Virus record (IMG/VR): IMGVR_UViG_3300044731_000025
Coordinates: 1-42,567 of that record
Direction: 5' to 3' (one strand)
DNA from: a virus
Length of the DNA stretch: 42,567 nucleotides
Below the pieces are notes generated by a model. It did not search any database. It saw only the letters and a program-made list of their open reading frames with translations, and was not told the origin of the DNA. A program made the position numbers and the translations under genes. Shown here piece by piece: positions 1 through 42,567 of the stretch; positions within the stretch are counted from its first letter, which is position 1; every line of letters starts with the position of its first letter.

Positions 1-68
1 TCGTTGCTCGTATCAATCTCGCCCCGACCCAGCATACGCAGCGCAGCGCTTGGCTTGGCTGCATGCTT

Positions 69-106
69 GGGCATCTCACTATGTGAGACGGGCATCTCAC
101 TATGTG
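69..106. repeat. Two tandem 17-bp repeats
   Basis: GGGCATCTCACTATGTG occurs at 69-85 and 90-106, a 21-bp period. The first copy can fold as TCTCAC (74-79), TAT, GTGAGA (83-88). A third, one-base-shorter copy (GGGCATCTCCTATGTG) lies at 5332-5347 just after the WhiB gene, so the element borders both ends of the rightward early region. In the second terminus the second copy is altered (CAACATGTG at its end). Function is unknown; a protein-binding site or RNA processing hairpin are possibilities. Confidence 0.7.
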
Positions 107-126
107 GCAATGGCTCCACAATGCCC

Positions 127-350
127 AATAAGTTACTCGTGAGTAACTCTCTAAAGTCAGTTGTTTAATATCACTTTAGAGCATCGCAACATTTCAACAT
201 CGCTAAAGTCAGTATAAATCAATGGTTTTAGAGCATTACTCGCCAGTAACTTATTTTTTACCGCTTGCCAGCGCATGACCAATCGGAGGTAATCGTTTAA
301 ATCCAAATCGTTTAAACTGCTCTAAAGTCAGTTAAAATCAAGGGTTTTAG
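127..350. other. Candidate replication origin or control region
   Basis: Three copies of a 29-bp element lie at 151-179, 203-231 and 322-350. Each starts CTAAAGTCAGT and ends TTTAG, so each is itself a partial palindrome; copies two and three match at 26 of 29 positions. The first forms a perfect 8-bp inverted repeat with its flank (CTCTAAAG 149-156, CTTTAGAG 174-181). The first two copies sit between 25-bp arms of an imperfect inverted repeat (127-151 and 231-255, 21 of 25 matching), the left arm of which contains AGTTACTC-GT-GAGTAACT. Such iteron-plus-stem architecture is typical of phage origins or repressor arrays; which one is inference. There is no gene here. Confidence 0.5.
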
Positions 351-431
351 GGGTGCTTGTAATTTTGTTTAAACTCGTTTACCTTTATCCCAGTGGAACA
401 ATCCACTACCGACTGGAAAGGTAACAACATC

Positions 432-962
432 ATGAGAAATCGTGAACAATGGCTCGCAGCGTTTGCAACTGCTGCTCGCCGACCAATCGCTCAATCAATC
501 CAAGGTGGAGGCGAGGAGGAGAGCGCAATCCGTCTCTCTTGTGGCTTCCCTCCTAAAACTGGGCGCAAGGCTGCAACTGCTGCAATCGTGCCTCCAACTG
601 CATCTCAGGATTTCACTGCTGAGATTTTCGTGGCTCCAACCGTTGACCAAGCCTCCGAGGTAGCCAAGGCGATTATTCCCTTGCTCCGAGTGGCTCAATC
701 AGGCAACTGGCGCTCAGCAGCACCAAGCGTTGCTCAACCCTTGGCTGACCTCCCAGCATGGGCAGAATCAATCCTCGAATCCCTTGGCGAATATCCTCAC
801 GCCAAAATCGAAATCGCTGCTGCTGCCAAGCAGACAACTCGCCTCATCAAGGTTGCGTGTTTAAACGACAACTACATCGCCCGAATCTCTCGCTCAACGC
901 TTGTGAATCTTGGCGCTCCAATCTGCCCAGCATGCAACATCTCACTCGTGGAGGCTAACTAA
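432..962 (+). CDS. SprT-like family protein, catalytic motif lost
   Basis: A 176-residue protein. The pattern REQWL near the start, SCGFPPKTGRK, an IF-VAP segment, LGEYPHA, TRLIKV and GAPICPAC matches, from memory, a phage family of SprT-like zinc metallopeptidase relatives. In that family an HELVH motif follows the IFISP segment; here the equivalent stretch reads IIPLLRVAQSG with no histidines, and the first CxxC of the C-terminal zinc ribbon is replaced by CLNDN, exactly where a GTTTAAAC site (859) sits. It is therefore probably not an active protease. The ATG at 432 is chosen over GTG at 393 because AAAGG lies about 10 bases upstream. Its stop overlaps the amidoligase start (TAATG), indicating translational coupling. 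Confidence 0.6.
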   Translation: MRNREQWLAAFATAARRPIAQSIQGGGEEESAIRLSCGFPPKTGRKAATAAIVPPTASQDFTAEIFVAPTVDQASEVAKAIIPLLRVAQSGNWRSAAPSVAQPLADLPAWAESILESLGEYPHAKIEIAAAAKQTTRLIKVACLNDNYIARISRSTLVNLGAPICPACNISLVEAN

Positions 963-1711
963 TGACTACCTTCGGTTTAGAGTTCGAGGTCGCAGGTATC
1001 TCGACATCAGCAGCATCAGCAGCGCTCAATCGTGGCGGAATCGCTTGCGAGGAGCCACGCTCAGCACATCAGCGCAACGATAACTGGACATCAGTTTACG
1101 ATGGCTCAGTTCGTGGAGCCGAGGTTGTCTCTCCAATCCTCGACCCAATCCGTTTAAACGAGGCATCAACCGTTGCCCGCTTGCTTCTCGGAGCAGGTGG
1201 CAAGGTTGACCGCACAACTGGCTTCCATGTCCATATCGGCGCTCAAGATTTAAGCGTGGACAATATCGCCCAGTGGTATCTCAACTGGAATCTAGTTCAC
1301 GATGCAATCGGCGTGCTCGTTGCGCCAAGCCGTTTAAACAACTCATACTGCAAATCGGTAAATCGTGAACATGCCGAGGCTAACGCCGAGCGCATCCGCA
1401 ACGGCAAAATCTCCGACCTACGAGGCGACCGCTACCAATCGTTTAACCTCGAAGCATACGGTCGCCATGGCACCCTCGAAATCCGACTACACCAAGGCAC
1501 CCTCAACGGAGCCAAAGCGGTGGCGTGGGCAAAGTTCATTGATGCGTTTAAACAACTCAGTGCAACTCAATTACTGGCTCCTGAATCATTGGGCACTGGC
1601 ACAAAATTGCAGCAGTGCACCAACCTCCTCAGCCTGCTAGTAATCCAAAGCGACCTTGACCTCAAGACCGCCGAGTATCTCAAAGACCGAGCAGCATCCC
1701 TCAACGGATAG
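962..1711 (+). CDS. Putative amidoligase (COOH-NH2 ligase family)
   Basis: A 249-residue protein with the hallmarks of the Amidoligase_2 family (glutamine-synthetase-like fold): N-terminal GLEFEVAG, DGSVRGAEVVSP, GFHVHIG (residues about 89-95), RYQSFNLE and the C-terminal GTLEIRLHQGTLN. Such enzymes are predicted to join a carboxylate and an amine with ATP. The substrate cannot be read from sequence; peptidoglycan peptides, proteins or small metabolites have been proposed for the family. It is co-transcribed with the SprT-like gene (one-base stop/start overlap, GGAGG upstream) and is followed by a class II glutaminase that could supply ammonia. It holds three GTTTAAAC sites (1152, 1332, 1547) and is GC-richer than the late genes. 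Confidence 0.75.
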   Translation: MTTFGLEFEVAGISTSAASAALNRGGIACEEPRSAHQRNDNWTSVYDGSVRGAEVVSPILDPIRLNEASTVARLLLGAGGKVDRTTGFHVHIGAQDLSVDNIAQWYLNWNLVHDAIGVLVAPSRLNNSYCKSVNREHAEANAERIRNGKISDLRGDRYQSFNLEAYGRHGTLEIRLHQGTLNGAKAVAWAKFIDAFKQLSATQLLAPESLGTGTKLQQCTNLLSLLVIQSDLDLKTAEYLKDRAASLNG

Positions 1712-1720
1712 CAGCAGGCA

Positions 1721-1766
1721 GCCTGCCCCTAGTGGGTGAGCGAGGGTGCAATCCCCTCGGCAGGCA
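1721..1766 (+). ncRNA. tRNA-like element: acceptor stem plus T-arm
   Basis: Between two co-directional genes, GCCTGCC (1721-1727) pairs perfectly with GGCAGGC (1759-1765), followed by an unpaired A1766. Directly inside the 3' strand is a 5-bp stem GAGGG/CCCTC (1742-1746, 1754-1758) closing the 7-base loop TGCAATC, which fits the tRNA T-loop pattern TTCRANY except for G in place of the second T, and keeps the closing G-C pair. Only 14 bases (1728-1741) replace the D and anticodon arms and no CCA is encoded (ACGA follows). This is a truncated tRNA mimic, tRNA remnant or a cis-acting mRNA structure. A second hairpin (1771-1794) sits between it and the next gene. Resemblance by chance is possible. 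Confidence 0.45.
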
Positions 1767-1770
1767 CGAA

Positions 1771-1794
1771 CGGATAGAGAAAATCTCTCTACCG
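1771..1794 (+). other. Hairpin upstream of small membrane protein
   Basis: CGG (1771-1773) and TAGAGA (1775-1780) pair with TCTCTA (1786-1791) and CCG (1792-1794) around a 5-base loop, with A1774 bulged. The final G begins the GTTTAAAC site at 1794. It lies 23 bases before the next start codon and has no T-tract, so it is more likely an mRNA stabilising or regulatory structure than a terminator. Confidence 0.4.
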
Positions 1795-1816
1795 TTTAAA
1801 CAAAGGAGACTGGAAA

Positions 1817-1918
1817 ATGTATAACGCATTACCTTGGTGGCTGACTTGGATAGATGGTCGTGCCTTACTGCTTGCCTTGCTTGCGGTCGGCTTCTATCTA
1901 TATTCAAAGTTGGTATAA
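1817..1918 (+). CDS. Small membrane protein, 33 residues
   Basis: ATG preceded by AAAGGAG at 8-base spacing, a strong ribosome binding site. The product has a tryptophan-rich start (LPWWLTW), then a hydrophobic run with an arginine at its start (GRALLLALLAVGFYLYSKLV), consistent with one transmembrane helix of about 18 residues. No family is recognised. It lies between the amidoligase and glutaminase genes, so it may be an accessory of that module, but nothing in the sequence proves it. The gene is repeated identically in the right end of the window. Confidence 0.65.
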   Translation: MYNALPWWLTWIDGRALLLALLAVGFYLYSKLV

Positions 1919-1922
1919 CAAA

Positions 1923-2069
1923 ATGTTATATATCATTGAAGGCACCGACCCATCGGGTCGTAAGTTCAATAGTATTTACAACAAAGAGGATGCCGATTAC
2001 CTATTGGCAGCCGACCGTTTAAACAGGCTGGTAAAAGTTATCAGCCCATGTGTTACACTTAACTCATAA
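1923..2069 (+). CDS. Small hypothetical protein, 48 residues
   Basis: Starts four bases after the preceding stop. The product begins MLYIIEGTDPSGRKF and contains NKEDADYLLAADRL, a soluble, mixed-charge sequence without a recognised domain. The RLN triplet is encoded by the GTTTAAAC site at 2017. There is no clear Shine-Dalgarno, suggesting coupling to the upstream gene; no in-frame ATG exists within the next few codons. Conserved unchanged in the repeated right end. Confidence 0.55.
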   Translation: MLYIIEGTDPSGRKFNSIYNKEDADYLLAADRLNRLVKVISPCVTLNS

Positions 2070-2095
2070 CAACTAGCAGACTGGAGAAATAAATT

Positions 2096-2899
2096 ATGTG
2101 TGGAATCGCAGGCTTCTGCCTCAACCCAAAGCACAATCAGAATCAAACAGACCTTGCAGCACAAATGCTCATGGACATCGAGCATCGTGGGCAAGATGCA
2201 ACAGGTGTTGCTTGGATTAACCCAGCCTCAGGCAATCGGGTAATCACAAAGGCACCGCTATCAGCAACTAAGTTCATCGCAACAGATGCAGGCAGGCGCT
2301 TATGTTTAAACGCACAGACTGCTATCTTGCACACTCGTTGGGCAACTCAAGGTTCACCAAAGGTGAGCGACAACAACCACCCAATTCCTCGTGGCAAAAT
2401 CGTGCTCACTCACAACGGACACATCAGCAACGATGACCAATTGTTTAAACAACTTAAGGTCAAGCGCCATGGACAGGTAGACAGCGAGGCAGTGGCTGCA
2501 CTAATTGCCTTTACCGCAGCGCCTATCACCGAGGTGTTGGCTCGTGTTCAAGGCACTGCTGCACTGGCTTGGATTGAGCAGGGCAAGGGCAACACACTGC
2601 ATCTTGCTCGTGTTAACTCCTCACCCCTATGGATTGGGCAAACCAAATCAGGTTCCCTTGTTTACGGCTCAACTCAAGAGACAATCGAGAACGCAGCAAT
2701 CATGCTCGACTCAGACCTTGATTGGGAATACACCGCAGCCGAGGGTGAATACTTCAAGGTTAAGAACGGCAAGATTGTGGAGCATCAGAACTTCGAGCCG
2801 TTTAGACAGGTCTATACAAACAACTGGCGTGGGTTCGGTAGATTAACCGATGCAGAACTCGACAAGTATTGGGCTGACCAAGATGAACTAGCCTTCTAA
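2096..2899 (+). CDS. Stand-alone class II glutamine amidotransferase domain
   Basis: A 267-residue protein starting MCGIAGF. Removal of Met would expose Cys2 as the N-terminal nucleophile of Ntn-type glutaminases (GlmS/PurF family). HTRWATQGSP, THNGHISND and VDSEAV match conserved motifs binding glutamine and shaping the active site. There is no synthase domain behind it, so ammonia must be delivered to a partner; the amidoligase 385 bases upstream is the obvious candidate. GGAGA lies 9 bases before the ATG. Bases 2494-2761 (residues about 133-222) differ strongly from the second copy at 41803, with several amino-acid changes but no length change. A strong terminator follows directly. Confidence 0.88.
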   Translation: MCGIAGFCLNPKHNQNQTDLAAQMLMDIEHRGQDATGVAWINPASGNRVITKAPLSATKFIATDAGRRLCLNAQTAILHTRWATQGSPKVSDNNHPIPRGKIVLTHNGHISNDDQLFKQLKVKRHGQVDSEAVAALIAFTAAPITEVLARVQGTAALAWIEQGKGNTLHLARVNSSPLWIGQTKSGSLVYGSTQETIENAAIMLDSDLDWEYTAAEGEYFKVKNGKIVEHQNFEPFRQVYTNNWRGFGRLTDAELDKYWADQDELAF

Positions 2900-2913
2900 A
2901 CAGTAGAAGATTA

Positions 2914-2942
2914 GCCCCCGCTACGGCGGGGGTTTTTCTTTT
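2914..2942 (+). terminator. Rho-independent terminator after glutaminase gene
   Basis: CCCCCGC (2915-2921) pairs with GCGGGGG (2926-2932) around the stable tetraloop TACG, followed by TTTTTCTTTT. It ends the rightward amidoligase/glutaminase transcript 15 bases after the stop codon. Confidence 0.92.
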
Positions 2943-3260
2943 GCCTGGAATCTGGCAATCTTCAAGTGTTTAAACAGTGATGATGAATCTTCCTGGCAGT
3001 CTGGAATCTTCAAGCGTTTAAACAGTAAGTGATTAGCACTCTACCTGGGGGACTGCTAATGTCAAGCGTTTAAACAGTAGGGTTGACAAGTCTGGTAGGA
3101 TAGGTTTTATCAACCACGAGGTTGATAAAACTAACAAGATGCAAGTTATTGTTTAAACAAAAAAACTTTTTTATTTATGGCTACAAATCCTTGACTTATA
3201 CATAACGAACTGGAATCCTAAGACATGTAGCAACTGGGCTACACAGAACAAAGGACTGGT
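2943..3260 (+). promoter_or_regulatory. Regulatory gap with four GTTTAAAC sites
   Basis: No gene in 318 bp. GTTTAAAC sites at 2968, 3016 and 3068 sit in a shared longer context (TCAAG-T/C-GTTTAAACAGT) with spacings of 48 and 52 bp, and a fourth is at 3151. ATTAGCA (3032-3038) and TGCTAAT (3054-3060) form a perfect inverted repeat. A promoter and operator-like palindrome follow (listed separately). A second TTGACT (3191-3196) precedes TGTAGC/GCTACA, a 6-bp inverted repeat near 3226-3243. This is the likely control region for the 3261-5316 operon. Confidence 0.6.
3083..3131 (+). promoter_or_regulatory. Promoter with overlapping operator-like palindrome
   Basis: TTGACA (3083-3088) is a consensus -35 box; TTTTAT (3105-3110) at 16-bp spacing is a plausible -10. 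GTTTTATCAAC (3104-3114) and GTTGATAAAAC (3121-3131) form a perfect 11-bp inverted repeat with a 6-base spacer that covers the -10 box. No T-tract follows, so an operator is more likely than a terminator. The regulator is unknown. Confidence 0.6.
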
Positions 3261-3422
3261 ATGTATCTAGGAACAGGCGACATCATCGCCACAATCATCG
3301 CCCTATTGGGTGCGCTCACAGTGATGGGCTTAGCAATCAAAGAAAACATCCGACTCAACAGTGAGAACGCATGGCTACGCCACCGTAATCAGGAACTCAA
3401 GAAACTGGTGAGCCATGAGTAA
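3261..3422 (+). CDS. Small membrane protein, 53 residues
   Basis: First gene after the regulatory gap. The product is MYLGTGDIIATIIALLG, then ALTVMGLAIKENIRL and a polar tail WLRHRNQELKKLVSHE. Residues 7-26 form one transmembrane helix with the charged C-terminus likely cytoplasmic and possibly coiled-coil. AAAGGA lies about 5 bases upstream. Its stop overlaps the next start by eight bases (ATGAGTAA). No family recognised; anti-host or superinfection-exclusion roles are common for such phage peptides but are not shown here. Confidence 0.6.
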   Translation: MYLGTGDIIATIIALLGALTVMGLAIKENIRLNSENAWLRHRNQELKKLVSHE

Positions 3423-3669
3423 GCCAACCACATACGAGGGCTGGAAAAACTACAACACATGGAACATTGCGTTGTGGATTCAGAACGACTACGCCCTATA
3501 TCTATCGGCAACTATATTCATCAAGCACTATGAAGGTGCCAAGCCTTATCGTGATTGGGTAAAGGTTGCTGGACTCGAAGGTAAGAAAACCCTTGACGGT
3601 TGCAAGTATGACTCAAGCGACCTTGCTTATGGGGAACTAAACGAGATGATGAAAGGACTGGTGAACTAA
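3415..3669 (+). CDS. Conserved phage protein, YNTWN motif
   Basis: An 84-residue protein with YEGWKNYNTWNIALWIQND at residues 8-26, a pattern I recognise from small proteins of unknown function in many phages, including cyanophages (DUF7249-like, from memory). No catalytic residues are evident. It overlaps both neighbours by the ATGAGTAA and TAATG junctions, so it is translated as part of the operon. Function unknown. Confidence 0.7.
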   Translation: MSKPTTYEGWKNYNTWNIALWIQNDYALYLSATIFIKHYEGAKPYRDWVKVAGLEGKKTLDGCKYDSSDLAYGELNEMMKGLVN

Positions 3670-3797
3670 TGAGTAAAGAAACTCATAACTGGTGTATGTG
3701 CGATAAAAGAAAAGAAGGTCATACCTGCAAAAATCAAGTGATATGTGGAGATTGCCTTATTCCACTATCAACTTGCCAACATAGAGGAGTGAACTAA
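3669..3797 (+). CDS. Cysteine-rich mini-protein, 42 residues
   Basis: Start codon overlaps the previous stop (TAATG) and its own stop overlaps the next start in the same way. The product has six cysteines in CxC, C, CxxC, C order (residues 9, 11, 20, 26, 29, 36) plus four histidines, a pattern compatible with a compact zinc-binding fold. It is too short for confident family assignment. Support comes from the exact gene packing and the absence of any alternative frame here. Confidence 0.55.
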   Translation: MSKETHNWCMCDKRKEGHTCKNQVICGDCLIPLSTCQHRGVN

Positions 3798-3997
3798 TGA
3801 GTATCTCAAGCAACATGTATGCAAGAGCAAAGTATGAAGCAGTCGAGGAACTAATCTCTAATCACAGTGCTGAATACGAAGCGATGCTAAAAGCAGCCAA
3901 GTTAAGATACGGAATCACACCTCGTTTAAACAAGGCTGAACGCATAGCCATGCTTGAACAAACAATTGCTAACCTCAGAGGTGAAACCAATGGCTAA
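3797..3997 (+). CDS. Small helical hypothetical protein, 66 residues
   Basis: Predominantly charged and helical (YARAKYEAVEELISN, AERIAMLEQTIANLRGE), with no recognised domain. The GTTTAAAC at 3924 encodes RLN. GAGGAG lies upstream within the preceding gene at good spacing, and both gene boundaries overlap neighbours, consistent with a translationally coupled operon. Confidence 0.6.
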   Translation: MSISSNMYARAKYEAVEELISNHSAEYEAMLKAAKLRYGITPRLNKAERIAMLEQTIANLRGETNG

Positions 3998-4166
3998 CCT
4001 TATATGGCGCTGCGAAATCACAGAGGATATGGTGGCGCATTTAGATAGTGATAAGCGTAAATCATTTCTTAATAAAATCACCGAGGCAGTAGATAAACTC
4101 GGCGAACTATACAAAGTAGGCAGAGAATATGAGAACGGCAAACTAAAAGAAGGGTGGCATAACTAA
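3990..4166 (+). CDS. Small hypothetical protein, 58 residues
   Basis: Begins MANLIWRCEITEDMV and contains a helical DKRKSFLNKITEAVDKLGEL segment. The ATG at 3990 is preferred over 3954 because it gives the eight-base ATGGCTAA overlap seen at other junctions in this operon and has GAGGTGA upstream. Its stop overlaps the next start (TAATG). No family recognised. Confidence 0.6.
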   Translation: MANLIWRCEITEDMVAHLDSDKRKSFLNKITEAVDKLGELYKVGREYENGKLKEGWHN

Positions 4167-4528
4167 TGGCTAAAGGCGTAGTGCTATACACAGATGGAAC
4201 ATACGAGGAGAAGGTGTTTAAACAACTCTCCGACATGCAAGCGGCGGTAGATGGATTGATTGAACCCATCAGGATGCATGATTACTACGGCGCTGGTGTA
4301 TGCCAAGGCTATGTAAACGAGGAGGGATTACTCAAGCAACTATCACTCAACTCGGTAGCGAGCGCTCTCTCTTTCATGTTCGGCAACTCACCCACTATCG
4401 TAGGTAATATGATTGTGCTTGGTTTAACCGACAGTCATGGCAACGACACCGACATACCTCAAGACATCTTGACTTTCATTAGTCATGTGTGTGGTAACCG
4501 TGCAAAACTGGAGGCAGAGTATGTTTAA
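4166..4528 (+). CDS. DUF3846-like protein
   Basis: A 120-residue protein with the DUF3846 layout: an N-terminal strand VVLYTDGTYEEKVF, a middle motif GYVNEEGLLKQLSLN and a C-terminal IVGNMIVLG. DUF3846 proteins occur in actinobacteria and their mobile elements; their function is not established. The last codon and stop (GTT TAA) are supplied by the GTTTAAAC site at 4523, which also forms the second and third codons of the next gene. Confidence 0.7.
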   Translation: MAKGVVLYTDGTYEEKVFKQLSDMQAAVDGLIEPIRMHDYYGAGVCQGYVNEEGLLKQLSLNSVASALSFMFGNSPTIVGNMIVLGLTDSHGNDTDIPQDILTFISHVCGNRAKLEAEYV

Positions 4529-4961
4529 ACGCACCCACCCGCATGCAAGATTATGGATAGTAACCACAATTATCATCGGATTAGTCATAACATTTAAACC
4601 AATCGCACAGATTAATAATGTTGTGCATCCAAACAAAGGTCTAGTCGTTGCTTATTATCAGAACGATTACCAACGCTTCGCCATTGATGAACTAATCAAG
4701 CGTGATAATCTTGAACAGTATCCATGTCTGCATGAATTGTGGATGCGTGAATCAAACTGGCGACCCAAGGCAAAAAACAAAGAGTCTACTGCCATGGGAA
4801 TACCACAGTTACTTGATAGCACATGGGAAAACATAAAGCATAAGCCAACATGGGATGGAAACAAACAGGTGTTGGCTGGGCTTGCTTATCTCGACCACCG
4901 CTATGGCAAGAAAGGTATATGCCGAGCATACGCCCACCACTTAGCAAAGGGTTGGTATTAA
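4521..4961 (+). CDS. Membrane-anchored lytic transglycosylase-like protein
   Basis: A 146-residue protein. MFKRTHPHAR followed by a hydrophobic stretch (LWIVTTIIIGLVITF, residues about 11-25) gives a signal anchor or signal peptide. The rest matches the lysozyme-like SLT fold: LHELWMRESNW carries the expected catalytic glutamate, then TAMGIPQLLDSTW, and the repeat-closing LAYLDHRYG. It would cleave or open host peptidoglycan from the outer face of the membrane. The ATG at 4521 (GGAGG upstream) is preferred over an upstream start at 4485. Being in the early operon rather than near holin/endolysin suggests a role other than final lysis. Confidence 0.78.
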   Translation: MFKRTHPHARLWIVTTIIIGLVITFKPIAQINNVVHPNKGLVVAYYQNDYQRFAIDELIKRDNLEQYPCLHELWMRESNWRPKAKNKESTAMGIPQLLDSTWENIKHKPTWDGNKQVLAGLAYLDHRYGKKGICRAYAHHLAKGWY

Positions 4962-4962
4962 T

Positions 4963-5316
4963 ATGGAGATTAAACACCATCGTGTTATAGAAAAGCGAGA
5001 GGTTCGCAACCGAGGTAAAGGATTACAAGCGTTTAAACTGCGATGGAATCCTAAACTAACCGAGGGTGCTGCATGTAAAGGGTTAGATGTTGAATTGTTT
5101 TACCCTGACAAGGACATCTTTAGCCTTGAGGAGGAAAGAATCTTTGCTCGGATGTGCGCCGAGTGTCCAGTCATGGAGATGTGCTTAGAGTGGGGGTTAG
5201 TCCATGAAAAGAGTGGGGTATGGGGTGGCACTACGCCATTTCGTAGGCAAGCAGCACGCCGAGCCTTGAACTTACAGGTTACCGACCCACGAGGCATCAG
5301 TCCAACTATGATGTGA
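4963..5316 (+). CDS. whiB: WhiB-family transcriptional regulator
   Basis: A 117-residue protein with the four iron-sulphur cysteines of the family (C38, C65, C68, C74; pattern C-x26-CxxC-x5-C) and the GVWGG turn near residue 85 followed by a basic C-terminal segment (FRRQAARRALN). WhiB proteins bind a 4Fe-4S cluster and the primary sigma factor of actinobacteria to modulate promoters. Because the family is confined to actinobacteria and their phages, this gene is the best host indicator in the window. It closes the rightward operon and starts one base after the preceding stop. Confidence 0.93.
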   Translation: MEIKHHRVIEKREVRNRGKGLQAFKLRWNPKLTEGAACKGLDVELFYPDKDIFSLEEERIFARMCAECPVMEMCLEWGLVHEKSGVWGGTTPFRRQAARRALNLQVTDPRGISPTMM

Positions 5317-5331
5317 TAGAGTGTAGACATT

Positions 5332-5347
5332 GGGCATCTCCTATGTG
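5332..5347 (+). repeat. Third copy of the 69-106 repeat
   Basis: GGGCATCTCCTATGTG differs from the left-end 17-mer by one missing A. It lies 15 bases after the WhiB stop and before the bidirectional terminator, and TGGGCA (from 5331) can pair with TGCCCA about 40 bases on. Confidence 0.5.
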
Positions 5348-5378
5348 AAGGGGAAGCACGCAGTAGGTGCCCATACAA

Positions 5379-5412
5379 AAGCCCCGCAGGGTTCCAGTCC
5401 TTTGCGGGGCTT
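5379..5412. terminator. Bidirectional terminator at convergent junction
   Basis: AAGCCCCGCA (5379-5388) pairs perfectly with TGCGGGGCTT (5403-5412) across a 14-base loop. It separates the rightward WhiB operon from the leftward replication operon. T-rich bases follow on both strands (TTCTGTATTT rightward, TTTTGT leftward). Confidence 0.85.
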
Positions 5413-5418
5413 CTGTAT

Positions 5419-5574
5419 TTAGAAAGCAGATTTATCTTTATTAAGTATTCGCAACGCCCAATCTAAGCCAGCGTTGAAACCATCCATCCAATCTTTATCT
5501 TTATGTTCATGCGATAGAAAAGTTTTAGCATCTTCTATCTTGCGTTTAAACACATGCAGTTCTTCTTCATCCAA
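5419..5574 (-). CDS. Small hypothetical protein, last gene of leftward operon
   Basis: The reading frame encodes DEEELHVFKRKIEDAKTFLSH and DWMDGFNAGLDWALRIL, an acidic helical protein of about 51 residues. I place the start at a TTG at 5574 because AAAGGA lies upstream and it gives an eight-base overlap with the kinase stop; an in-frame ATG further upstream (5619 or 5604) would overlap the kinase by more. FNAGLDWAL resembles small phage proteins of unknown function. Start choice is uncertain. Confidence 0.55.
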   Translation of the reverse strand: MDEEELHVFKRKIEDAKTFLSHEHKDKDWMDGFNAGLDWALRILNKDKSAF

Positions 5575-6103
5575 GATTAAGTTCCTTTGCCAGCATGAAT
5601 ACCTCATCAGCCAAATCATCTATGGTTCCATCGTTATACAACACATGTTTAAACATAAAGTTATCCATTGCATGCTCACTCTTGTGTCCATTAACTGGTG
5701 CATGATTGTGTCTATTGATACGCCACACATCACCGCCTCTTTGTTGAATAGCAGTGGCTTCATTAGGAAAACGCACATCAGAAAATACTACTCGTTCATA
5801 TTCTGCTGCTCGTTTAAACGCTTGGTCAATCCAAAATGTTTCACCGAAAAGACTGCGACCTACCTCGGTGCCAAACACTTGAAGCAATCGTCTTACCTCA
5901 GGGTTAGCCTTGGCTACATCCCAACCATACTCATCCACTAAATCAACAATTCGATTGCCACCTTCAACATAAGGATTGAGTGTATAGATTGCATCACGCA
6001 TAGGTAATGCAAAAGATATACGCTTGAACCCATAGTTTAAACATAATAACTCAGCCACTGTATCTTTACCTGACTGTGCGTATCCACTTAATCCAATAAT
6101 CAT
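5567..6103 (-). CDS. Deoxynucleoside monophosphate kinase
   Basis: A 178-residue P-loop protein: IIGLSGYAQSGKDTVAE carries the Walker A motif GYAQSGKDT (residues 7-15), and FSDVRFPNEA and the central LLQVFGTEVGR pattern match phage dNMP kinases. It would phosphorylate dNMPs to dNDPs in the cytoplasm to feed phage DNA synthesis; some relatives act on modified nucleotides. Four GTTTAAAC sites fall inside or at its edges (5647, 5812, 6035 and nearby). Its start overlaps the upstream stop by four bases. Confidence 0.82.
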   Translation of the reverse strand: MIIGLSGYAQSGKDTVAELLCLNYGFKRISFALPMRDAIYTLNPYVEGGNRIVDLVDEYGWDVAKANPEVRRLLQVFGTEVGRSLFGETFWIDQAFKRAAEYERVVFSDVRFPNEATAIQQRGGDVWRINRHNHAPVNGHKSEHAMDNFMFKHVLYNDGTIDDLADEVFMLAKELNLG

Positions 6104-6261
6104 TTATTAATATATCCAATCTGCTTGCGTTTAAACCAAATGATTTTATCTCCAGCCAGGTAAATATAATAACCGATGTCGTTTAAACAGATGCCAATAT
6201 AATACAATGGCAGTCCTATTAAGTTCCATGGTTTCATGCGTTGGTATTTAGGTCTAATCAT
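6100..6261 (-). CDS. Small hydrophobic protein, 53 residues
   Basis: Begins MIRPKYQRMKPWNLIGLPLYYIGICLND and continues GYYIYLAGDKIIWFKRK. Residues 13-25 and 28-36 are hydrophobic, suggesting membrane association. The ATG at 6261 is preferred to one at 6309 because it overlaps the preceding stop as ATGATTAG. GTTTAAAC sites at 6129 and 6181 encode FK and LN pairs. No family recognised. Confidence 0.5.
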   Translation of the reverse strand: MIRPKYQRMKPWNLIGLPLYYIGICLNDIGYYIYLAGDKIIWFKRKQIGYINK

Positions 6262-6904
6262 TATCGGGTTTCCTGTATCTACGATTGTTCCATTGAGGTT
6301 GTTCTCCACCTAGCCTGTCTTGTAACTTAGTAAGTGCACGAGACACACGCTTACGCAGTGCCTCCTCACTTGCTCCGTATTCAACGGCAAGCACATCAAA
6401 GTCAGTGCCACCACCATCAAACCTACGCCGTAACAAGTCTTTATCCTGCTCGTTTAAACGGGCAAGAGAGCCGCTTACATCTGACAACATTGCTTCTCTG
6501 TTCATACCCTCATTAGGTTTACTTGTCTTACTAATAAACTCTGCATCTGCTGGCGAACCTGACTGCACCCACTGCTCATAGTTCCATACATCACGCAATA
6601 ACTCTTGGAGTATCTCGTGTGTGTAGTAGAACGCATCACTTGGTATGGACTTTGTTTTATATGCACGCTCTTTGGCTGCAAACTTCTGACTCTCGTTGTT
6701 AAATGTTCGGCGCAGTTTAAACACTAAAGAATCCTGCCCTTCCCACTCCTCAATCTTATGCCAATGCTCTACTGCCCATAGGTTTAGGTGTTGGAATACA
6801 TCGTCAGCAGTCACGAGGTTACGATGAATACGCACACATCTTGTTGCACTATAGCGTGCCACTTTGTATACGGTTTCCCATAACAATTCGTTATTGTTGT
6901 CCAT
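6254..6904 (-). CDS. Sigma-70-like factor
   Basis: A 216-residue protein. The N-terminal part (ADDVFQHLNLWAVEHWHKI, then a basic helix FKLRRTFNNESQKFAAKERAY) resembles sigma region 2, and the C-terminal part (LARLNEQDKDLLRRRFD, then VLAVEYGASEEALRKRVSRAL) is a clear region 4 helix-turn-helix. It would direct host RNA polymerase to phage promoters or act as a DNA-binding regulator. The long middle insertion (DAFYYTHEILQELL) is not typical of ECF sigmas. The first 14 bases overlap the upstream gene's end. Confidence 0.75.
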   Translation of the reverse strand: MDNNNELLWETVYKVARYSATRCVRIHRNLVTADDVFQHLNLWAVEHWHKIEEWEGQDSLVFKLRRTFNNESQKFAAKERAYKTKSIPSDAFYYTHEILQELLRDVWNYEQWVQSGSPADAEFISKTSKPNEGMNREAMLSDVSGSLARLNEQDKDLLRRRFDGGGTDFDVLAVEYGASEEALRKRVSRALTKLQDRLGGEQPQWNNRRYRKPDND

Positions 6905-7286
6905 GTTTAAGTTCCTTCATTGTTGTTAATAAATCCTCAATAGTAATTAGGTAACCTTTGCTCCAGTTCGGAGGTATCTCGCAGGTAATCTCTCTACCAA
7001 ACTCCCTGATTGCATAGTGCAGATGGTCTGTCGGTATCATTACAACACCACGCTCAAGAACAAACGCCCAATACTCAGCAGTAGTAACCATCAAACCCGA
7101 TGGCTCCCACGATTTACTCTTGTTAAACCAACACTCAACCTCAATGTAGATGTTATTAGTAGCCCACCACTTGCGGTCACGCTTGACTTCAACAGTCTTG
7201 CCTTCCGTTAATAAAGCCTCGACTAACAGTTCACCCTTACGACCGTAGCCAAAGTCTAAATCAAATGATGAGTTCTTTACCATCAT
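6891..7286 (-). CDS. PD-(D/E)XK nuclease-like protein
   Basis: A 131-residue protein. DFGYGRKGELLVEALL supplies a possible first acidic residue, and KTVEVKRDR followed by NIYIEVEC fits the ExK core of PD-(D/E)XK nucleases. Similar small proteins are found in actinophage replication regions. Its ATG lies two bases beyond the primase stop, which is part of the GTTTAAAC site at 7287. Function as a Holliday-junction or DNA-repair nuclease is inference. Confidence 0.5.
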   Translation of the reverse strand: MMVKNSSFDLDFGYGRKGELLVEALLTEGKTVEVKRDRKWWATNNIYIEVECWFNKSKSWEPSGLMVTTAEYWAFVLERGVVMIPTDHLHYAIREFGREITCEIPPNWSKGYLITIEDLLTTMKELKHGQQ

Positions 7287-7288
7287 GT

Positions 7289-7906
7289 TTAAACGCCTGC
7301 TCGCTTCCGCAAACCTTCTGCGCCCTCGTTGAGGTAGACATCATTAACATCTTGACCCTCAGGCATGAACACAGGAAACACATTGTCTAGTTCTCGACTT
7401 AGATGCTTAGCCATCTCACGCCCTGCATTGTCACCATCACATAGCAGGACAACCTTTGACCAGTCAGCAAGCACACGATTGTAAAAGGACTTCCAGTTAT
7501 TAGCGCCAGGCAAACCAACTGCACTGAACCCTGCTTGGGTGGCTACAACTGTATCAAGTTCACCTTCACATATAGCCAGCACATCTGAATCATTACCCAA
7601 TGCATTGATGTTATAGATGTGAGTAGTAGCCCCTGGTCTGCTCATATATTTCGGACCACCATCACTGTTTAAACTGCGGAACCGTATGTCAATCACACCT
7701 GTTGGTGTTAAGTAAGGGATTGCTAACTTACCAACATAAGGTTCATGCCCCATCTCAGGCTCTCTTACGAAGCCGAGGCGAAACATAATCGCTGTCTGTT
7801 CGGTGATACCTCTGCTCTGTAGATACGGCACTATTTCCTGTAGGTTTTGAGCGTAACTCTCCGTTGCTTTCTCCAGTAATTCCTTCTGCGATTTGCTTAG
7901 CCTCAT
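7289..7906 (-). CDS. Primase catalytic subunit, Toprim domain
   Basis: A 205-residue protein. Residues about 1-60 match the region before Toprim in DnaG-type primases (YLQSRGITEQTAIMFRLGF), then VLAICEGELDTVVATQAG and VVLLCDGDNAGREMAKHL carry the Toprim glutamate and DxD. It would synthesise RNA primers in partnership with the zinc-binding protein encoded just upstream. The ATG at 7906 has AGAAGGAG nine bases upstream, inside the zinc-finger gene, and the two frames overlap for 152 bases. Its stop (GTT TAA) comes from the GTTTAAAC site at 7287. Confidence 0.85.
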   Translation of the reverse strand: MRLSKSQKELLEKATESYAQNLQEIVPYLQSRGITEQTAIMFRLGFVREPEMGHEPYVGKLAIPYLTPTGVIDIRFRSLNSDGGPKYMSRPGATTHIYNINALGNDSDVLAICEGELDTVVATQAGFSAVGLPGANNWKSFYNRVLADWSKVVLLCDGDNAGREMAKHLSRELDNVFPVFMPEGQDVNDVYLNEGAEGLRKRAGV

Positions 7907-8135
7907 TGAATCCCACTCCTTCTCGTTTCATTATTAATGAATAAACATCTCCAGCCATTTCACATCCGAAGCAACGAAACCCACCGTTGTCTATGTTTAA
8001 ACGGGCAGACTTAACTCTATCACCGTGGAAAGCGCAGCGTAGGGTGAACCACCCACGCCTTCCATGCGGTATATCAAAACCATAATGCTCAAGAACTTTA
8101 ACGATGTCGTGCTTAGAGTTTTGCAAGGATGTCAC
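7755..8135 (-). CDS. Primase CHC2 zinc-finger subunit
   Basis: A 126-residue protein with the CHC2 zinc site C34, H37, C55, C58 (RCAFHGD and RCFGCEMAGD), the DNA-template recognition part of DnaG-type primases. KREGVGFNEAKQIAEGI is the usual end of the domain, so residues after about 85 lie where the Toprim gene is read in another frame. It is thus a split primase: the catalytic part is a separate gene offset by +1. Start overlaps the nuclease stop by 23 bases. Confidence 0.85.
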   Translation of the reverse strand: MTSLQNSKHDIVKVLEHYGFDIPHGRRGWFTLRCAFHGDRVKSARLNIDNGGFRCFGCEMAGDVYSLIMKREGVGFNEAKQIAEGITGESNGELRSKPTGNSAVSTEQRYHRTDSDYVSPRLRKRA

Positions 8136-8478
8136 CTAGCCTTTGAACAACATAGGCATCCTCAATTCCTTTGTTCGATGCCTTGATAATTACCAATGGC
8201 GTAGGTGCACTCGCAAGTTTCTTAGACTTACGGTAGTTTTCTGCCTCTAAATACGCCTCACGCAGCCAACCTGATAGGTCAACCTTGCCATCACGCCGTG
8301 GTGCCTTGGCTTCGATAACATAAATGTCATTGATTGCTGGTAGAAATACATCACCAATGTCATTACGCCCTGCACGAGGTAGTCGTTGTGCGTTTAAACC
8401 CTGTTGCATAAACCAATCAGCAAGGTCTATCTCAAACGATGCACCTCTGCGCTTATTACTTTGTTGCTGGCTCGCCAT
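8113..8478 (-). CDS. Holliday-junction-resolvase-like nuclease
   Basis: A 121-residue protein beginning MASQQQSNKRRGASFEIDLADWF. RLPRAGRNDIGDVFLP followed by IYVIEAKAPRR gives the D...ExK core of PD-(D/E)XK resolvases, with the early glutamate in ASFEIDLA. It probably cuts branched DNA during replication or before packaging. The ATG at 8478 (AAAGG upstream) overlaps the glycosyltransferase stop and is preferred to the ATG at 8544. Confidence 0.72.
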   Translation of the reverse strand: MASQQQSNKRRGASFEIDLADWFMQQGLNAQRLPRAGRNDIGDVFLPAINDIYVIEAKAPRRDGKVDLSGWLREAYLEAENYRKSKKLASAPTPLVIIKASNKGIEDAYVVQRLGDILAKL

Positions 8479-9187
8479 TTGTCTGCCTTTCTGCTGCTGC
8501 TGCAGCCTGCCAATACAACGCATAGTAGTTCTCGTCATAGGCAAACCGCTTCATGTGCTTAACAACTGCACCAGTGTGGGCATACACATCAACGCCAGCC
8601 TTCTTTAAGTTACGAAAGAACACGATGTCCTCCCCAACAAACTTATCTCCCAACCCTTCCTTCTCAGCAAACACTGAGTAGTCAGGTGAGATAGCACGCA
8701 ACTTAGGAACAACACTGCGATGCATAAGGGTAAGACCCAAGCCAGCACAATCAATCTTAACTACTTCATCCTTAGGTAGTGGGTGTAAGTATCTAATCTC
8801 AAACTCACTAACCTCATTAAATAAAGCAGGCATAGGTTGCATCAATGAAGATTCCATTTGCTTGGAAATAAAGTAAGTGCCACATACAACTGGCTTAGTA
8901 TTCTTATCGGCTATCTTCCATAGCATGCCAAGCACATCAGTGGTAAGCACGATGTCAGAGTCAACCCATAACAACCAATCTGTCTTTACTTTGTCATACC
9001 ACATATCAAGCAACGCTTGGCGCTGTCTGCCAATCTGATTACCTTGAACACGGATAACATTATTAATTGCCATCTTCTGAGTAGGTGCAGTCACCGTGGT
9101 ATACATAACACCCTCGGCAAACTTGCCATCTACCATACCGTTATCGCACCAACCAAGAGATAATGTTTCCTGATTACTGTTAGCCAT
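8456..9187 (-). CDS. Glycosyltransferase, GT-A fold (family 2-like)
   Basis: A 243-residue protein. Residues 71-80 (WLLWVDSDIV) hold the DxD metal/nucleotide-sugar motif (76-78), preceded by NQIGRQRQALLDM; CAGLGLTLMHRSVV and GEDIVFFRNLKKAG, with the ED catalytic pair, follow in the usual order. It would transfer a sugar from a nucleotide donor. The acceptor is unknown: modified phage DNA, virion proteins or host surface are all possible. The ATG at 9187 has AGAAGGGG upstream and is preferred to 9211. The setting among replication genes, not fibre genes, makes DNA or host modification worth testing. Confidence 0.78.
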   Translation of the reverse strand: MANSNQETLSLGWCDNGMVDGKFAEGVMYTTVTAPTQKMAINNVIRVQGNQIGRQRQALLDMWYDKVKTDWLLWVDSDIVLTTDVLGMLWKIADKNTKPVVCGTYFISKQMESSLMQPMPALFNEVSEFEIRYLHPLPKDEVVKIDCAGLGLTLMHRSVVPKLRAISPDYSVFAEKEGLGDKFVGEDIVFFRNLKKAGVDVYAHTGAVVKHMKRFAYDENYYALYWQAAAAAERQTNGEPATK

Positions 9188-9533
9188 TGTGTTCCCCTTC
9201 TGCTTCATCAAGAACCCTTAGTGCGTTCTCTCCCATTTGTTTAAACGAGTTGGACATGTTAGTTAACTGCTCTGCTATGTCTAGTATGCAATCTCTACCG
9301 TGGTCATCCTTAAGATGATTAGATAATTGTGTTACATAATCTGCAAACTGCATTGCCTCTAACCATATTTGATGGGGGTCGTATACCTTCTTGGCTACTT
9401 CCTCCATCTGCTCAATCACTTGAGGCAGTTCTTCAAGCAGTGCTTCCTTCATCTCCGATGGTAGGTTCATCTTGCTTACCAACTTTTCCATCTCCACCTG
9501 TGGGATTGACAGACCCGCTTGTAATATATTCAT
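9180..9533 (-). CDS. Hypothetical helical protein
   Basis: About 117 residues, rich in charged helices (MKEALLEELPQVIEQMEEVAKK, LKDDHGRDCILDIAEQL, SNSFKQMGENAL). No family recognised. The ATG at 9533 (MNILQAGLSIPQV) overlaps the upstream gene by about 100 bases; the next in-frame ATGs (near 9494 and 9470) would reduce the overlap but have no better ribosome binding site. The GTTTAAAC at 9239 encodes FK. Confidence 0.55.
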   Translation of the reverse strand: MNILQAGLSIPQVEMEKLVSKMNLPSEMKEALLEELPQVIEQMEEVAKKVYDPHQIWLEAMQFADYVTQLSNHLKDDHGRDCILDIAEQLTNMSNSFKQMGENALRVLDEAEGEHNG

Positions 9534-9756
9534 TGTGCTCTGCTTCGGATAGGTCTTTGAACTGACCAGTCTCTTTATTTTGCCAAACAATTGCCCTCCA
9601 ACCAACGGTGTATGTAAGTGTTTTAGGCTTAGCAATCATTAACTGAGCCTTAATGTCTATGAGGAGAGGTTTTGTTTCAACTGCAATCTCGTCTGTGACT
9701 TTTGATGCTGGGATTTCTCCTGCATTTTCAACTACTGTAAGTTCCCACTTACTCAT
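9433..9756 (-). CDS. Hypothetical protein, 107 residues
   Basis: MSKWELTVVENAGEIPASKVTDEI, with a central strand-rich segment (LTYTVGWRAIVWQNKETGQF) and a glycine/aspartate-rich disordered tail (NPTGGDGKVGKQDEP). TAGGAGAACAC precedes the ATG. No domain recognised. The disordered tail coincides with the overlap into the next gene, so it may be a translational by-product of that overlap. Confidence 0.6.
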   Translation of the reverse strand: MSKWELTVVENAGEIPASKVTDEIAVETKPLLIDIKAQLMIAKPKTLTYTVGWRAIVWQNKETGQFKDLSEAEHNEYITSGSVNPTGGDGKVGKQDEPTIGDEGSTA

Positions 9757-9764
9757 GTGTTCTC

Positions 9765-10562
9765 CTAAATTAACTGCATTGGTTCGTATGAAATAACATC
9801 ATTGATTTGCATAGATGCTGGTTCATACGACAACCACACTGGTGTGCCACCAGTTGCATCAGCAGGACCGTAACGGTTCTTAACTGCACAGACTCCCATT
9901 GTAGAAATCTGATTATGAACGGTAAGAATTAACGAAGGTGTCTGCGCTACCTTTCCATGCAGTGCCTTCTGTGGTGGACATGGATTACCTGGCACACCTT
10001 CGCTGGTGTGGTGACACACAACAACGGCTGCTCCAGTTTCTCTAGCCCACCATTTCAATTCTTTCATCAAGGTTCGCAATCCACCCCACTCATCTTGCGA
10101 GTCCATCGTTACATCCACTGCGTTATCTAAAACAATTAAACGCACATCTTCGCCCAGTCGCTCACGAGATGCAAGAACTGCATCTTCAATATCTTTGAGT
10201 GTTGGGGATGAATCAAACTCCCACATAATATGGTCAGCAGGCTTGAGCATTTGTGCTGCCCAGTCTCTGTCTTGTTCCATCAATGGTTCAACATCTGACT
10301 GATGCTTGCCAGTTAGCAAAGCAAGTAGACGAAGGCTCATCGTATGTGAGTGTGTGTCTGCAGAAATATAAAGGGTTGGAACTTTTGCACGGACTGCCAA
10401 GGACAGAGCAAGTGTTGACTTACCTGCCCCTGGCGGTCCAGCAATCATGCTTACCTCGCCGTAACGGATTGCTATTTGTTGCGCTGCAAGTGATTGCCAC
10501 ACTACAGGTAGTGTTGCTCCTCCTTGCGAAGCGGTTTTAATAGCACGGCTGAGTAGGCGCAT
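9765..10562 (-). CDS. RecA/DnaB-like ATPase
   Basis: A 265-residue protein with Walker A GPPGAGKST (residues 42-50), a TLYISADTHS segment after the first helix, Walker B RLIVLDNAVD, and TGAAVVVCHHTSEG, the order seen in RecA-fold DnaB/RAD55-type ATPases. It would act as a replicative helicase or recombination ATPase in the cytoplasm. The N-terminal DnaB helical domain is absent, so it is shorter than DnaB. It follows the zinc-ribbon gene by three bases and is probably translated by coupling. Confidence 0.8.
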   Translation of the reverse strand: MRLLSRAIKTASQGGATLPVVWQSLAAQQIAIRYGEVSMIAGPPGAGKSTLALSLAVRAKVPTLYISADTHSHTMSLRLLALLTGKHQSDVEPLMEQDRDWAAQMLKPADHIMWEFDSSPTLKDIEDAVLASRERLGEDVRLIVLDNAVDVTMDSQDEWGGLRTLMKELKWWARETGAAVVVCHHTSEGVPGNPCPPQKALHGKVAQTPSLILTVHNQISTMGVCAVKNRYGPADATGGTPVWLSYEPASMQINDVISYEPMQLI

Positions 10563-10565
10563 GAG

Positions 10566-10979
10566 TTATGCAGGCACCTTGTTTTGGCAAGCCTGACCCT
10601 GAGGTTGTGGACATGCATAGAAGCCCTTGTATGGGCGACCAGTTGCTTTAGCAATACCTGCTGGCACTAAGCGCATTGGTCCTGCACCGCATGTGCATTG
10701 TGGTTGTGGTCCACCTGCTGGCTTATAGCCTGCAACTGGAGATTGTCCCACTACCTGTGCACCTGGAAATGCTGCAGCGACTGCTGCTGGAACTGCTGGT
10801 GCGGATGGTTGCGCCATTGATTCGACTGTTGATTCTAAATCAATCAATGTAGCAAGGCGTTGTGATAGTGCATCTAACAAACCATCAAGTTCAATAGCAT
10901 CGTTGGCACGAAGGTTAATCAACATACCATCACGCTTTGTCTTGAAGTTAATCTGAATTGCTGCTTCCGTTGTGCTCAT
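10566..10979 (-). CDS. Protein with C-terminal zinc ribbon
   Basis: A 137-residue protein: N-terminal strand-rich segment (AAIQINFKTKRDGMLINLRAND), a helix (LDGLLDALSQRLATLIDL), an Ala/Pro-rich linker and a C-terminal CTCG...CP....C cluster around GRPYKGFYACP, a zinc ribbon similar to those in topoisomerases and single-strand-binding accessory proteins. It lies between the ATPase and the Cas4-like nuclease with a four-base ATGA overlap, suggesting a DNA-binding role in the same complex. Confidence 0.6.
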   Translation of the reverse strand: MSTTEAAIQINFKTKRDGMLINLRANDAIELDGLLDALSQRLATLIDLESTVESMAQPSAPAVPAAVAAAFPGAQVVGQSPVAGYKPAGGPQPQCTCGAGPMRLVPAGIAKATGRPYKGFYACPQPQGQACQNKVPA

Positions 10980-11830
10980 TTGTTTTCTCCTATAGGTATT
11001 TCAGGGTAGAGGTGAGAGTCTTTACCACCAACTGCATAGCACGCACTGTTAACTGAGCATGTGCCACACATAAATCCAACTGATGGGATAAAGATTTTAT
11101 TTTCCATAGCCAACTCAAAACCCTTAGCCCATGAACCAAGTCGTGACTCGGTATAACGGTCTAAGTTTTCAGGTTGTGTAAGTTCACCAGTTCGTGCCAT
11201 AAAGTATGAACCAAGTGAAGGGCGAACACCAAAGGTTTTCTCTACAAGAATTGCATAGATACCTAATTGAGTTAGACCAGCAGGTGGTTTACTACCTGTC
11301 TTGATGTCCACAATAACTAACTCACCTGTTGGTGCAACCATCAATCGGTCAAGGAACGCCTTAATAGGCACGCCACCAACCTCTTGATTAAGTTCTGTTT
11401 CAATAGCCTCGCTGCCATCAGGTAACTGATACATATTGAAGCCACTGTCTTGTCTAAACTGTGTCCAAAAGTCAACCATCTTTGGACCTGCTTCTAGCCA
11501 CCATGCTGCATCCTCTTTATTTGGATTAGCCTTAGTAGCCCTGCCACCTGCTCGCCACTCCATGCCGTTGTCGGCATTTTTGTAGTTTATTTCCCAATTG
11601 GCTGCAAACGCAGCCGTTGAGTTGAAGGCGGATTGTTGGTCCGTGTTGTGAAACATACGGTCATAGTATTCCGTAGCCTCATGCACAGCCTTACCGCCTG
11701 CCAACCAGTAGGATGGTTGTTCTGGAACATGCTGTATTCGTGATAGGTAGAACTGCCAACCACAACTAAGCCATGTATTTAGGGCTGAGTGACTGACATA
11801 GTTTTTACCTGTTACTTGTTCAAGTGTCAT
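10976..11830 (-). CDS. Cas4/RecB-like exonuclease with Fe-S cluster cysteines
   Basis: A 284-residue protein of the PD-(D/E)XK superfamily. SHSALNTWLSCGWQFYLSRI supplies the first cluster cysteine (about residue 23), GGKAVHEATEYY is the conserved helix, AFLDRLMV and GELVIVDIKTG are the D...DxK catalytic core with the following QLGIYAIL helix, and CGTCSVNSAC near the end gives the remaining cluster cysteines. Members process DNA ends 5' to 3'. It is the first gene of the leftward operon, with AAAGGAAG before the ATG. There is no CRISPR array or other cas gene, so its role is phage recombination or replication. Confidence 0.85.
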   Translation of the reverse strand: MTLEQVTGKNYVSHSALNTWLSCGWQFYLSRIQHVPEQPSYWLAGGKAVHEATEYYDRMFHNTDQQSAFNSTAAFAANWEINYKNADNGMEWRAGGRATKANPNKEDAAWWLEAGPKMVDFWTQFRQDSGFNMYQLPDGSEAIETELNQEVGGVPIKAFLDRLMVAPTGELVIVDIKTGSKPPAGLTQLGIYAILVEKTFGVRPSLGSYFMARTGELTQPENLDRYTESRLGSWAKGFELAMENKIFIPSVGFMCGTCSVNSACYAVGGKDSHLYPEIPIGENK

Positions 11831-11939
11831 TTATCTTCCTTTCAATAGGGGAGATTACTGCACAATGTCTGCTCTATTGTGCGACACGCCGAAGCCGAAT
11901 TACATGCATGTAGTTTAAACAACTACTACACTCCTGTTC
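11831..11939. promoter_or_regulatory. Divergent control region with palindromes
   Basis: This 109-bp gap separates the leftward replication operon from a rightward small operon. GCACAAT (11860-11866) and ATTGTGC (11876-11882) form a perfect 7-bp inverted repeat. TACATGCATGTA (11901-11912) is a perfect 12-bp palindrome directly abutting GTTTAAAC (11913-11920). These are candidate operators. I cannot place -35/-10 boxes with confidence. Confidence 0.55.
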
Positions 11940-12194
11940 GTGCAGCGTAAGGGTGTAATAGCGAGACTCGTTAAGAGGCGAGCGAAGCCAGCCCAAGTGA
12001 ACTTGCGTGGTATACCTTCAAGTGTTTGCCTGAATTGTGGGCACCTTGTATTTCAAGTCGGATGCATGTTTGAAGATAACGACATAAGCCTATGGTTTAC
12101 TGATGCTAAGTGTGCTGACTGTGGCGCATTGGTTACCGTTCCTACACCAGTGGATGATAATGAAAATAATTTTAATACTGATTGCCTTGATTGA
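11940..12194 (+). CDS. Zinc-ribbon protein
   Basis: Up to 84 residues from a GTG start. CLNCG (about residue 30) and CADCG (about residue 57) form a two-knuckle zinc ribbon separated by FQVGCMFEDNDISLWFTDAK. The basic N-terminus (RLVKRRAKPAQ) may bind nucleic acid, or may be untranslated if the GTG at 11997 is used; neither start has a good ribosome binding site, so the message may be leaderless. No family name can be given. Confidence 0.5.
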   Translation: MQRKGVIARLVKRRAKPAQVNLRGIPSSVCLNCGHLVFQVGCMFEDNDISLWFTDAKCADCGALVTVPTPVDDNENNFNTDCLD

Positions 12195-12303
12195 AGCGTA
12201 TTTATTCTATCGGATTGGTTTTAGCCGTGGAGTAAAGCGTGAGCAACAAGCCAGACTTCGCCGTTTAAACGCATTAAAAAGGCTTCTTGCTACTGATGAG
12301 TAG
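12154..12303 (+). CDS. Small membrane protein, 49 residues
   Basis: MIMKIILILIALIEAYLFYRI is one transmembrane helix, followed by a strongly basic tail (GVKREQQARLRRLNALKRL) that should remain cytoplasmic. The ATG at 12154 (or 12160) lies within the end of the zinc-ribbon gene, and the stop overlaps the next start as ATGAGTAG. GTTTAAAC at 12263 encodes LN. No family recognised. Confidence 0.55.
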   Translation: MIMKIILILIALIEAYLFYRIGFSRGVKREQQARLRRLNALKRLLATDE

Positions 12304-12472
12304 ATACGAATACAAGTGTCCACAATGTGAGATAACTGTGGAGATTGAGCGTTCGATGCATGCCGAGGCAGATGCGCCTATGTGCACATGTTGTAGTCAG
12401 TTGATGTCTCGTATTTGGAGTAGCCCACCAGTGAAGTTCAATGCCTCAGGCTTCTACTCAACAGGCGGATAA
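12296..12472 (+). CDS. FmdB-like zinc-ribbon protein
   Basis: A 58-residue protein: RYEYKCPQCEITVEIERSM and CTCCSQLMSRIW give the CxxC...CxxC zinc ribbon of the FmdB family, and the ending ASGFYSTGG is the characteristic FmdB tail. These small proteins occur widely in bacteria and actinophages as putative regulators. The ATG at 12296 overlaps the upstream stop. Confidence 0.75.
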   Translation: MSRYEYKCPQCEITVEIERSMHAEADAPMCTCCSQLMSRIWSSPPVKFNASGFYSTGG

Positions 12473-12809
12473 GCCTAAGCAGCACAAGATGCTGCTTAAG
12501 AACCCAGCCAAACGATGGGGTATCTGTGCGGTGTGTGGACCCACAAGACTTAAGTTAAAGCAGCGTGGCTATTGGTCTTGCCGAACTAAGTCTAATGTTA
12601 ACCGTGTTAAGTTAGCCAAGCATAAGAAAGATTACTGTGAGGAGTGTGGCTTTGTAGCCATACACCGTAGTCAGTTAGATGTAGACCACATAGATGGCAA
12701 CCATTTAAACAATGACATGGCAAATTTACAGACACTATGTGCCAACTGCCACCGATTAAAGACTCAAGACAATAAAGATTGGGAAAACAAAAAAGCCCCC
12801 CGCAATTAA
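12441..12809 (+). CDS. HNH endonuclease
   Basis: A 122-residue protein (106 if the ATG at 12489 is used, which avoids overlapping the FmdB-like gene). Zinc-binding CEECG and CANCH flank the HNH core LDVDHIDGNHLNNDMANLQTL, with the DH pair and conserved asparagines present. A further CAVCG lies near the N-terminus. HNH nucleases beside phage packaging genes often assist terminase; here it is at the far end of the late operon, so a homing or host-DNA-cutting role is also possible. The stop codon lies inside the late-operon terminator. Confidence 0.82.
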   Translation: MPQASTQQADKPKQHKMLLKNPAKRWGICAVCGPTRLKLKQRGYWSCRTKSNVNRVKLAKHKKDYCEECGFVAIHRSQLDVDHIDGNHLNNDMANLQTLCANCHRLKTQDNKDWENKKAPRN

Positions 12810-12819
12810 GCGAGGGGCT
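12794..12819 (-). terminator. Terminator of the leftward late operon
   Basis: Read leftward, AGCCCCTCGC (12819-12810) pairs with GCGGGGGGCT (12803-12794) with one A-C mismatch and a 6-base loop, then runs into TTTTTTGTTTT. The strong T-tract is on the minus strand, so it ends the late transcript. It may act weakly on the rightward HNH transcript, whose last codons lie in it. Confidence 0.88.
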
Positions 12820-12834
12820 AATCTGTTTAAACTG

Positions 12835-13047
12835 TTATTCGGTGCCTAGTCCGTATTCTTTTTCGGTCTTGTCTGCCCACTTAGCAGCAGGTGCAGCAAG
12901 TCCACCAATTAGAATTGCATATTGTGGTGCTATATCCATAGCAAGGGCAATACCCATGGTGACAGCAGATGCAAGAACTGCACGAAGATAGGACTTAAAG
13001 GCTGCTTTAGTCTTTGGGTCCTTTAGTTTTTCAATTAGGTCTTTCAT
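12835..13047 (-). CDS. Holin
   Basis: A 70-residue protein with a charged N-terminus (MKDLIEKLKDPKTKAAFKSYLR), two hydrophobic segments (AVLASAVTMGIALAMDI, about residues 23-39, and YAILIGGLAAPAAKW, about 43-57) and a charged tail. Length, two helices and position directly after the endolysin fit a class II-type holin that forms the membrane lesion for lysis. Its start overlaps the endolysin stop by four bases. Confidence 0.78.
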   Translation of the reverse strand: MKDLIEKLKDPKTKAAFKSYLRAVLASAVTMGIALAMDIAPQYAILIGGLAAPAAKWADKTEKEYGLGTE

Positions 13048-13547
13048 TTATTACTCCATTTCGGTCTGCCAAAGCCCACAATATAAGGTGTGAGTTTTCG
13101 CTTATTGTTTTTCTTGTAGGCACGGATACGCTCCGCAACCTCACCACCATTGGCTTGTGAACCTTTGGCTTTTTTCTCTGGAGAAGTGTTACCTTCTATA
13201 GTTGTAACTGTGCCATCAAGATTATCCTTGACAACAATACCAACATGTTCTACCTTTGCTCCACCTTCAATGAAGTCAAAGAATACTATATCTCCTGGCT
13301 TTGGCTTAGCAGTTTCTGCATTACTCCATGCACCTAGTCCCTGAAAAGCAGCGACTCCACCTGGTGTCCATACAACATTAGGCATTTTATATTTAACCTG
13401 TGCACTGCACCACATAATAAAAGAACCACACCAAGGTTGGAAGTTTGACTTAGTAAACTTTCCATACTTAGTTTCGTTATTTTTTGGACCTTCTACTGTG
13501 CCAACCTCAGCCTTTGCAACGGCTAAGAAGTCGTCTACTTGTGGCAT
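13044..13547 (-). CDS. CHAP-domain endolysin
   Basis: A 167-residue protein that is almost entirely a CHAP cysteine amidohydrolase/peptidase: PWCGSF (Cys40), GDIVFFDF, EHVGIVV (His101) and TIEGNTS (Glu118/Asn120) supply the catalytic residues in the usual order. It would cut peptide bonds in host peptidoglycan. There is no recognisable cell-wall-binding domain and no signal peptide, so it depends on the holin for export. It is translationally coupled to both neighbours. Confidence 0.87.
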   Translation of the reverse strand: MPQVDDFLAVAKAEVGTVEGPKNNETKYGKFTKSNFQPWCGSFIMWCSAQVKYKMPNVVWTPGGVAAFQGLGAWSNAETAKPKPGDIVFFDFIEGGAKVEHVGIVVKDNLDGTVTTIEGNTSPEKKAKGSQANGGEVAERIRAYKKNNKRKLTPYIVGFGRPKWSNK

Positions 13548-13750
13548 TATTTTCTATCCTTGTTCATTAAAATCTGATACAAAATTTCTACTTTTTCCTC
13601 TAGTCTAATAACAGAATCTTTTAAACTTGCACCTGAATTGGGCTTAAGTTCATATAGATAATGCTTTACTAACCATCTAATAGAGCCAGCAAAGGCAGTT
13701 GCAATGGCTATAATAGATACGATTAGTGCAGCCCAATTTGAAGGTGTCAT
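13547..13750 (-). CDS. Small membrane protein of the lysis cassette
   Basis: A 67-residue protein: MTPSNWAALIVSIIAIATAFAGSIRWL is one N-terminal transmembrane helix, followed by a coiled-coil (DSVIRLEEKVEILYQILMN). The ATG at 13750 has AAGGAG eight bases upstream. The TM-plus-coiled-coil layout and place beside endolysin and holin suggest a second holin, antiholin or accessory. No family can be named firmly. Confidence 0.65.
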   Translation of the reverse strand: MTPSNWAALIVSIIAIATAFAGSIRWLVKHYLYELKPNSGASLKDSVIRLEEKVEILYQILMNKDRK

Positions 13751-13763
13751 TACATGTTTCTCC

Positions 13764-15995
13764 TTATACGACAGTTCTGACGATGAGTTGGATGATGCCC
13801 CCGAAACCTGTGTAGTTACGGTTGGATGGGCTAGAGCGAGTAAATGTAACTTGGTCAATAATAACTTCGGTTGGCTCTCCACCTTGGTTAAAGTCTTGGA
13901 GAATAACTGTCTGTCCGTTGGCTTCAATAGTTTCTAGTGCGTTTAAACGCTCTCTTGAATAGCCTTCGTAACCAATCATGTTGCCTGTCTTATCTGTTTC
14001 TTTATCAAAACAAAACAATGGAATCTGCATAATGCGTGCACGAGTAGGCGTTGGCAAAGCCTTAACAGCAATACCTACTACTACTGGACCAGTGGTTGCA
14101 TCGGTAGACTTACGGGTAAGAATAAGTTTAAACGATGCATCTGGTCCTGCTTCTGTGTATGCATCACCTAAATCAATATCAGCGGTAGTTGGATTACCTT
14201 CGTAAAGGGTGGTAATAACTGTGTCTGATGTTGGACCAATCTTAAATACTTCAATGTCACCATCTGCTAAATCATCAGTAGTGCGGATACGAATACGCTT
14301 CCATGCTTTGTTTTCCATGGTGTCATAACGGATGCGAGCACAACGAATCTGTCCTGATTCAACTAAGTCAGTTGGATGCTGTAGCCAAACACCTGAACCA
14401 CTGACTGTAAAAGCAACTTGGTTATCTGCACCAAAGATACGAACGGCATTTACTGTGCCAGTAATACCATTGGCAAACACATCTGTTGCACGGGCATACA
14501 CACCACTGAAACTGGCTTGATTAGGATTGCCTGATAATGTAATTGGTTGAGCAAGGTTAATGCGTGTAGTGCCTGAGTTGGTATTTATTTGATTAGTATT
14601 GCCAGCCCAGATATAGGAGTCACGACCTTCAAAGTCGTAGACTCCGTTTGAATTTTGAAACACAAGTGGTCCATATTGCATGTCACCGTTTTGGTCTAGT
14701 GTTGCAACACGAGCGCCTTTGTTTGTGCCAACCATAAGGTATGTGCCAAGGTATGTGTATAGAGATAAAATAATTTCACCTCGTGGCATTACTGCAGCAG
14801 TGACGATAGTGCCTAAAGCACCATTGTTATCTACTGCTAATTTAAAAATCTTAGAGTGGTCGCCAGCATAGCCACCAAGATAGATTGCATTAGAGCCTTC
14901 TGTTACAGCAGTCCACTCCCAATCAACAGGCATAAGGGTTGAACCATCAATAAGAGTTCCCTCTGCTGCAATCATTGTAGGCTTAATTTCTACAGATGCA
15001 CCGCTACCCTTAGAAGGAAATAACAATTCATAGGCTGCGTATGCGCCGTTGGTAAACTGACCAGCACCAATGATGCGTTGCTTAACATACTTAAGTGTTG
15101 CGTGTTGTGCTACTAATGCGCCATAATCGTAAGCCTTATGCGCCGTGCCATCAGATAATTTAACATCATAAATGCCATCAGTTGTAGCCACATACAGGTA
15201 TGTTCCATCAGATGTAGTAGCAAGGATTGTTTTATTATTAAATGCTGAGTAGTTAGTAAAGGCTGTTGATGTTCCAGCGGTAGTAATCTTATACATTGCA
15301 GTCACAGGATTAAATGTTATGCTTGCTCCACTGGTTACGCTTCCAGTAGTAGCAGCAGAAAGAGTTATGCTACCTGTGCCAATTGCAGATACTGTTGTGC
15401 CAGCGGTAATGCCAGTTGCACTTGCCACATATCCAACAACTATGCTGGTAGTGCTGGCTACAGTAATAGTTGTAGCGCTTGTGGCTGCAGTTGCAGCAGC
15501 GGTTGTAGTAATAACAGGTGCCATATCAGTAGCAACAAGGAAAGGAACACCTGCAGTAGTAGCACCTGTGTCTACTTTAGATTTACCAGTAAAAGCCTGA
15601 ACAAGGGTTGTCTTATTAAGTAGGCTAATTTCACCTGGAGTCCAAACATCTATGCCGTATGAATCACGATAGCGGAAGCGAACCTCTGCATCATTACCTT
15701 CCATAGGCTCAGCAAATAGAACACCCTCACCGTAGTGCCATGATGATTGTGAGCGAGTCCAATAGCCTGAGCCACCAAGGGTGTGCTCGCCTGGGTCACG
15801 CATCTGGTCTACACGCTGAACACGAAACTCTGCAGTCTGTCTCCTGTAAGGAGTGCTGTCTGTAACTGCCATAATAAATGGCAAGCCACCAATAGCCATG
15901 TCAAAGGCGTTAGCGTTTAAATCATAGTATGTAGAAAGGCGACCAGATAAATCAATTATCGTGCGCTCGGATATATCGGGTGAACGACTAGCCAC
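13764..15995 (-). CDS. Tail or virion surface protein, 743 residues
   Basis: No enzyme motif is seen. It is rich in beta-type segments with LYVATTDGIYDVKL, LIYLGG-like and YLMVGTNKGARVATL repeats that resemble a beta-propeller or beta-sheet-rich tail protein. Residues about 155-235 form a Thr/Ala/Gly-rich module (GITAGTTVSAIGTGSITLS) that also occurs in the capsid protein. The C-terminus (ERLNALETIEANGQTVILQDF, then TRSSPSNRNYTGFGGIIQLIVR) is well ordered. Location between fibre genes and lysis genes supports a tail or host-contact role. Confidence 0.65.
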   Translation of the reverse strand: MASRSPDISERTIIDLSGRLSTYYDLNANAFDMAIGGLPFIMAVTDSTPYRRQTAEFRVQRVDQMRDPGEHTLGGSGYWTRSQSSWHYGEGVLFAEPMEGNDAEVRFRYRDSYGIDVWTPGEISLLNKTTLVQAFTGKSKVDTGATTAGVPFLVATDMAPVITTTAAATAATSATTITVASTTSIVVGYVASATGITAGTTVSAIGTGSITLSAATTGSVTSGASITFNPVTAMYKITTAGTSTAFTNYSAFNNKTILATTSDGTYLYVATTDGIYDVKLSDGTAHKAYDYGALVAQHATLKYVKQRIIGAGQFTNGAYAAYELLFPSKGSGASVEIKPTMIAAEGTLIDGSTLMPVDWEWTAVTEGSNAIYLGGYAGDHSKIFKLAVDNNGALGTIVTAAVMPRGEIILSLYTYLGTYLMVGTNKGARVATLDQNGDMQYGPLVFQNSNGVYDFEGRDSYIWAGNTNQINTNSGTTRINLAQPITLSGNPNQASFSGVYARATDVFANGITGTVNAVRIFGADNQVAFTVSGSGVWLQHPTDLVESGQIRCARIRYDTMENKAWKRIRIRTTDDLADGDIEVFKIGPTSDTVITTLYEGNPTTADIDLGDAYTEAGPDASFKLILTRKSTDATTGPVVVGIAVKALPTPTRARIMQIPLFCFDKETDKTGNMIGYEGYSRERLNALETIEANGQTVILQDFNQGGEPTEVIIDQVTFTRSSPSNRNYTGFGGIIQLIVRTVV

Positions 15996-16055
15996 TGTAT
16001 CTCCTTAGGTTAAAAATAATAGTGAGCCGTTTAAACACATGCTCAGGTGTAATCA

Positions 16056-16436
16056 TTATGCTTGCGAAATTGTGTATTCTTTCCAAGCCTTGTTCTGTTC
16101 ATCCCATTTGTAATACTTGCCATTGCCAGTTGGGTCTGGTGTTGGAGCCTTCCATGATGCAGTTTCATTATCAAACCACCATGATGGGTAAGGTTTTTTT
16201 GGAACAAAGATTTGAGTATAAGGGTCGTATGTGCCACCAATTTGAGCATAGTTTCCTCTAAATGGAGTTCCGCCACCAAGGTGTTGGTTGGCTATAGTGT
16301 TGTATGAAGTTCTTACACCACCATAATACTTTTCCCAATCAACAACATTACCTTCATTGTCTAATTCGTTTTCATCTTTACCCACAATTACCTGGGTAAC
16401 AATGTTATCTTCATCTAAAATTGCATAGTGTGCCAT
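16056..16436 (-). CDS. Conserved phage virion protein
   Basis: A 126-residue protein starting MAHYAILDEDNIVTQVIVG, with RGNYAQIGGTYD and PKKPYPSWWFDNETASWKAPTP. I recognise this pattern from a small virion-associated protein common in marine and freshwater phages. The WWF-DNETASWKAP and YYKWDEQNKAWKEY repeats look like stacked beta-hairpins. It may be a tail-fibre accessory; the exact function is not known. Confidence 0.7.
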   Translation of the reverse strand: MAHYAILDEDNIVTQVIVGKDENELDNEGNVVDWEKYYGGVRTSYNTIANQHLGGGTPFRGNYAQIGGTYDPYTQIFVPKKPYPSWWFDNETASWKAPTPDPTGNGKYYKWDEQNKAWKEYTISQA

Positions 16437-16444
16437 TGTGTCTC

Positions 16445-18004
16445 CTAACTAAATGTAACTGTGTCTGATGTGCCAGCAGCGGTAATTGTAAAGATTTTAA
16501 ACCCGCCTGTTGTTGCGTTTGTTTGTGAAACTCCGCCAGAAAATGTTGCTGAACGAGTGTCTGGAACTTTAACAATAACAACTCCACTTCCACCTGCTCT
16601 TTGCCCAACTGCATCTCGCCCAGAACCACCACCACCACCGCCAGTATTTGTATCTCCAGCGACCGCAGCAGTTGAAAAGAACCCACCACGCCCACCGCCA
16701 CCTGTTCCACCAGCGCCATTGTTAGTGGTGTAAACACCACCACCGCCGCCGCCTGCTCGAGTTACTGAAGTTCCTGTAATTGAAGATGCTAAACCATTAC
16801 CGCCATCGCCACCATCATCATTAGCACCAGCAGCACCTACTGCCGAAGCACCACCACCGCCGCCGCCTGCATCAGATGGACCTGCAAAACCTTGTCCACC
16901 TGCAAAACCTTGTCCAGTAGTTCCTGCTCCACCAGTTGCAGGGGTATTTAAATTACCTCCCCCGCCAGAGCCACCAGTTGCAGCGCTTCCGCCACCTGAA
17001 CCACCTAAAGATGTAATAGTGTTAAAAACACTGTTACCGCCAGATGCGCCAGCGGCAGCAGAACCACCAGTAGAAGCCGCAGCACCTCCGCCACCAACTG
17101 TAACTGCATATGCAACGCCAGTAAAAAGTGATAAAGCAGATTCAGCAGAAGTGTTACCACCAGAAGTGCCAGCAGAAGTTCTATATCCACCCGCTCCTCC
17201 TCCACCACCAGCGTTACCGCCGTTAGTTCCGCCACCACCACCGCCTGCAACAACTAAAAAGTCTGCTGTAAGCGCAACAGGAACCGTTACTGAATTAGTT
17301 GCTGCACTTTCAGGACTATCTCCATTTGCATTTGTTGTTTTAACTTTAAATGTGTAACTTCCTCCTGTTAATCCAGTAAATGTATGGCTAGTAGAACTTG
17401 TTGTTGATGCAGTTTGTGTAGTTTCAGCAGTTGTTCCATTTAAGTAAGGCGTAATTGTAATAGCAGAAAGAACTTTTCCACCAGTTGCTCCAAGTGTCCA
17501 AGTTACGGTTACATCTGATGTTACTCCAGAAGTAGATGCAGTTCCAATAGTTGGTGTTTGTGGTCTTGTAGTGGCTGTTACCGCTGCTGCATTTGGAGTG
17601 TTAACAGTAGTTCCAAAATTATTTTGAGCAGTGCCATAAACAGTAAATGCGGTTGCTGGTGTTAAACCAGTAAGAGTTACTGTTGTGCCAGAACTCGATG
17701 CAGCAAATCCACCTGTTGTTGTGTAAGCATTATATTGATTAGGTGTTCCTCCGCCAGAACCTGGAGTAAATACAACTGTAAATGAACCACCAGCAGTATA
17801 ATCTACGGTTCCAACATCAATAGGTGTTGCAATAGAAGGAGTAGCAGGAGGAGCAGAGGTTGCAACCCAATCATCTCCGTTGTAAATTTCAAGAATTTCT
17901 AATTCTCCATTGTAATAGGTATCACCAATTACAGGGCTACCTGGGCGACCAGCAGTATCGCCTGATGGGATACCTAACTTTTGTGGGTATTGTTGAAATG
18001 CCAT
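16445..18004 (-). CDS. Tail fibre/adhesin with FN3 and polyglycine domains
   Basis: A 519-residue protein. Residues about 8-50 (GDTYYNGELEILEIYNGDDWV) form a short attachment module seen in fibres. Two fibronectin type III-like domains follow (YTAGGSFTVVFTPG... GLTPATAFTVYGTA, and SDVTVTWTLGATGG...GSYTFKVKTTNANG). Residues about 250-470 are glycine-rich, with runs such as GGGGGG repeated at intervals, like the polyglycine-sandwich adhesins of T-even gp38. The C-terminal VVIVKVPDTRSATFSGG segment resembles glycine-rich tail-tip proteins. It is likely the receptor-binding protein. Confidence 0.75.
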   Translation of the reverse strand: MAFQQYPQKLGIPSGDTAGRPGSPVIGDTYYNGELEILEIYNGDDWVATSAPPATPSIATPIDVGTVDYTAGGSFTVVFTPGSGGGTPNQYNAYTTTGGFAASSSGTTVTLTGLTPATAFTVYGTAQNNFGTTVNTPNAAAVTATTRPQTPTIGTASTSGVTSDVTVTWTLGATGGKVLSAITITPYLNGTTAETTQTASTTSSTSHTFTGLTGGSYTFKVKTTNANGDSPESAATNSVTVPVALTADFLVVAGGGGGGTNGGNAGGGGGAGGYRTSAGTSGGNTSAESALSLFTGVAYAVTVGGGGAAASTGGSAAAGASGGNSVFNTITSLGGSGGGSAATGGSGGGGNLNTPATGGAGTTGQGFAGGQGFAGPSDAGGGGGGASAVGAAGANDDGGDGGNGLASSITGTSVTRAGGGGGGVYTTNNGAGGTGGGGRGGFFSTAAVAGDTNTGGGGGGSGRDAVGQRAGGSGVVIVKVPDTRSATFSGGVSQTNATTGGFKIFTITAAGTSDTVTFS

Positions 18005-18318
18005 TATGAAATCTCCACTCCACTGATGTGAATAGACACATTAGTTGTAGATGCAAAGCCACTAATTACCTTAGGTGTTGCATTGGCAGGAATAACCTGC
18101 TTAAGGTCAAAGCCTACAATTGAATTAGCAGGGATAGATACGGCAGGAACAATTGTTACGCCATCAATAGCAATAGTTGCTGTTGATGCAGAAGTTGCTG
18201 CGTTAGCCAATACAATGTTTGACACCACTGTTATGGTTGTTGTGCTAGGCACCGTATATAGGGTTGTGCTTGATGTGGCTGCTGCTGTTCTAGCCAGCGC
18301 CTGAGTTAGTGTAGCCAT
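18004..18318 (-). CDS. Small virion structural protein
   Basis: A 104-residue protein of almost pure beta character: TTLYTVPSTTTITVVSNIVLAN, STATIAIDGVTIVP, NVSIHISGVEIS. This pattern (a cytokine-like or jelly-roll beta sandwich) is common in small tail or decoration proteins of marine phages. It lies between two fibre genes and its stop overlaps the next start by one base. Confidence 0.65.
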   Translation of the reverse strand: MATLTQALARTAAATSSTTLYTVPSTTTITVVSNIVLANAATSASTATIAIDGVTIVPAVSIPANSIVGFDLKQVIPANATPKVISGFASTTNVSIHISGVEIS

Positions 18319-18333
18319 TAGTTACTACCTTCC

Positions 18334-20073
18334 TTAGAGTGCTTCCATGAGAAGCAGGGTTAGTTCGTCTTTGATACTTCCTGGTCCAGTAAGAACAATG
18401 TCAACAACCCCTTCAAGAGTTGTTACTGTTGTTCCAGAGGCAATAAGCGTTGAACCAAGAGTAGGTGCCGAGTAAGAACTGGTTGTGTTGATAGCAACCC
18501 ATGCGCTGCCATCCCAGACACCCATAACTCCAGTTACTGAGTTAAAATACAATGCACCTACAATAAGTGCGTTGCCATCGTTATCTACTGTTGGGGCGGC
18601 TGATTTAGCACCAAGGTAGCGGTCATCAAAGTTGTCATAAGTTGTGGCTGCTGACGATGCGCTTGTTGCTGCATCGGCTGCAGATGTGGCTGCTGCTGTC
18701 TGGCTTGTTAAGGCAGATGATGCAGAAGTAGCAGCGCTAGTAGCAGAAGTTGCTGCAGCGGTAGCAGATGCTGCTGCTGATGTAGCAGAAGTGGCTGCTG
18801 CAGTAGCACTTGTTGCTGCGCTAGTAGCCGAGGTTGCTGCTGCTGTTTGAGATGTTAAAGCACTTGATGCTGATGTTGCTGCAGCAGAGGCAGATGTAGC
18901 CGATGAAGTTGCAGAGTTTGCAGCGCTCGTGGCTGATGTAGCAGCGGCAGTTTCAGATGATGCAGCAGCAGTAGCACTAGCAGAAATAGTTGCAACAGAT
19001 GCAGCAGCCGTTGTTGCACTTGCTGCAGCAGATGTAGCCGAAGTAGCAGCAGCCGTAGCGCTTGTTGCAGCACTTGATGCGCTAGTAGCAGCAGCCGTTG
19101 CAGAAGCATCAGCAGATGTGGCACTGGTAGTAGCAGCAGTTGCACTAGCAGCAGCACTGGTTGCACTTGTTGCAGCAGCACTTGCTGATGAAGCAGATGA
19201 GGTAGCACTAGCAGAAGCAGAAGTTGCACTTGTGGCTGCAGCAGTAGCCGAGTTTGCAGCACTTGTTGCAGATGCAGAAATTGTAGCCACGGAAGCAGCA
19301 GCGGTTGTTGCAGATGCAGCAGCGCTTGTAGCGCTAGTTGCTGCGCTTGTTGCACTTGTTGCTGCTGCGGTAGCAGAGGCTGCAGCGGATGTTGCTGAGG
19401 TTGCAGCAGCAGATGCGCTAGTAGCAGATGATGCAGCAGATGCTTCTTGTAAAACAAGGATTGCATCTACATAAGACTTAGGTGCAGCAGATGAACTGGA
19501 CATACCAGCAGATGAAAGACCAGTGATTGTTCCAGCACCACTGACAACAATAGATGCTGTTGAGGTTACTGTGCCACTAAGAGTAGCACCGTTGATGACT
19601 GGTGTTGTAAGAGTTTTGCGAGTAAGTGTTACTAACTGGTCTGAACCAACTACTGAACCATCGCCAGTTACAAGTCCGTGCACATGTGTTTGACCAGCGT
19701 TAGAAAGAATACCTGAGTCGGCATCAATACCACGGGCTGCAATGTGAGTTTGGGATTCTTTAAAGTCACGACCAGATACACCATGGCGCACAGATGTGCC
19801 AGCGGTATGTGATTGAGCCTGGGTTCCATCTTGACCACGAACAATGGTAAGAGTAGTTCCCGCAATAGCGGTTACTGTAACTACTTCTTCTTTGTTAGTA
19901 TCTGGTCCAAGGATGATTGTGTATGGAACAGATGGGAAACCGCTAACAGATACAACAGAAACGCTTGTGGTTGTATCGCCAGTTGCTGCTGATGAAATAG
20001 AGTTAACTAGCGTTGTTTCAATTGCTGTGGCGGAAAAATTCCGCTTTAATACGCCTGGGTCGCCTGCTGCCAT
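18334..20073 (-). CDS. Side tail fibre with Ala/Ser/Thr repeat shaft
   Basis: A 579-residue protein. Residues about 20-105 form an N-terminal module with TIILGPDTNKEEVVTVTAI and IVRGQDGTQAQSHTAGTS. Residues about 205-485 are near-perfect repeats of the ATSATSAAASATAA type, like the shaft repeats of lambda Stf and related fibres. The C-terminus has an LYFNSVTGVMGVWDGSAWV module and a short cap. It should form an elongated trimeric side fibre. The low-complexity DNA keeps other frames open, creating spurious antisense reading frames. Confidence 0.8.
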   Translation of the reverse strand: MAAGDPGVLKRNFSATAIETTLVNSISSAATGDTTTSVSVVSVSGFPSVPYTIILGPDTNKEEVVTVTAIAGTTLTIVRGQDGTQAQSHTAGTSVRHGVSGRDFKESQTHIAARGIDADSGILSNAGQTHVHGLVTGDGSVVGSDQLVTLTRKTLTTPVINGATLSGTVTSTASIVVSGAGTITGLSSAGMSSSSAAPKSYVDAILVLQEASAASSATSASAAATSATSAAASATAAATSATSAATSATSAAASATTAAASVATISASATSAANSATAAATSATSASASATSSASSASAAATSATSAAASATAATTSATSADASATAAATSASSAATSATAAATSATSAAASATTAAASVATISASATAAASSETAAATSATSAANSATSSATSASAAATSASSALTSQTAAATSATSAATSATAAATSATSAAASATAAATSATSAATSASSALTSQTAAATSAADAATSASSAATTYDNFDDRYLGAKSAAPTVDNDGNALIVGALYFNSVTGVMGVWDGSAWVAINTTSSYSAPTLGSTLIASGTTVTTLEGVVDIVLTGPGSIKDELTLLLMEAL

Positions 20074-20082
20074 GGGGTTGCC

Positions 20083-21006
20083 TTATCTCTGGTAGTGTGA
20101 ACGAATTGGGAATTGACGGCGTTGGTTCTCCGCCACTTCGTTTAAACGAGTGTTGTAAACATTGAACAAGAAGCGTGATGCGTTCTCACCACTTCGTGGT
20201 CCACGCTGGTTATCAAGCACATCTGCCTCCGCAGATAGTGCACCCAAGCGTGATGGGTCTAAGAAGGAAATCATACGAAAGGCTGCGCCATAAATAACTA
20301 CATCTTCTGAATAATCAGGCATGCCAGTTACTGTTGAGTATTCTTGGTTAACCGATGGCAACGCTGTAATGTTAAAAAGCGTTGGGCGCTTTGAAAAAGC
20401 CACATTAACTGTGCGACCTGGAACTACTGCTGAGTAGATACCAAGAGTTTTTCCAAAGTTACCACCAGTGCCCCACTCTCCTGGATTTGCTGTTCTATCT
20501 AATTGCCACGCACGAACTGGTAACCACTCTTTAGATGGACCAATAACATGATGAGTTACAGATAAAACATTTTCTACCACATCTGGTAAATCGTAAGTTG
20601 TGCGAGCAGCAATATATGGGAATTGATATTGACCAATAGCAAATATGCTTGGATACATTGAGTTGAGTGTGTCGTTAATAGCACGCTTAATTTCAAAGCG
20701 TGGGAATAATGGAGATACCATTACCTTAGATGAATTGTCATGTGTTACCGCTAGAGTGCCACGCTGTGCTCGACCCCATGGTGCAAGTGTGAGGATATTG
20801 TCAATGTTGTTAGTAGAGTTAACATACATAATTTCATCGCCAATTTGGATAAAGCCACGGCTTACCACATTGGCATCATTAACAGAAATAGTTGTTTGTG
20901 TTGTGGTTGTTATGGCACCAGTCAACCATGTAGTTGATTCCATATTTACGGTGTAACCATGAAGAAGCGTATCTACACGGTCAGTAAGTTGTTCAAGTGT
21001 GCTCAC
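20083..21006 (-). CDS. Putative head-tail adaptor or tail tubular protein
   Basis: A 307-residue protein. The N-terminal part (TISVNDANVVSRGFIQIGDEIMYVN, GRAQRGTLAVTHDN) resembles the RG.DGT..H module at the start of the side fibre. The middle (EIKRAINDTLNSMYPSIF, TTYDLPDVVENVLSV, VNVAFSKRPT) and the helical C-terminus (VIYGAAFRMISFLDPSRLGA) fit tail-tubular/adaptor proteins of podoviruses. The identification is from layout and position rather than a strong motif. Confidence 0.5.
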   Translation of the reverse strand: MSTLEQLTDRVDTLLHGYTVNMESTTWLTGAITTTTQTTISVNDANVVSRGFIQIGDEIMYVNSTNNIDNILTLAPWGRAQRGTLAVTHDNSSKVMVSPLFPRFEIKRAINDTLNSMYPSIFAIGQYQFPYIAARTTYDLPDVVENVLSVTHHVIGPSKEWLPVRAWQLDRTANPGEWGTGGNFGKTLGIYSAVVPGRTVNVAFSKRPTLFNITALPSVNQEYSTVTGMPDYSEDVVIYGAAFRMISFLDPSRLGALSAEADVLDNQRGPRSGENASRFLFNVYNTRLNEVAENQRRQFPIRSHYQR

Positions 21007-21278
21007 AGGTCAATGCTCCTTAAGGCTGATACTGCCGATTTGCCAGTTGTGCCAGCAAGTTCATTGCATACTGCGTTTAAACCTTTGTATTCATCTGGTT
21101 GGCGTGATTCACTAGCCTTGTAATTTAACGCTCCTAATAAATCTTTATTGCTAGTGCCTGCCCATTTATTTGCTGCTCCTGGTGCTTCTAGGAACACAGT
21201 GCGGTCTGGGTAGGTGCCTTCATTGGCAAGCCTATTTAATTCAGCAACGAGCGTAGAGCCGTCATAACCTGTAGCCAT
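21003..21278 (-). CDS. Hypothetical structural-region protein, 91 residues
   Basis: MATGYDGSTLVAELNRLANEG, VFLEAPGAANKWAGTSNKDLL and EYKGLNAVCNELAGTTG suggest a compact helical protein. It overlaps both neighbours by four bases or one base. Similar short proteins sit near neck genes in phages I recall from freshwater metagenomes, but no family can be named. GTTTAAAC at 21075 encodes LN. Confidence 0.6.
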   Translation of the reverse strand: MATGYDGSTLVAELNRLANEGTYPDRTVFLEAPGAANKWAGTSNKDLLGALNYKASESRQPDEYKGLNAVCNELAGTTGKSAVSALRSIDL

Positions 21279-21439
21279 TAGTTAGCCTTCTTTCGTGCTG
21301 CTCTCATGTTGTCCACAAGATTGGGATATTTTCTACCAGCCTTTTTTGCAGCAGCCTTGGCTGATGCTTTTGCAGCAGGTGAAAGTGGTTTAGATTTTTT
21401 CTTAGGGTTTGGTTTATCCCATACTTCTTTTTTAGCCAT
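21278..21439 (-). CDS. Small basic protein, 53 residues
   Basis: MAKKEVWDKPNPKKKSKPLSP, then AAKASAKAAAKKAGRKYPNL and VDNMRAARKKAN. About a third of the residues are lysine or arginine; it is probably DNA-binding or a disordered internal virion component. Start and stop overlap neighbours by one base (TAATG at the stop). The Ala/Lys composition resembles histone-like tails. Confidence 0.6.
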   Translation of the reverse strand: MAKKEVWDKPNPKKKSKPLSPAAKASAKAAAKKAGRKYPNLVDNMRAARKKAN

Positions 21440-21696
21440 TACCATTTCACCTTATCTGCCCAATACGCTGCACTCATTTTGCCTTTGGCAATGTTTGTAG
21501 CGTGACGAGCCTTAAATGATTTTTGTCTTGCAGTTGGAGTCTTGTCTCCACTGACACCCTGTTGACCAAAGCGAATAGTTTTAACCTGGTCACCAGACTT
21601 TGCCACAACTACATGCGACTTTGTTGGATGGCTCGGTGTGCGCTTAGGCTTATTAAAGCCCGACACTCCTGCTCGCTTTAGTCTAGGGTCTGTCAT
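21439..21696 (-). CDS. Conserved small phage protein (DUF6321-like)
   Basis: An 85-residue basic protein: FNKPKRTPSHPTKSHVVVAK, TIRFGQQGVSGD, and RQKSFKARHATNIAKGKMSA followed by AYWADKVKW. This ordered pattern is strongly conserved in many phages and I associate it with DUF6321, from memory. Function unknown; the basic composition and place in the head region suggest nucleic-acid contact within the virion. Confidence 0.7.
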   Translation of the reverse strand: MTDPRLKRAGVSGFNKPKRTPSHPTKSHVVVAKSGDQVKTIRFGQQGVSGDKTPTARQKSFKARHATNIAKGKMSAAYWADKVKW

Positions 21697-21704
21697 TTTT
21701 TTCT

Positions 21705-21827
21705 TTACTTTCCACCAAGAGTAGTCGGATTATTGACCGCAGGGGCAGGGATGCCATACGGGTTAATTGTTCCAAAGTTGTCGTCTGCATTGACGGTGTT
21801 AGTCCCACATCCACATTGTGTGCACAT
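21705..21827 (-). CDS. Mini-protein with CxxCxC start, 40 residues
   Basis: MCTQCGCGTNTVNADDNFGTI followed by a proline/asparagine-rich tail ending NPTTLGGK. Three cysteines in seven residues suggest metal binding. Its ATG lies three bases before the HslV-like gene's stop-distal end (gap of two bases), and its frame is intact over the whole gap between two confident genes. The lack of a clear independent ribosome binding site keeps confidence moderate. Confidence 0.5.
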   Translation of the reverse strand: MCTQCGCGTNTVNADDNFGTINPYGIPAPAVNNPTTLGGK

Positions 21828-21829
21828 GG

Positions 21830-22531
21830 TTACATTGCCTTCTTCTTGAGCATTGACATGCCCTTCTTTAATTCTTTAGCCTTTGCAGTTCTTGATTCAG
21901 CCTTTTCAGCCATTGCATAAGCCTTCTTCTTCATTGCTGGTGATGCTGCCTTCTTCTTCATTGCTGGCATGTTATTCCCCTTTTGTGTGATTATTTTGAC
22001 ATCTCCACCGACACCTATACAGTAGTCAGCAGAAATCTTAATTGCTCTACGAGCAGCAAACTCTGCTGCCTTAATAGAGTTCTTACTAAAGCCAGTGGCT
22101 AATGCACCTAGTGCTAATTGCCCACCACTGCCTACTGAGTAAAGTCCACGGTCATCTCGTGACCATAAGTATTGTTCGTCAATTTCATAAATAACACCGT
22201 TTAAACACATAAGTGCATCAAAGCCAGCGTTTGGGTCTTTAACCGCATCTGGTTCATAACCATGTTCTTTCATTGCATCTCGTAGAGATGGAAGCACCTT
22301 GACTTGCATAAAAGCATCAAGTTGCATTGTCTTAATAAGTTTAGGTGGAGTCCATAAAAACTCTGCTATGTTGCCAGCAATGGCATCTCCTGCAAAGGCA
22401 AACACATAGTCACCCTTACGCACTGCCTTGTCCATGCCCTTGGCATAGTAAGGTTTGTCATCATAGGTAGTCATGGAATCTGCTGCAATTACTGCCCAGC
22501 CTTTTCCCTGAATACCTACGATGGCAGTCAT
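21830..22531 (-). CDS. HslV/proteasome-like peptidase with basic tail
   Basis: A 233-residue protein. MTAIVGIQGKGWAVIAADS aligns with the start of HslV: Thr2 would be the N-terminal nucleophile after Met removal, Asp18 and Lys35 match the catalytic Asp17 and Lys33, and VFAFAGDA, YSVGSGGQLALGA and ISADYCIGVGG match the GFAGG, IGSGG and AGDICIY motifs. Residues about 188-233 are an extra Lys/Ala/Met-rich tail (PAMKKKAASPAMKKKAYAM). An internal ATG at 21970 with AAAAGGGGAAT upstream could translate the tail alone. No HslU partner is seen. A head-maturation protease or virion Ntn-hydrolase role is inferred from its place beside capsid genes. Confidence 0.8.
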   Translation of the reverse strand: MTAIVGIQGKGWAVIAADSMTTYDDKPYYAKGMDKAVRKGDYVFAFAGDAIAGNIAEFLWTPPKLIKTMQLDAFMQVKVLPSLRDAMKEHGYEPDAVKDPNAGFDALMCLNGVIYEIDEQYLWSRDDRGLYSVGSGGQLALGALATGFSKNSIKAAEFAARRAIKISADYCIGVGGDVKIITQKGNNMPAMKKKAASPAMKKKAYAMAEKAESRTAKAKELKKGMSMLKKKAM

Positions 22532-22533
22532 GT

Positions 22534-22971
22534 TTACCCCTTAAAACTATTAGTGTTTGCATCGTAGGCTTTACCTACTTTGTTTGAATCATCTATTGCT
22601 TTTTGCACTTGCTTAGTAGAGGTTCCTGCTGGTTGTATTCCTTGTTTACGAGCATCTCTGTAAAGGTTTAATTCTTTATCCCATTTTTTCTGGGACATAT
22701 TCTTATTGCTTGCAGCATCTCCTGGGGATAGTTGGAGAGTCTTAGCCTTACACCCAAAGCATGGGCAAAATTCTGAATCAATGTGGTCTGAGTTGGGGGT
22801 TACTACACCCCAGTCTGACCATGGTTCTGTTGAGGTGGCATCGCACTTGGTGCAGCCAAACAACTCAACCTTAGGAAACATTTGTCCGTCTATTAAATCG
22901 TATCCGTCTTTTACTACTTTGCCGATATGTCCTTTAACTGAACAATCATAACTCGGTAATGTAGTCTCCAT
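22534..22971 (-). CDS. Zinc-binding hypothetical protein of head region
   Basis: About 145 residues. Cysteines in FGCTKCDATST and FCPCFGCKAKT, with an aspartate/tryptophan-rich segment between them, suggest a zinc-binding fold; the C-terminus is lysine-rich and helical (NMSQKKWDKELNLYRDARKQG). The ATG at 22971 is chosen over a GTG at 22983. It overlaps the upstream gene by 26 bases. No family recognised. Confidence 0.6.
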   Translation of the reverse strand: METTLPSYDCSVKGHIGKVVKDGYDLIDGQMFPKVELFGCTKCDATSTEPWSDWGVVTPNSDHIDSEFCPCFGCKAKTLQLSPGDAASNKNMSQKKWDKELNLYRDARKQGIQPAGTSTKQVQKAIDDSNKVGKAYDANTNSFKG

Positions 22972-23218
22972 AGTTGCCACCAATGCTTGGGTTTGTTAAA
23001 CGATTCTTAGTTGCTTCGTCAATAATATATTCACGCCCACCTAAGTATACCTCAGTGGCTTCAAAAGTTTGAGTTTGTGCAGGGTAGCGATAAGAAGAAT
23101 AAGTGCCATTTATCATCATTACTGTTACACCACGAGCGATTGAATAACGCTCTAGGAGGCGATGCCAACCCATAGGTGTTTCTTCAACACTTGGTGTTAC
23201 AAATAAATACTCTGCCAT
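22946..23218 (-). CDS. Hypothetical head-region protein, 90 residues
   Basis: MAEYLFVTPSVEETPMGWHRL, then LERYSIARGVTVMMINGTYS and EATEVYLGGREYIIDEATKN, a strand-rich sequence typical of small head-completion or decoration proteins. AAAGGAGG precedes the ATG at ideal spacing, the strongest ribosome binding site in this part of the operon. Its position directly after the capsid gene suggests a neck or head-completion protein. No family can be named. Confidence 0.65.
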   Translation of the reverse strand: MAEYLFVTPSVEETPMGWHRLLERYSIARGVTVMMINGTYSSYRYPAQTQTFEATEVYLGGREYIIDEATKNRLTNPSIGGNYGDYITEL

Positions 23219-23272
23219 GGCTCCTCCTTTTGTATATACATTGTGTATACAGTTATTTTATGTAGAGAGAGA

Positions 23273-23289
23273 GGCGGGATTCGCCCGCC
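23273..23289 (-). terminator. Hairpin after capsid gene
   Basis: Read leftward, GGCGGG (23289-23284) pairs with CCCGCC (23278-23273) around CGAAT, 20 bases after the capsid stop. Only TCTCTCTC follows, so it is a weak or partial terminator, possibly lowering expression downstream of the capsid gene. TATACA/TGTATA, an AT-rich inverted repeat, lies just beyond. Confidence 0.5.
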
Positions 23290-23308
23290 CCCCTCAACTA
23301 CAATTACT

Positions 23309-24478
23309 TTATGCAGAGATGGATGAACCAGTCTCAATGCGGTAAAGTGCTGCTTCACGGTAACGAGAGAAGCCAAGAACTCCATACCAACCGATTGGTC
23401 GGAAACGAAGTAACTTGTCTGTAACTGGTCCGATAACAACATTTGGCTCCTGTGCAACTGCCTCAGCAAGCGCTTGCTTTCCAGCAACGATTGTGCGGTA
23501 GTTAGCAGCAACAGGAGTTACTGTTACAACAGTTGTCGCTGTAACTGCAGCAGTGTTTGCTGTGTCTACAGTGATTGTTGCGGTGCTGCCTGAGGTTACG
23601 ATAGATGTAATCTTCGCACCAGAGGCAATACCTGTGCCTGAAATCTTGTCGCCTGCTTCTGCTTGCAACGCAATAACAGATGTTGCAGCAACACCAAATG
23701 TAACTCCTGCTGATGTTCCAGCAACAGTTACGGCAGTTGTAGCAAGATTTGTTGCATCTGCGCCATCTACGCCACGATACATACGAGGTGTTTCAACAAA
23801 GAAAGCGCCTTCGTAGGTTCCGATTGAGCCAGCCCAGAAGTTGCCTGTGCCTGTCTCTGCGTATTTGTGCATGTCGTTCCAGCCACCAACGCCAGTTTCA
23901 GCACGAAGGTCGTGTGAAACTTCTGGGTGGATACCTGTCCAGTAAAGGGAACCTTCACGAGGAACAGCCTTGTTTGAACGAAGTTTGGCAACAGCACGGC
24001 GGATATTAGCAGCAGTGATTGTGTCAGTTGCTGTAATTGTTGCTGTTGATGTGCGAGTTCCACCGTAGATAACATTTGTTCCTTGGCGGAGAGTATCCAT
24101 GGCTAGTCTGTCTAGTGAGTCAGCCATGTTGTAAGCGATGATGTCTGCAACTGCAGGGTCAACATCTGAGAGTGAGAATAGTTGCAACTTGCGTGTTACA
24201 AGTGATGCATTGCCATACTCGTTAAGTGTTACAGAAACAGTTGTTACATCTGACAGTGCTACTGCATCTGGGTCAGTTGTTTCTGATAGTGATGCTGTTG
24301 CTGGTAGCAAGTCGTTGTAAATTGAGAATACAACACTTGAACCTGGCATTGCCTGTTGAGCAGGGCGCTTGTCGGCTACTGAACGAATCAGTGGCTGTGA
24401 ACGAAGCGCAAACTCTACATAGCGGTCATACGCTTGCTTGATTAAGCCAGCGAGTGCTGACGAATCTGTGTATGCCAT
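23309..24478 (-). CDS. Major capsid protein, N4-gp56-like
   Basis: A 389-residue protein with the HK97-type capsid pattern of the N4-gp56 family: IKQAYDRYVEFALRSQPLIR, GSSVVFSIYNDLLPATASLSE, VSVTLNEYGNASLVTRK, TAANIRRAVAKLRSNK, YWTGIHPEVSHDLRAET, then a C-terminal VVIGPVTDKLLRFRPIGWYGV. Residues about 245-325 are an inserted Thr/Ala/Gly-rich beta module (ISGTGIASGAKITSIVTSG), likely exposed on the capsid surface. It lies after a scaffold gene, as expected. GGAGGTGA precedes the ATG. Confidence 0.9.
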   Translation of the reverse strand: MAYTDSSALAGLIKQAYDRYVEFALRSQPLIRSVADKRPAQQAMPGSSVVFSIYNDLLPATASLSETTDPDAVALSDVTTVSVTLNEYGNASLVTRKLQLFSLSDVDPAVADIIAYNMADSLDRLAMDTLRQGTNVIYGGTRTSTATITATDTITAANIRRAVAKLRSNKAVPREGSLYWTGIHPEVSHDLRAETGVGGWNDMHKYAETGTGNFWAGSIGTYEGAFFVETPRMYRGVDGADATNLATTAVTVAGTSAGVTFGVAATSVIALQAEAGDKISGTGIASGAKITSIVTSGSTATITVDTANTAAVTATTVVTVTPVAANYRTIVAGKQALAEAVAQEPNVVIGPVTDKLLRFRPIGWYGVLGFSRYREAALYRIETGSSISA

Positions 24479-24511
24479 GTGGGTTCACCTCCTGGTGATT
24501 GGTAGTTTGAG

Positions 24512-24979
24512 TTATTGAACTGAAACACCGAGTATTGCGCTGAGTTCTGCAGCACTTTTAGCATTAAGAATCCTTGACATTGAATCTTCATCTACTCCTG
24601 GAGGAGTGCCTGTTGATACAACATCGTTGATTCTTTTTTGCGCTTGTAGTGCTGGGTCCTTTGATGCCTGGCTCTCGCCATCTTTGGCATCTTGGTTAAC
24701 ACCGAATACATCGCCATATTCATTAAGCCAGTTATTAACTGCTTCTTCCGAAGCATCTAAGTCCTGAGGTATGAACGCTGCGACCTTTGGGTTAATACCC
24801 TTTGCAGTCAACACATCCTTTACGGTGCGTTGACGAGTCTGATTCTTTAGAGTTGTTGCTTCTACTTCGAGTTCTTTCAAACGCTTTTCTAGCGTTTTAT
24901 TTACTCTGCGTAATTGCTTGACAACATCCTGAGGTTCAAAGTCCTCATCGAAATCGTCATCGTCATAATTGGTAGCCAT
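24512..24979 (-). CDS. Capsid scaffolding protein
   Basis: A 155-residue protein: very acidic start (DDDDFDEDFEPQDV), a coiled-coil (LRRVNKTLEKRLKELEVEATTLKN), a middle helix region and a C-terminal ILNAKSAAELSAILGV segment that could contact the capsid shell. Charge, coiled-coil, size and position immediately before the capsid gene are characteristic of phage scaffolds. Confidence 0.82.
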   Translation of the reverse strand: MATNYDDDDFDEDFEPQDVVKQLRRVNKTLEKRLKELEVEATTLKNQTRQRTVKDVLTAKGINPKVAAFIPQDLDASEEAVNNWLNEYGDVFGVNQDAKDGESQASKDPALQAQKRINDVVSTGTPPGVDEDSMSRILNAKSAAELSAILGVSVQ

Positions 24980-25102
24980 CTACCTATCTCCCTTGTTAGT
25001 TGTTGTATTCGCAATCCACACCATGATTCGGGGAAACCATGCTGGCTATTGCTCCTAGTCTTTTACGCCCCCCTGGGCTAGTCGGTCAGGGTTGGGGATT
25101 CT

Positions 25103-26494
25103 TTATATGTTGGAACTGGTGCGAAGTGAGGTTGCACTCAATCCGCTTGAGCCACCGAAGCGTGCTTGTTCTCGCTTTGCTCTTTTCGTAGATGCCATAA
25201 TTGCTTTTTGGTCGCCCTCTAATATGGCTTCTAATGATTCTCTATCTGAGTATGTATCTTTTTCAAGATAGGCAAGGCGTGATTGAGTTGCAGCAAGTTG
25301 AGATGCTTGACCAAAGGCTTTGGTTAAATCTGATGTGCTAAGTTTAGCATAAGCATCCTGAACTCCAAGTTGTTCAGCCTCCGCCATGCCGAAGTCAGCA
25401 AATCCATAAGTCTTACCAATACCTGCAATTTCAGCAGCCTTAGCAGACTTCTGTAGCAGTGGTAGAGCCTTATCAGCATTAAGGAAGTATGCAGTAATAG
25501 CACCTTCACCAACCTTGTAGAAATCCATAAGAGCATTACGAACATTTGGGTCAGCAGCACGGGCTAAGTCTTGAGCCATTTGTGCTCTGTCTTGCACTTC
25601 CTTTGGAGATACTTCGTTTTCAATCATCTTACCCATGGTTGCACGGTCATCATAAAAACCAGGGGGTAGGTCAAAGAACCTTAAGGTTTCAACTATTTGA
25701 TTCTCAAGTCCAATGTATTGAGCCTCTGTAATAGTGCGGTTCTTTGTGCGAAGTTTTGCCATACCAGGAAAGCGTAGTTTGTATGCTGGCTGCTCATAAA
25801 GTTCAATAAGAGTCTGTGCCTCAGATACATCGTTCATAATGTTATTACTAATAAATGTAGCAAATGCCTCATCTTCAATACCTTGAGACTTAAACAAGTT
25901 GATTAACTTATCTTTAGCAGCAACCTTAACTGCAAACTTATTATCTGCCTCAGTTGTGGTTGCCTTTGCCTCACCTGCTGCAAAAGCCTTATCAATGTCA
26001 GCCTGAGTAAAACCACCAGAGAATCCTGTAGCGCCTCCTGGCATACCGCCAGTGGCTCCTCCGCCATCTACCTGAGTAGGTGCTGGGTTAGGGTCGCCTT
26101 TGCCACCAGTTGCTGGTCCTTGGTCAGTGTTAGCGCCAACACCTGGCACCGTTGGGTCTGGAACCTTTGGGTCTGGGTCTTTTGGCTTTGGTTCTGGCTC
26201 TGGTGTAGGAGTAGGTGTTGGAGTAGGTGTTGGAGTAGGGGTGGGGGTTGGTGTAGGAGTAGGGGTAGGTGTTGGAGTTTTTACTGGAGCCTTAGGAGCA
26301 GGAGGAGCAATGTTGATTTTGGTGTTAGACCAAATCATATTGCCATCTTTATACTTAGGGTTGCTCATAAGCACAGGATTAAGTGCTCTGATTTCCTTAA
26401 GAGTTAAACCAGCATCTTTAGCAATCTGCGAAAGCGTATCGCCTTTTTCTACACGAACAGCAGTAGTGGGATTCTTTTTATCTGGCACTGCCAT
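25103..26494 (-). CDS. LysM-containing virion protein with Pro-Thr linker
   Basis: A 463-residue protein. Residues about 12-62 (VEKGDTLSQIAKDAGLTLKE ... IWSNTKINI) are a LysM domain, which binds peptidoglycan glycan. A run of about thirteen PT repeats (residues about 73-98) and a Pro/Asp/Gly-rich segment form a stiff, extended linker. The C-terminal 290 residues are helical. Located between ejection-type proteins and scaffold, it may be an internal or tail-tip protein that contacts the host wall during DNA entry. The repeat DNA is prone to slippage. Confidence 0.72.
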   Translation of the reverse strand: MAVPDKKNPTTAVRVEKGDTLSQIAKDAGLTLKEIRALNPVLMSNPKYKDGNMIWSNTKINIAPPAPKAPVKTPTPTPTPTPTPTPTPTPTPTPTPTPEPEPKPKDPDPKVPDPTVPGVGANTDQGPATGGKGDPNPAPTQVDGGGATGGMPGGATGFSGGFTQADIDKAFAAGEAKATTTEADNKFAVKVAAKDKLINLFKSQGIEDEAFATFISNNIMNDVSEAQTLIELYEQPAYKLRFPGMAKLRTKNRTITEAQYIGLENQIVETLRFFDLPPGFYDDRATMGKMIENEVSPKEVQDRAQMAQDLARAADPNVRNALMDFYKVGEGAITAYFLNADKALPLLQKSAKAAEIAGIGKTYGFADFGMAEAEQLGVQDAYAKLSTSDLTKAFGQASQLAATQSRLAYLEKDTYSDRESLEAILEGDQKAIMASTKRAKREQARFGGSSGLSATSLRTSSNI

Positions 26495-27498
26495 TATGAC
26501 ACCATCCCAAACTTAGTTAGCATTGCTCTACCATAATTCATATAAGTTGCATCAGCGTTTTTAGTAAACTGCCATCTTGGGTCTGCTTTAATCATTTTGT
26601 CTGCTTCCCATAATGGGCGAGCAACAATTTTACTTGGGTCCTTAGGGTCAACAGATTGAAAAATCTTTCCATCTTTAAACAATGGGTCATCCCATTTAAT
26701 AGTATCAGGGTCAACCTCTAATAATTCTGCAGCCTTCTGGCGGTAGTTAGAAGTTAAATCCCATAGGGTTACACCTGCATTAATCTGGTCTGCAAAGACA
26801 CCATACTTAGTAGCAGTGTTCTTACGAATCTCTGCTTTAATGTCATCAACAGATGAACGGACACGAACACCGTTTTTGTCTGTAAGACCCATAAGGCGCT
26901 GGGTGTAGTTTGTTCTATCACCAGCAGTAAGATTCATACCCATTGTTTGTGCCCAGTCTGCAACATCTTGAGTCTGTGCTGAGTAAAGCCCACCTTTAAT
27001 CTTCTTAACAATTTCAGTGTTACTTGTAATAACACCTTCAAGTTGTGAAGGAGTCCAGTTGTGAAGGTATGCGTTTTCACCTAAGGCTGCTAGGTAATTA
27101 GACACCATTGGGTCAGTTGCATCTAAGCCAAGGTCTGTAGCAGTCTTTGAAACTATCTGGCGGTATTCATTAACACCTTCACGGTATGCGTTCTCGCCAC
27201 CTTTGATACGGTCAATAAGTTTTTGAGCCACTGTTGGTCCGTTTAAACGATACCACTCAGTGTCATTAATCATTGTTGCAATAGTTGCAGCATCATATTT
27301 AAATGAGCCGTCAGAGTTGCGAACCTTTTGGTATACAGCATTAAGTTCAGGAATAGTTGTTAATGCAGTAATAATCCAAGTTGCCATAGGAGGGGCATCT
27401 GTCTCTACAAGACCAGACTTGTATTTCTTGCCACCAAATTCACCAGTAAATGGCTTGCCGTCTTTGTAAAGGATACCGCCAATAGATTCCATTGCCAT
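26494..27498 (-). CDS. Internal virion (ejection-type) protein, 334 residues
   Basis: Mostly helical, with no enzyme motif: TIATMINDTEWYRLNGPTVA, QRLMGLTDKNGVRVRSSVDD, IRKNTATKYGVFADQINAGV and VTLWDLTSNYRQKAAELL. Similar sequences accompany large virion proteins in metagenomic actinophages. One-base overlaps with both neighbours show co-translation. GTTTAAAC at 27241 encodes LN. Confidence 0.55.
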   Translation of the reverse strand: MAMESIGGILYKDGKPFTGEFGGKKYKSGLVETDAPPMATWIITALTTIPELNAVYQKVRNSDGSFKYDAATIATMINDTEWYRLNGPTVAQKLIDRIKGGENAYREGVNEYRQIVSKTATDLGLDATDPMVSNYLAALGENAYLHNWTPSQLEGVITSNTEIVKKIKGGLYSAQTQDVADWAQTMGMNLTAGDRTNYTQRLMGLTDKNGVRVRSSVDDIKAEIRKNTATKYGVFADQINAGVTLWDLTSNYRQKAAELLEVDPDTIKWDDPLFKDGKIFQSVDPKDPSKIVARPLWEADKMIKADPRWQFTKNADATYMNYGRAMLTKFGMVS

Positions 27499-28745
27499 TA
27501 CGATTTAAGTCCTAACGCTTTGACCAGAGCATTACCAAACACATCTGCTGTTTGATACTCTGCGTATCGTGGGTCTTGCTTTGCATAAGCCTCGGCATCT
27601 GCTAGAACATCTGACTGACCATAACCTTGAACTGTTTTAACTCTAGTAGTGTTGCCAGTAGTTGTGCGAACTGATTTAGTAGGGCTTTTTGCTTCTTTCT
27701 TGCGAACATCTTTAATAAACTTATTAATTGTTTCATCATCAATGTTTGCTAGACCAAGAGATGCACCTAGTTGGCGCTTAAGTATCGTTGTAATATCAGC
27801 CTTAGCCATAGGGCTATCATCAATAGTAGTAGTAGTTTGGCTACCGCTGCCTGTTAATCCTTTTTGAATATCAAGTAGTTGCCATGGGCTAACCTTGTTA
27901 CCAGCACGAGAGTAATCTAATGATAACTGTCCGTATTTATCCCATGCAGCCTTAACTTGAGTTAGGTCAGCAGTTGGGTCAAGAACTCCAGCGCTAACAA
28001 ACTTTTGTTTAGCAGCACCAATGCCTGCTGCATCTACTGGGAAACTTTTGTTCCACTCTGAAAGGCTAACAATTTCTGACTTGCTGCCAGTAATTGTTCC
28101 ACCAAATTTACGGCGGGGTGTTGAAGTTGGTGTTTCTTTTCCAGTAAAGATACCAATACCGTTTAAACCAGTTAGTGGATTTACATACCCTCTGGCTGAC
28201 ATAAAATCTGAAATGTTATTTGCACCTATGCCAAGTTGTTGGGCTGTAGTTCCTTGTAGGAATTGTGTAACATCTACCCCTTGGGCATCAGCATTGGCAA
28301 TGGCTTGAGCAAATGAATCTTGAGCCTGTAGTTCAGCAGCAGAGGCATTAGGGTCTATTGCTGTGTTGCCTGACTGAATCATATTGTATGTGCCAACCGC
28401 TGCCGATGCGCCAACAAGACCTGCAACTCTTTTTTTAGTTACAATTTTTTTCTTACCCGCTTTTGCAGTTTCTTCTGCAACCTTGGTTGCGGTCTTTTTA
28501 GCAAAAATAGATTTGGTTAAATCTGCAACTGTTTTACCACCCTTAACAACCGCTGGGGCAACTTTAAGAATATCTTTTGGTGAAAAAACTGCACCAGATA
28601 AAACTTTTGGTGGTTGTTTAACACGGTTCTTATATGTTGCAACAGTGTCATTATCTTCTACAAAACCAATAGCAACAGAAAGGTCCATGCCTTCAATACC
28701 TGGGAACGCTGCTTTTACTAATGCTTCTTTTTCTTTATTAGTCAT
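27498..28745 (-). CDS. Internal virion (ejection-type) protein, 415 residues
   Basis: A helical protein with a Lys/Ala-rich region (KKTATKVAEETAKAGKKKIV), a hydrophobic stretch (VAGLVGASAAVGTYNMI) that could insert in a membrane, and a C-terminal helix bundle. No catalytic motif. The basic segment followed by a hydrophobic one would suit a membrane-interacting ejection protein. Function is inferred from context only. Confidence 0.55.
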   Translation of the reverse strand: MTNKEKEALVKAAFPGIEGMDLSVAIGFVEDNDTVATYKNRVKQPPKVLSGAVFSPKDILKVAPAVVKGGKTVADLTKSIFAKKTATKVAEETAKAGKKKIVTKKRVAGLVGASAAVGTYNMIQSGNTAIDPNASAAELQAQDSFAQAIANADAQGVDVTQFLQGTTAQQLGIGANNISDFMSARGYVNPLTGLNGIGIFTGKETPTSTPRRKFGGTITGSKSEIVSLSEWNKSFPVDAAGIGAAKQKFVSAGVLDPTADLTQVKAAWDKYGQLSLDYSRAGNKVSPWQLLDIQKGLTGSGSQTTTTIDDSPMAKADITTILKRQLGASLGLANIDDETINKFIKDVRKKEAKSPTKSVRTTTGNTTRVKTVQGYGQSDVLADAEAYAKQDPRYAEYQTADVFGNALVKALGLKS

Positions 28746-28749
28746 AGTC

Positions 28750-31700
28750 CTATCCCAATGTTACTGGGTCGTTTTGAAGAAAGCGGTTATAGAAACTGCT
28801 GAACTCTAACGACTCCTGCTTAAGTGTTGCAATTGTTTGATTCCACAAACCCTCAAGGTCTGCATTGTCTGCTGCTGTTAATGTGCCACTTGCACCACTT
28901 GCTTTACGGTTTGCAAGTTCTCTTGCAATTTGTGTGCGAGTTACATAGTAGGTTGCGATGGCTCCAACAACTGGTTTATTACCGTTATCTTGCATCCATT
29001 GTGGGTCACGAAGAATCGTGTTAATGGTTTGCATACGGTAAATCCATTTGCCTTTGTCAACGCTATAGAAGTCAGCAGCCCAGTCTTTATTGTTAGTTGC
29101 TAACTGCTGTGTATACGCTTGCTTAGCAAGATTAAGTTCTTCGGCACCACGCTCTGAATATGAGGTGTAGCCTTGTGCAAATAGTTGCTGGTCAAGGAAG
29201 TCCATAGCCTTACGGTAATCAATCCAACCCATTTTCTTTTGAGCATCTTGCTTAAGAAGTGAAGGGTCACGCTGACCACGGAAGTTTGTGGTTGAGCCAG
29301 GAACTGGAGAGTTACGCATCTGCCATCGGTAGGCTGCTTGGCTAAAGTCATACTTACCATCTGGGTCGTTGACTAGGAAGCCAATCATCTCAGGTGTAGT
29401 GCTACCAATTTTAGATATTAAACCATTATACTTTTTAAGATTAGCAACTGCAGCCTGTGTAGCATCAACTCCAGTGTTGTTAAGTGATGCTGAGATTGTA
29501 GCCTCACCCATTTCTGGATACATTTGCAAGAACAAAGCATCTGCTTGAGAACCGTAAGTCTGTTGTAGTTTACGGTATTGCTGTGTATACCAACCTAGTG
29601 GTGAGTCATACTGTGCAGCAAATGGAAGCACAAGGTTAGACAAAGCCTTAACCTTATACATGTTATTTGTAAGGTCATTAATTTCTTTAAATGTAGGTTC
29701 AGTATCACGGTCGCCTAGGCGATACTTGATTAGTTCATAACGGTAAACGGTATTAAATGTTCTTGACCATGAACCATCACGAGTTCCTGACCACAACTGT
29801 GCAGCCTTCTGCAATGCAGGTGGTAACAATGTTTTAATTGGAGATTCTGCTGCTCCAAATGGAATAACCTGCTTAAGGATTCCTTCCAAGTCAGGGCGCA
29901 AAATTTCTAAATACTGAGCAGGGATAGCAACTACTGGACCAAATCCAGGATGCACTTCACCTTGGAACATAACATCAAGTGAGCGAATAGGAATACTTAC
30001 TTGGCTTCCAGCACTACGAATAGCAGCAGCCAAACCTTTACCGCCAGGAACTGCCTCCATTGTTTTCATAAAGGTTTCTGGCATAGGCAAAACTAATCTA
30101 CTATCGTAACTAAATTCTTTTGATGGGTTACCATCTTTGTCAACATAGTTGTTCTGATTGCTAAGAGAAGAAGTAATCTGACCAGCCCTTGCAATTGCTG
30201 CTGGGTTTTCTTTTGCAAGAGTAGTCCAACGGCGCATGGTATTTTCCCAAGCGTTAAAGAACGGCATAAGATAACGCATCTTTTCACCAGCGTATGACTT
30301 ACGCATGATTGTAAATAGAGTCTTGTTAACTTCTCTACGAGCGCCCTCTACTGCATCTTTGCGTAGTGCATTAATTTCATCAAGGGTAAGTTCAGCCTTA
30401 GGGTCATTAAGTTGTGAGCGCTTAAGTGAAAGAGCAATGTCTCCACGCTGTCTCATCTCTGCACGATATACAGCACGAGCCAATGGGTGACGGGCAAGTG
30501 TTGTTTCAGGCAAAGAACCTAGGAAGTAGAAAGCCTTTTGAACAAAAGCCTGTGCTGCTCCTGGTGCACCTTGGATTCCAGGCGCTTGAGGAATTACGCT
30601 ACCAATAATGTCTGGCATTGCTGGTTGGTCTGCAAAGTGTGTGCGAAGATACATTTCATCAATAAGGTTATTTCTAAATGCTTCTTGAATTTCAACATCT
30701 GGAAGCATACGGGCATAAGCAGAATACAAGTTTCCTACAAAGTCCTCTGCATCTGTGCCTACATTAAGGCGCTCGCTTGGAACCTTGAAAGCCCTATCAT
30801 CAATACTCATCTTAGTTGAATACGCTTTACCTTCATCAGTTTTGCGTAGCCATCTAACAACTTGTTCTGGAGTTTCGTTGTCTAAAAACTTTTGGATAAT
30901 TGGGTCAATCTTGTTTTCGTTTGGTGAACGCCATAGGTTATTAAGATAGTTGGCATAACCAGTAAAGTATCGTGGGTCGTTAGGTGACAAACGGATTTCT
31001 TCCATACCACCATAACGAGCAGTAAATAATTGAGATGGAGCATCTGCCATTAACCTATAGGTGTCAGCGTTGTCTGTGCGCTGCATGAGAATATCTCCCA
31101 ATTCACCTGCTGCAGCATCTGGGTGTTCAATCACAGTTCCATCATAAAGTTTTTGAGTATATGTTCCAGTGCCAATACGCTTCTTTGGTGCGTTTAAACG
31201 ACTTTCTTCTACAATGCGAGCATCAAGTCGTTGCATAAGATTTTCGTGCTTTGCTTTAGTTAGTGCGCCTCTATCGGCTAATTCACGAACAAGGTTAACT
31301 ATGCCATCGGCTGGGTATTTACCGTCTGCGATGAGGTCTGCGAGTTCGCTAGTGCTCTGGCTATAACTTGGTCTGCTAAATCCTCTGCGAACGCTCTGCG
31401 CTCCGCTGGTGACATCTCCTGCACTGGCTTTTCTGACTTGACCCAATGCAAACCCTGCGCTTGCTCCTTCATCGCCTGTTCCTCCTGTGTTAATAAAGGC
31501 ATTGTCCATATCGCCTTGTGCAATTCTATCAAGGTCTGCCACTGCTTGTTGGTTACGAGAGGTGCCAGTCTTAACTGCTTTGGCACGGTCTTTAATAACA
31601 TTAACAGGCTCAGCCCAAATGGTTAGAACGCCATTGTCATTAGGTGCAATCCATGTTCCAAAGTGGTCAGCGCCTTCAAATTTATTTAGGTTATCTTCAA

Positions 31701-34700
31701 TGTGCTGAATCAATGACTCACGAGCAGCAGCAGAATCAGCAATGGCATCATCTAGTGGTAGTTGCCAAGTGGCACCACGAACGGCTACTGAATAACCAGC
31801 AACGGGCACGGCTCCTGTTTGAAGTCCAAATGTTCCACCTTGGTTGTCAATGGTAGAACGCAATATGTCCATAATACGAGACTCGTTCTTGCGAAGCGCC
31901 TCAGTGTTACGGATAGTTTCAATGCGTTTACGAGCAAGGTCTGCTGCTGGGTCTTGTGTAGCAGTTTGAACCATTTTAGGGTCTACAAGAACTGTTGCAC
32001 GACCATTAGCCTTGGTATCGGGAAGTGTTAATTTACCTACGCCATTGGCACGCATCCACTCAAGAAGTTCTTTTTCTTTACCCTTCCATGAGTCTGGCTT
32101 ACGAATATCAAGTCCAAGTGCTTTAAGTTCTGGGTAATCGTTTAAACCTAAACGAACTCGTGAACCACTAAATGTGCGTAGGTCAACAGGTGTGCCGTAT
32201 ACCCTAGAGGTAACAACCTGTCCTTGATTACCTGGCTTAACAATACGGAATTGTCCTTCAAGTAACATCTTTTGAGAAACTGTATCTGGGTCAATTGCAC
32301 GCCATGTGCCACTAGGTATGCTAAGTAATTCAACTCTATTGCCTTTGGCAATACTGTTACGGAAACCATCACGCATATCTGAGGCAATAGTCTGCATAGC
32401 CTTTGATGGCTTGCGAACGCCACCTTCTCTAATAAGTTCGCCTTCACGATTGCGAAGGTTCTTAGGCATAGAGTATGCACGACCAGTAATGCGCTTGTAA
32501 ATAGTAGATGCTGAAATAACCTTTATGCCTGCTTCGGCATACTGGTTTGCTATATCATCAGAATAAGTCATCGCCAATGGGCGGTTAGGATTTAAAGAAG
32601 TAAGTCTTGATGGAGAACCATGGTGCAAAATCTCGCCTGAACGATAAGAAGAAATCTCAAGAAACTCAATAGCCTGTTCTTGTGTTAACTTACCCCGTTT
32701 AAACGCAAGTTCAACGGCTTCCATCTGAGAATCAATTTCTTGATTAAGGCTGTTAATTTGAGCACGCTCTGATTGAACTCTTGTCATTTCATTACGGAGT
32801 GCTACTGAATCTTCACGCACACCTTTTTTAACAAGGTTCTTATCTGTAAGTCTTTCGATGCCAATGATGCGGTTGTCATACCAATTCTTTATGCTTTCCT
32901 TGTTTACATCAGCAGCAGCAACAAGTCCATATCCTTTTGCAAGAATAGATGCAGTTGCTTCGGCAGTGTTACGCACTGTGTAACCAAGGCGTAAAAGAAC
33001 AGAAGCCTTCCACACATCGTTAAGTAAGCCCATAACATAACGGTTAACATCTGGGTCAACAATGCCTTGGCTGCCTTCAATTGCCTGAATTAAACCTTTG
33101 TTCTCTGTAAGAACACGGGCATAGTTTTCAAGGTCAACCATTGGCTTAGCGTTAATACCTTGGCGCTCAGCATAAGGAATCTTAAGAATAACATCATCAT
33201 TAGTCATTAAATACTTACGGTCACGAAGTGAATCTAATGCAACTTTACGGCGACCTTTATAGGCGTTCCAAATAATAGCAGCGGTTTCATCTGAAATACC
33301 TAAGGCTTTGTTAACTTGTAAAACAGCCAAATCCTCAAAAGATTCTGCTACAAGACCACGAGCCTCAGGAATATCTCCTGCTTTAATAAACAAATCATAG
33401 TGTTCAGCAATACTTACATTTGCTGAGTCGCCAACAATCCTACGCAACATGCCACCAAATGCTTTGATTTCATTAAATGAATCTGAATCATTGTTATTAA
33501 ACCAACCAGCAGGGCGCTCGCCTGCCCATCGTTCAGCAAAGTTAACTACTGCAACCATTGGGTGATACTTAGTTGGTTGAAAAATTCCGATAGTTGGGTA
33601 TGCAGTTGGGGAAGGTTGTTCTCCCAAAGCACGGGCTGTCTTACGCTCAGCCTCACGGATTGCACCCTTTTGAGCCATAGATGCACCAAAGGTTCGCTTA
33701 GTTAAGTCAGCACCCTTTAAGGTTAATTTATTTAAATACTGAATATATGGGTCTTGGTCAGCAAGTTTAACTAAAGCATCTGCTGCATCAAGTATGTTTG
33801 CATCTTCAACAATACCATTGGTTGGTATGTTATCAGCAATCTGTTTATCTACTTGAGATACTGGCTTTAATTTATCCATTACAAATGCTAAGTCTTTACG
33901 CTTATCAACAAGACGAACCATTGCTTCTGTATCTTTATTTGAAATAGCAAGCAATGTATCTGCAACATCATCTACAGTTTTTGCTTCACCAAGCAAATAT
34001 GACATTGTATCTGCATCGTTAGATGCAGCAATCATTGGGTGATTACGAATAGTTTTTGAGTTATTAGCAGCAAACCACTCAAGAGTGTTGTTTAAACCGC
34101 CTTGAATATCTCGACCTTCGTTAATCTTTGCAGCCAAAGTTTGAGGAGAGATAATTGTTACGCCTCTTATAGCCTTTGGTAGGAATAAATCTTTAGTTAA
34201 TTGTGCTGCATTTGCATCTACGGCACCCATTGGTTGTGTAACTAAGGCTTTACGAGCAAGACCAGCAGCCTTACCTATCTTGCCAAGTGGGTCAGTTACT
34301 GTAGTAAAGAAGGTGTCATAGGCACCTGATATGGTGCGATAACGCCAGTTAGTATCAAAGATTTCACGGTCATTAGCATCGAAGATATTGAAATCGCCAC
34401 GAAGTTCAGTAGCAGTTAAGTCAAAGCGTGATTGCATATAAGCAATTGCTTGTCCTGCTGAAATTTCACTGCGTTGTTTATACGCTTCTTGGAAGTCACC
34501 TGTAGCAAGACCAGTAATAGCCGCTGATAAAGGCTCACGAACAACCTTACCACCAGCCTCATAAGATGCTTGAAAGAGTGGAAGAACTGCCTTACCTAAT
34601 ACAGCACCGCCTACTTTACGAGGTATATATGTTGCACCTGCAGTAGTTGCTTTAAATGTATTTCCAAGTAATTGGAAGGCATCGCCTGCCCAATTCTTGT

Positions 34701-34812
34701 CATTAGTGGTAACGGAGGCAAGGTCAGACATTGCTGTAGCCCAGCCAATATCATTACCAAAGTCTTTTACTGACTTCTCTGCCCAATCACCAATGTTTTT
34801 TATCCAACTCAT
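28750..34812 (-). CDS. Giant virion protein (2020 residues) with ART-like segment
   Basis: The largest gene. The N-terminus (MSWIKNIGDWAEKSVKDFGND) and C-terminal half (MRYLMPFFNAWENTMRRWTT, LYSAYARMLPDVEIQEAF) resemble huge internal virion proteins of actinophage-like podoviruses. Around H730-H731-G732, EILHHGSPSRLTSL then AMTYSDDIANQYAEAG looks like the start of an ADP-ribosyltransferase-type fold. Residues about 985-1095 (GLQTGAVPVAGYSVAVRG, DHFGTWIAPNDNGVLTIWAE, GTSRNQQAVADLDR) match another small module I recall from actinophage head proteins. The layout recalls polyvalent proteins, which carry effector domains into the host with phage DNA. Enzymatic activity is inference. Confidence 0.65.
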   Translation of the reverse strand: MSWIKNIGDWAEKSVKDFGNDIGWATAMSDLASVTTNDKNWAGDAFQLLGNTFKATTAGATYIPRKVGGAVLGKAVLPLFQASYEAGGKVVREPLSAAITGLATGDFQEAYKQRSEISAGQAIAYMQSRFDLTATELRGDFNIFDANDREIFDTNWRYRTISGAYDTFFTTVTDPLGKIGKAAGLARKALVTQPMGAVDANAAQLTKDLFLPKAIRGVTIISPQTLAAKINEGRDIQGGLNNTLEWFAANNSKTIRNHPMIAASNDADTMSYLLGEAKTVDDVADTLLAISNKDTEAMVRLVDKRKDLAFVMDKLKPVSQVDKQIADNIPTNGIVEDANILDAADALVKLADQDPYIQYLNKLTLKGADLTKRTFGASMAQKGAIREAERKTARALGEQPSPTAYPTIGIFQPTKYHPMVAVVNFAERWAGERPAGWFNNNDSDSFNEIKAFGGMLRRIVGDSANVSIAEHYDLFIKAGDIPEARGLVAESFEDLAVLQVNKALGISDETAAIIWNAYKGRRKVALDSLRDRKYLMTNDDVILKIPYAERQGINAKPMVDLENYARVLTENKGLIQAIEGSQGIVDPDVNRYVMGLLNDVWKASVLLRLGYTVRNTAEATASILAKGYGLVAAADVNKESIKNWYDNRIIGIERLTDKNLVKKGVREDSVALRNEMTRVQSERAQINSLNQEIDSQMEAVELAFKRGKLTQEQAIEFLEISSYRSGEILHHGSPSRLTSLNPNRPLAMTYSDDIANQYAEAGIKVISASTIYKRITGRAYSMPKNLRNREGELIREGGVRKPSKAMQTIASDMRDGFRNSIAKGNRVELLSIPSGTWRAIDPDTVSQKMLLEGQFRIVKPGNQGQVVTSRVYGTPVDLRTFSGSRVRLGLNDYPELKALGLDIRKPDSWKGKEKELLEWMRANGVGKLTLPDTKANGRATVLVDPKMVQTATQDPAADLARKRIETIRNTEALRKNESRIMDILRSTIDNQGGTFGLQTGAVPVAGYSVAVRGATWQLPLDDAIADSAAARESLIQHIEDNLNKFEGADHFGTWIAPNDNGVLTIWAEPVNVIKDRAKAVKTGTSRNQQAVADLDRIAQGDMDNAFINTGGTGDEGASAGFALGQVRKASAGDVTSGAQSVRRGFSRPSYSQSTSELADLIADGKYPADGIVNLVRELADRGALTKAKHENLMQRLDARIVEESRLNAPKKRIGTGTYTQKLYDGTVIEHPDAAAGELGDILMQRTDNADTYRLMADAPSQLFTARYGGMEEIRLSPNDPRYFTGYANYLNNLWRSPNENKIDPIIQKFLDNETPEQVVRWLRKTDEGKAYSTKMSIDDRAFKVPSERLNVGTDAEDFVGNLYSAYARMLPDVEIQEAFRNNLIDEMYLRTHFADQPAMPDIIGSVIPQAPGIQGAPGAAQAFVQKAFYFLGSLPETTLARHPLARAVYRAEMRQRGDIALSLKRSQLNDPKAELTLDEINALRKDAVEGARREVNKTLFTIMRKSYAGEKMRYLMPFFNAWENTMRRWTTLAKENPAAIARAGQITSSLSNQNNYVDKDGNPSKEFSYDSRLVLPMPETFMKTMEAVPGGKGLAAAIRSAGSQVSIPIRSLDVMFQGEVHPGFGPVVAIPAQYLEILRPDLEGILKQVIPFGAAESPIKTLLPPALQKAAQLWSGTRDGSWSRTFNTVYRYELIKYRLGDRDTEPTFKEINDLTNNMYKVKALSNLVLPFAAQYDSPLGWYTQQYRKLQQTYGSQADALFLQMYPEMGEATISASLNNTGVDATQAAVANLKKYNGLISKIGSTTPEMIGFLVNDPDGKYDFSQAAYRWQMRNSPVPGSTTNFRGQRDPSLLKQDAQKKMGWIDYRKAMDFLDQQLFAQGYTSYSERGAEELNLAKQAYTQQLATNNKDWAADFYSVDKGKWIYRMQTINTILRDPQWMQDNGNKPVVGAIATYYVTRTQIARELANRKASGASGTLTAADNADLEGLWNQTIATLKQESLEFSSFYNRFLQNDPVTLG

Positions 34813-35285
34813 TAAAGAACACTCCGCAAGTAACGAACATAATTGCGAAAGGCGTTAGATGCGGATGGGGATTCAGCAAGAATAGCAAGTGTTGGCAACG
34901 CATCAACCATGCGCTGACGGTCCTCTGTATTTAAAGTTGATTCATTAGAATACATAACTTCGCTACCTGCGCCCTCAGTTCCCATATTAATACCAGTAGT
35001 TAATGGTTCATCTGGGCGGTCTGTTGGTGCATCTAAAGGTCTTAATTGTTGACCTATTGGTGCTCTTTGTGGGCGACCTTGTGATGGAGATGAAGGCATA
35101 GTAGGAGATGCGTTCATTGCTGCTGATGTTTGTAATTCCATCATTGCTTGGTTATCACCATATTCGCCACCAGTCATAGCCTGTGCGCCTTGGGTGCCTG
35201 CATTTCCACTACCGCCAGTTGCTGAAACAGCATAGTTATTCTGTGAAGCAGTTGGGCGAAATCCGCCACGGTTTTCTACCGCCAT
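34812..35285 (-). CDS. Hypothetical head-region protein
   Basis: A 157-residue protein. The first 100 residues are Gly/Ala/Ser/Gln/Pro-rich and probably disordered (GGSGNAGTQGAQAMTGG, SSPSQGRPQRAPIGQQ); the C-terminus (EDRQRMVDALPTLAILAESP, NAFRNYVRYLRSVL) is a helical pair. The ATG at 35285 has AAAGGAG six bases upstream and is preferred to the ATG six bases earlier. Probably structural; no family recognised. Confidence 0.65.
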   Translation of the reverse strand: MAVENRGGFRPTASQNNYAVSATGGSGNAGTQGAQAMTGGEYGDNQAMMELQTSAAMNASPTMPSSPSQGRPQRAPIGQQLRPLDAPTDRPDEPLTTGINMGTEGAGSEVMYSNESTLNTEDRQRMVDALPTLAILAESPSASNAFRNYVRYLRSVL

Positions 35286-35358
35286 GTGCATCTCCTTTCC
35301 ATTTAAGGTCAGTGTTTAAAATTAGTGAGCAGTTTTTAAACTTACTCAGGTTTAAGGC

Positions 35359-35556
35359 TTACTTTGAGCCGTGTGTTCCTGATGGTTGTGCTGTAAACAT
35401 TGTGACGGATGCGCCAGGCTTAGAAGCCTTTGGCATACCATCGTAGCGTGGTTGCTGTGTAACGCCCTTTGAGTCTCCTGCACTACCCTGATTAGCAGGT
35501 TTTGATGCCTTACCAGGTTGGTTATTTGGATACTTTGCTGTGCTTGTATTCGCCAT
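35359..35556 (-). CDS. Small disordered protein, 65 residues
   Basis: MANTSTAKYPNNQPGKASKPA followed by NQGSAGDSKGVTQQ and ending FTAQPSGTHGSK. Low in hydrophobic residues, with many Lys, Gly, Ser and Gln; probably intrinsically disordered. The ATG at 35556 has GGGAGGAGGG upstream and is preferred to an earlier start. It lies between portal and the head-region protein. Confidence 0.55.
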   Translation of the reverse strand: MANTSTAKYPNNQPGKASKPANQGSAGDSKGVTQQPRYDGMPKASKPGASVTMFTAQPSGTHGSK

Positions 35557-35572
35557 GGTTTCCCTCCTCCCG

Positions 35573-37387
35573 TTAGATAGGTAGTCGCCGTGCGACTGTT
35601 GCTTGTAGATTAGGTTCACCACGGGCACCGAGAGATGCAAGTAATGATTGAACATCTGGTCTACCGCCTGGAGCGATTTGTCCTGGAGCGATGCCTTGCA
35701 TACGCCCTGACTCGCTCATGCCCATTGGAAGTTGCCCAACACCTGCTGCGCTCTCACTTGGCATGCCCATAGATTCGGGACTTACTGAGCCTGGGGCTGC
35801 AGCAGGTGCGGGATTCTGCGGTTGAAACGCCTCTTGGATAGCAACTTCAATAGAAGTTCCCTTTTGGCGTTCAGTAATAACATACGAAAGTTTGCGTAGG
35901 ATGTCGGATGGGTCTTGTCCTTGACTTGCAAGGGCTGGTATTGCTTGTGCGTATGAAGCAATTGCTTGTTTCATAGCATCACGGAGTTCTTCTGTCTCTA
36001 CCTTTTGTTCTTCATTAGTTGCATTGAAGGAGAAAGGCATCTGTCGGCGTAGGAAATCACGAGAAATCAACTTGTCACCTCGTGCTTGTAGTCCAAATAC
36101 TAATGCACGGTTAGGGTCAAGTCCTGCCATTAAGCCATATTGAATATCTACGGTGTAATCACCTGCAATATCACGGGCTGGCTTGTATTTAATATCGTAA
36201 GGTGTTCCATTGTATACACCTCGTAGTTGTTTTTCTTCGTCTTTAAAGATTTTTTCATCAACTTTAAGAGCAAGTGCTAACAATTCGGTAAAGGCACGGG
36301 CAAACATTGCATGTGCAGTCTTAATTTGTGTATCAAAACCACCCATAAGTGCTTTAACGCCTTGACCTGTAATAATAGAAGCATCTGAATTACCAGTTCT
36401 TGCTTCTGGGAAGCGTGAGCCTAGACGGAGTTCGCTCTCAAGAACCTGTGACTGTGCGAACACATTATTAGGTAGTTCAAGTGGGACTCTGCGAATCTCA
36501 TTAGGCTTGCTTGAACGCATAATTGCATCTGGTCCAAGGGCTAACTCCTGACTGTCGAGTGGCATAGCGATAGGCGCTTGCACTGATTTAGTTGCTGCTT
36601 CAAGTGAAAGCAACGCATAGCGTGCTTTAGCAACTTGAATAGCAAGAACATCATCAAATTGTCCACGAGATTGGTCGTCAATTGATGGTCGTTGAACAAC
36701 TCTAATCATGCACTCACCCATTATATTGGTTGCTCTATCCAACACAAGGTTGTTTTTATTAGGCATGAAGATTAAATCTTGGTCTTTATCGTGGAAACGA
36801 ACAATCTCAGACATGGTAGAAGTGTTGTTCTTATCGTAAATAAGGTGTGCTACTTCTGGATACTTAGCCATTAGTTCTTCTGTTGGTTTATTCATGCGCT
36901 GGAAGAACATAGTTACACGACCATAACGGTCAATAACTGGGTAAGAACCTAGGGAATCAAAGAACTTAATGCGTGGCATGTTCTCATCTATGTCAATTTC
37001 AACCTGTGCTGGAACGAATCCGTAGGTTACATAGCGGTCTGCAGCATTAAACATCTGGGTCTGTAGGTCAGAGAAGTTAACAATACCGTTAACAATTTCT
37101 CCACGCTTATCTGCCTTCTTGCGCTGTGTTTCTGATGCCATTGATGTAGATGTGCATGAAAACGATGGTAGTGGTGCAATAACCTCTGATAAGTCACGGG
37201 CTGCAATATCAACCATGTTGGCAACAATAGGGTTCTCGAAAGGACCATCTGGGAAAAGGTCTGGGTAAACATCTCGCATCTTACCTTGTCGAACCATAAG
37301 AACTTGATTCATGCGTTGGTCACGGTCGTCATACATACGGCGATAACGGTCATAATAGTTCTTAACTTCTTCAACTGATAGTGCCAT
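35573..37387 (-). CDS. Portal protein
   Basis: A 604-residue protein. NYYDRYRRMYDDRDQRMNQ, FENPIVANMVDIAARDLSE, QTQMFNAADRYVTYGFVPAQ, then an alternating beta/helix core and the long C-terminal helix-turn segment (EQKVETEELRDAMKQAIAS) match portal proteins. It forms the dodecameric ring through which DNA is packaged. The C-terminal 80 residues are Pro/Gly/Met-rich and probably disordered. Position directly after terminase supports the call. The ATG at 37387 has GGAGGTGA upstream. Confidence 0.82.
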   Translation of the reverse strand: MALSVEEVKNYYDRYRRMYDDRDQRMNQVLMVRQGKMRDVYPDLFPDGPFENPIVANMVDIAARDLSEVIAPLPSFSCTSTSMASETQRKKADKRGEIVNGIVNFSDLQTQMFNAADRYVTYGFVPAQVEIDIDENMPRIKFFDSLGSYPVIDRYGRVTMFFQRMNKPTEELMAKYPEVAHLIYDKNNTSTMSEIVRFHDKDQDLIFMPNKNNLVLDRATNIMGECMIRVVQRPSIDDQSRGQFDDVLAIQVAKARYALLSLEAATKSVQAPIAMPLDSQELALGPDAIMRSSKPNEIRRVPLELPNNVFAQSQVLESELRLGSRFPEARTGNSDASIITGQGVKALMGGFDTQIKTAHAMFARAFTELLALALKVDEKIFKDEEKQLRGVYNGTPYDIKYKPARDIAGDYTVDIQYGLMAGLDPNRALVFGLQARGDKLISRDFLRRQMPFSFNATNEEQKVETEELRDAMKQAIASYAQAIPALASQGQDPSDILRKLSYVITERQKGTSIEVAIQEAFQPQNPAPAAAPGSVSPESMGMPSESAAGVGQLPMGMSESGRMQGIAPGQIAPGGRPDVQSLLASLGARGEPNLQATVARRLPI

Positions 37388-37399
37388 GTTCACCTCCTA

Positions 37400-39298
37400 T
37401 CATTGTGTATATGCGTAATCATTTAAGTTAACGGTCATTTGTTGGTTTCTGTCATGTCTTGTTTGGAACATATTGTATGAATTATGTGTGCGAGCAAACA
37501 TACTTGCATTAGCAACTCTGTCTCTTACCGCTAGTTCTGCAAACCAGAACGCCATAACACAGTCAGTCTTTTGGCTGCGTGGAGCCTCTGGATACCAAGT
37601 AACCAGTTGCTCTACTAAAGCCTTTAGACCTTCGGATTGGTGCGTAGATGGAAACTCAATAAGGTTTAAACCTTCTTCATAACCATGAAACAATGTGGTA
37701 AGAGATGCCACACCGAAGTCTGTATCCCATTTATTGTTTCCAGTATGGTGTTCTTTGAGTGTGGCACCTCTTGTTTGTAGGTATTCCCGCACCTCACGGT
37801 CCTGAGTTAACATCGCTTGAAATGCATTTTTTTCAACACGCCACTCAGAAATTGAATACTTGTCTGTCCAGTCTTTAATTAAACTTCTAATGTCATCAGG
37901 TTTCATACCCTGTTGGTTTGACACATCAAGCAAATACCTCTTTTGGGTAGAAACATCAATGCCAATACACACAGCAGCGGTATACCCAGCCATGGCGGGG
38001 TCAAGCCCAGCAACCACAATGAGACCATCCATACCGTTATGTCGGTTACCTGCTTTGTTCTTTGGGATGATACCAATGTTACGAGAACCGTTAATAACAC
38101 CCTTGACTGCTTCTTGTGGGAAAGCACTATCTTCGTGAACATGCTGTTGCTGATAAACCATAGCCCAGAGATTGGGCGACATCCGACTGCGCTTCTTAGT
38201 GAGCGCCTCACCTGTCCACTTGTCGTAGAGACCATTAGCATCTGGTATACCATTGCCAGACACTGGGGGCATATTGGTTTTAGCCCAAAGGGTAACCCAA
38301 TCCTTCGGTTCATCGGCAAACTCCAATACCGCAGGTTGAGCGAAATAAGTCCAAGGAGAAGTTTCGTCTGGATAACGCATGGGGTCACGGAGTTCGGAAT
38401 ATAAATCCTTAGGGCGTAATCTTGTGCCTACTACCAGTAACTTACCGCCATCGTAATCAATACGAGACATAACTTCTGATTGAATCCAGTCAATCTGTTT
38501 TTCATATTCATGGGCGTTGGTATGGTCAACACAGTCATCCATGATGATTAGGTCGGCACGGGCACCGTAGATATGTCCACGAATACCAATAGCCTGAACC
38601 GTTGGGTCTTTTTCACCAGAGTCACGAGACTCAGATGATAGGTAAATTAAGTCCTGCTTCCACGAATCAGAGTTCTTTTCAAATCCGCCTGGAGGTCCAA
38701 AGGCGAGGTGTAAGTCCTGATAACGAGGATGGGTGAGTCTGTTCTTAATGGAGAGCAGGAACTTTTGCGCCATAGCCTGGGTTTTAGAAACAACCATGAT
38801 ACGGATGTTAGGGTTTTGGCAAATCCGATACACGGCATAGTTGACTGTAATAGTCGTTGACTTGGCGTGCTCTGGGGGAGTGTTTACGATGAGTAGGTCT
38901 TTATCCCCTGGCTCATAAATAATTGATGGGTGAACATCCGTAGGTGTCCTAGATTCCAATAAATCAATCCAGTGGCGTTGATGTTCAAAAACTTGGACCC
39001 CAAGGTATTTTTCGGAAAAAATTTCAAATGGAGGTAGTTCTTCGGTCGGACCGCCTACTTCTCCACGGGCGGTCAGAGAGCGTAGTTTGTCTATACCTGC
39101 AGCAAAGTCAGGGTCTGTCTTACGATAATACTCGTAAGTCTTGACACTTCTCCCAACGGCATCCATGGCTCGTTGGACCGAGTAGCCTTGCATTAAAAAA
39201 TCTATAATCTGCTTCTTTATGGCATCCGACTTATGGGATGCAGCAGTAACTCTTTTTCTTTCCATAGGCGTAGTAGCAATGCGACCTAATGGAAGCAT
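37400..39298 (-). CDS. terL: Terminase large subunit with N-terminal HTH
   Basis: A 632-residue protein. Residues about 20-70 (DAIKKQIIDFLMQGYSVQRA, MDAVGRSVKTYEYYRKTDPD) form a helix-turn-helix like those of small terminases, apparently fused here, and I find no separate small-terminase gene. LLIVNTPPEHAKST is the Walker A-type loop, ADLIIMDDCVDH Walker B, and VAGLDPAMAG, YSISEWRVEKNAF and KTDCVMAFWFAELAV provide the RNase H-like nuclease acidic residues. It packages DNA into proheads. It opens the leftward late operon. Confidence 0.92.
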   Translation of the reverse strand: MLPLGRIATTPMERKRVTAASHKSDAIKKQIIDFLMQGYSVQRAMDAVGRSVKTYEYYRKTDPDFAAGIDKLRSLTARGEVGGPTEELPPFEIFSEKYLGVQVFEHQRHWIDLLESRTPTDVHPSIIYEPGDKDLLIVNTPPEHAKSTTITVNYAVYRICQNPNIRIMVVSKTQAMAQKFLLSIKNRLTHPRYQDLHLAFGPPGGFEKNSDSWKQDLIYLSSESRDSGEKDPTVQAIGIRGHIYGARADLIIMDDCVDHTNAHEYEKQIDWIQSEVMSRIDYDGGKLLVVGTRLRPKDLYSELRDPMRYPDETSPWTYFAQPAVLEFADEPKDWVTLWAKTNMPPVSGNGIPDANGLYDKWTGEALTKKRSRMSPNLWAMVYQQQHVHEDSAFPQEAVKGVINGSRNIGIIPKNKAGNRHNGMDGLIVVAGLDPAMAGYTAAVCIGIDVSTQKRYLLDVSNQQGMKPDDIRSLIKDWTDKYSISEWRVEKNAFQAMLTQDREVREYLQTRGATLKEHHTGNNKWDTDFGVASLTTLFHGYEEGLNLIEFPSTHQSEGLKALVEQLVTWYPEAPRSQKTDCVMAFWFAELAVRDRVANASMFARTHNSYNMFQTRHDRNQQMTVNLNDYAYTQ

Positions 39299-39707
39299 TG
39301 CAGTTTATCCTTTCCTAACCGTAGGCTGTAGCCCTAAGGCGGAAGCCGTAGGTTAGGGCAATAACTAGGGGGCAGCCTCTGGGCTGCCTATGAACTTTAG
39401 CGTAGGGCGACCATTATTTTGCCCTACATATACTATTAGGTGTCCAAAGGACACTTATTGGACATTTTATTTGTAACTATTTTGTAACGGTTTACCTTTC
39501 AGGTAAAACCGCAGGTCAGAGCATGCAGACCCCAGGGCTATCAAAGTTATGTGGGTAGATACACATACACACATACACACATATATTTAAAAACCTGGGG
39601 TCAAACATTTTGCTTAGCAATGCTTTTGTTTAAACTGCTTGCTGCTTTTGCTGCTGCTGCTGGCAAAACTAGGGCTGAGCAGTGCTATCTGCTGGCTTGG
39701 CGCTGAC
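39299..39707. promoter_or_regulatory. Hairpin-rich non-coding region before terminase
   Basis: No gene in 409 bp. Perfect or near-perfect inverted repeats are GCCCTAA/TTAGGGC, GGCAGCC-TCT-GGGCTGCC near 39371-39388, GTGTCC-AAA-GGACAC near 39440-39455, CGGTTTACC/GGTAAAACCG near 39488-39511, and GACCCCAGG (39528-39536) against CCTGGGGTC (39594-39602). Between the last pair is a tract of ACACATACAC repeats. A GTTTAAAC site is at 39628. It should contain the late promoter and possibly the packaging start, but I cannot assign either to a specific element. Confidence 0.5.
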
Positions 39708-39833
39708 TCGTTGCTCGTATCAATCTCGCCCCGACCCAGCATACGCAGCGCAGCGCTTGGCTTGGCTGCATGCTTGGGCATCTCACTATGTGAGACGGGC
39801 ATCTCAACATGTGGCAATGGCTCCACAATGCCC

Positions 39834-40057
39834 AATAAGTTACTCGTGAGTAACTCTCTAAAGTCAGTTGTTTAATATCACTTTAGAGCATCGCAACATT
39901 TCAACATCGCTAAAGTCAGTATAAATCAATGGTTTTAGAGCATTACTCGCCAGTAACTTATTTTTTACCGCTTGCCAGCGCATGACCAATCGGAGGTAAT
40001 CGTTTAAATCCAAATCGTTTAAACTGCTCTAAAGTCAGTTAAAATCAAGGGTTTTAG
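39834..40057. other. Candidate origin region, second copy
   Basis: Base-for-base repeat of 127-350, with the same three 29-bp elements and nested inverted repeats. It exists only because the window passes one genome length. Confidence 0.5.
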
Positions 40058-40138
40058 GGGTGCTTGTAATTTTGTTTAAACTCGTTTACCTTTATCCCAG
40101 TGGAACAATCCACTACCGACTGGAAAGGTAACAACATC

Positions 40139-40669
40139 ATGAGAAATCGTGAACAATGGCTCGCAGCGTTTGCAACTGCTGCTCGCCGACCAATCGCTCA
40201 ATCAATCCAAGGTGGAGGCGAGGAGGAGAGCGCAATCCGTCTCTCTTGTGGCTTCCCTCCTAAAACTGGGCGCAAGGCTGCAACTGCTGCAATCGTGCCT
40301 CCAACTGCATCTCAGGATTTCACTGCTGAGATTTTCGTGGCTCCAACCGTTGACCAAGCCTCCGAGGTAGCCAAGGCGATTATTCCCTTGCTCCGAGTGG
40401 CTCAATCAGGCAACTGGCGCTCAGCAGCACCAAGCGTTGCTCAACCCTTGGCTGACCTCCCAGCATGGGCAGAATCAATCCTCGAATCCCTTGGCGAATA
40501 TCCTCACGCCAAAATCGAAATCGCTGCTGCTGCCAAGCAGACAACTCGCCTCATCAAGGTTGCGTGTTTAAACGACAACTACATCGCCCGAATCTCTCGC
40601 TCAACGCTTGTGAATCTTGGCGCTCCAATCTGCCCAGCATGCAACATCTCACTCGTGGAGGCTAACTAA
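40139..40669 (+). CDS. SprT-like family protein, second copy
   Basis: Identical to the gene at 432-962, including loss of the HELVH motif and the GTTTAAAC that replaces the first zinc-ribbon CxxC (40566). It belongs to the terminal redundancy, so it should not be counted as a second gene of the genome unless the duplication is shown to be real. Confidence 0.6.
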   Translation: MRNREQWLAAFATAARRPIAQSIQGGGEEESAIRLSCGFPPKTGRKAATAAIVPPTASQDFTAEIFVAPTVDQASEVAKAIIPLLRVAQSGNWRSAAPSVAQPLADLPAWAESILESLGEYPHAKIEIAAAAKQTTRLIKVACLNDNYIARISRSTLVNLGAPICPACNISLVEAN

Positions 40670-41418
40670 TGACTACCTTCGGTTTAGAGTTCGAGGTCGC
40701 AGGTATCTCGACATCAGCAGCATCAGCAGCGCTCAATCGTGGCGGAATCGCTTGCGAGGAGCCACGCTCAGCACATCAGCGCAACGATAACTGGACATCA
40801 GTTTACGATGGCTCAGTTCGTGGAGCCGAGGTTGTCTCTCCAATCCTCGACCCAATCCGTTTAAACGAGGCATCAACCGTTGCCCGCTTGCTTCTCGGAG
40901 CAGGTGGCAAGGTTGACCGCACAACTGGCTTCCATGTCCATATCGGCGCTCAAGATTTAAGCGTGGACAATATCGCCCAGTGGTATCTCAACTGGAATCT
41001 AGTTCACGATGCAATCGGCGTGCTCGTTGCGCCAAGCCGTTTAAACAACTCATACTGCAAATCGGTAAATCGTGAACATGCCGAGGCTAACGCCGAGCGC
41101 ATCCGCAACGGCAAAATCTCCGACCTACGAGGCGACCGCTACCAATCGTTTAACCTCGAAGCATACGGTCGCCATGGCACCCTCGAAATCCGACTACACC
41201 AAGGCACCCTCAACGGAGCCAAAGCGGTGGCGTGGGCAAAGTTCATTGATGCGTTTAAACAACTCAGTGCAACTCAATTACTGGCTCCTGAATCATTGGG
41301 CACTGGCACAAAATTGCAGCAGTGCACCAACCTCCTCAGCCTGCTAGTAATCCAAAGCGACCTTGACCTCAAGACCGCCGAGTATCTCAAAGACCGAGCA
41401 GCATCCCTCAACGGATAG
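40669..41418 (+). CDS. Putative amidoligase, second copy
   Basis: Identical in protein sequence to the gene at 962-1711 (GLEFE, GFHVHIG and GTLEIRLHQ motifs). Part of the terminal redundancy. Confidence 0.75.
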   Translation: MTTFGLEFEVAGISTSAASAALNRGGIACEEPRSAHQRNDNWTSVYDGSVRGAEVVSPILDPIRLNEASTVARLLLGAGGKVDRTTGFHVHIGAQDLSVDNIAQWYLNWNLVHDAIGVLVAPSRLNNSYCKSVNREHAEANAERIRNGKISDLRGDRYQSFNLEAYGRHGTLEIRLHQGTLNGAKAVAWAKFIDAFKQLSATQLLAPESLGTGTKLQQCTNLLSLLVIQSDLDLKTAEYLKDRAASLNG

Positions 41419-41427
41419 CAGCAGGCA

Positions 41428-41473
41428 GCCTGCCCCTAGTGGGTGAGCGAGGGTGCAATCCCCTCGGCAGGCA
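41428..41473 (+). ncRNA. tRNA-like element, second copy
   Basis: Identical repeat of 1721-1766: the 7-bp acceptor-like stem, 5-bp T-stem and TGCAATC loop are unchanged. Part of the terminal redundancy. Confidence 0.45.
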
Positions 41474-41523
41474 CGAACGGATAGAGAAAATCTCTCTACC
41501 GTTTAAACAAAGGAGACTGGAAA

Positions 41524-41625
41524 ATGTATAACGCATTACCTTGGTGGCTGACTTGGATAGATGGTCGTGCCTTACTGCTTGCCTTGCTTGCGGTCGGCTT
41601 CTATCTATATTCAAAGTTGGTATAA
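41524..41625 (+). CDS. Small membrane protein, second copy
   Basis: Identical to the 33-residue protein at 1817-1918, with the same AAAGGAG ribosome binding site. Part of the terminal redundancy. Confidence 0.65.
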   Translation: MYNALPWWLTWIDGRALLLALLAVGFYLYSKLV

Positions 41626-41629
41626 CAAA

Positions 41630-41776
41630 ATGTTATATATCATTGAAGGCACCGACCCATCGGGTCGTAAGTTCAATAGTATTTACAACAAAGAGGATGC
41701 CGATTACCTATTGGCAGCCGACCGTTTAAACAGGCTGGTAAAAGTTATCAGCCCATGTGTTACACTTAACTCATAA
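41630..41776 (+). CDS. Small hypothetical protein, second copy
   Basis: Identical to the 48-residue protein at 1923-2069. Part of the terminal redundancy. Confidence 0.55.
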   Translation: MLYIIEGTDPSGRKFNSIYNKEDADYLLAADRLNRLVKVISPCVTLNS

Positions 41777-41802
41777 CAACTAGCAGACTGGAGAAATAAA
41801 TT

Positions 41803-42567
41803 ATGTGTGGAATCGCAGGCTTCTGCCTCAACCCAAAGCACAATCAGAATCAAACAGACCTTGCAGCACAAATGCTCATGGACATCGAGCATCGTGGGCA
41901 AGATGCAACAGGTGTTGCTTGGATTAACCCAGCCTCAGGCAATCGGGTAATCACAAAGGCACCGCTATCAGCAACTAAGTTCATCGCAACAGATGCAGGC
42001 AGGCGCTTATGTTTAAACGCACAGACTGCTATCTTGCACACTCGTTGGGCAACTCAAGGTTCACCAAAGGTGAGCGACAACAACCACCCAATTCCTCGTG
42101 GCAAAATCGTGCTCACTCACAACGGACACATCAGCAACGATGACCAATTGTTTAAACAACTTAAGGTCAAGCGCCATGGACAGGTAGACAGCGAGGCAGT
42201 CGCTGCACTAATCGCCTTCACCGCAGCGCCTATCACCGAGGTGTTGGCTCGTGTTCAGGGCACTGCTGCACTGGCTTGGATTGAGCAGGGCAAGGGCAAC
42301 ACACTGCACCTCGCTCGTGTTAACTCATCGCCATTGTGGATTGGTCAGACCGCCACAGGTTCGCTCGTCTATGGCTCAACTGAGGAGACTATCGAGAACG
42401 CATCCATCATGCTGGACTCACCTCTTGACTGGTCATACGCAGCCAACGAGGGTGAATACTTCAAGGTCAAGAACGGCAAGATTGTGGAGCATCAGAACTT
42501 CGAGCCGTTTAGACAGGTCTATACAAACAACTGGCGTGGGTTCGGTAGATTAACCGATGCAGAACTC
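41803..42567 (+). CDS. Class II glutamine amidotransferase, variant copy, cut at window end
   Basis: The first 255 codons of the gene seen complete at 2096-2899; the window ends 12 codons before the stop. Residues 1-132 and about 223-255 match the left copy. Within codons about 133-222 (42201-42468) roughly 39 bases differ, including amino-acid changes near TKS/TAT, QE/EE, NAA/NAS, SDLDWEYTAAEG/SPLDWSYAANEG. The Cys2 nucleophile, RWATQGSP, NGHISND and DSEAV motifs are intact, so both alleles should be active. Confidence 0.85.
   Translation, partial: MCGIAGFCLNPKHNQNQTDLAAQMLMDIEHRGQDATGVAWINPASGNRVITKAPLSATKFIATDAGRRLCLNAQTAILHTRWATQGSPKVSDNNHPIPRGKIVLTHNGHISNDDQLFKQLKVKRHGQVDSEAVAALIAFTAAPITEVLARVQGTAALAWIEQGKGNTLHLARVNSSPLWIGQTATGSLVYGSTEETIENASIMLDSPLDWSYAANEGEYFKVKNGKIVEHQNFEPFRQVYTNNWRGFGRLTDAEL

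Follow-up and report, generated by a model that had tools for sequence, protein, structure and literature searches.

The analysed stretch of viral DNA (IMG/VR record IMGVR_UViG_3300044731_000025, positions 1 to 42,567; hereafter the window, 42,567 bases) carries an hslV-family gene whose product is probably, at a rough probability of 0.6, an accessory infection protease of the group-I proteasome-like kind. It would act without a dedicated unfoldase and not in head maturation, and its Lys-rich tail would be a gene with its own ribosome binding site (RBS) that is read through after loss of a stop codon. Support comes from the fold and family of the protein, its invariant active site, the lack of HslU, the separate tail gene with its conserved RBS, the switching between fused and unfused states, the changing genomic site of hslV and its absence from related genomes.

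The open reading frame at 21830-22531 (minus strand) encodes 233 aa, comprising a 187-residue core and an in-frame 46-residue Lys-rich tail. The features referred to below are the following.

21971-22531, minus strand: predicted proteasome-like (HslV/BPH-type) Thr hydrolase core, 187 aa, beginning Met-Thr; assigned from phrog_1040, PF00227, AlphaFold2/Foldseek and residues
21830-21970, minus strand: Lys/Ala-rich 46-residue tail, a separate small gene in frame with hslV; own ATG at 21970, with stand-alone and out-of-frame homologues
21977-21984, minus strand: Shine-Dalgarno-like (SD-like) site of the tail gene, AAAAGGGG, inside the last hslV codons CAA AAG GGG
21705-21827, minus strand: next small gene, 40 aa (MCTQCGCG...), starting just past the hslV-tail stop; homologues directly after hslV in L098-L111
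22534-22983, minus strand: upstream neighbour of hslV, function unassigned (phrog_10483)
23309-24478, minus strand: major capsid protein, N4-gp56 family (TIGR04387, 114.9 bits against a 60-bit cut-off; phrog_1357)
35573-37393, minus strand: portal protein (phrog_104); site B of hslV in relatives (L074, L075) is just downstream
7289-7906, minus strand: primase-like gene (phrog_849); site C of hslV in relatives (G001, L204-L224) is just downstream

Genome and probable host

The ends of this virus record form a direct repeat of 2,860 bases (window 1-2860 and 39708-42567) with 41 mismatches, 37 of which lie within ~250 bases inside a glutamine-amidotransferase-like gene. The record is therefore an over-assembled circle in which two strain variants were joined, and the genome is terminally complete. 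Profile searches identified, in addition to the portal protein, primase and N4-gp56 family capsid protein, WhiB, a sigma factor, a DnaB-like helicase and TerL. The capsid protein shares 68% identity with its counterpart in Planktophila phages LanE43AprE7/F5 (OX376640/OX376641). As a 'Ca. Nanopelagicales' host was used to isolate these phages (PMC10202952), a freshwater actinobacterium is the likely host here. Both cultured phages, E7 and F5, possess hslV, and the main text describing them names neither HslV nor any protease (PMC10202952).

Two virion genes of the window show unusual features. The capsid protein has 389 aa, compared with 314-345 aa in its homologues in G001, G006 and G020, and its match to Streptomyces phage capsids is split in two; around residues 245-325 it has a Thr/Ala-rich insertion that looks Ig-like. 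A 2,020-aa virion-module protein with no assigned function (28750-34812; phrog_10618) keeps a constant place, yet shares only 22-34% identity with the corresponding proteins of several relatives.

Fold, family and active site of the core

The core matches the PHROGs profile phrog_1040 ('peptidase HslV family') with an E-value of 1.7e-22, a profile that also detected every family member tested (73/73). It scores 24.1 bits against Pfam Proteasome PF00227 (cut-off 22.4), and profile searches with the core returned HslV (1.3e-11) and BPH, the betaproteobacterial proteasome homologue (1.3e-10). Thr2, Asp18, Lys35, Gly48, Gly134 and Gly136 are invariant among the distinct relatives (153/153), and Ser135 of the GSGG motif at 134-137 is kept in 146 of the 153. 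The constant Thr2 fits a nucleophile that would be exposed by Met removal.

These results bear out the HslV-like peptidase with a Thr2/Asp18/Lys35/GSGG set that the initial annotation had proposed, and the loss of the catalytic Thr in relatives, which it had named as evidence against its reading, was found in none of the 153. Other parts of the description do not hold. The 'CIG' motif is not conserved (Cys171 is present in only 22/153), and a close alignment with bacterial HslV was too strong a statement: the core scores 24.3 bits against the HslV equivalog model TIGR03692 (cut-off 157.75) and 24.7 bits against NF003964 (cut-off 137). By NCBI's rule it is therefore not an HslV orthologue.

An AlphaFold2 model based on an alignment of 73 diverse relatives has a mean pLDDT of 86.1, with values above 90 for most core residues and below 50 at 188-197. 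The tail (~44-72) is not packed as part of the core. The predicted structure is an alpha-beta-beta-alpha sandwich whose best solved matches in Foldseek are BPH (E 3e-11, TM 0.73-0.77 by target length), then the 20S beta subunit and HslV. Predicted helices at 50-59 and 71-89 are read as H1 and H2. With helices read as H1-H4 kept and no extra C-terminal elements, the core is, on this model, of the compact group-I proteasome-like kind and not a phage proteasome homologue (PPH).

Comparison with known proteasome homologues

Bacterial HslV resembles the phage core in the Thr/Asp/Lys/GSGG set, the lack of a propeptide beyond Met and a similar predicted fold (TM ~0.7), but the phage core lies far below the equivalog cut-off and has no phage-encoded HslU. 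Searches for phage-encoded HslU (TIGR00390) were negative in all related phage records (0/12) with positive controls, in agreement with the initial annotation. BPH (5ovs/5ovt/5ovu) is the best structural match, with an alignment that spans the whole core, and likewise has no known unfoldase. It differs in being a bacterial gene product with 17-24% identity and in forming a heptameric double ring, whereas a ring is only proposed for the phage protein. PPH has ~140 residues and lacks H2, in contrast to the 187 residues of the window core with predicted H1 and H2. The alpha-proteobacterial/actinobacterial proteasome homologue (AAH) is compact and of group I like the phage core, a likeness drawn by description only. 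AAH has been recorded in many phages and in no actinophages, and no AAA+ partners or informative gene contexts were reported for the new proteasome homologues (Fuchs, Alva and Lupas 2021, PMC8665760). BPH apparently works without an unfoldase (PMC8665760).

The phrog_1040 proteins of named phages (DSL-LC01 WJZ48484.1, Hum25 gp81, henriette 12B8) share core length and active site with the window family but are ~25-40% identical to it. Adjacency to the capsid or portal gene, or run-on into a basic gene, occurs only in part of the Nanopelagicales-type phages. The phrog_1040 family is already named in phages, and the novelty is limited to the actinophage example. A literature search found no experimental work on phage HslV-family proteins, and sequence-pattern searches of bacterial genome contigs found no bacterial homologues of the core.

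The tail gene and its junction with hslV

Its homologues show that the tail is a gene in its own right. The initial annotation had suggested that two neighbouring genes were fused in frame, the second with an internal, RBS-preceded ATG, and relatives in which the second part stands alone, out of frame or far from hslV strongly support this. The ATG at 21970 has AAAAGGGG six bases upstream. An SD-like motif lies ahead of the junction ATG in 71/74 distinct genes, compared with 26/1208 other ATG triplets (2%) in the same genes, and AGGGG is found 5-8 nt before the tail ATG in 50 of the 54 genes where the tail gene follows. GGG makes up ~5% of Gly codons in the core. The tail has no match in PHROGs.

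Most of the 67 close relatives have hslV and the tail in one continuous frame. The tail of L044, L046-L051 and others occupies a separate frame that overlaps the hslV end, with its own ATG and RBS; a one-base difference separates the fused CAAAGGGGAAACACAATG (L015) from the overlapping CAAAGGGGAAACACAAATG (L044). A clean stop between hslV and tail is kept in L124 (CAAAAGGGGAAATAAAATG). The tail gene is stand-alone in L059-L068 (L064 among them) and L074, and in L059-L063 and L066-L068 no hslV separates it from the homologue of gene 22534-22983, which it directly follows; two of the L059-L068 genomes carry hslV elsewhere. The two genes are far apart in G001, G006 and G020. In G006 the Lys-rich tail gene (L073, 19961-20098, minus strand) is found directly behind TerL, 13 kb from hslV, and the mini-gene therefore moves independently of hslV.

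The 74 distinct genes comprise 46 fused, 15 overlapping and 13 separate junctions, and a tree of codons 1-178 requires no fewer than 12 changes between these states. A second clade (~54% identical) shows the same series with a different basic gene: fused in L114, L115, L117 and L125, overlapping in L112 and L119-L122, and separate in L116. Since the RBS stays conserved while the junction states interchange, the fusion is best explained by repeated loss of the stop codon from a short spacer that follows the RBS within hslV. Probably both products are made, the free tail as well as the read-through protein. None of the 47 sequences in the window's own clade has an hslV that ends at a clean stop. 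Each runs on into the tail, either in frame or out of frame, and because of this pattern the basic extension could be useful there.

Two other origins of the junction were considered and rejected. In the window, a programmed -1 frameshift at A AAG GGG would run into a stop after GAA. Such a stop is missing from most fused relatives (e.g. CAAAAGGGGAACAACATG), and the motif is better explained as an RBS. An assembly error does not account for a fusion that is shared by dozens of independent contigs and that also occurs in the overlapping form.

Further small genes surround the junction. Window 21290-21827 holds a run of very small genes, among them the Cys-rich MCTQCGCG... gene (40 aa) and a Lys-rich one (MAKKEVWDKPNPKKK...). 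The number and order of basic mini-genes behind hslV vary among relatives, and they replace one another. The HslV-like protein of DSL-LC01 (L069, 12001-12690) has a basic C-terminal tail of its own (SKKAATKKAAPRKKSK...RRRSKQ), apparently gained independently.

Genomic position and distribution of hslV

Across 228 hslV loci the gene was found at no fewer than four sites: on the capsid side, behind gene 22534-22983 (site A); behind the portal gene, as in the isolate Planktophila phage E7 (site B); behind the primase gene in the replication cluster (site C); and between lysin-side genes and whiB/helicase (site D). Two of these lie in early/replication modules, outside the head module. The protein tree shows six changes of site label. 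The D-site sequences L127, L130 and L147 fall inside the B-site clade, and one move was therefore recent.

Positions in other phages are also diverse. The hslV-family gene lies beside whiB in DSL-LC01, beside ThyX in Pumpernickel, beside dihydrofolate reductase and thymidylate synthase in Geobacillus virus E3, and far from the head module in Hum25; the family profile detects all four proteins, with E-values of 4e-19 to 6e-64. In Vibrio phage henriette 12B8 a gene annotated as head maturation protease lies between the portal and capsid genes, and an HslV-family gene is found ~43 kb away from it.

The presence of hslV was compared with that of the head genes in 33 near-complete contigs, found via their homologous capsid protein. 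The gene is present in 24 of them, and in the other 9 the family profile found none, a search that a very divergent substitute could escape. Five of the genomes lacking hslV have terminal repeats (G025, 123 bases, exact; G047, 100, exact; G028, 132, 99%; G038, 131, 99%; G032, 427, 99%) and are therefore complete by that test. Nothing HslV-like was detected in G025, whose TerL, portal and capsid proteins are 83%, 68-77% and 77% identical to those of the window; the capsid protein of G028 is 79% identical. Streptomyces phage Immanuel3, with a capsid protein ~54% identical to that of the window, likewise has no hslV.

At the capsid-side site of hslV, some genomes without it (G025, G028, G023; L396-L401, L405-L406) have a gene of 82-85 aa, MAARK...YTxLExYCIxLNEY..., with an acidic C-terminus and no assigned function.

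Proposed function and alternatives

The protease is probably ATP-independent, and its likely task is protein digestion during infection, not construction of the shell. Once the initiator Met is removed, Thr2 would be free to act as N-terminal nucleophile, with Asp18, Lys35 and an oxyanion hole at Gly48 assisting it. The core most likely self-assembles into a homo-oligomeric ring. No dedicated unfoldase would be needed for such a ring to degrade small or unfolded polypeptides, a mode of action that has been proposed for both BPH and the uncapped proteasome. During infection such an accessory protease may clear or recycle host protein or damaged phage protein. For the Lys-rich tail gene, translation would start independently, at the RBS within the last hslV codons. 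In the window lineage the stop codon of the few-nucleotide spacer appears to have been lost, so that ribosomes reading hslV would also make the 233-aa form.

The initial annotation had raised the prospect of a new type of capsid maturation enzyme. A head-maturation or scaffold-removing protease, acting inside or at the prohead, would suit the placement of hslV in the window and close relatives (two genes after the capsid gene) and in another clade and Planktophila phage E7 (directly after the portal gene, the classical prohead-protease site). No classical prohead protease was recognised in the window by profile searches, as had been stated initially. Against an accessory role, two of the four sites (after the portal and after the capsid gene) are the usual places of head proteases, and the clades at these sites contain most close relatives of the window. 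However, hslV is neither fixed in the portal-to-capsid module nor present wherever that capsid is built, as a prohead protease would be. It occurs in replication/early modules of other relatives, is absent from complete, terminally redundant genomes with homologous head modules (G025, G028) and from Immanuel3, and is found in henriette 12B8 alongside an annotated head maturation protease. On this evidence a head role is unlikely. It is more doubtful still that in the portal- and capsid-adjacent clades the enzyme was recruited as a self-compartmentalising scaffold or head protease, with the Lys-rich tail packing it with DNA into the head.

The main rival is a role in host takeover or counter-defence, in which the protease would destroy specific proteins of the host; this is possible but not probable. 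Patchy presence, mobility between sites and whiB, ThyX and peptide deformylase neighbours are typical of auxiliary and takeover genes, but neither a defence-linked neighbour nor a target was identified, and hslV, in 24/33 genomes, is commoner than most anti-defence genes. The fusion might also be functional in itself, the basic tail delivering the protease to DNA, the nucleoid or the capsid interior. Read-through into Lys-rich sequence is the commonest state (46/74 distinct genes), the second clade shows it again with another basic gene, and DSL-LC01 has its own basic C-terminus. Such a function is nevertheless rather unlikely: the junction states interchange at least 12 times, clades at other sites end a few residues past the core with no tail, the overlapping state preserves the tail frame as a separate gene, basic residues arise in both frames of the A-rich gene, and the tail is not confidently modelled on the core. 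A proteasome-like fold does not imply proteolysis, since the Ntn fold can be a ligase such as connectase (PMC8665760). A specific ligase or amidase of that sort is nonetheless very improbable for a core whose best fold matches are ring proteases, and which by prediction is of the compact ring-forming kind, with H1-H4 kept and the two-helix insertion of connectase absent.

Implications

Phage proteasome-like genes were already on record, with neither informative neighbourhoods nor actinophage AAH carriers in the 2021 survey (PMC8665760). If the proteins described here do belong to AAH, they would add actinophage members absent from that survey. If the head-recruitment reading were true, this would be the first proteasome-type capsid enzyme. 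The junction is a clean natural series, in which an RBS inside a gene end lets neighbours fuse or separate by one-base changes. Hundreds of freshwater actinophage sequences carry a proteasome relative whose active site is kept without exception; its genomic position varies, and some genomes have naturally lost it. Natural presence and absence, several sites and two cultured carriers therefore make the role of this viral proteasome relative testable.
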